From Sulfolobales archaeon (GTDB lineage: Archaea; Thermoproteota; Thermoprotei_A; Sulfolobales; AG1), in contig JAWAXC010000013.1 in NCBI GenBank assembly GCA_038897115.1, forward strand, positions 1 through 32,260: 32,260 bases of DNA. The letters run 5' to 3'. This document shows, in pieces, positions 1 through 32,260 of the stretch (its first letter is position 1; each line of letters starts with the position of its first letter). Below the pieces are notes generated by a model that searched no databases, was not told the origin of the DNA, and saw only the letters and a list, made by a program, of their open reading frames with translations. A program made the position numbers and the translations under genes.

Positions 1-414
1 TGCAGCCCTTCTATATGGATATCCATAGACACCTGTTGATATAGCTGGGAGGGCTATGGATCTCAGCCCCAGCTCCTCAGCCTTCTCAAGAGAAGCCCTT
101 ACAGCTGATGCCAGCTTGGCATCCCCATCAGGCTCACCATATCTTGGGCCCACAGCGTGGATAACATATCTAGCTTTAAGCCTCCCAGCTGTGGTTACCG
201 CAACACCCCCAACAGGTACTGGGCCGTGTTTCTCAACATATCTCCTGCTCTCCTCCTGGATAACCTCGCCCCCCTTCCTCACAATGGCAAGGGCTACCCC
301 GCCTCCATGCTCTAGATATGGGTTTGCAGCGTTAACAATAGCATCTGCCTCGAGCTCTGTTATATCGCCCTTCACAAGATGGATCTCTACACCCCCTACT
401 CTATATATCTTCAT
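1..414 (-). CDS. Macro-domain (ADP-ribose-binding) protein, C-terminus beyond the window
   Basis: The frame is open from an ATG at 414 to the window edge, giving 138 residues without a stop. The start of the protein matches the macro domain (Appr-1-p processing family): [20 protein letters not shown] near residues 15-34, then a glycine-rich loop HGGGVALAI (about 36-44), and a later [13 protein letters not shown] segment that normally forms the phosphate-binding loop. Macro domains bind ADP-ribose or O-acetyl-ADP-ribose and often remove ADP-ribose from acidic residues or from 1''-phosphate; which of these applies is not visible. A strong Shine-Dalgarno-like GGTGGGG lies just upstream of the ATG. 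The gene is partial; the antisense strand has a long open frame that I regard as a shadow. Confidence 0.9.
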
Positions 415-500
415 AGCCCCACCAACAATAATCTATATCCCCAGGCTTATCTTCTAGAGCTGTTTCCGATTTAACGATATATTAAGTACTTCTAGCTACA

Positions 501-540
501 ACTGAAAGCCCCGCCCCTTCAGGGTGGGGAAGAGGCTGGT
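501..540 (+). repeat. Solo IS200/IS605 (TnpB-type) end hairpin
   Basis: CTGAAAGCCCCGCCC followed by a 5-nt loop and GGGTGGGG forms an 8-bp stem (509-516 with 522-529, one G-T pair). The sequence CTGAAAGCCCCGCC is the same as the left end of the intact TnpB element at 29.43 kb. No transposase gene lies beside it. It is most simply the solo left end left behind by a lost element, just past the 3' end of the endonuclease V-like gene. It could also serve as that gene's terminator region. Confidence 0.65.
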
Positions 541-549
541 TGAGGGTGG

Positions 550-1119
550 CTAGAGTGTCGCAGTGGATTGGAAGCTCTCCTCGCTATCCCATATATTCCC
601 GCAGATCCTTATAGGTATTTTAAGCCATGCGAATTCGAAGTATTTGGTCATGCGGTTTATAGAGTCTGGGGATATGCTTATCCACGGATCAGGGGGTCCT
701 GGATATACCTTGAAGACTGGGTTTGGCTCGAAGCACTCTACATAGCGGAACGCTGGGAGCCACGAGGGCTTCTTGGTTACAACGTTTCTGAGGTAGTTCC
801 ACACCTCGAATGCTAGCTGACCATCTGTTATCGGCACCCTAATCCTTCCCTCTCTATCTATGTATTTCCACCTCAGCTCCCTATGATCGACGAATTTATA
901 GCCCCTCTCTCTGCCCTCCAACCATATATAATATAGATATGTATTTATCGCCCTCACAGGGTCTGGATGGTTTATGAATCTATATAGCTGGGGCTTGATC
1001 CTATATCCACTAGCCCTCCCCTCGATTATATCCCTAGCTATGAGTGCTGTTCTCCATAGGCCTAGTAGGGCCTTATCATATAGATATCTCGGGTGTATGC
1101 TCCAGAGGTTTAGCTTCAT
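550..1119 (-). CDS. Endonuclease V / pyrimidine-dimer glycosylase family protein
   Basis: A protein of 189 residues beginning MKLNLWSIHPRYLYDKALLG, followed by GYRIKPQLYRF, HPDPVRAINTYL and EGRERGYKF. This order matches the Pyr_excise family (PF03013; T4 endonuclease V and the prokaryotic proteins that start MRLWSLHPKYLD). Family members of the T4 type cut the glycosyl bond and backbone at UV-induced cyclobutane dimers. I start at the ATG at 1119; a TTG one codon upstream is also possible. By eye, the position of the T4 catalytic Glu23 is Thr24 here (GLWRTAL where relatives have ALWREGL), and there is no N-terminal Thr. The family call is fair; activity as a dimer glycosylase is uncertain. 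Confidence 0.62.
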   Translation of the reverse strand: MKLNLWSIHPRYLYDKALLGLWRTALIARDIIEGRASGYRIKPQLYRFINHPDPVRAINTYLYYIWLEGRERGYKFVDHRELRWKYIDREGRIRVPITDGQLAFEVWNYLRNVVTKKPSWLPAFRYVECFEPNPVFKVYPGPPDPWISISPDSINRMTKYFEFAWLKIPIRICGNIWDSEESFQSTATL

Positions 1120-1143
1120 CAATATCTATATATAGGGGTGTCT

Positions 1144-1149
1144 AAAAAA
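1144..1149 (-). terminator. T6 tract after the PNGase A-like gene
   Basis: Reading on the minus strand, six T residues follow one base after the TAG stop of the PNGase A-like gene. Oligo-T runs are the usual intrinsic termination signal in archaea. No stem is evident. Confidence 0.4.
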
Positions 1150-1150
1150 G

Positions 1151-2887
1151 CTATATCCTGAAATACCTTATGTAGAATTCCTTGAAGAATCCGAAGGGAC
1201 TCGATAGATCTGCTTGCGTTACTATTCTAAACTCCTCTGTATAGCCCCTACCACTATATAGGATTAGAGCTGCTAGGCTCTTGGTATTGGTTGCGTTAGC
1301 CCTTGTAAGGGCTGTGATCACAGCACCTCCATAGGGGTCTATCACAGTTAGGTTGACCGAGAATCCTCCGAGGACATATGCCCTCTCATACATATTCTCA
1401 GAGTACCAGTCAGGCCCATGCCTATTGCTATAGCTCCTCACAAGCCACACATCTATCTCATCATCCTCATCCAATGTAGCGTTATAGGGTATCTTGGAGG
1501 GATCCGAGGTTGGTGTGAATGTATATCTACTTGTAACCCTTATTATATAGCCTCCCACAGAGTCCATGGAATACTCAGCAGCCCCCGATCCCCATGCTCT
1601 GTTTGTGAAGTTCTGTACAAGTGTTGATATCAATATGCTGGGTGACATATATATGCTAGCCATGGTAGAGCCCTCTGAATATGTTGAGGCGTTTATAACC
1701 CCTCTAGCTGTGTTTAGAAGGGCCTCATATTGGATCCTATAGTATGTCCTCTCAAAGTAGTTGGAGACCTCGTAGACCCCTATATCGGCTATCGATGGTG
1801 ATCTTGAGTAGGATGCATAGCTCTTAGAGATGGTTCCTCCTAAAACGGCTTTCGAGGGGTCTGTCCATGCTAGGAGGGCTCCCCCAACTATTATGCTGAA
1901 ATGATTGCTACCATATCTCTCAGAGGCCTCATCCATCCCAACCACCTTCAAGCTTATATTCCCATTCCTCCCCAGGGCTAGCAGGGGGGTTAGATCCACT
2001 ATCTGTGGGCTTTTAGCATAGTGGGTGTTGATGGAGGCCATCGGCCTCCAATATAGTGGGAAGAACCCTCCAGTATATATCGTTGGGAATACGTGGAAGA
2101 CACCTGCGAGGTAGTTGTTATAGTATAGCAGTATATCCCTCACAGATGGTATATTTGTGTAGAAGCCCTCGTCAAGCCTGCCAGGCTTTGTATAGAGATA
2201 TATCGCAGCCCTATATGTATCCTCCGGGATCGATATGCTTGTATTTATAGCTGTCCTCCCCGGTGTGAACTCCTCTAGAGAGTTGCCGTTAGCATCCCTA
2301 AATATCGGAACATACCTATCTGGGATCCAGCTTGGCTGTGTACCTGGGTATAGGTAGAGGGTTATGTTAACAAGGAAGACACCTGTGATCCCTATGGATG
2401 GTGCTAAGACGTTTGTTAGTACTATGCTGAAGTTCACAGATCCCTTGAATAGGTTTAGGAACAGCGTTACATCTGCCTCGGCTGTTGAGTTCAGCCTCTG
2501 CACAGTAGATCCCCAGTATATTGGGATGCCGTTGGCAAAGATCCAGAAGATCCTGTCGAACTGCCTACCAGTAACGGCCATACTCACATTGAGTATAGCC
2601 ATGCTATAGCTTCCAGGAGGGATATTCACCACAACACTCTTCGGTGTGAAACCGGTGTTCTCGAATGACATGTTAATAGCTATGGGAACCACAACTGGTG
2701 TAACATTCTTTGGTGGTAGTGGCTTGAATGGTTCAAAGGACCAGTATGATGTGAAGCTCCTAGGATCCCTATACTCTATAACCTCTATAGCCTGTGCAAG
2801 GCTCTGAGGCGCTATTAGCAGTATCAATGCAGAGGCTAGCAATAGATATATACTAGCCCCAGCTATCTTGATCACCCTCCTAAACAA
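1151..2887 (-). CDS. Secreted PNGase A-like peptide:N-glycanase
   Basis: A 578-residue protein with an N-terminal hydrophobic segment (about 11-31, ending SLAQA) that looks like a signal peptide. The segment GRQFDRIFWIFANGIPIYWG at residues 107-126, the following DVTLFLNLFKG and the later YRAAIYLYTKPGRLDEGFYT at 225-244 match the PNGase A family (PF12222). Members release N-glycans by cleaving the GlcNAc-Asn amide bond; acid- and heat-stable versions are known in Sulfolobales. Many N-x-S/T sequons suggest the protein is itself glycosylated outside the cell. The start is uncertain: TTG at 2887 would be nearly leaderless (TATA-like run near 2900-2912), while an in-frame GTG at 2875 directly abuts an AGGAGG. 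It is divergent from tyrS and forms no operon. Confidence 0.83.
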   Translation of the reverse strand: MFRRVIKIAGASIYLLLASALILLIAPQSLAQAIEVIEYRDPRSFTSYWSFEPFKPLPPKNVTPVVVPIAINMSFENTGFTPKSVVVNIPPGSYSMAILNVSMAVTGRQFDRIFWIFANGIPIYWGSTVQRLNSTAEADVTLFLNLFKGSVNFSIVLTNVLAPSIGITGVFLVNITLYLYPGTQPSWIPDRYVPIFRDANGNSLEEFTPGRTAINTSISIPEDTYRAAIYLYTKPGRLDEGFYTNIPSVRDILLYYNNYLAGVFHVFPTIYTGGFFPLYWRPMASINTHYAKSPQIVDLTPLLALGRNGNISLKVVGMDEASERYGSNHFSIIVGGALLAWTDPSKAVLGGTISKSYASYSRSPSIADIGVYEVSNYFERTYYRIQYEALLNTARGVINASTYSEGSTMASIYMSPSILISTLVQNFTNRAWGSGAAEYSMDSVGGYIIRVTSRYTFTPTSDPSKIPYNATLDEDDEIDVWLVRSYSNRHGPDWYSENMYERAYVLGGFSVNLTVIDPYGGAVITALTRANATNTKSLAALILYSGRGYTEEFRIVTQADLSSPFGFFKEFYIRYFRI

Positions 2888-2980
2888 TTAAAAAACCAAA
2901 ATATATTTTTAATTATCTATAGATCTAGGATTTATAGGGTTAATTAACATGCTTGTGATGAGGAATATAGGGGCTGGGAT

Positions 2981-4057
2981 ATGGATGTAGAGGGCAGGCT
3001 TGCACTGGCTATGAGGGGTGTTGAGGAGGTTGTCACTGTTGATGAGCTAAGAACCCTTATAGAGACGGGCGGTGGTAAGGGCTATCTAGGGTTCGAGCCC
3101 TCGGGGCTATTCCATATAGGCTGGCTTATATGGGCATATAAATTTGGGGAGCTTATAGAGGCTGGCTTTAAGATGAAGCTTCTAGCAGCTACGTGGCATG
3201 CGTGGGTTAACGATAAGCTTGGAGGTGACATGGATCTTATTAGGAGGGCTTCGCAGCATGTTGCAGATGTTCTAGAGGCGATAGGTATAAGCAGATCCTC
3301 TTATGAGCTTGTATACGCAGAAGATCTTGTATCTGATAGCGAGTACTGGGGCCTCCTCCTAAGGGTTGCAAAGAGCTTCTCCCTAGCAAGGGTTAGAAGG
3401 GCCCTCACCATAATGGGTAGGAGGGCAGATGAATCTGAGTCGGATTTCTCCAAGCTGATCTATCCCTTGATGCAGGTTACAGACATATTCTACATGGATC
3501 TAGATCTAGCCCTCGGAGGGATAGACCAGAGGAAAGCCCATATGCTGGCTAGAGAGGCTGCAGAGAAGCTTAAGAGAAAGAAGATAGTAGCTATACACAC
3601 ACCACTCCTACCATCACTGCTAGGGCCGGAGAGGATGGAGGCCTCTGGAGAAAGGGACGATATAATGTCACAGATCAAGATGAGCAAATCAAAACCAGAG
3701 GGAGCTATATTCGTCTATGACACGCCAGAGGAGATAGCTAGCAAGATTAGAAAAGCATATTGCCCACCAAGGGAGCTCGAGATGAACCCAGTAATAGGGA
3801 TAGCAAGACATATAATCCTCAGAAAAGGGGGGACAATAACCATAGAGAGAAAGCCTGAGCATGGTGGCACAATAGAGGTAACCCTGGAGGAGCTCGAAAA
3901 ACTATATTCCCAGGGGCAGCTACACCCACTAGATCTTAAAAACGCTGTTGCAAAAGAACTCACAAAGATCCTAGAGCCTGTGAGAAGATACTTCGAAACA
4001 AACAAGGCAGCATTAGAAACGTTAAAGATGCTTGAAAAAGCAAAAATAACTAGATAG
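2981..4057 (+). CDS. tyrS: Tyrosyl-tRNA synthetase, archaeal type
   Basis: A 358-residue class I synthetase that charges tRNA-Tyr. The HIGH-type motif is HIGW at 45-48, the tyrosine-binding loop has Tyr35 (GYLGFEPSG), the family MQVTDIFYMDLDLALGGIDQRK block is at 164-185 with the substrate-contacting Asp168, and KMSKS lies at 233-237. Its length and short C-terminus match archaeal TyrRS rather than bacterial TyrS with an S4 domain. The ATG follows GGGGCTGGGAT, a purine-rich ribosome site, and an ATTTATAGGG TATA-like element lies about 50 nt upstream. It is a single-gene unit divergent from the PNGase A-like gene. Confidence 0.95.
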   Translation: MDVEGRLALAMRGVEEVVTVDELRTLIETGGGKGYLGFEPSGLFHIGWLIWAYKFGELIEAGFKMKLLAATWHAWVNDKLGGDMDLIRRASQHVADVLEAIGISRSSYELVYAEDLVSDSEYWGLLLRVAKSFSLARVRRALTIMGRRADESESDFSKLIYPLMQVTDIFYMDLDLALGGIDQRKAHMLAREAAEKLKRKKIVAIHTPLLPSLLGPERMEASGERDDIMSQIKMSKSKPEGAIFVYDTPEEIASKIRKAYCPPRELEMNPVIGIARHIILRKGGTITIERKPEHGGTIEVTLEELEKLYSQGQLHPLDLKNAVAKELTKILEPVRRYFETNKAALETLKMLEKAKITR

Positions 4058-4112
4058 CATATCAAATATTTCATCATAGATATATGCTGAAGAATAGCTT
4101 TACATCACATGT

Positions 4113-4150
4113 ATTTATAAATTTGCTAAATAGAGTTATAGCGTGGGTGA
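4113..4150 (+). promoter_or_regulatory. Promoter and ribosome site of the oligopeptide ABC operon
   Basis: ATTTATAAAT at 4113-4122 is a good archaeal TATA box, predicting a start of transcription near 4143. GGGTGA at 4145-4150 sits eight bases before the ATG at 4159 and is the ribosome binding site. The leader would therefore be only about 15 nt. Confidence 0.55.
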
Positions 4151-4158
4151 ATATTTAG

Positions 4159-5805
4159 ATGTCTTCAACAGGTTCTCAAAGTGCAAGAAGACTAACAGCT
4201 CCTTGGATTCTCTCTATAGTATTACTTATAATATTGGTAGCAAGCTGGTCCTATTTCCTGGTCTATTACTCTAGACAGTCTCAGCAGCGGGCATTGGCAA
4301 CACAGCCAGATACTTTAATCATAGCTTCGGACATTAGTGATGCTGTCTCTATGGATCCTGCAGTTGCATATGAATTTACATCTGTTCTAGTTGTTAACCA
4401 ACTCTATGATAAACTAATAGATATCGAGCCACCAGATCTCTCCAGAGTTGTGCCGGCAGTAGCAGAGTCTTGGAGTTATTCCCAAGACGGGACTTTATGG
4501 ACGTTTAAGATCAGACAGGGTATTAGATTCGCAAACGGGGATCCTCTAGATGCTAAGGCGGTTGAATATTCCCTAAGAAGAGTGCTTATACTAAGTAAAA
4601 CACCTGCTTGGCTTCTACAGCAGTTCATAGCAAAACCTGAGGATATAGTTGCCGTTGATAACTATACAGTTACGATAAAGCTTAAAGAGAAAGTAGCACC
4701 AGATCTATTTCTATCAGTCCTAGCCTTTACAACAAGCGCTATTGTAAATCCCAGAGAGGTGGAGGCTCACGCGTCTGGGAACGATATGGGCTCTGGATGG
4801 CTTACAGATCACTCGGCAGGCTCTGGACCATATATACTTGTGAAGTGGGATAGAAACTCACAGATAGTACTCAAAGCTAATCCCAATTACTGGAGGGGTA
4901 AACCTTCTATAGATACTATTATAATAAAGCATGTTCCAGAACCTGCTACACAGATGCTTCTGCTTCAAAAAGGAGATGTAGATATAGCGTTTGACCTAAC
5001 AGTAGATCAGATCCAACAGCTCAAAGATGTAAAGGGGATAAGAGTGATTAGCTATCCAGTTCTACAGCTGGCATATATAGGGATGAATGTAAATAATAAA
5101 TACCTATCTGATGAAAGGGTGAGGACTGCGATTAAATATGCTATAGACTACGATGGGATTATAAGAGATATCCTTAAGGGAGGAGCCATGAAGGTTCAAA
5201 CAATAATACCATATCCCCTCTTAGGTTTCAACCCAGCGACACCATACTATAGAGATATAAATAAGGCTAAACAGTTGTTTGCGGAAGCAGGCTATCCCAA
5301 TGGGTTTGATATCGAGCTTGCATATCCCGCAGGCTCGCATCCACAGGAGGAGATTGCTCAAAAGATACAGAGAGATCTAGCAGATATAGGGATACGGGTC
5401 ACCCTCAGACCAATGGCTGCATCGGAGATGTATCAAAGATATAGACAACAATCTCTACAAATGGTGCTCGCAGGCTGGGGATCTGACTATCCAGATCCAG
5501 ATAACAATGCCAAAGCATTTGGAGATTATAGAATAAAACAGCTTGCTTGGAGAAATATGTGGTATGATAATATATCGGCAGATCTCGTAGAGAGAGCCTA
5601 TAGAGAAACAGATAGAGCCACCAGAGAAGCGCTTTATAAACAACTCACAGACTATATACTCCAGCATGGGCCATATGTCATACTCTACCAAGTAGTTCAA
5701 TATGTTGCTATGAGGACGTGGGTAGAGAACTTCATTCCTGATCCATCTTTCGGAACATATCTACATCTCTATAAGGTGTATAAAGAAGCAGTAGTATCTA
5801 GGTAA
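4159..5805 (+). CDS. Oligopeptide ABC transporter substrate-binding protein (SBP family 5)
   Basis: A 548-residue extracytoplasmic solute-binding protein (SBP_bac_5 family, DppA/OppA-like). An N-terminal hydrophobic helix (about 16-35) lacks a lipobox cysteine, so it is probably an uncleaved membrane anchor. The DAVSMDPAVAYE and VAESWSYSQDGTLWTFKIRQGIRF segments, the central IGMNVNNKYLSDERVRTAIKYAIDYD block and the late MVLAGWGSDYPDPDNNAKAF are characteristic. It heads a five-gene operon with two permeases and two ATPases. The paired protease and glycanase genes nearby fit a peptide substrate, but the family also includes sugar binders in thermophiles, so the cargo is inferred. Confidence 0.9.
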   Translation: MSSTGSQSARRLTAPWILSIVLLIILVASWSYFLVYYSRQSQQRALATQPDTLIIASDISDAVSMDPAVAYEFTSVLVVNQLYDKLIDIEPPDLSRVVPAVAESWSYSQDGTLWTFKIRQGIRFANGDPLDAKAVEYSLRRVLILSKTPAWLLQQFIAKPEDIVAVDNYTVTIKLKEKVAPDLFLSVLAFTTSAIVNPREVEAHASGNDMGSGWLTDHSAGSGPYILVKWDRNSQIVLKANPNYWRGKPSIDTIIIKHVPEPATQMLLLQKGDVDIAFDLTVDQIQQLKDVKGIRVISYPVLQLAYIGMNVNNKYLSDERVRTAIKYAIDYDGIIRDILKGGAMKVQTIIPYPLLGFNPATPYYRDINKAKQLFAEAGYPNGFDIELAYPAGSHPQEEIAQKIQRDLADIGIRVTLRPMAASEMYQRYRQQSLQMVLAGWGSDYPDPDNNAKAFGDYRIKQLAWRNMWYDNISADLVERAYRETDRATREALYKQLTDYILQHGPYVILYQVVQYVAMRTWVENFIPDPSFGTYLHLYKVYKEAVVSR

Positions 5806-5811
5806 TTTTTT
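5806..5811 (+). terminator. T6 tract between binding protein and permease genes
   Basis: Six T residues immediately follow the TAA stop of the binding-protein gene, inside a 36-nt gap before the first permease. A leaky terminator here would give more binding protein than permease, a ratio common in ABC importers. This is a sequence-only inference. Confidence 0.35.
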
Positions 5812-5841
5812 AGACTACATAATATCTATTGGTGAGACTTG

Positions 5842-6855
5842 GTGAGTCTCTTTAGATATGTAGTTAGGAGAGTAATATATATGGTATTGGTTGTTATAGG
5901 TATAGCCACTATTGTTTTCTTTATAACAAGGGTCTTGCCGGGAGACCCTGTAGGAGCTATTCTAGGGCCTCAAGCACCACCAGATGTGGTGGATAGAATA
6001 AGAAGGGAATATGGATTCGACAAGCCTATATATATACAATATATAGATTTTATAGCTAATCTCATTAGAGGTGATTTGGGGAAATCTATATCAACGAATA
6101 GGCCTGTAATTGATGATCTTAGGGAGAGGTTTCCAGCTACCTTTGAGCTTGCCACAGCATCGCTGGTCATAGCGTTAATCCTAGGGATCCCCTTAGGCAT
6201 TATGTCTGCGATTAAGAAGGATAAACCTGTGGATCATATTATAAGGATTGTATCCCTCTTTGGGGTATCAATGCCTGTCTTCTGGCTTGGACTAATACTT
6301 TTATTAATATTTTATTATATATTAGGTATTCTCCCCGGTCCCGGAAGGCTAGATCCATATATAATGGAGCCACCCAGAATAACAGGACTTATAACCATAG
6401 ATAGCCTTATATCAGGCAATTTTGATGCATTCAGAAACGCGGTAGCACATCTAATTCTGCCTGCGAGTGTTTTAGGATATCTATCCTCAGCTTATATAGC
6501 GAGGATTACTAGGGCTTCGATTCTTGAGACATTAAGGCAGGAACATGTTAAATTCGCAATATCTAAGGGTCTCCCAAAAAACGCGGTACTTCTGAGACAT
6601 GTTATAAGGCCTTCACTCATACCTATTGTAACTGTTATAGGGCTGGTCTATGGAGGTTTATTGGAAGGAGCTGTGCTTACGGAAACGATATTTGGCTGGC
6701 CTGGGCTAGGTAGCTATCTAACAAGAGCCATGATCTATATGGATTATAATGCTATAGTTGGTGGTGTGATCGTCATAGCGATTATATACTCCATTATAAA
6801 TCTAGTGGTAGATATTATATATGCGTATATAGATCCAAGAATAAAGTATGGGTGA
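5842..6855 (+). CDS. Oligopeptide ABC permease, DppB/OppB type
   Basis: A 337-residue inner-membrane permease of the BPD_transp_1 family. It opens with an amphipathic stretch and a hydrophobic helix (RRVIYMVLVVIGIATIVFFI), has VLPGDPVGAILGPQAP and YGFDKPIYIQYIDFI in the first periplasmic region typical of DppB, and the cytoplasmic EAA loop FAISKGLPKNAVLLRHVIRP that docks on the ATPase. About six membrane helices can be seen. A GTG at 5842, six bases after GGTGA, is preferred over a TTG one codon earlier. The stop region overlaps the next gene. Confidence 0.92.
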   Translation: MSLFRYVVRRVIYMVLVVIGIATIVFFITRVLPGDPVGAILGPQAPPDVVDRIRREYGFDKPIYIQYIDFIANLIRGDLGKSISTNRPVIDDLRERFPATFELATASLVIALILGIPLGIMSAIKKDKPVDHIIRIVSLFGVSMPVFWLGLILLLIFYYILGILPGPGRLDPYIMEPPRITGLITIDSLISGNFDAFRNAVAHLILPASVLGYLSSAYIARITRASILETLRQEHVKFAISKGLPKNAVLLRHVIRPSLIPIVTVIGLVYGGLLEGAVLTETIFGWPGLGSYLTRAMIYMDYNAIVGGVIVIAIIYSIINLVVDIIYAYIDPRIKYG

Positions 6856-6860
6856 CACAC

Positions 6861-7694
6861 ATGGGCATCCCTCAAATATTTATAGATCTAGTTAGAAGGA
6901 AGCTCGGACTTGCTGGCATGATCATTGTAGCCTCGATAGTGTCTCTCTCACTCATAGCTCCCATCATAGCGCCCTACGATCCTTTAGAACAGAGACTCGA
7001 AGAAAGACTCCAGCCACCTAGTTCCTCCCATCTTATGGGTACGGATAAACTGGGTAGAGATATATTCTCGAGAGTTTTATATGGAGGTAGGATCTCACTA
7101 TTCATAGCGATATCATCAGTAGCGATCTCAGTTATCATAGGAATGATTATAGGCTTGGTGTCAGGCTACCTAGGTGGGAGGTTAGATAACCTCTTTATGA
7201 GAGTTACTGATATGTTCTTAGCATTTCCATCACTTATTCTAGCTCTAGCTATAGCTGCAATGCTCAGACCAGGCATGGTTAATGTGATAATGGCAATAGC
7301 ATTATCAACATGGCCCCAATATGCTAGGATTGCTAGAGCAATTACTATCCAGGTTAAGAATGAACCATATATTGAGGCTATAGTATCAGTGGGGGCCTCT
7401 AGAACAAGGATTCTTGTAGGGCATATAATGCCCATGGTTATTCCGCAAGTTCTTACCCAGGCCATGATAAATCTAGGAGGGGCAATACTTACAGCAGCTG
7501 GCCTGGGCTTTTTAGGCTTTGGAGTGCCCCCACCCACACCAGAGTGGGGTTTGATGGTTTCAGAGGGGAGGGATCTAATACAGAGTCACTGGTGGATCTC
7601 AACATTTCCAGGTTTAATGATTTTTCTAAGTGTTATTGGCTTTAATTTAATTGGTGATCAGCTTAGAGATATTCTAGATGTTAGATATAGGTGA
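6861..7694 (+). CDS. Oligopeptide ABC permease, DppC/OppC type
   Basis: A 277-residue second permease that pairs with the DppB-type protein. HLMGTDKLGRDIFSRVLYGGRISL is the hallmark DppC N-terminal segment, and the EAA loop EAIVSVGASRTRILVGHIMP contacts the ATPase. The late GLGFLGFGVPPPTPEWGLM block is also typical. The ATG at 6861 lies five bases after GGGTGA and is preferred; a GTG at 6852 overlapping the upstream stop is the alternative. Either way translation is coupled to the upstream gene. Confidence 0.92.
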   Translation: MGIPQIFIDLVRRKLGLAGMIIVASIVSLSLIAPIIAPYDPLEQRLEERLQPPSSSHLMGTDKLGRDIFSRVLYGGRISLFIAISSVAISVIIGMIIGLVSGYLGGRLDNLFMRVTDMFLAFPSLILALAIAAMLRPGMVNVIMAIALSTWPQYARIARAITIQVKNEPYIEAIVSVGASRTRILVGHIMPMVIPQVLTQAMINLGGAILTAAGLGFLGFGVPPPTPEWGLMVSEGRDLIQSHWWISTFPGLMIFLSVIGFNLIGDQLRDILDVRYR

Positions 7695-7700
7695 GGATAG

Positions 7701-8663
7701 ATGGCGCTTCTAGAAGTTAAAAATCTTAAAATATATTATTACACACCAGCAGGTGTTGTTAGAGCCGTTGATGGAGTAGATCTATATCTAGAGAGAGGAG
7801 AGTCTCTATGTATAGTTGGTGAATCGGGTTCTGGAAAGTCAACATTGGGCTTGGGCATAGCTGGCCTTATAGAGCATCCAGGTCGAGTTGTTGATGGGGA
7901 GGTTTGGTTTGATGGGGAATTAGTTGTGTCAAAAACACAGATCAACACACATAGACTCCTAGGAAAAAAGATTACTATGATCTTTCAGGATCCTAGATCA
8001 GCTCTTAACCCGGTGATGAGAATTGGCGAACAAATCGTAGAGATGATAATGTTTAATCTGGGGATTGACCGGTCACAAGCATATAGAATAGCCTATGAGC
8101 TTCTTCAGAGCGTGGAGATACCTGACCCTAAGAGAGTTCTAGATAGCTATCCACATGAGCTGAGTGGTGGTATGGCCCAGAGGGTAGTCATAGCAATTGC
8201 AATATCGACAAAACCCGAGTTAGTGATAGCGGATGAGCCAACGTCTGCCCTTGATGTAACTATACAGGCTCAGATCCTTAAGCTTCTTAGATCAGCAATA
8301 AAGGATCAGGGGAGATCTCTTATATTTATTACACACGATCTTAGTGTTGCTCTGGAAATATGTGATAGAACACTTATTATGTATGCTGGAAAAATAGTTG
8401 AGGAGGGGTTGACAAAAGATATATTCATAAAACCGCTACATCCATATACATCGGCCCTACTGAACTCGATACCTAAGATCGGCTCCAGATCCTCAAGACT
8501 TCCAAGCCTTCCTGGCGAGCCTCCGCAGATGACTAGCCCTCCGAAGGGATGTAGATTTCACCCCAGATGCCCAGCCAGATTTGAGCCCTGCGATAATGAA
8601 GAACCCCCGATGTTCATTACTGATAATAAAAGAAGAGTTGCATGTTTTCTATATAGGAAATAG
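7701..8663 (+). CDS. Oligopeptide ABC ATPase, DppD/OppD type
   Basis: A 320-residue ATPase with all nucleotide-binding motifs: Walker A GESGSGKST at 40-48, Q-loop MIFQDP, signature LSGGMAQR, Walker B LVIADEPTSALDV and switch histidine ITHD. The C-terminal oligo_HPY extension carries the cysteine-rich CRFHPRCPARFEPC and a final CFLY, a cluster seen across this subfamily. It follows the permease by six bases and directly abuts the second ATPase gene, with which it should form the heterodimer powering import. Confidence 0.94.
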   Translation: MALLEVKNLKIYYYTPAGVVRAVDGVDLYLERGESLCIVGESGSGKSTLGLGIAGLIEHPGRVVDGEVWFDGELVVSKTQINTHRLLGKKITMIFQDPRSALNPVMRIGEQIVEMIMFNLGIDRSQAYRIAYELLQSVEIPDPKRVLDSYPHELSGGMAQRVVIAIAISTKPELVIADEPTSALDVTIQAQILKLLRSAIKDQGRSLIFITHDLSVALEICDRTLIMYAGKIVEEGLTKDIFIKPLHPYTSALLNSIPKIGSRSSRLPSLPGEPPQMTSPPKGCRFHPRCPARFEPCDNEEPPMFITDNKRRVACFLYRK

Positions 8664-9659
8664 GTGGGTATATTGCCTCTTCTTAAATTAATTAACATAG
8701 GTAAATACTTCCCTATAAGATCTGGAATATTAATGGGGGTTAAAGGATATGTTAAAGCCGTAGATGGTGTCGATCTTGAGATTAGCGAGGGAGACACTCA
8801 CGCTATTGTTGGTGAAAGTGGGTCTGGAAAGACAACACTGGGCAAGGTGTCTATAAGGCTAATCGAACCGTCCTTTGGAAGAATATTGTTCATGGATAGA
8901 GACGTAACTTATGTAAAGGGTGAGGATCTAAAGCTTTTCAGAAGATCCACAGGCATAGTATTTCAAGATCCATATAAATCTCTTCATCCTAGAAAAACTA
9001 TTATAGAGATTATTTCCGAGCCACTCATAATTCATGGAAACGATGCTGATGAGGCACGCAAAAAAGCTGAGGAGCTAGCAACATTATCGGGACTACCTAA
9101 AGAGCTATTGTATAAGTATCCGCACCAGCTCTCTGGAGGGCAGAGACAGAGGGTAGCTATCATAAGAGCCCTTATATATAAGCCCAAGCTTCTGGTCCTC
9201 GACGAGCCGACATCGGCGCTAGATGTATCGACCCAGGCCCAGATACTCAACCTGCTTGAAGATCTGAAGAGGGAGTTTAAGCTCTCATATATATTAATAA
9301 CCCATAATCTACAAATAGTGTATCATATGGCTAATAAGGTATCTATAATGTACCTAGGGAAAGTTGTTGAGAAAGGAAGGACAGAGGAGATATTTGAGAA
9401 TCCTAAACATCCATATACAATGGCTCTTCTCTCCGCTATACCAGCAGCTGATTATATATTCCCCAGTATTAAGCTGAAGAAAAAAATAACACCTATAGGT
9501 GAGCCACCAAGCCCTGCCAGTCCACCTAGGGGATGTAGATACCATACTAGATGCCCATTCGCAACAGAGATTTGTAAACAAGAGCACCCTGAGCTTCAAC
9601 GTATTGAAAGCGATCACTACGTTGCATGTCATTTATGGGAATATATAGAGAAAATTTAA
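8664..9659 (+). CDS. Oligopeptide ABC ATPase, DppF/OppF type
   Basis: A 331-residue ATPase that begins with a GTG directly after the TAG of its partner. Motifs are GESGSGKTT, VFQDP, LSGGQRQR, LLVLDEPTSALDV and ITHN, with a C-terminal CRYHTRCPFATEIC extension like that of the DppD-type partner. It is the last gene of the operon; a 157-nt spacer without recognisable genes separates it from the converging subtilase gene. Confidence 0.94.
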   Translation: MGILPLLKLINIGKYFPIRSGILMGVKGYVKAVDGVDLEISEGDTHAIVGESGSGKTTLGKVSIRLIEPSFGRILFMDRDVTYVKGEDLKLFRRSTGIVFQDPYKSLHPRKTIIEIISEPLIIHGNDADEARKKAEELATLSGLPKELLYKYPHQLSGGQRQRVAIIRALIYKPKLLVLDEPTSALDVSTQAQILNLLEDLKREFKLSYILITHNLQIVYHMANKVSIMYLGKVVEKGRTEEIFENPKHPYTMALLSAIPAADYIFPSIKLKKKITPIGEPPSPASPPRGCRYHTRCPFATEICKQEHPELQRIESDHYVACHLWEYIEKI

Positions 9660-9816
9660 TAGAAAGCCACTATCTCAGGAGGGCGCAGATAAAGTTATTT
9701 ACTAGATATTATAAACACTCTAATCCTTACTGCCTGAGTAATTGAAATGAAGATGTTGTATTACTATCTGAAAAAGCTAATAATCTGAAAATTCATGCGG
9801 TTTATAACATTATTGG

Positions 9817-11094
9817 TTATGGGAGGCTTAGGGCGTATCCTATAGCTGCCTTGGTATCTATTAATCCATATCCTGAGAATACGTCAAATCCTGGCGGCCC
9901 TATATCTTTCGCTGTCTTTGTAATTGCATCGTATATCTGGTTAAAGTTTAGGGGCTGTTTTCCTGATGCTATTCTTAGTGCTTGGATTAGGGCTATTGTT
10001 GCTGATACATGGGGTGTCGCCATGCTTGTTCCTGAGAGTGTTGCATAACCCCCGTTCTTATATGTTGAATATATATTCACTCCCGGTGCTACAACATCTA
10101 TCTCTGGGCCATCGCTGCTCCAGCTCGGCACATTATAGTTCTGATCCATGGCCCCTACTGCTATGACGTTGCTGTATCTAGCTGGGTAGGCAATGTTATC
10201 AGTTGATGGATCTCCATCTCCTGAGTTTCCCGCTGCAGCAACTATTATTGCTCCATTGCTATATGCCCAGTTAACGGCGTCTCTGAGTATATTGCTATCG
10301 CTGGGGCCTCCCAAGGACATGCTGAGGATCTTCGCATCATCTGATGTCCCAGCAACACCGTCTGGCCCCTTAACAGCTATTATGATGCCTTCTGCAACAT
10401 CGCTATAGGTTCCTGACCCCGAGTCGCTTAGCACCTTGACAGCATATAGAGTTACATTTGGTGCAACCCCTGCATTTCCATAACTGTTTATAGTGGATGC
10501 TATGATCCCTGCTACATGTGTTCCATGCCCATTCCTATCTATACACTTATCAAGATTATACCCTGCATATGTGTTCCTACCAACTGTATTTGCACACCAA
10601 ACCACTTTGCCGAAGAGCTCAGGATGCTTATAATATATACCAGTATCGAGCACAGCAACAGCAACACCTTTACCAAGAGCGCTCCAGCCATAGGAGGAGT
10701 AGTAGGTGTCCCAAGCCTTATCAGCATTTATAATCCTCACATTCCATAGAACATCGCTATAGCTTGAGAACTCCAGAGCCCTCGCCTCATAATCCGGCTC
10801 AACATATCTTACCCCGTGGAGACTCTTTATCCTATCAACAGCATCCGGAGGAATCATTATCACAGCAGCCCTTATATCCCATATAACCTTTATAATCTCA
10901 ACACCCGAGACATTTCCAAGAACATTGATAACTTCACTACTATCGAAACCAACTACATATCTTAACCTAGGCTGGCTATTAGAGGAAGCCGGTGGAAGCA
11001 TAACGATCGAGATGCAAAGAATAACCAATACCAAGAAACCTGCAAATCTAACATTCCCATACATATTTAACTTTAACACCATATTCACTTGCAT
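9817..11094 (-). CDS. Secreted subtilisin-family serine protease
   Basis: A 425-residue S8 peptidase. A hydrophobic signal segment (about 17-34) is followed by an I9-like propeptide (RYVVGFDSSEVINVLG through GVRYVEPDYEARAL, about 44-107). The catalytic domain has Asp150 in AVLDTGIYY, His190 in NGHGTHVAG, the oxyanion Asn290 in AAAGNSG and the nucleophile Ser357 in LSGTSMATPH. All needed residues are present, so it should be active after propeptide removal. In-frame ATGs at 11082 and 11064 are alternative starts; the latter would give a cleaner signal peptide. The gene converges on the oligopeptide importer operon, and supplying peptides to it is a plausible role. Confidence 0.94.
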   Translation of the reverse strand: MQVNMVLKLNMYGNVRFAGFLVLVILCISIVMLPPASSNSQPRLRYVVGFDSSEVINVLGNVSGVEIIKVIWDIRAAVIMIPPDAVDRIKSLHGVRYVEPDYEARALEFSSYSDVLWNVRIINADKAWDTYYSSYGWSALGKGVAVAVLDTGIYYKHPELFGKVVWCANTVGRNTYAGYNLDKCIDRNGHGTHVAGIIASTINSYGNAGVAPNVTLYAVKVLSDSGSGTYSDVAEGIIIAVKGPDGVAGTSDDAKILSMSLGGPSDSNILRDAVNWAYSNGAIIVAAAGNSGDGDPSTDNIAYPARYSNVIAVGAMDQNYNVPSWSSDGPEIDVVAPGVNIYSTYKNGGYATLSGTSMATPHVSATIALIQALRIASGKQPLNFNQIYDAITKTAKDIGPPGFDVFSGYGLIDTKAAIGYALSLP

Positions 11095-11445
11095 ACAAAG
11101 CTAATAAACAGCATACCTTGCTCAGCCCTTCTCACCTTTACAAAATCCCTAGAAACATATCCCTCTAAGCGATACCTAGATTTACAGTCGTAAGACTTGT
11201 CCTTTTAAGGCAGGAGAAGGTCTGAGAAATCATATAAAATAGTAGATCACAGAAATGACGTGTGTTAGAGGGGCTTTTCCATATATATGCATATTACCAT
11301 GAATATCTATGAATATCTATAGCCATCTTTGCACATTGCCTTAGAGAGCTATGACAAAAAATTTTTGTGTCGGCTATCCTTTTCTAACATCTTCCTAGGA
11401 TCTCTATATTTTTTCATATATATCCTATCTTCTTTTAAGATAGCT
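11095..11445. other. Intergenic region with a possible IS-end relic
   Basis: I see no gene in these 351 bases. On the minus strand GTTTATTAGC near 11098-11107 is a candidate TATA element for the subtilase. The stretch at about 11195-11232 resembles a TnpB-element right end (see its own entry). GAATATCTAT is directly repeated around 11310-11330. Confidence 0.5.
11195..11232 (+). repeat. Possible decayed right end of a TnpB-type element
   Basis: GTCCTTTTAAGGCAGGAGAAG followed by GTCTGAGA aligns, with a few substitutions and single-base gaps, to the right end of the intact element at 30.86 kb (GCCCTTTAGGGCGGGG, then AGGAGGTCAGA). A preceding CCTAGATTTACAG loosely matches CCTGGAATGTAG. The stem no longer pairs well. 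The match is by eye and weaker than the other relics. Confidence 0.35.
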
Positions 11446-11661
11446 TTAACCATCTTTCACCCACACCAATCTATATGTAAGTTTTGACATATCGATCTTC
11501 CATATAGCTAGAGCATGGACTGCTTGGATCCGCCCCTTATCACCAATGAAGGCGATTCTCAGGGTTTTGCCTAACTCTAGCTTTATTAGGCTCAGCGATA
11601 ACTCCGTTAAATCCTTATATAGCTCTAACCCTTTCTCAGCCCTAGAAGGAAGAGGCGTCAT
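11446..11661 (-). CDS. Small hypothetical protein
   Basis: A 71-residue open frame, starting MTPLPSRAEKGLELYKDLTE and ending with IDMSKLTYRLVWVKDG. A TTG at 11676 would extend it by five residues. I do not recognise a family. The composition (amphipathic helix, then a beta-rich end with alternating hydrophobics) looks protein-like, and no better frame competes. There is no membrane segment or cysteine. It may also be the decayed remnant of a larger gene. Confidence 0.4.
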   Translation of the reverse strand: MTPLPSRAEKGLELYKDLTELSLSLIKLELGKTLRIAFIGDKGRIQAVHALAIWKIDMSKLTYRLVWVKDG

Positions 11662-11891
11662 ATAACATAGGATCAATTCTTAGATCTTGGAATTACAGCT
11701 AAAAGTTCCTACTAATTTTAGAATAGATGTTAGCTACTCGGGGTTAGCAAGATGCTCGATACTATCTAGATCAGAGTTTAGGGTATGCTTTATTAGAGGT
11801 ATTAGATATTGAATCAAAATTAAATTAATTTTATATAACTATGATGAATCAATAGTTGGGGCTCAGTGTGGATTTCGGAGGAAGGGGTAGG

Positions 11892-12542
11892 ATGAATATC
11901 GCAGACCCTTCTAGGATAGGTGTTAGAAGAGGTTATAGCTTATATCATGCTATCAAGCTCTTAGATCTTCTTGATCGTCAGGGGCCTCTTGGGAGGATGC
12001 TTATTTCGAGACTTTTGATGATTGGTGAGGGCTCTGCAAGATCTCTTGTTAAGAGCCTCAAATCTCTCGGGCTAGTTGAGGTTGACATAGTTGGAGGTGC
12101 CTATCTTACTAGTAAAGGCTATGAGGTGCTTTCGAAATGGAGATCCACGGTCTACGCCTCATCCTGTGTCGAAGAGAGGCTCGACCCCTCTCCATGGGGA
12201 TTCCTATGTATAGCATGTATATCGAGGGATATAGCGCGAAATATCCTATTTAAGGGGGTTCTCGGTTTGAGGGATGAGATGGTTAGGCTTGGATGTCTAG
12301 GAGGCCTGATCATGGGTATTGCTAATGGTAGGGCATATATGCTGGATCCCTTGGGACGCCTAGATCTAGATATCTCGGAAACGCCTCTCGGTGAGAGGGT
12401 TCTATCTATATGCGGGTCTCGCGATGCTCTAGTCCTAGCAGGCTCTTCAGAAGATAGATGTCTAGCTTCGGAGAAATGTGTATGGGAGACTATAGCGTAT
12501 CTGCTTAAAGAACATATTTTCAACATAGTGTTTCCTTATTAA
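11892..12542 (+). CDS. Winged-helix transcription regulator, DUF4443-like
   Basis: A protein of 216 residues. The first 80 form a winged helix-turn-helix: [20 protein letters not shown], then [25 protein letters not shown] as recognition region and a beta-wing ending [13 protein letters not shown]. The rest is an archaea-specific domain with several cysteines ([23 protein letters not shown]) and no recognised ligand site. The layout matches DUF4443 proteins of archaea. I choose the ATG at 11892 because GGAGGAAGG lies just upstream; TTG 11856 and GTG 11868 extend it in frame. AATTTTATATAAC at about 11828-11840 is the likely TATA element. Targets are unknown. Confidence 0.6.
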
Positions 12543-12796
12543 TGCTACATAGCATAGCCTAAGAGATCCTGGATGCCAATTATTCTCAAGGGAATGACGA
12601 GTAGTTATAGAAGCCTCATACCCATCCCATGAGGTGAAAAGGCTCTTGCTATTAAATATATCGATCTTGATCGATGACTTATCCCTCTTTATTCTAAAAG
12701 GGAGTTTCCCTTGTAATACCAAGCATGTTTATGAACTTTATAGCTGACGGGGTTATAGCGTGGATACCTATTATTAGTCCTTGTGCTTCTAAATAG
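12543..12796. other. Intergenic region upstream of pcn
   Basis: No gene is supported in these 254 bases. A TATTATTAG at about 12767-12775 lies roughly 27 nt before the first possible PCNA start and could serve as TATA box for a leaderless message; CTTTATAGC further upstream is an alternative. Confidence 0.4.
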
Positions 12797-13567
12797 TTGG
12801 TGGTGGTTACGGGGTTCAAGCTGAGGTTTCTAGATGCTAGGGTGTGGAGGTATGCTCTAGCTGCGGTTGCTGATCTAGTTGATATAGGTTCTGTTAGGGT
12901 TACTGGTGATGGTTTTATGATAAGGGCTATGGATCCTAGTCATGTTGCCCTTATAGAGTTCCATGTACCCTCAGCGGGCTTTGAGGTGTTCGATGTTGAG
13001 GGCGAGGCAGATATCCCCGTTAGTTTTGAGGATTTCTCCAAGATCTTGAAGAGGGCTAGTAAGAAGGATGAGCTTGCCCTCGAGTATGATGGTCAGAGGT
13101 TCTGGGTTGAGCTGATAGCGCCCCAGGGGGTTGGTAGGAGGTTCTCAATACCTATACTCAGTAGCTCAGCTGTTGAGAAGGTTCCGGAGCTCAAGATAGA
13201 CTTCCCGGTTAGATCTAGGATGTATCCCCAGGCATTCTACTCAGCATATAAGGTTTTCTCGGAGGTTGGCGAGGTTATAACTTTTAGCTCAACACCCGAG
13301 GGCCTGAGGATCTCGGGATCCTCTGAGATTGCTGAGGCAGAGATAATCCTAACCCTAGAGGGTGGGGGGCTTCTTGAGCACCAACACAGCGGTGGGGATG
13401 TTGAGAAGGCCTCCTATACCATAGATTATTTTGATAAGGTTGCTAAGGCGAGCTCGATAGCTGAGGAGACATCGATAGCATTTGGCACTGACAGGCCATG
13501 CGAGGTAGCCCTTTCAATGCCAAGGGGAGCAAGGCTTGTCATCTACGTCGCGCCGAGATCAGAGTAG
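12797..13567 (+). CDS. pcn: DNA polymerase sliding clamp (PCNA)
   Basis: A 256-residue clamp with the two-domain PCNA fold. FKLRFLDARVWRYALAAVADL opens domain 1, and GFMIRAMDPSHVALIEFHVP is the conserved SIRAMDPSHV-type strand. ISGSSEIAEAEIIL and SYTIDYFDKVAKAS mark domain 2, followed by a final LVIYVAPRSE. It rings DNA and tethers polymerase, ligase and nucleases. Crenarchaea usually encode several PCNA paralogues that form heterotrimers, so this may be one subunit. The start is TTG 12797 or one of the next two GTG codons; the conserved protein begins at about residue 7. It overlaps priS by 32 bases. Confidence 0.95.
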   Translation: MVVVTGFKLRFLDARVWRYALAAVADLVDIGSVRVTGDGFMIRAMDPSHVALIEFHVPSAGFEVFDVEGEADIPVSFEDFSKILKRASKKDELALEYDGQRFWVELIAPQGVGRRFSIPILSSSAVEKVPELKIDFPVRSRMYPQAFYSAYKVFSEVGEVITFSSTPEGLRISGSSEIAEAEIILTLEGGGLLEHQHSGGDVEKASYTIDYFDKVAKASSIAEETSIAFGTDRPCEVALSMPRGARLVIYVAPRSE

Positions 13568-14714
13568 CCAGTCCCTTTTAAAAAGCCTCTTCGCAGGCTA
13601 CTATTCAAAGGCTGAGCTAAGGCTTCCGGATGATATGGAGTTCAGGGAGTTCGCTCTACAGCCATTCGATTCACAGTCATATGTTAGGCATCTCTCATTT
13701 AGATCCCCTGAGGAGCTGAGGAGATATATATCCCAGAAGCCCCCACTCCATCTATACTACTCATCAGCCGTCTATCTACAGCCCTCGGCCCCATCAATGG
13801 ATGAGAAGGGTTGGAGAGGCTCTGATCTGTTATTCGATATAGACGCAGATCAGATCCCCGGATGCTCTGTACAGAAGCTATACTACTGCCCGGGCGAGGG
13901 CGAGCTGAGGAGAAAGCCTCCTGAGAGTCAATGCCCCTCTGGCGGTGGGGTTGAGGAGATAGAGATTATAGAGCCTGGATGTATAGAGCTTGCCAAGAGA
14001 AGCCTTGCAATGCTTATAGACATCCTGGTCGAGGAGATCGGGATACAGAGATCCTCCATCGAGGCCAGCTTCTCAGGTAACAGGGGGTTCCACATACACT
14101 GCTATGTAGATGAGAACCTAAGAAGCCTTGGGAGGGAGGAGAGGAGGATCTTGGTGGAATATATAAGGGGCTCTGGATTCTCTCCAGACGAGTATTACAA
14201 GGGTGGCGAGCGTAGGAAGAGAACCCCCATCCCTCCGAGAGCCGTTGACGGGGGTATACCATCGAGGATAGCTAGAACATATCTCAGGCTTGTGGGGGTA
14301 GGCGATAAAGAGGTTGTCTCGTATCTCACAGGTATCTCTAGGAGCATCAGTAGAAAGGTTATAGACTCTCTTAGCGATATCTGGAGGAAGGATCTATATG
14401 AGGTCTATATAGATGAAAAGGTTACAATGGATATATCGAGGCTAGTGAGAATACCATACTCTATAAACGGCAAGTCAGGCCTAATAGCATATCCAATAGA
14501 TATAACAAGGATTGAGGATTTCGAGCTAGGGCCCCACCTATCCCCATTCAACAACATGAAAGCCAGGATCAAAACAAAAGCTAAGATCCCCAGGATAAAC
14601 TTCTACGGCATAGAATTCGAGGCAAATACCCAGGCATACTACGAGGTGGAAGCGCCTCTAGCAATCTTCCTAGCCTTAAAAGGGGTTGCCGATCTAGTTA
14701 GCATAAAAAGATAG
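13536..14714 (+). CDS. priS: DNA primase small (catalytic) subunit PriS
   Basis: A 392-residue archaeo-eukaryotic primase that makes primers for replication with PriL (not in this window). The catalytic pair is in DLLFDIDADQ (Asp101, Asp103), and SGNRGFHIH at 180-188 is the nucleotide-binding motif. RLVRIPYSINGKSGL near 305-320 is the late conserved block. Cys110, Cys118 and Cys133 plus Cys149 could form the zinc site between the catalytic motifs. The only usable start that keeps the conserved N-terminus is TTG 13536, which lies inside the PCNA gene (32-nt overlap), so the two are probably translationally coupled. Confidence 0.95.
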   Translation: MSSTSRRDQSSQSLLKSLFAGYYSKAELRLPDDMEFREFALQPFDSQSYVRHLSFRSPEELRRYISQKPPLHLYYSSAVYLQPSAPSMDEKGWRGSDLLFDIDADQIPGCSVQKLYYCPGEGELRRKPPESQCPSGGGVEEIEIIEPGCIELAKRSLAMLIDILVEEIGIQRSSIEASFSGNRGFHIHCYVDENLRSLGREERRILVEYIRGSGFSPDEYYKGGERRKRTPIPPRAVDGGIPSRIARTYLRLVGVGDKEVVSYLTGISRSISRKVIDSLSDIWRKDLYEVYIDEKVTMDISRLVRIPYSINGKSGLIAYPIDITRIEDFELGPHLSPFNNMKARIKTKAKIPRINFYGIEFEANTQAYYEVEAPLAIFLALKGVADLVSIKR

Positions 14715-14848
14715 CCCTACAAGGATACACTATAGCTGGCGAGCTTCCCAGCTGGCTATTTACAAGAATAGCTCTGATCTATACATTGTATCAATCTATA
14801 TACAGATTAATTAAACCCCATACCATAACTAGTGAATGGTGCTGATGA

Positions 14849-15334
14849 TTGCCCATTGAAGGTGATAAAAAGGCCATTATCCAGGGGTTAGACTCGATAG
14901 ATTTCGAGATCCTCAGAATGCTCCAGGAGAACGCAAGGATCTCCTATAACGAATTAGCATCCAAGCTTAAGATCCCAAAGCCAACAGCCTACTATAGAGT
15001 TAAAAAGCTAGAGTCTATGGGGCTTATCAAGTCCTACGGAGCAATCCTGGATCCCGAGAAACTAGGCTTTGAATACATAACAATAACACTTGTGAGAGGG
15101 AGATATGGAAAGGGGTATCACGAGAAGATAGGAGAGATGATCGCAAACCACCCATATGTACAATCAGTATACTTCGTCTTAGGAGACATAGACTTCGTGG
15201 TAATGGCTAAATTCCCATCAAGAGAGCGCTTCATGAAGTTCCTAGAAAGCATGATAAACTCACCAGAGATTGAGAGAACATCAACGCTCGTGGTAGTTAA
15301 GGTCATAAAAGAGAGTCTAAAGCTCCACATATAA
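14849..15334 (+). CDS. Lrp/AsnC-family transcription regulator
   Basis: A 161-residue protein with an N-terminal helix-turn-helix (LDSIDFEILRMLQENARISY, then NELASKLKIPKPTAYYRVKKL, residues about 14-55) and a C-terminal RAM ligand-binding domain (YITITLVRGRYG, SVYFVLGDIDFVVMAKF). Members bind amino acids and work as dimers or octamers. The start is TTG 14849; GGTG lies upstream of it. AATCT-ATATAC-AGATT, an inverted repeat around 14790-14805, overlaps a TATA-like run and might be an autoregulatory site. It is a single-gene unit after priS. Confidence 0.92.
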   Translation: MPIEGDKKAIIQGLDSIDFEILRMLQENARISYNELASKLKIPKPTAYYRVKKLESMGLIKSYGAILDPEKLGFEYITITLVRGRYGKGYHEKIGEMIANHPYVQSVYFVLGDIDFVVMAKFPSRERFMKFLESMINSPEIERTSTLVVVKVIKESLKLHI

Positions 15335-15413
15335 TATAGGGTTAACCCTCCTAATATTATAAAGCTCCTTTAAGAGCCTTCATAGATAATCATACCTATA
15401 TAACTGCTTTAAC

Positions 15414-15536
15414 CAGGATAGGGGTTAGCACGTCTAAGACCGGGCATGGAGCTGAACTATGTACTAGGTTGGAATATAGCCTGGTTCTCTCTATCTAGGG
15501 CGAAACCCCATCTTTAAGGGCGGGTAGGATGTCAGC
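15414..15536 (+). repeat. Decayed 3' end (omega-RNA/right end) of a TnpB-type element
   Basis: The segment starting AGGATAGGGGTTAGCACG and running through TCTAAGACCGGGC, GGAATATAGCC and TTTAAGGGCGGGTAGGATGTCAG aligns over its whole length with 30767-30887, the 3' end of the intact TnpB element (GGGGTAACACGCC, TAAGACCGGGC, GGAATGTAGCCC, TTTAGGGCGGGGAGGAGGTCAG). No tnpB frame remains upstream. AAAGCTCCTTTAAGAGCC at 15361-15378 might be a decayed left end, but that is weak. Confidence 0.75.
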
Positions 15537-15627
15537 TAGTTTAGCGACTCTATTCTCTATATAACCCTTTAACTTCATTTAGATAGTTTTTTGTCTATAA
15601 CCTTAACGAGATGATCTCTATAGCTAA

Positions 15628-16851
15628 CTATGTGGAGAGGCTTCTTCTAAGTAAACCCATTGAATAGATCTTTGCAAGGTTTGTCAAGATCTCCTCGCTG
15701 TCTGGCTCTCCGAGAATCATGTTCATAATACCAGCCATATGATTGATCCCCATGAGTGATATGGCTAGACTTTCAGGTTCATATATGTTTACAAGCCCTT
15801 TGCTTCTATCCTTCTCTATTCTCTTAGCATATGCTCTGAGGAATGGGATATAGTATGCTTTAGCTATCTCTATATCTATGTATTCAGACTCTCTAACAAT
15901 TCTATATATATTGCTATTCTTCTCTATGAACCCTAGGAAACATGCTGTACCCATTATCTCGAGCTCGATAGGATCTCTGGCTTCCGAGGTGCATAGTGTT
16001 AGATACCTTCTTAGGGTTTTACCGATAAGAGCTACGAGATCCCTTAGCAGATCCTCTTTACTCTTATAAAACTTATAGAACATGCCAACGGAGTACCCGG
16101 TTTTCTCCATAATCTCATAGATCTTTGCCTCTCTGAAGGTCTTACTCGATATGGTATTGATCGTAGCTATTAATATATTCCACTTATTCTCGGAAATATT
16201 AGCAGATCTATATATCTCATACTCCTCTACCAAGCTTACAAGATCTTTAGAGGGTTTTATCTGCATAGTAGGGGGTATCTTATCTCCTCCCAGTCCCTTC
16301 AGTATTAGATCTCCAGCAACCTCTATGTCGATCAATATATTACCTGGAACACCGAATATCTGTCGAAAGAGATATATAAATTCAGCACTTCCTATAATCG
16401 TAAGCGTGGCAACTAGGGGGTTTATCGCTTCAATGAGGATCCTATCCTCATTCAATATGTTGCTAATCATTCTAAACAGATTTGCATAGTAAAGCCTAGC
16501 CAGATCCTCTCTGATAAACTCAAACTCTCTAAACACTCTATGAAAAGCAACTAGCTTCTCATCGTTCATAAGTGTTGAGAATATGTATATGAGACCTCTG
16601 ATTTTGCTGGGGAGGCCGAGCTGATGTCTAAATGAATCCTTAACTATATTCTCAATATGTTCTAATAGATATTCAGCGTAGTATTTAAGCATATCATCCT
16701 TAGATTTGAAATATGTATAGAACTGTGTAGTAGATATTCCCGCTAATCCTGAGATTTCTTTCAAAGATATATCACGGAAGCTTTTCTTAAGTGCTAATTT
16801 TGCGAAGGCTTCTATGATCTTCTGTCTATTATCTATACCATACCGAGACAT
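15628..16851 (-). CDS. Tandem (double) TetR-family regulator
   Basis: At 407 residues this is twice the usual TetR length and contains two complete TetR units. Unit 1 has its helix-turn-helix at 9-58 (DISLKEISGLAGISTTQFYT, YFKSKDDMLKYY) and a ligand domain to about 190. Unit 2 has its helix-turn-helix at 222-271 (FREAKIYEIMEKTGYSVGMF, FYKSKEDLLRDL) and a second ligand domain to the end. Both recognition helices look intact, so one chain could act as a pseudo-dimer. It is divergent from an acyl-CoA synthetase with only 68 bases between, and palindromic GTGANTCAC sites lie at the promoters of this locus. In Sulfolobus a TetR protein (FadR) controls an acyl-CoA gene cluster, so acyl-CoA is the likely inducer here by analogy. 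Confidence 0.9.
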   Translation of the reverse strand: MSRYGIDNRQKIIEAFAKLALKKSFRDISLKEISGLAGISTTQFYTYFKSKDDMLKYYAEYLLEHIENIVKDSFRHQLGLPSKIRGLIYIFSTLMNDEKLVAFHRVFREFEFIREDLARLYYANLFRMISNILNEDRILIEAINPLVATLTIIGSAEFIYLFRQIFGVPGNILIDIEVAGDLILKGLGGDKIPPTMQIKPSKDLVSLVEEYEIYRSANISENKWNILIATINTISSKTFREAKIYEIMEKTGYSVGMFYKFYKSKEDLLRDLVALIGKTLRRYLTLCTSEARDPIELEIMGTACFLGFIEKNSNIYRIVRESEYIDIEIAKAYYIPFLRAYAKRIEKDRSKGLVNIYEPESLAISLMGINHMAGIMNMILGEPDSEEILTNLAKIYSMGLLRRSLST

Positions 16852-16888
16852 TGACCAGGGCTCCCACTAATTACCTCTTCAGAATACG

Positions 16889-16899
16889 AAAATTTATTT
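16889..16899 (+). promoter_or_regulatory. TATA element of the acyl-CoA synthetase/MaoC operon
   Basis: AAATTTATTT lies about 26 bases before the ATG at 16920, so transcription should start at or next to that ATG, giving a leaderless message. No ribosome site is visible, which agrees. Confidence 0.55.
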
Positions 16900-16919
16900 C
16901 TACCAATGAGTAATTTTGA

Positions 16920-18488
16920 ATGGTGAATCACCAGTTGAAAGGGTTGGATTTAAAGAGTATATTAGGCTTATCCTTAGACTTGGCTGAAAATGCTGCAAGG
17001 TTGGATCCTTATAAAATAGCGGTCATAGATTATTCCTGGGGGTCTAGAGAGGTATATACATATCTAGATATTGAGAAAGCATCGAGCAACATTGCCACTA
17101 TATTAGAGGATCTAGGAATCAGTAGGGGGGATCGTGTATCTGTTCTCTCATATAACAACATGGAATACCTATCGATTTATATGGCTACAATTAAGAAAGG
17201 GGCTATATTAGCTCCGCTAAGTTGGAGAGCCTCTGCTAAGGAGCTTGCTTTCATGATCGATGATGTTGAGCCTAAGGTGATCTTTTATCATAAGGATTTC
17301 GAAGATCTTTTAAGGAGATCATTTGAGATGAGTCTCCACAAGCCTGCAAGGGTAGATATAGAGGAGTTAAGGGGATTACATAGAGTAGAACTGAAAAGAA
17401 CATATCGAAAAGAGATCCTCTCTGAGGAGGATATAAGCATGCTCCTCTATACAGGCGGTACGACGGGGGGTCTCAAGGCTGCTATGATACCTTATAGACA
17501 GGTTCTATGGAATGGTATAAATACCGTGATCTCGTGGGGCCTAACTCCAAATGATATATCGCCTGTCTTCTTTCCCTTCTTCCATACCGGAGGTTGGCAT
17601 GTAATAACGATTCCTCTATACACGGTACGTGGAACCATTGTTATAGTCAAGAAGTTCGACCCTGACGAAGCAATCGAGATTATTGATAGAGAGAGATGCA
17701 CAGTAGTGATTGCAGTACCTACAATGTTCCATATGATGGCTAAATCACCTAAATTCAAGTATGCTAAGTTCAGCACTGTTAGATTCTTCAAAAGCGGTGG
17801 AGGTATGAGCCCCCTTAGCCTAGTTAAAATATATTGGGATAAAGGGGCTAGATACTTCCAAGGCTATGGGTTGACGGAAGCAGGTCCTAACCTTCTATAT
17901 ACACCTGAGAACACTATGAGGGAAAAGCCCATGAGTGTTGGAAAGCTAGGGCTCTTTGTCCAGCTTAGGGTGGTTAAGGATGATGGTTCGGAAGCTAAGC
18001 CAGGGGAAATAGGGGAGCTCCAGGTCAGGGGACCTATAGTCTTTTCAGGATATTGGAGAAGACCTAAGGAGACGATGGATGTTATAACTCCTGATGGGTG
18101 GGTTAGAACAGGAGATCTTTTTATTGTTGATGAAGATGGCTACTTCTATTTTATAGAGAGAAAGAAGTTTATGATAAAAACCGGAGGAGAAAATGTATAT
18201 CCATCCGAAGTTGAAGAGGCAATAAGAGGGCATCCAGGGGTTGAGGAGGTGGCTGTATTTGGTGTACCAGATCCCAAGTGGGTTGAAGCTGTAGCAGCAG
18301 TTATAAAGCCCAAGCCGGGTTACCAGATTTCCCCAGATGATATAAAGGCATATCTCAGGGATAAGATAGCCAGCTATAAGATCCCCAAGTACATCTGGAT
18401 CGTTGAAGAGGTGCCAAAAACAGCTATTGGGAAAATAGATTATTCTTATCTTAAAAAGAAATATTCAGAGATGATAGGTAATGCCTAG
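16920..18488 (+). CDS. Acyl-CoA synthetase (AMP-forming), first copy
   Basis: A 522-residue ANL-superfamily ligase that activates a carboxylic acid via an acyl-adenylate to its CoA thioester. The phosphate-binding loop is LLYTGGTTGGLKAAM near 175-189; it lacks the usual PKG tail (GLKAA replaces GVPKG). FFPFFHTGGWH, YFQGYGLTEAGPNLLYTPE, the hinge GYFYFIERKKFMIKTGGENV and the C-terminal catalytic lysine in PKTAIGKIDY are all present. The acid is unknown; medium-chain or aromatic acids are typical of this group. It overlaps the MaoC gene by 8 bases, forming a two-gene operon. Confidence 0.9.
   Translation: MVNHQLKGLDLKSILGLSLDLAENAARLDPYKIAVIDYSWGSREVYTYLDIEKASSNIATILEDLGISRGDRVSVLSYNNMEYLSIYMATIKKGAILAPLSWRASAKELAFMIDDVEPKVIFYHKDFEDLLRRSFEMSLHKPARVDIEELRGLHRVELKRTYRKEILSEEDISMLLYTGGTTGGLKAAMIPYRQVLWNGINTVISWGLTPNDISPVFFPFFHTGGWHVITIPLYTVRGTIVIVKKFDPDEAIEIIDRERCTVVIAVPTMFHMMAKSPKFKYAKFSTVRFFKSGGGMSPLSLVKIYWDKGARYFQGYGLTEAGPNLLYTPENTMREKPMSVGKLGLFVQLRVVKDDGSEAKPGEIGELQVRGPIVFSGYWRRPKETMDVITPDGWVRTGDLFIVDEDGYFYFIERKKFMIKTGGENVYPSEVEEAIRGHPGVEEVAVFGVPDPKWVEAVAAVIKPKPGYQISPDDIKAYLRDKIASYKIPKYIWIVEEVPKTAIGKIDYSYLKKKYSEMIGNA
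16921..16933. promoter_or_regulatory. Candidate TetR operator, perfect palindrome TGGTGAATCACCA
   Basis: A 13-nt perfect inverted repeat overlaps the start codon and predicted transcription start of the acyl-CoA synthetase gene. Its core GTGANTCAC is shared with the palindrome at 20637-20653. A protein bound here would block transcription initiation. Binding by the adjacent tandem TetR is inferred. Confidence 0.6.
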
Positions 18489-18939
18489 CCCGCTCTATTA
18501 TGAAGACTTCCAGATTGGTACAGTTTTTGAAACACCTGGTAGAACTATTACTGAAAGCGATATAATAAATTTTGCAGGTGTAAGCGGTGATTTCTATAGT
18601 CTTCATACAGACGAGATATTCGCATCTAAAACTATGTATAGAGGTAGAATAGCCCATGGACTATTAGTCATATCTATTGCAACTGGGCTATGGATGAGGC
18701 TAGGGATATTCGAGGGTAGCTTGGTAGCCCTATATGGTATAGATAGGCTTAGATTTATAAAACCCGTTAGAATAGGTGATACGATAAAGGTACGAATGAC
18801 CGTTTTAGAAAAAGTCGATAGAGGAGAATATGGTTTAATCACTATTAGGAATGAGATTCTAAACCAAGCAGGTGATTTAGTAGCCATATTCGATGCGAAG
18901 ATCTTAATAGCTAAGAAACCAGAGACACAGGGGAATTAA
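18481..18939 (+). CDS. MaoC-like (hotdog-fold) dehydratase
   Basis: A 152-residue hotdog protein of the MaoC dehydratase family (R-specific enoyl-CoA hydratase type). It opens YYEDFQIGTVFETPGRTITE, and the active-site segment FAGVSGDFYSLHTDEIFA (Asp and His conserved), then GRIAHGLLVISIATGL follow as in the family. It would add water to, or remove it from, an acyl-CoA double bond, matching the ligase encoded upstream. Its stop codon shares the tetranucleotide TTAA with the stop of the converging ligase gene. Confidence 0.88.
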   Translation: MPSPLYYEDFQIGTVFETPGRTITESDIINFAGVSGDFYSLHTDEIFASKTMYRGRIAHGLLVISIATGLWMRLGIFEGSLVALYGIDRLRFIKPVRIGDTIKVRMTVLEKVDRGEYGLITIRNEILNQAGDLVAIFDAKILIAKKPETQGN

Positions 18940-20513
18940 AGTTCATCCCTAGGCATGCCATGTCTTTCTATTAAAACTCTCTTTAAAGTTTTGCCAGCGG
19001 GGCTTTTGGGGATCTCGTCAACAACCGCTATGTATTTTGGTATCTTATATCTTGCGATCTTTCCAGCAAGGAATTGTATAATCTCCTCTTTAGAGATCTT
19101 ATGCATAGGCTTTAGCTTTATTATAAGCTTTGGAACCTCCCCCCATTTCTCATCGGGAACACCTATGACTGCGCAATCCTCCACAGAGGGGTGTTGCAGA
19201 ACCAGTTCTTCGATTTCCCTTGGATAGATCTGCTCACCCCCACTTTTTATTATATCTTTCTTCCTATCTATTACGTAGAAGTAGCCCTCTACATCGTAGA
19301 AGCCTATATCTCCTGTATATACACATCCATTCCTCAGTATAGAAGCTGTTTCTTCATCTCTTTTCCAATATCCAGAGAATATGAGTGGGCCGCATATGAC
19401 GATCTCACCATATTCATTAGGTCCTAGCTCCCTCCCATCATGACCGATAATTTTAATTACATTAAATGCAAAGGGTTTGCCAACGCTTTTCCACCTAGCC
19501 TTGATATCTTCTAAGGAAAGATCATATATCGGCATTGTTATATTGTTAGGCCCGCCCTCAGTGATTCCATAGCCCTGCGCCATTTTCACACCCTTAGACC
19601 AATATTCCTCCATGATTCTCTTGTCTATGGGTGCGCCCCCGCTGAGCATCCACTCTACATTATCGAAGCGGGTTTCTTTGAATCCATCGGCTTTCATTAT
19701 CATATAATATATTGTGGGAACCGCGAATATTACCATCGGCCCCTCTGATGTTTCAACTATTTCTAAAAAGATCTTGGGATCGAATTTTTTCACCAGGTAT
19801 AGAAGGCCTCCACGAACTAGAAGAGGTAATGTTAACAGATTCCATCCACCTGTGTGGAATAGAGGGAGAAGCACTATTGTTTTGTGATCCTCCTTTAGTC
19901 TCCAGGTAAGTATCTCCGATACTATGTTATAAAAGATCTGTCTATACGGTATCACAGCACCCTTGGGTACGCCAGTTGTACCGCCTGTAAAAAGGATCAT
20001 AGCTGGCTCCTCAAAATCTATATTGCGTCTACCCTTGATGCTCTGGGATCTTAGTGCATCATCGTAAGAATATTCCGGGCCTAGGGGTTCCGAATCAGTA
20101 ACTATTTTTATGATTTTAGAAGCTAGATCTGTTTCAACAGATCTCTCAACTAGCTCTCTAAAGATCGGCTCGTATATGACCGCCTTTGGCTCTACATCCC
20201 TTATAATCGCTTTTATTTCACCCGGTGTTAGCCTCCAATTGATAGGCACTAAAACGCTTCCTATCTTTCGAGAAGCTATAAATAATTCTATATATTCAAT
20301 CCTATTCATTAGGAGAGTCGCAATTTTATCACCGGCCTTAATAGATAAATCAGAGAGGTATTTTGCGACCCTTAAGGATCTTTGAATCAGATCATTATAA
20401 TTATATTTATTATTATTTTCATACTCGATAATTGCTGTTCTGGCTGAGTATAGTTCTCCTATAGTGTCAAAAATATCTATTGAATAACTTATCTTTACAG
20501 CGTTTTCAAGCAC
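18936..20513 (-). CDS. Acyl-CoA synthetase (AMP-forming), second copy
   Basis: A 525-residue ANL ligase with a canonical ILFTGGTTGVPKGAV loop at 173-187, LPLFHTGGWN, MAQGYGITEGGPNNITMPI, the hinge GYFYVIDRKKDIIKSGGEQI and C-terminal lysine in PKSPAGKTLKR. It is a diverged paralogue of the ligase at 16.9 kb and converges on that operon. The GTG at 20513 follows AGAGGGG by about 7 bases. ATTTATAAAT at 20557-20566 is the likely TATA box, placing the transcription start near 20537. Confidence 0.92.
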   Translation of the reverse strand: MLENAVKISYSIDIFDTIGELYSARTAIIEYENNNKYNYNDLIQRSLRVAKYLSDLSIKAGDKIATLLMNRIEYIELFIASRKIGSVLVPINWRLTPGEIKAIIRDVEPKAVIYEPIFRELVERSVETDLASKIIKIVTDSEPLGPEYSYDDALRSQSIKGRRNIDFEEPAMILFTGGTTGVPKGAVIPYRQIFYNIVSEILTWRLKEDHKTIVLLPLFHTGGWNLLTLPLLVRGGLLYLVKKFDPKIFLEIVETSEGPMVIFAVPTIYYMIMKADGFKETRFDNVEWMLSGGAPIDKRIMEEYWSKGVKMAQGYGITEGGPNNITMPIYDLSLEDIKARWKSVGKPFAFNVIKIIGHDGRELGPNEYGEIVICGPLIFSGYWKRDEETASILRNGCVYTGDIGFYDVEGYFYVIDRKKDIIKSGGEQIYPREIEELVLQHPSVEDCAVIGVPDEKWGEVPKLIIKLKPMHKISKEEIIQFLAGKIARYKIPKYIAVVDEIPKSPAGKTLKRVLIERHGMPRDEL

Positions 20514-20546
20514 TCGATTTCCCCTCTAGCCCTCTCAATTTGAAAA

Positions 20547-20555
20547 GTGAATCAG
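20547..20555. promoter_or_regulatory. Candidate TetR operator, imperfect copy GTGAATCAG
   Basis: AAAGTGAATCAGCATT keeps the TGANTCA core and the left arm of the palindromes at 16921 and 20637, but its right arm is degraded. It lies between the TATA box (20557-20566) and the predicted start of the minus-strand ligase gene, a position suited to repression. Confidence 0.4.
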
Positions 20556-20556
20556 C

Positions 20557-20566
20557 ATTTATAAAT
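20557..20566 (-). promoter_or_regulatory. TATA element of the second acyl-CoA synthetase
   Basis: ATTTATAAAT, followed on the minus strand by the imperfect operator and an AGAGGGG ribosome site. The predicted leader is about 25 nt. Confidence 0.5.
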
Positions 20567-20624
20567 CTCACGTTTTAAATGATATTATTAAGAGGCGCAT
20601 TAATAATTAGCAACGCAATATTAA

Positions 20625-20633
20625 TTTATAAGC
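20625..20633 (+). promoter_or_regulatory. TATA element of the condensing-enzyme/Liv operon
   Basis: TTTATAAGC, centred at about 20629, predicts a transcription start near 20655. That lies just before TTGGAGA and the ATG at 20665, which is why I prefer this ATG over the GTG at 20641. Confidence 0.6.
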
Positions 20634-20636
20634 TTG

Positions 20637-20653
20637 AATAGTGACTCACTATT
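20637..20653. promoter_or_regulatory. Candidate TetR operator, perfect palindrome AATAGTGACTCACTATT
   Basis: A 17-nt perfect inverted repeat (8-nt arms, one central base) fills the space between the TATA box and the predicted start of the seven-gene operon. The core GTGANTCAC is the same as at 16921-16933. The site is ideal for occluding the transcription start. Confidence 0.65.
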
Positions 20654-20664
20654 TGGAGACATTT

Positions 20665-21672
20665 ATGGTAGGTATTGTTTCCTATGGACTTTATCTTCCT
20701 GATCATGTAGTAACGAGTCATGATATATCAAAGATAAGTGGGATCCCTGTGGAAATTATTGAGGAGAAACAAGGTTGGAGGGTAAAGAGAATTAGTAGTC
20801 CGCATGAAATGCCTTCTGAGATGGCTATAAAAGCTGTATATAATGCGCTTGACTCTTCAAGAGCTGCCGGTATCAGTCCTAAGGATATAGATGCGATCAT
20901 CTATATAGGAAGTGAATTTAAGGACTATGGAGTTTGGATGATGTCTACACGGATTCAGGAGGCTTTGGGTCTTACTGATGTATTTGCATTTGATATAGTT
21001 GCTATGTGTGCAGGATATCCGGTGGGTCTCGCTATAGCTAAGAGAATAAGTGATCTTGCTGGTAACATAGTCTTAGTTGCATCCTCTAAGGAGTCTTATC
21101 TTGTTAACTATAGAGATCCTAATACAAGCTGGGTCTATGATTTCGCAGATGGTGCATCAGCTATTATAGTATCTAGAAGATATAATAGAAATGTAGTTCT
21201 CGAAAGCTCGTTCATAACTGATGGAAGGTTCTGGGGGGCTCTAGTAGTTAGATCCCTTGGAGCTGCAATATTTAGAGACAGCAAAAACCTAGAGACCTTA
21301 AAGAGACCTTTCTTCGAAAGCTTAATGGATAGAGATATTCTGAGAAAAGATCTTACTTTGACCAGTAAGAAAAACTTTGTGAAAGTTATAAAGGAGGCTG
21401 TTGAAAGAAGTGGGTATAGCGTGAGAGACATAGATCTACTAATCCTTAATCATATGAAGAGAAGCTTCCACAATGAGCTGATCAAAGAGCTAGGCCTAGA
21501 TCCTAGTAAAGCACCTTACCTAGAGGATTATGGGCATACACAGAGCAGCGATATGATAATAGGTCTTGATCTAGGTATTAAAAAAGGGCTTATTAAAGAG
21601 GGATCTATAATAGTACTAGCGTCTGGAGGCACAGGATTCATATGGGGTGCAACGGTGGTGAGGTGGGGCTAA
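20665..21672 (+). CDS. KAS III / HMG-CoA-synthase-like condensing enzyme
   Basis: A 335-residue thiolase-superfamily protein. VGIVSYGLYLPDHVVTSHDI is the usual start, the nucleophile is Cys115 in DIVAMCAGYPVGL, and a second catalytic His263 lies in LILNHMKRSFHNELIKELGL. The third triad position, Asn in FabH (GNTSAAS-like), is His291 here (YGHTQSSD). Such enzymes join or transfer acyl groups via a cysteine thioester. It lacks the neighbouring thiolase and DUF35 genes that accompany archaeal mevalonate HMG-CoA synthase, so a role in this catabolic locus is more likely. The ATG at 20665 has TTGGAGA upstream; GTG 20641 would lie inside the operator. It overlaps the hydrolase gene by one base. Confidence 0.82.
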   Translation: MVGIVSYGLYLPDHVVTSHDISKISGIPVEIIEEKQGWRVKRISSPHEMPSEMAIKAVYNALDSSRAAGISPKDIDAIIYIGSEFKDYGVWMMSTRIQEALGLTDVFAFDIVAMCAGYPVGLAIAKRISDLAGNIVLVASSKESYLVNYRDPNTSWVYDFADGASAIIVSRRYNRNVVLESSFITDGRFWGALVVRSLGAAIFRDSKNLETLKRPFFESLMDRDILRKDLTLTSKKNFVKVIKEAVERSGYSVRDIDLLILNHMKRSFHNELIKELGLDPSKAPYLEDYGHTQSSDMIIGLDLGIKKGLIKEGSIIVLASGGTGFIWGATVVRWG

Positions 21673-22562
21673 TGCCCTATGTAGTATCTGGAGATGCAAG
21701 GATCTATTATGAGGTAAAGGGCGAAGGACCTCCCTTAGTACTTGTGGAAGGTCTTGGATATGCTATGTGGATGTGGATTATGCAATTAGAAGATCTATCG
21801 AGAGAGTTGAAGCTGATAGTCTTTGATAACAGAGGCGTGGGAAGGTCAGACAAACCTCCATACCCATATACTATGGATCTATTCGCAGAGGATCTCAAGA
21901 TGGTGCTTGATGCAAACAATATAGAGAGAGCCCATATACTGGGGGTATCGATGGGAGGGATGATAGCCCAGCAATTCGCTATTAAATACCCCTCCAGGGT
22001 TAAATCTCTCATACTCGTAGCAACCCACCATGGAGGAGACATAGATCCGCCGCCTATGGAGACTATACAAGCTATGTTCGGACCTCCACCCAGCGGTATC
22101 AAGGATGAGCGGGAGCTATATAGATATAAGATGAAATATGCTTTCTCGAGGAAGTGGTATGACGAGAATCAAGATATTTTAAACCTTCTTATAGAGCACA
22201 GGATCTCAATACCCCAGCCTCCAGAGGCATATCTGAACCAAGCTAGTGCAGTATTTAATTTCAACCTATCTAACGAGGTCTCCAAGATCACCGTACCTAC
22301 CCTAATCGTACATGGAGATGAAGATATGGTTGTTCCAGTTGGTAATGCATATAAACTCCATAAAAAGATAGCCAGCTCAACACTTCTCATATTTAGAGGG
22401 GCTGGGCATCTAGTAAATATAGAGAGAGCATCAGAATTCAATAGAGCAGTAAAGATCTTCATAGATTTGGTGGAGACGGGAGAATATAGGGCTATAAGAG
22501 ATCCTATAATCATTGATCGTGAGATCAATTCTTTAAGAATCCTTTTGTCAGGAGGTGTATAG
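21672..22562 (+). CDS. Alpha/beta-hydrolase
   Basis: A 296-residue alpha/beta-hydrolase fold protein. The nucleophile elbow is GVSMGG with Ser93, the acid is in HGDEDMVVP (Asp218) and the base is His246 in GAGHLVNIE. LVFDNRGVGRSDKPPYPYTM is the typical strand 4 region. It could hydrolyse an ester, lactone or thioester; the substrate cannot be read from the sequence. The start overlaps the upstream stop as TAATG, and GGTGGGG precedes it. Confidence 0.9.
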   Translation: MPYVVSGDARIYYEVKGEGPPLVLVEGLGYAMWMWIMQLEDLSRELKLIVFDNRGVGRSDKPPYPYTMDLFAEDLKMVLDANNIERAHILGVSMGGMIAQQFAIKYPSRVKSLILVATHHGGDIDPPPMETIQAMFGPPPSGIKDERELYRYKMKYAFSRKWYDENQDILNLLIEHRISIPQPPEAYLNQASAVFNFNLSNEVSKITVPTLIVHGDEDMVVPVGNAYKLHKKIASSTLLIFRGAGHLVNIERASEFNRAVKIFIDLVETGEYRAIRDPIIIDREINSLRILLSGGV

Positions 22563-22563
22563 A

Positions 22564-24405
22564 ATGAAAAATAGCGTAAAGAAACATATGTATAAGATAT
22601 GGGAAAAAGAGAGATATATGAGAATAGCCATATATATGTCCCTAGCGTTGCTGTTCATATCAATAGCGAATCCATCGTTCGTGGCTGTTATCAATGCTCA
22701 AGGACCTAAACAGACTATAAAAATAGCATTCTTTCAGCCGAGAACAGCGCCTGCTCTGAACTTCTATGGAACCTGGGCTATACAAGGTTTCCATCTAGGG
22801 CTTGAATATGCCACGGGAGATAGAAAGCCTGAGAACCTTGCTCTCCTCATGGATCTCAAAGAAGCTAGCTACAACCTACCAGATGGTAGAAAGATAATAG
22901 TCAAAGTATTTGATACAAGAGGAAGCCCCGATGTAGCTGTAGCCAAAGCGAGGGAGGCGATAGAGGAGTGGAAAGCCGATATACTTGCTGGTGAGAGCTT
23001 TAGCAGTGTAGCTGTTGCTCTGGCATCAATAGCTAAGCAATATGGTAAACTCTACTTTGTAGTACCTGCTGCCGCGGCCTCTATAACGCAAGACCCAATC
23101 TTCAATAAATACGTCTTCAGAGTCGCGAGAAATGTTGAGCAGGACGCGCTTGCGATGGTTTACTATATGGTCGAGATCCAGGGGTATAGAAAATTTGCAT
23201 TTCTAGCGGCAGACTATGAATTCGGCTGGTCATTTATGGAATCTATACAGGCAGCCCTATCTAGATACACAGGCACCAGGATCGTGGCTCTTGAATGGGC
23301 GCCTCTAACTACTACAGATTTCAAGCCATATCTACTAAGGATAAACGCTTCAAAGCCTGATGTGATCGGAATTATATGGGCTGGCGATTTCAGCCTTATA
23401 ATAAGGGATATGGCAGCCCTGAACATCCTGGGCAGGATACCTCTTGCAAGCATAATGATCGACCTATATACTACTAATTATATAAACTTCTGTATACCTG
23501 GGATGCAGGGTTCTCTGGAAAACTTAACCGTAGTAACCTATGACGCGTATAGAGCGAGTCCAAGCCCTCTCTATAATATCCTCGAGAGGATGATGAAAGA
23601 GGAAAACATATATCCATATGACTTCCTCAGAGGGCATCAGTGTAAAGCGCTGGATAAGCTATCATCAGCCAGAGTACCAGATCTATGGCATCCACCGGCA
23701 TTTGCCACAGCTCAGTTTATAGTAGAGGCTATCAAAGCTGTCCCAGATCTGAATACTGATAGAATGATAGCGTTTCTTGAAGGACTTACACTTGAAACCC
23801 CTATGGGGACTACAACCATAAGGCCTGAGGATCACCAGGCTCTGAGACCATATTACATAGTTAAGATGGTGGTTGATAGCGATCCAGGCTCCGATACTTA
23901 TGGGCTAGTGATAGGCCGATATATTGAGACGATACCGATTCAAAAGATAATCCCGAGGATCCTTACAACATATAAGCCATACCCAAAGAATCTATCCATA
24001 AGCATAAGAGCTCCAATAGCTGGCACAGCACCTTTCACAGCAACCATCTCAGCCCTCATAGAAGGGGGTACTCCACCATATATCTGCGAATGGATCATAG
24101 GTAGGGCAACCCTTAATGGCACCAGCATTTCATATACATTCATAGAGCCTGGTATATACAATATAACTCTTAGATGCAGAGACTCCATAGGCCTAAAGGC
24201 GGAAGCCAACTCCCAGATAGCTATAGTAGGGCCAGGCGCGATTCAAACACCTACAATGACACAGCCTATAACAATTACCATAAGTACTGTAACCCCGGCC
24301 GGAGGTCTAGACACCACATTAATAACAGCTATAGCTATAGCATCTATAGCCATAGTAGTTGCAGCGATCTCCATAGCGATTCTCATGAGGAGGAAACTTA
24401 GATGA
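22564..24405 (+). CDS. Liv-type ABC substrate-binding protein with PKD stalk and C-terminal anchor
   Basis: A 613-residue protein. A signal segment (about 20-42, ending INAQG) precedes a Peripla_BP_6 ligand domain (IKIAFFQPRTAPALNFYG, DPIFNKYVFRVARNVEQDAL, FAFLAADYEFGWSFMESIQA). A PKD-like beta domain occupies about 475-556 (GTAPFTATISALIEGGTPPY, FIEPGIYNITLRCRDS), followed by a Thr-rich linker and a C-terminal membrane helix (about 585-606) ending in RRKLR. The PKD domain probably acts as a stalk that lifts the binding domain off the membrane. The ATG at 22564 follows GGAGGT by seven bases. The family binds branched-chain amino acids, amides and aromatic acids; the context favours a carboxylic acid. 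Confidence 0.9.
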   Translation: MKNSVKKHMYKIWEKERYMRIAIYMSLALLFISIANPSFVAVINAQGPKQTIKIAFFQPRTAPALNFYGTWAIQGFHLGLEYATGDRKPENLALLMDLKEASYNLPDGRKIIVKVFDTRGSPDVAVAKAREAIEEWKADILAGESFSSVAVALASIAKQYGKLYFVVPAAAASITQDPIFNKYVFRVARNVEQDALAMVYYMVEIQGYRKFAFLAADYEFGWSFMESIQAALSRYTGTRIVALEWAPLTTTDFKPYLLRINASKPDVIGIIWAGDFSLIIRDMAALNILGRIPLASIMIDLYTTNYINFCIPGMQGSLENLTVVTYDAYRASPSPLYNILERMMKEENIYPYDFLRGHQCKALDKLSSARVPDLWHPPAFATAQFIVEAIKAVPDLNTDRMIAFLEGLTLETPMGTTTIRPEDHQALRPYYIVKMVVDSDPGSDTYGLVIGRYIETIPIQKIIPRILTTYKPYPKNLSISIRAPIAGTAPFTATISALIEGGTPPYICEWIIGRATLNGTSISYTFIEPGIYNITLRCRDSIGLKAEANSQIAIVGPGAIQTPTMTQPITITISTVTPAGGLDTTLITAIAIASIAIVVAAISIAILMRRKLR

Positions 24406-25172
24406 ACGAGATATTGAGAACCGAAAACATCACTAAGAAATTCGGAGGCTTAATAGCTGTAAATAATGTTACTATATCGATTAAGAGGGGATCGATAACA
24501 GCGATAATAGGGCCGAATGGGGCTGGAAAAACAACCTTCCTTAACCTTATAAGCGGTGTTATTTACCCCGATACAGGTAGAATCTATTTCGAGGGGATCG
24601 ATATCACGAGGAAACCTCCTTATGAGAGGGCTAAGCTAGGGATATCGAGATCTTTTCAAAGTAACAGCGTGTTGCAAAGCCTAACTGTTTTTGATAATAT
24701 GAGGGCAAGCATCATTGGCGTTAAAAACTCCATGAGATTTTGGGATCTGATAAACATATTACAGAGAAAGAGCGACGGTGAGCTCTATAGGGAAATCCAC
24801 GAGATCATAGATAATATGGGGCTTAAAGGAAGGGAGTGGTTGTTAGCCCAACATTTAACCCAAGCCGAGCAGAGGGTACTCGATATAGCTATGGCCATTG
24901 CCGCGAAACCCAAACTATTGCTACTCGATGAACCCACATCTGGCCTTGCTGCCGAGGATGTACCCCGTATAATTAAGCTGATTAAAAGCCTTAAAGAAGC
25001 AACCTCTAACCTAACTATTATCTTGGTTGAGCATAAGCTCGAGGTTGTTAAAAGCCTAGCCGATAGGGTTATAGTTATGCATGAGGGTAGGATACTTGCC
25101 GATGGCTCATACAATGATGTGGTTAGCAATGGAGAGGTTATAGAAGCCTATCTAGGTGCCAGCGATGCTTAG
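24402..25172 (+). CDS. livG: Liv-type ABC ATPase, LivG
   Basis: A 256-residue ATPase: Walker A GPNGAGKTT at 37-45, SRSFQSNSVL Q-loop, Walker B LLLLDEPTSGL and VEHKLEVVKSLADRVIV switch region. The signature motif is LTQAEQR, where LivG proteins normally read LSYGEQR; the conserved Gly is Ala. ATGA overlaps the upstream stop, so the genes are coupled. Confidence 0.92.
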   Translation: MNEILRTENITKKFGGLIAVNNVTISIKRGSITAIIGPNGAGKTTFLNLISGVIYPDTGRIYFEGIDITRKPPYERAKLGISRSFQSNSVLQSLTVFDNMRASIIGVKNSMRFWDLINILQRKSDGELYREIHEIIDNMGLKGREWLLAQHLTQAEQRVLDIAMAIAAKPKLLLLDEPTSGLAAEDVPRIIKLIKSLKEATSNLTIILVEHKLEVVKSLADRVIVMHEGRILADGSYNDVVSNGEVIEAYLGASDA

Positions 25173-25893
25173 GGTAAGGGATCTAAGGGTATACATAGGT
25201 TCTCTGTACATATTACAAGGAATACACATTGATCTTAATAAAGGGGAAATACTTTTCCTCATAGGCAGGAACGGAGCTGGAAAAACAACACTTCTTAAAA
25301 CAATAATGGGCTTTATAAAGCCCTCTTCAGGAACGATAGAGCTTGATGGTATAGATATAACTGGAGAGCCTCCATATGTGAGGGCTAGGCTCGGTATCAG
25401 GTATGTTCCTGATACCAGAAGGCTTTTTACAAGCCTAAGTGTTGAAGAGAATCTCATGACATCTCTACTGGGACTTGGCCTTTCAAAGGAAAAAGCTATG
25501 GATAGGATCGAGTATGTGTACAGTTTATTTCCAGATCTGAAGAGGCTAAGAAAGCTCAGAGCCTCCCAGCTGAGTGGTGGTCAACAGCAGATGTTAAATC
25601 TAGGTAGGGCTATTGCCTCTCCCAATATAAAGATCTTATTGGTTGATGAGCCCATAGAAGGCTTAAGCCCTCTCTATGCCTCCAAGATATCCGATGTGCT
25701 CTCCAAACTATCGGAGGAAGGTATATCAATGATTATAGTTGAGACACGGCCTATGCTTATGAAGAGAATGAGTGGGAGATATGCTATAATTAATGGAGGT
25801 AGGATCGTTTCTGAAGGCTCTACAGAGGATCTTCACAGGGATCAGATATTAATTAACACATATCTAAACCTATCAGCTAACTCGGGTGTCTAG
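25165..25893 (+). CDS. livF: Liv-type ABC ATPase, LivF
   Basis: A 242-residue ATPase with GRNGAGKTT Walker A, the LivF-specific RYVPDTRRLFTSLSVEENL segment, a normal LSGGQQQ signature and LLVDEPIEGLSP Walker B. The expected ATPase partner of the LivG-type protein. The ATG at 25165 gives MLRVRDLRVYIGS, aligning with LivF starts; a GTG at 25156 is the alternative. It overlaps livG by 8 bases and livH by 8 bases. Confidence 0.92.
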   Translation: MLRVRDLRVYIGSLYILQGIHIDLNKGEILFLIGRNGAGKTTLLKTIMGFIKPSSGTIELDGIDITGEPPYVRARLGIRYVPDTRRLFTSLSVEENLMTSLLGLGLSKEKAMDRIEYVYSLFPDLKRLRKLRASQLSGGQQQMLNLGRAIASPNIKILLVDEPIEGLSPLYASKISDVLSKLSEEGISMIIVETRPMLMKRMSGRYAIINGGRIVSEGSTEDLHRDQILINTYLNLSANSGV

Positions 25894-26755
25894 GATCTCC
25901 TTAGAACTGCTCTTATCAGCCCTTATAGATGGTATAGCCCTTGGATTCATATTTCTAATGCTATCCCTCGGCCTCTCTATAATCTTCGGGCTTATGAGGA
26001 TCGTCAATTTCGCACATGGAAGCCTATTCACTCTAGGAGCCTACATAGGCTATGAAGTAGCATCGAGGACCAGTAACATGGCCTACGGCTTACTAGCATC
26101 CCTTACTTCGATAGGGCTGATAGGGCTCGCTATAGAGAGGTTCTTGCTAAAGATTAGGAGAGAACCCCTAGTTCAGGTGATAATAACGGTAGGGCTTATG
26201 ATTCTTCTAGATAGGTTGGCGTGGCTGAGATGGGGAGATATAACCTATATATGGTCTCCCCAATGGTTGGAAGGAACTATATATATAGGCCCGATCATAA
26301 TATACAGATATAGGCTATTTCTAATACTATTTGGTGCATTTCTTTCTATGGCTATGTATTATCTATTTACTAGAACCAAGTATGGTTTATTTGTAAGGGC
26401 AGGGATAGATGATAGAGAGATGATACAGGCTTTCGGGGTTAACATTGAGAGGATATTCACAATCACATTTGCAATAGGCTCTATGCTAGCAGGAACGGCA
26501 GGATTCCTGTTAGTCCCTTGGCAGGGTGTCTATCCATTAATAGGCACTAACTACCTTCTATACGCATTCGCTATAATAGTGATCGGTGGTATTGGAAGTA
26601 TAGAGGGAACGATCTTCTCATCAATACTGGTTGGGATAGTTCAGCAGTTATGTGCCTATTATGCTCCCTACCTAAGCGAGGTCTCTATATTCGCTGTTAT
26701 GCTTTCTATACTGCTTGTGAGGCCTAGGGGTATTCTAGGTAAGGTGGTTATATGA
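25886..26755 (+). CDS. livH: Liv-type ABC permease, LivH
   Basis: A 289-residue permease of the BPD_transp_2 family. LDGIALGFIFLMLSLGLSII-like start, FGLMRIVNFAHGSLFTLGAY and GLFVRAGIDDREMIQAFGVN (the cytoplasmic coupling loop) are diagnostic. About eight hydrophobic segments can be seen. The GTG start lies within the end of livF; the stop overlaps livM as ATGA. Confidence 0.92.
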   Translation: MSRISLELLLSALIDGIALGFIFLMLSLGLSIIFGLMRIVNFAHGSLFTLGAYIGYEVASRTSNMAYGLLASLTSIGLIGLAIERFLLKIRREPLVQVIITVGLMILLDRLAWLRWGDITYIWSPQWLEGTIYIGPIIIYRYRLFLILFGAFLSMAMYYLFTRTKYGLFVRAGIDDREMIQAFGVNIERIFTITFAIGSMLAGTAGFLLVPWQGVYPLIGTNYLLYAFAIIVIGGIGSIEGTIFSSILVGIVQQLCAYYAPYLSEVSIFAVMLSILLVRPRGILGKVVI

Positions 26756-27990
26756 GGTATCCTGGATCTCTTTTACTCTTCATCGTCTTGTTGCTACTTC
26801 CAGTCATCTTGGAGGGGATCGGTGTTGCTAGGCTTATACCTATTTTAACCTATGCATATATAATGTCGATCTATGCTCTATCGTTCTCGCTACTTCTAGG
26901 ATATTTAGGACTTCTGAACTTCGGACATGCAATTTTCTTCGGTCTAGGAGCCTATGTCACTACTTATCAGCTAATATGGCTGGGAATCCCCTATTTCCCG
27001 GCTATCATAGTCTCCGCATCCATAGGATCTCTAGTAGGTGTTGCTATAGCCTTTATAGCTAAAAAAGCCTTTAGAGGCGTCCCATTTGCATTTATCACAC
27101 TGACACTACTCCTCATAGTATATTTCCTCTATAGAAGGAGGGAGCTTAGAGCTATAAGCGGTTCTGAGCAGGGGTTAATTATACAGATCCCGGAGGTTTT
27201 TACATCAACCCTGATCCCTATTATATCGATCTTAGCGTTCTCTATAATGCTGATAAATACTTTTATCCTCGGATCAGCTGGTCGTCTCCGTTTAGGAGAT
27301 CTACATAGGTTTTCACCTAGAAGAGGGAGGGTTTTTCTACAGAGCTCGGTATTACTGGTATGTTTAATATGCATAATATATGCCCTAGCACTTGTCTCCA
27401 TCATAACATCTATAGCTTCTAGGCCAGGGCCCTTCAGGATTTCTATAAACATATATATTGCAGCTCTGACGATCCTATATCTATCATATATATTATTAAA
27501 AGAATTATCATATACTCCACTTACTCTAGCCTGGATAGCTGTGAGAGATAACGAGGTAAGAGCCGAGACTATGGGCTATAACTCATTTGCGATGAAGACA
27601 ATAGCTTTATCTATATCTGGGGCGTTAGGGGCGATTTCTGGAAGTCTATACATACTATATTCACAGGGTGTAAACCCAGATACAACTTTTAGCCCTCTAA
27701 TCTCTGTGTATGGGCTTATATATAGCATAATAGGCGGGTTATACACTATGGAAGGCCCAATAATAGGGGCTATCCTAGTTACTATTGTTGAAAGATATCT
27801 CTCAGACTATCTAGGAGGCTGGAACATGGTTGTCACAGGTATTCTATTTATAGTAATTATGATGCTCTTACCGATGGGCATAACACCCTATTTACAGGCA
27901 GCCTGGAACAAGATCTATATAACGATGCGCCTCCTTACTAAGATAGGTATTGCAAAGGCTATTGAGAAGAACGAAAAGGATTCGACATAA
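26752..27990 (+). CDS. livM: Liv-type ABC permease, LivM, with enlarged middle region
   Basis: A 412-residue permease, longer than the usual 300-330. YALSFSLLLGYLGLLNFGHA, the coupling segment AVRDNEVRAETMGYNSFAMK and GSLYILYSQGVNPDTTFSPL identify LivM. The extra length lies in the middle (about 165-250): a charged stretch GRLRLGDLHRFSPRRGRVF followed by additional hydrophobic helices. The C-terminus ends in a charged tail. It closes the operon. Confidence 0.9.
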   Translation: MRYPGSLLLFIVLLLLPVILEGIGVARLIPILTYAYIMSIYALSFSLLLGYLGLLNFGHAIFFGLGAYVTTYQLIWLGIPYFPAIIVSASIGSLVGVAIAFIAKKAFRGVPFAFITLTLLLIVYFLYRRRELRAISGSEQGLIIQIPEVFTSTLIPIISILAFSIMLINTFILGSAGRLRLGDLHRFSPRRGRVFLQSSVLLVCLICIIYALALVSIITSIASRPGPFRISINIYIAALTILYLSYILLKELSYTPLTLAWIAVRDNEVRAETMGYNSFAMKTIALSISGALGAISGSLYILYSQGVNPDTTFSPLISVYGLIYSIIGGLYTMEGPIIGAILVTIVERYLSDYLGGWNMVVTGILFIVIMMLLPMGITPYLQAAWNKIYITMRLLTKIGIAKAIEKNEKDST

Positions 27991-28013
27991 TTGCTTCCAT
28001 CTAAATAGCTCGG

Positions 28014-28044
28014 GCCCTCTCTTTATCCTTCGGAATGGGCTTTT
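28014..28044 (+). terminator. Candidate terminator of the Liv operon
   Basis: GCCC (28014-28017) pairs with GGGC (28037-28040) around an inner CTTCGG tetraloop hairpin, followed by TTTT. It lies 24 bases after the livM stop. Confidence 0.35.
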
Positions 28045-28143
28045 AGTTAATAACAGTAATATCTAATTTTAGCTCGATAGCGGATCATATAGCCGCGTGG
28101 AAGAGTACATATATACTCTAGATCGAAAAGATCAGACTAGATA

Positions 28144-28257
28144 CCGTCATCCTCGCCGCTTATGGGAGCAGGTAAGTTCTGGGCTATGCCACGGGCTCTC
28201 TGTCTGGTTCAGCCCTGTGCCCGGTCTTGAGGATTACACTATCCCACTATAAGCGGG
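28144..28257 (-). ncRNA. Omega-RNA-like structured segment of the miniature element
   Basis: The first hairpin is CCCGCT-TAT-AGTGGG, where the intact copy at 30754 has CCCC-A-CA-CTA-TG-C-GGGG: different bases, same stem. The long-range stem is GGGCTG with TAGCCC, where the intact copy has GGCTA with TAGCC. Changed bases with preserved pairing suggest an RNA under selection, at least until recently. Whether it is transcribed cannot be seen. Confidence 0.45.
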
Positions 28258-28432
28258 ACTATCTATATTGAGACTACAAAAATATATACGAGTGTATATC
28301 TACCCCTGGAAGTTGTATGATGACGATGAGAGCTAGAACCCTTACTACTACCTAATCGCTTAGTGAGGGTGATTACATCAAAGCCTAGTGAGCTTAATGT
28401 AATCCCCGCCTTAGAAGAAGAGGCTTTCAGCT
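28144..28432 (-). mobile_element. 289-bp miniature (internally deleted) TnpB-type element
   Basis: On the minus strand the left boundary reads AGCTGAAAGCC then CTAAGGCGGGGAT, matching the left end of the intact element (AGCTGAAAGCC, TTAGGGCGGGGAT). The right part reads CCCGCTTATAGTGGG, CTCAAGACCGGGC, GGCATAGCCC and GCGGCGAGGATGACGG, matching in order the 3' hairpin, TAAGACCGGGC, GTAGCCC and right-end hairpin of the intact element. About 130 bases without coding potential separate the two ends. This is a non-autonomous derivative that has lost tnpB. Both ends have TTAT immediately left of AGCTGAAAG, as in the intact element. Confidence 0.75.
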
Positions 28433-28480
28433 ATAATGGCTATATATTTTTCTATATAATGTCTTCTATTAGAATTGTAG

Positions 28481-29260
28481 TTAAATCTCTTTGATAACAT
28501 CTTCAGGGGCTATTATCTCGACACCCTTTTCACGTGCCCTTAAGATGATCTCGTCGGGGTTTCTATCATCTATATACGGTGTTATAATGAATATCTTCGC
28601 AGGTTTCCTACCCATAACCATTTCATAGAGCTCGGCTTTTCTCTTAACATATATATAGTCACCCCTTCTAACGCTCGAGGTTATCTCAACAAGGATCAGG
28701 GTATCATTCCTTATTAGCACATCCATATCTATAGTTGATGGATGACCATAGACGTATCCATCCTTATCCATATATATCCATCTCTCAACCTTATAGCCAG
28801 TCTCTTTCAAGATAGATGCAACACCCTCTCTAAAGGCTTCCTCATTAAGGATACCCCACCTAGCTCCTAGAGCGTCAAGCCTTATCTGGACAAACCTCCT
28901 TAGTTCTTCTAGATCTTTCTTAGTTGCCATAGCCTCTAGATCTTTTTTCGTTGCCATGATCTTCTGTAACTCTTCTAGATCTTTCTTTGTAGCCATAGCC
29001 TTTTGCAATTCCTCCAAATCCTTCTTTGTCACCATTATTTTCTGCAGTTCTTCCAGATCTTTCTTTGTAGCCATATCCTTCATAGATCTTCTAATAATAC
29101 GTATCGACCTAAGTATGGATGCCCAGGGAGCTACCCTGATCAGGGCCTCTTGTAGCACTTCCGGCTTACTCGTTAAGATCTCCAATAATAATCTGGGCTC
29201 CTCTTCTAAAACCTCTCTAAGAGCCTTTCTCACCATCTCCTTAAGCTCCATATACTCCAT
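28481..29260 (-). CDS. PD-(D/E)XK nuclease-like protein with coiled-coil repeat (DUF3782/PDDEXK_10-like)
   Basis: A 259-residue protein. Residues 1-60 are helical; 63-122 hold five tandem copies of MATKKDLEELQK (one shortened to MATKKDLEA), predicted coiled coil. The C-terminal domain (about 130-259) begins RWGILNEEAFREGVASIL and resembles archaeal PDDEXK_10 proteins: GYVYGHPSTIDMDVLI gives the Asp (Asp180), and LILVEITSSV gives Glu192-Ile-Thr194 where active nucleases have ExK. Replacement of Lys by Thr leaves catalysis in doubt. Such proteins are abundant, variable in copy number and of unknown function in crenarchaea. It stands between two TnpB-type elements. Confidence 0.72.
   Translation of the reverse strand: MEYMELKEMVRKALREVLEEEPRLLLEILTSKPEVLQEALIRVAPWASILRSIRIIRRSMKDMATKKDLEELQKIMVTKKDLEELQKAMATKKDLEELQKIMATKKDLEAMATKKDLEELRRFVQIRLDALGARWGILNEEAFREGVASILKETGYKVERWIYMDKDGYVYGHPSTIDMDVLIRNDTLILVEITSSVRRGDYIYVKRKAELYEMVMGRKPAKIFIITPYIDDRNPDEIILRAREKGVEIIAPEDVIKEI
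28895..29074 (-). repeat. Tandem 36-bp coding repeat
   Basis: Five in-frame copies of a 36-bp unit encode the MATKKDLEELQK coiled-coil repeat; the fourth copy is cut to 27 bp. Copies differ mainly at third positions and at one residue (I/A/V before M or T). No spacers are present, so it is not CRISPR. Confidence 0.85.
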
Positions 29261-29501
29261 CTAAGCTCTAATACCTATAGCTGCTTGTAAAAATATATAA
29301 TCCATATCCATGGCATCTTTAACCTTAGCCTGCCTCGAAGAGCTTGAAGTTCCCTTAGAATAATGAGTTTAAGGGCTACACTCAATACTCTCACACAATA
29401 AGGCTCTGTGTCTAGTCAAAATATTTTATAGCTGAAAGCCCCGCCCTTTAGGGCGGGGATGGCGATATGCTTATAAGCTTTGCTCCACAATCCTTATGGG
29501 C

Positions 29502-29560
29502 CTCGGCGGGCCAACCCCTATCTGCTATAAAACCCTATCTCTATGCCCGCAGGGGCCGAG
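29502..29560 (+). promoter_or_regulatory. Stem that could mask the tnpB start codon
   Basis: CTCGG and CGGGC (29502-29511) can pair with GCCCG (29545-29549) and CCGAG (29556-29560), leaving a 6-nt bulge. The right side begins at the last base of the ATG. TATAAAA at 29526-29532 lies between, so whether the left arm is transcribed depends on which promoter is used (GCTTATAAGC at 29468-29477 would include it). Confidence 0.3.
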
Positions 29561-30753
29561 CGTGATATCTTGATCAGAGCTGTGATGCTGAGACTACTGC
29601 CAGATGAGGAGGCTGAGGAGAGGCTGAGGAAACTATGTGATATCTCCTCGAAGCTCTGGAACGAGATTAACTATGCTAGGAGGAGGCAGTTCTTCAAAGA
29701 AAAGAAAGTAGATCTTAAGCAAACATATAAGGAGTTCTATGAGAGGTATAAGAAGTTAATCGGGTCTGCAACAACACAGCAGATCTTGAATAAAAATAAT
29801 GAGGCTTGGAGATCGTTCTTCTCGTCTCTGAAGGCTAAGAAGGAGAGAAGGCTACCACCATTCATAAAGAAAGTTAATCCGCCTGGATATAGGAAGAGGG
29901 GTGGGAGGAGAACACTATGGACAGTCCTCAGAAATGATCAATATAACATTGATGGCGAGTACATAGTTATCAATGGCTTGGGAGCCATAGGATCTATAAG
30001 GGTCAAGTACTCAGGCAGAATACATATTTCTGGGAGGCAGGGTAGGGCTGAGATACACTATGACCATGATGATAAGAAATGGTATATGTATGTATCATAT
30101 GAGGTTGATAAAAAGGTGATCAGAAATAGTAGCTTTAGGATCCCTCTCAAGCCTCTTGGAGATAAAGAGGCTGGCATAGATATAGGTGTTAACAATTTAT
30201 TGGCTGTATATGTTGATGATGGATCTGCATTGCTTGTCAATGGGAGGCCTTTGAAGGCTATTAGCTTCTACTGGAGGGATAAGATATCAGAGTATCAAAG
30301 CACATTGAATAGATATGGTTTTAAAACATCTAAGAGGCTTAGGAGGATGTATAAGAAGTGGAGGAGGCAGATAAAGAGCTATATTGACTGGGCTGTGAGG
30401 AACACGTTGGAATGGCTATATAGTGAAGGTGTTAAGAGGATATATGTTGGTCATCCGAAATACGCTGCACAGGAGCCTGGTATGGGTTCTAAGGTTAACT
30501 TTGAGATTGTCCATATATGGAGCTATGGATATCTACTGAGAAGATTGAGAGATGTTGCAGAGGAATATGGTATAGAGGTTGAGCATGTTGATGAGGAAAA
30601 CACATCCAGAACATGCCCAATATGCAGAACTATAGAGAGTCATGAGAGAATATCGAGAGGGCTGTTCAAATGCTATAAGCATAGCATCGTATTCAATGCA
30701 GATCTTGTGGGGGCATTCAATATCTTGGCTAAAAAGAAGGCCATAACCCCGAG

Positions 30754-31243
<490 letters not shown>

Positions 31244-32104
31244 TTAGACGTGGTTTAGGATTGTTCTTACCTCATATTCAAGGCTCCTCCTATCTATTAA
31301 TATTGTATATGGTTTTGGAGATGGTGGTAATGATCTCTTATGCTCTGTGGCTAAATATCTCTTGATTATAGAGGCTACTATATGTGGATCTATTCCAAGG
31401 GTTTTAGAGGCCTCAGCTAGTTTATATCCTTTGTCGAATACTAGGTAGAAGACCTGGTCTATGATCTCATAGTCAGCTGGGAGCTCATCGCGCGCCCTAT
31501 GCCCAGGATATAGCTGGGGTGATGAGGGCTTCGCATATATCCTCTCTGGCAGGCCCAGCCTCCTCCCCAGCTCCCTAACCTGTGTCTTGTAGAGATGGGA
31601 TATTAATAGGAAGTCGGAGGCTCCGTCCCCATATTTTGTGTAGTATCCTAGGAGTATCTCGCTCTTATCAGATGTGCCTGCTACTAAGAGGTTGCCTAGG
31701 TTTGCATGTAGATATAGCAGTGTCATCCTAACCCTCGCCCTTAGATTTGCCAGGGCTATTCTGGTTGAGGGGTTCTCCTGAACATCGGCGGATCTCTTAT
31801 ACTCCTCAACAATCCCATCTATATTTATGATCTTATATTTAATACCTAGCCTCTCTGCAAGCCATATAGCGTCTTCAACATCCTGCTTTGGTGTGAAGCT
31901 CGTGGGCATTATAAGCCCTAACACCCTTTCAGATCCTAGAGCCCTCACTAGGAGGGATAGAGTTACAGAGCTATCCACACCCCCGCTAAGGCCAACCACA
32001 ACCCCGGAGGCTCCAGATCTCTCTACATAGCTCTTAACAAAGCCTATTATCTCATCCACAACCCCTTCCCAGTCTAGGTCGAGGAGATGCTTTAGAATAT
32101 CCAT
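31244..32104 (-). CDS. nadE: NH3-dependent NAD+ synthetase
   Basis: A 286-residue N-type ATP pyrophosphatase that amidates nicotinic acid adenine dinucleotide, the last step of NAD+ synthesis. The PP-loop is GLSGGVDSSVTLS at 38-50. TSFTPKQDVEDAIWLAERLG, ANLRARVRMTLLYLHAN, AGTSDKSEILLGYYTKYGDG and KPSSPQLYPGHRARDELPADYE are the conserved blocks. There is no N-terminal glutaminase domain, so ammonia is the nitrogen source. I start at the ATG at 32104, just after GGTGGGG; a GTG at 32113 is in frame but lies within that ribosome site. Confidence 0.94.
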   Translation of the reverse strand: MDILKHLLDLDWEGVVDEIIGFVKSYVERSGASGVVVGLSGGVDSSVTLSLLVRALGSERVLGLIMPTSFTPKQDVEDAIWLAERLGIKYKIINIDGIVEEYKRSADVQENPSTRIALANLRARVRMTLLYLHANLGNLLVAGTSDKSEILLGYYTKYGDGASDFLLISHLYKTQVRELGRRLGLPERIYAKPSSPQLYPGHRARDELPADYEIIDQVFYLVFDKGYKLAEASKTLGIDPHIVASIIKRYLATEHKRSLPPSPKPYTILIDRRSLEYEVRTILNHV

Positions 32105-32136
32105 ATGCCCCACCGATCTAAATGGCTTCTCAATAA

Positions 32137-32148
32137 CTTATATTATAT
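32137..32148 (-). promoter_or_regulatory. TATA element of nadE
   Basis: ATATAATATAAG on the minus strand lies about 39 bases upstream of the nadE ATG. It predicts a start near 32116 and a short leader holding the GGTGGGG ribosome site. The remaining bases to the window end hold no visible gene. Confidence 0.45.
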
Positions 32149-32260
32149 GGTGCTAGCAAATCCATAAATATTACAGCCGAGGAGACCGCTCTTCTAGGTT
32201 GAGAAGGAGATCATGTGTAAATCTTCCAAGCACTTACCAAATGCATTGGAGGTTTTTCCA

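Follow-up and report, generated by a model that had tools for sequence, protein, structure and literature searches.

A tandem TetR-family regulator encoded in an acyl-acid gene cluster of a Sulfolobales archaeon very probably reads three predicted operators in the promoters of that cluster as one local regulon. The window analysed here is the whole stretch of 32,260 nucleotides in which the cluster lies. The regulator gene (15628–16851, minus strand) encodes 407 amino acids and, as a preliminary description of this DNA had said, contains two TetR_N domains, here called D1 (residues ~1–200) and D2 (~201–407). That description had also proposed that a palindrome shared by three promoters marks one regulon read by the neighbouring TetR. 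At the level of sequence the proposal is supported by conservation of the motif, by the finding of no TetR-family protein in the genome besides the regulator, by the regulator's FadRSa-like C-terminal half and by the likeness of the motif to FadR sites. A contig scan for TetRs returned distant TetRs only, and of the regulator genes in this neighbourhood the tandem TetR alone recurs with the cluster.

The genes next to the regulator are those of acyl metabolism and transport. On the plus strand, an AMP-binding acyl-CoA ligase (ligase 1, 16920–18488; PF00501/PF13193, long-chain-fatty-acid--CoA ligase-like below the cut-off) is followed by a MaoC-like (R)-enoyl-CoA hydratase (18481–18939; PF01575). 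A second AMP-binding acyl-CoA ligase lies on the minus strand (ligase 2, 18936–20513; PF00501/PF13193). The plus strand then carries a KAS III-like condensing enzyme (20665–21672; NF005308/PRK06840, 342.8 bits against a cut-off of 315), an alpha/beta hydrolase (21642–22562; PF00561), a Liv-type substrate-binding protein (22555–24405; PF13458), two Liv-type ABC ATPases (24402–25893; LivG 24402–25172 and LivF 25156–25893; PF00005) and two Liv-type permeases (25886–27990; LivH 25886–26755 and LivM 26752–27990; PF02653). Because two ligases, a MaoC hydratase, a KAS III-like enzyme, a hydrolase and a Liv-type transporter occur together, the cluster suggests that an organic acid, fatty or aromatic, is taken up, activated and converted. 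The KAS III-like enzyme and the alpha/beta hydrolase accompany an acyl-CoA ligase in all five related loci, that of genome G038 included. Elsewhere in the window, an IS605 OrfB/TnpB-like protein (OrfB_IS605, Cas12f1-like TNB domain; 29543–30850) lies downstream of the Liv operon, and a PCNA-like sliding clamp gene overlaps that of the DNA primase small subunit (12797–14714) beside an Lrp-type regulator.

A check of the sequence found the three reported motif copies where the preliminary description had placed them: the perfect palindromes TGGTGAATCACCA (16921–16933) and AATAGTGACTCACTATT (20637–20653, at the condensing-enzyme promoter), and the half-conserved copy GTGAATCAG (20547–20555, at the ligase 2 promoter). 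When aligned, the three sites yield a longer asymmetric element, TTGAATRGTGANTCAC, that is TTGAA..GTGANTCA, whose outer TTGAA half stands on one side only at all three. Judged from this alignment, the element is an asymmetric FadR-type site of ~16 bp, of which the 9-bp palindrome forms no more than the centre.

Each of the three predicted operators, all written on the plus strand, lies close to a TATA-like box recognized by sequence. O1 (TTGAATGGTGAATCACCA, 16916–16933) is in the divergent gap between ligase 1 and tetR, ~30 bp downstream of AAAATTTATT (16889–16898, plus strand), which may serve ligase 1 and/or, on the other strand, tetR; it overlaps the presumed leaderless start of ligase 1. 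O2 (TTGAAAAGTGAATCAGCA, 20540–20557), in which one core half is degenerate, directly adjoins TTTATAAAT (20558–20566, minus strand), the TATA-like box of ligase 2. O3 (TTGAATAGTGACTCACTATT, 20634–20653) is just downstream of TTTATAAG (20625–20632, plus strand), the TATA-like box of the condensing-enzyme/Liv operon. The GTG at 20641, listed as the start of the condensing enzyme, falls inside the operator, and the ATG at 20665, after GGAG, is more likely. The placement of the sites relative to TATA boxes and starts is thus broadly as first described for all three, and a repressor bound at such positions in an archaeon would stand in the way of the polymerase.

The exact core GTGANTCAC occurs twice in the window (16923 and 20641) and three times in the whole 2.44-Mb genome, in which the reversed control pattern occurs six times. 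The two copies in the window mark the two divergent promoter gaps of the cluster, and the third (C3:42499) falls within an ORF unrelated to it; there is no scatter of the motif across promoters. Taking six copies as the expectation per genome, the probability that both promoter gaps (236 bp) contain one is ~2e-7. With one mismatch allowed, the 9-mer shows no excess in the window (6 copies versus 6.4 by chance), so the 9-mer alone cannot carry the copy at 20547. This third site is present as described but not significant as a 9-mer; it is the extended element that supports it. Exact TTGAANNGTGANTCA, the extended form, occurs three times in the whole genome, at 16916, 20540 and 20634 only, a count that is descriptive because the pattern was fitted to these same sites. 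When two mismatches are allowed the excess is modest (46+56 matches versus 41+32 for the control). Since the pattern was read off the window sites, its independent test is in other genomes.

Outside the window the bare 9-mer discriminates poorly. As a scan with one mismatch it performed at chance level in window and genomes alike and was dropped, and exact 9-mers in other genomes are about at or below the control level; discrimination therefore comes from promoter position and the extended motif. Among 15 exact copies outside the cluster that were inspected for further regulon members, 10 lie inside ORFs and none has a TTGAAT flank. Two extended sites with one mismatch were likewise rejected as promoter sites, C47:884 being inside an ORF and C60:1934 at the end of one. 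Since most exact copies beyond the clusters fall within ORFs, the regulon looks local, like that of FadRSa. A second-tier PWM match, TTGGTGAGACTTGGTGAGTCTC at window positions 5828–5852, in which GTGAG is repeated, lies close to where an ORF at 5839 begins and just downstream of the gene for a peptide-type solute-binding protein.

In the three other genomes that encode the tandem regulator, G001, G107 and G111, the motif is found again at orthologous promoters, so that the footprint spans two families. Neither of the outcomes that could have refuted the proposal by computation, scatter of the motif through the genome and its absence upstream of orthologues, was seen. Their regulators are 54%, 45% and 44% identical, respectively, to the window protein. 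The congener G001 has the same cluster, with Liv and without MaoC, and in it exact GTGANTCAC occupies the same two promoter gaps and a degenerate copy, GTGGTTCAT, keeps the position of the ligase 2 site; the TATA-like box of ligase 1 is kept as AAAATTTAT. In G107 and G111, which belong to another family, the full-length tandem regulator stands beside ligase 1, MaoC, condensing enzyme and hydrolase. O1 is conserved in all three genomes, and the condensing-enzyme promoter site reads GTGAGTCAC in G001 and GTGATTCAC in G107. Besides this site, the Liv operon has one of its own upstream of livK in G111 (L097, ATGATTCAC) and in G107 (L098, GTGATTTAC).

A PWM trained on the three window sites only places the cluster promoters near the top in each relative: at ranks 1 and 2 in G001, where the third match overlaps the second (p ~6e-5), at ranks 1, 2 and 4 in 33 kb of G111 (p ~5e-6) and at ranks 1, 3 and 4 in 16 kb of G107 (p ~2e-5). 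Outside the window genome the outer TTGAAT half-site gives 41 matches versus 23.7 in shuffled flanks, a count that none of 20,000 shuffles reached. Four of the six sites in the two congeners keep an intact core palindrome, as does the condensing-enzyme promoter of G107. Two features weigh against the tandem TetR as reader: G001 has a weak outer half-site, and both members of the genus have a degenerate site at ligase 2.

What kind of protein is the regulator? Residues 221–376 match FadRSa (6el2/6en8, E 5.6e-18), and local scores against FadRSa reach z ~27 for D2 and ~16 for D1. In a tree D2 falls near the FadR clade, with weak deep branches, and D1 has no firm place. Full-length tandem forms are present in 4 of the 229 genomes of the class. 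In the four tandem proteins all D1 units group in a single clade and all D2 units in another, so the fusion was most likely a single event that preceded their split. An AlphaFold2 model from seven sequences, which replaced a poor two-sequence model (pLDDT 55), is confident for the whole chain (pLDDT 87.9, pTM 0.88); its best whole-chain match in the PDB is Mce3R, followed by FadRSa chains. The recognition helices of D1 and D2 differ. The equivalent of FadRSa Gly48 is kept in D2 (G256) in all four tandem proteins and is missing from D1 in all four. As this glycine is essential in FadRSa, the DNA contact of D1 must differ, which weighs against the tandem TetR as reader of the sites; the two heads probably read different half-sites, given the glycine in D2 and its loss in D1. 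Among the ligand residues of FadRSa, Arg73 (R281) and Phe97 (F305) are invariant, and proline occupies the position of Arg86 in D2; this last difference also weighs against the tandem TetR as reader.

The motif is tied to this protein through FadR. FadRSa (Saci_1107) of S. acidocaldarius is an acyl-CoA-responsive TetR-family repressor of known structure (PDB 6EL2, 6EN8) in which Gly48 is essential and contacts G/C pairs 11 positions apart (PMC6449355). The window motif resembles a putative FadR promoter site of several Sulfolobaceae. In these (genus-level group g29) the fadR promoter has TTGACTCAGTARTCAA or close variants, and its reverse, TTGAYTACTGAGTCAA, agrees with TTGAATRGTGANTCAC at most positions. 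A 16-bp semi-palindromic feature with G/C contacts 11 bp apart is present in TTGAATRGTGANTCAC and weaker in G001; in TTGAATAGTGANTCAC, G3 and C14 are 11 apart, the spacing reported for FadRSa. The FadR and tandem-site PWMs match each other's sites reciprocally. With a 12-site PWM built from the sites of the tandem clade, the site in the fadR gene's own promoter came first in 5 of 8 Sulfolobaceae loci (~7,140 positions), most of which are from one genus and thus not independent, and 4th, 7th and 33rd in the other three. Conversely, the Sulfolobaceae FadR PWM places the window sites among its top ten, not uniquely.

Some of these comparisons weigh against the tandem TetR as reader of the sites. 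Rank 33 is that of the S. acidocaldarius operator itself, which was inferred as a near-identical repeat common to the Saci_1106 and fadR promoters in a genome assigned by a FadR sequence identical to PDB entry 6el2. In G219 and G220, which are distant members of the class, no FadR-type site was found at the fadR promoter. FadRSa, moreover, represses mostly from sites >130 bp upstream and not from core promoters (PMC6449355).

A single-domain counterpart of the window cluster is found in G038 (L049:410–6383), with an MFS transporter in place of Liv. Here the genes for transporter, hydrolase, ligase and condensing enzyme form an operon that ends with a single-domain FadR, 48% identical to FadRSa, and MaoC is divergent from this operon. 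The operon promoter has GTGACTCAG, the best FadR-PWM match in 12 kb; AATAGGTGACTCAGGTG, just below the TATA box, is this best match of the locus.

Together these observations suggest a mechanism. The tandem TetR would be a doubled and fused version of FadR, the acyl-CoA-responsive repressor of archaea, and its two helix-turn-helix units would read the asymmetric 16-bp site TTGAATRGTGANTCAC through half-site contacts 11 bp apart. The core GTGANTCAC is mirror-symmetric at O1 and O3, where a second molecule could bind facing the other way at a distance of 7 bp. From its place just below the TATA box or over the start site, the repressor would block RNA polymerase at ligase 1–MaoC (and probably tetR), at ligase 2 and at the condensing-enzyme/hydrolase/Liv operon. 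By analogy with FadRSa, the inducer that frees it from the DNA is likely to be an acyl-CoA made by the ligases. The cluster is thus most likely one in which genes for uptake, CoA ligation and condensation are under acyl-CoA-relieved repression. What the sequences show directly is the motif, its rarity in the genome, its conservation, the synteny and the homology; binding, repression, stoichiometry and ligand we infer, the last two with less certainty.

How the protein sits on its sites is the harder question. The halves of GTGANTCAC are only ~5 bp apart; judged by the geometry of FadRSa, a single TetR protein would lack the space to place both its heads on them alone. For this reason the palindrome is best read as the place where two FadR-type 16-bp sites, facing opposite ways and shifted by 7 bp, overlap; two overlapping PWM matches with the same offset are present in the inferred S. 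acidocaldarius fadR operator. We tentatively suggest that an archaeal FadR was duplicated and fused, that its two DNA-reading heads later became specialised, and that the Gly-bearing C-terminal heads of two molecules may lie on GTGANTCAC and the altered N-terminal heads on the flanking TTGAA. A possible variant, held equally tentatively, has one tandem pseudo-dimer per asymmetric 16-mer, as in Mce3R, with the palindromic core incidental or partly symmetric. The one-sided TTGAA half and the unlike recognition helices speak for a single molecule per site, and Mce3R, with two non-identical helix-turn-helix units, binds a non-palindromic site (PMC11667970). The intact core palindromes at the congener sites and in G107, however, exceed the needs of an asymmetric reader. 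It is rather unlikely that the regulator activates, or that it answers to something other than an aliphatic acyl-CoA, such as an aromatic acyl-CoA or a free acid. Liv-type transporters and ligases do not fix the substrate class, the nearest solved relatives of ligase 1 include fatty-acyl and feruloyl-CoA synthetase, and Arg86 of FadRSa is not conserved; yet steric repression fits sites that lie over the start or between it and the TATA box, and FadRSa is a repressor released by acyl-CoA.

Readings that leave the tandem TetR out altogether fare worse. An Lrp/AsnC gene lies close by (14849–15334), and O1–O3 could in principle be operators of this or of an unlinked factor, with the tandem TetR controlling something else. 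We regard this as very improbable: the Lrp and HTH genes of the window have no homologue in the stretches searched around the G001, G107 and G111 clusters, where tandem TetR and motif are always together, and in species with a single-domain FadR the FadR promoter site is similar to the motif. That short palindromes merely happen to look alike is hardly credible. The one-mismatch 9-mer count in the window does equal its expectation, but the exact sites in both gaps and the recurrence of the motif at orthologous promoters in three more genomes stand against chance, and it is the phylogenetic footprint that rules it out.

Both a FadR-type repressor and the double-TetR architecture of Mce3R are already known, and by analogy the tandem regulator would work like FadRSa, to which it is partly homologous. 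It shares with FadRSa the homologous C-terminal half (target-normalised TM 0.87), a 16-bp semi-palindromic site with contacts 11 bp apart and a local regulon inside an acyl-metabolism cluster; FadRSa occupies four genomic sites, all within its own cluster (PMC6449355). It differs in that FadRSa is a single-domain homodimer and here two TetR units are fused in one chain. The core, TTGANTCA for FadRSa, is GTGANTCAC in the window, the window sites sit on core promoters, and a Liv transporter and a KAS III-like enzyme stand in place of the lipase and beta-oxidation set.

Mce3R of M. tuberculosis is a double-TetR repressor with two non-identical helix-turn-helix units and a non-palindromic site (PDB 9B7Y; PMC11667970). 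Like the tandem regulator, it has two complete TetR units with non-identical helix-turn-helices in one ~400-residue chain, it regulates lipid-related genes and adjoins its target operon, and it is the top whole-chain fold match (426 columns, E 1.5e-7). The structural match is nevertheless distant (13% identity, TM ~0.5, 8.2 Å RMSD). In the Mce3R type the two units pair within the chain through an asymmetric four-helix bundle; the tandem protein may do so too, the confident model with Mce3R as its top match speaking for this and the low TM and high RMSD against. Its own operator is 25 bp and non-palindromic, whereas the window sites combine a one-sided outer half-site with a palindromic core, and its lineage is bacterial, whereas the archaeal fusion has a FadR-like C-terminal half. 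The archaeal fusion is probably independent of the Mce3R-type double TetR. A further comparison is the QacR-type dimer of dimers, in which two overlapping inverted repeats are bound from opposite faces; this is the mode proposed here for the tandem protein, and it has been invoked for FadRSa (PMC6449355).

No description of an archaeal double TetR was found in the literature searched, the scope of which fell short of most subscription journals, and the same literature yielded no archaeal acyl-CoA-responsive TetR besides FadRSa. Archaeal regulons with a defined operator are few. The present case would add a prediction of operator, target set and regulator for a second architecture, one that is conserved in two families. 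If the tandem protein does bind as a dimer of covalent pseudo-dimers on overlapping sites, it would be a DNA-binding arrangement for which we found no description. A fused FadR beside single-domain relatives on similar DNA would offer a clean case for the evolution of operator symmetry as a homodimer becomes a single chain.
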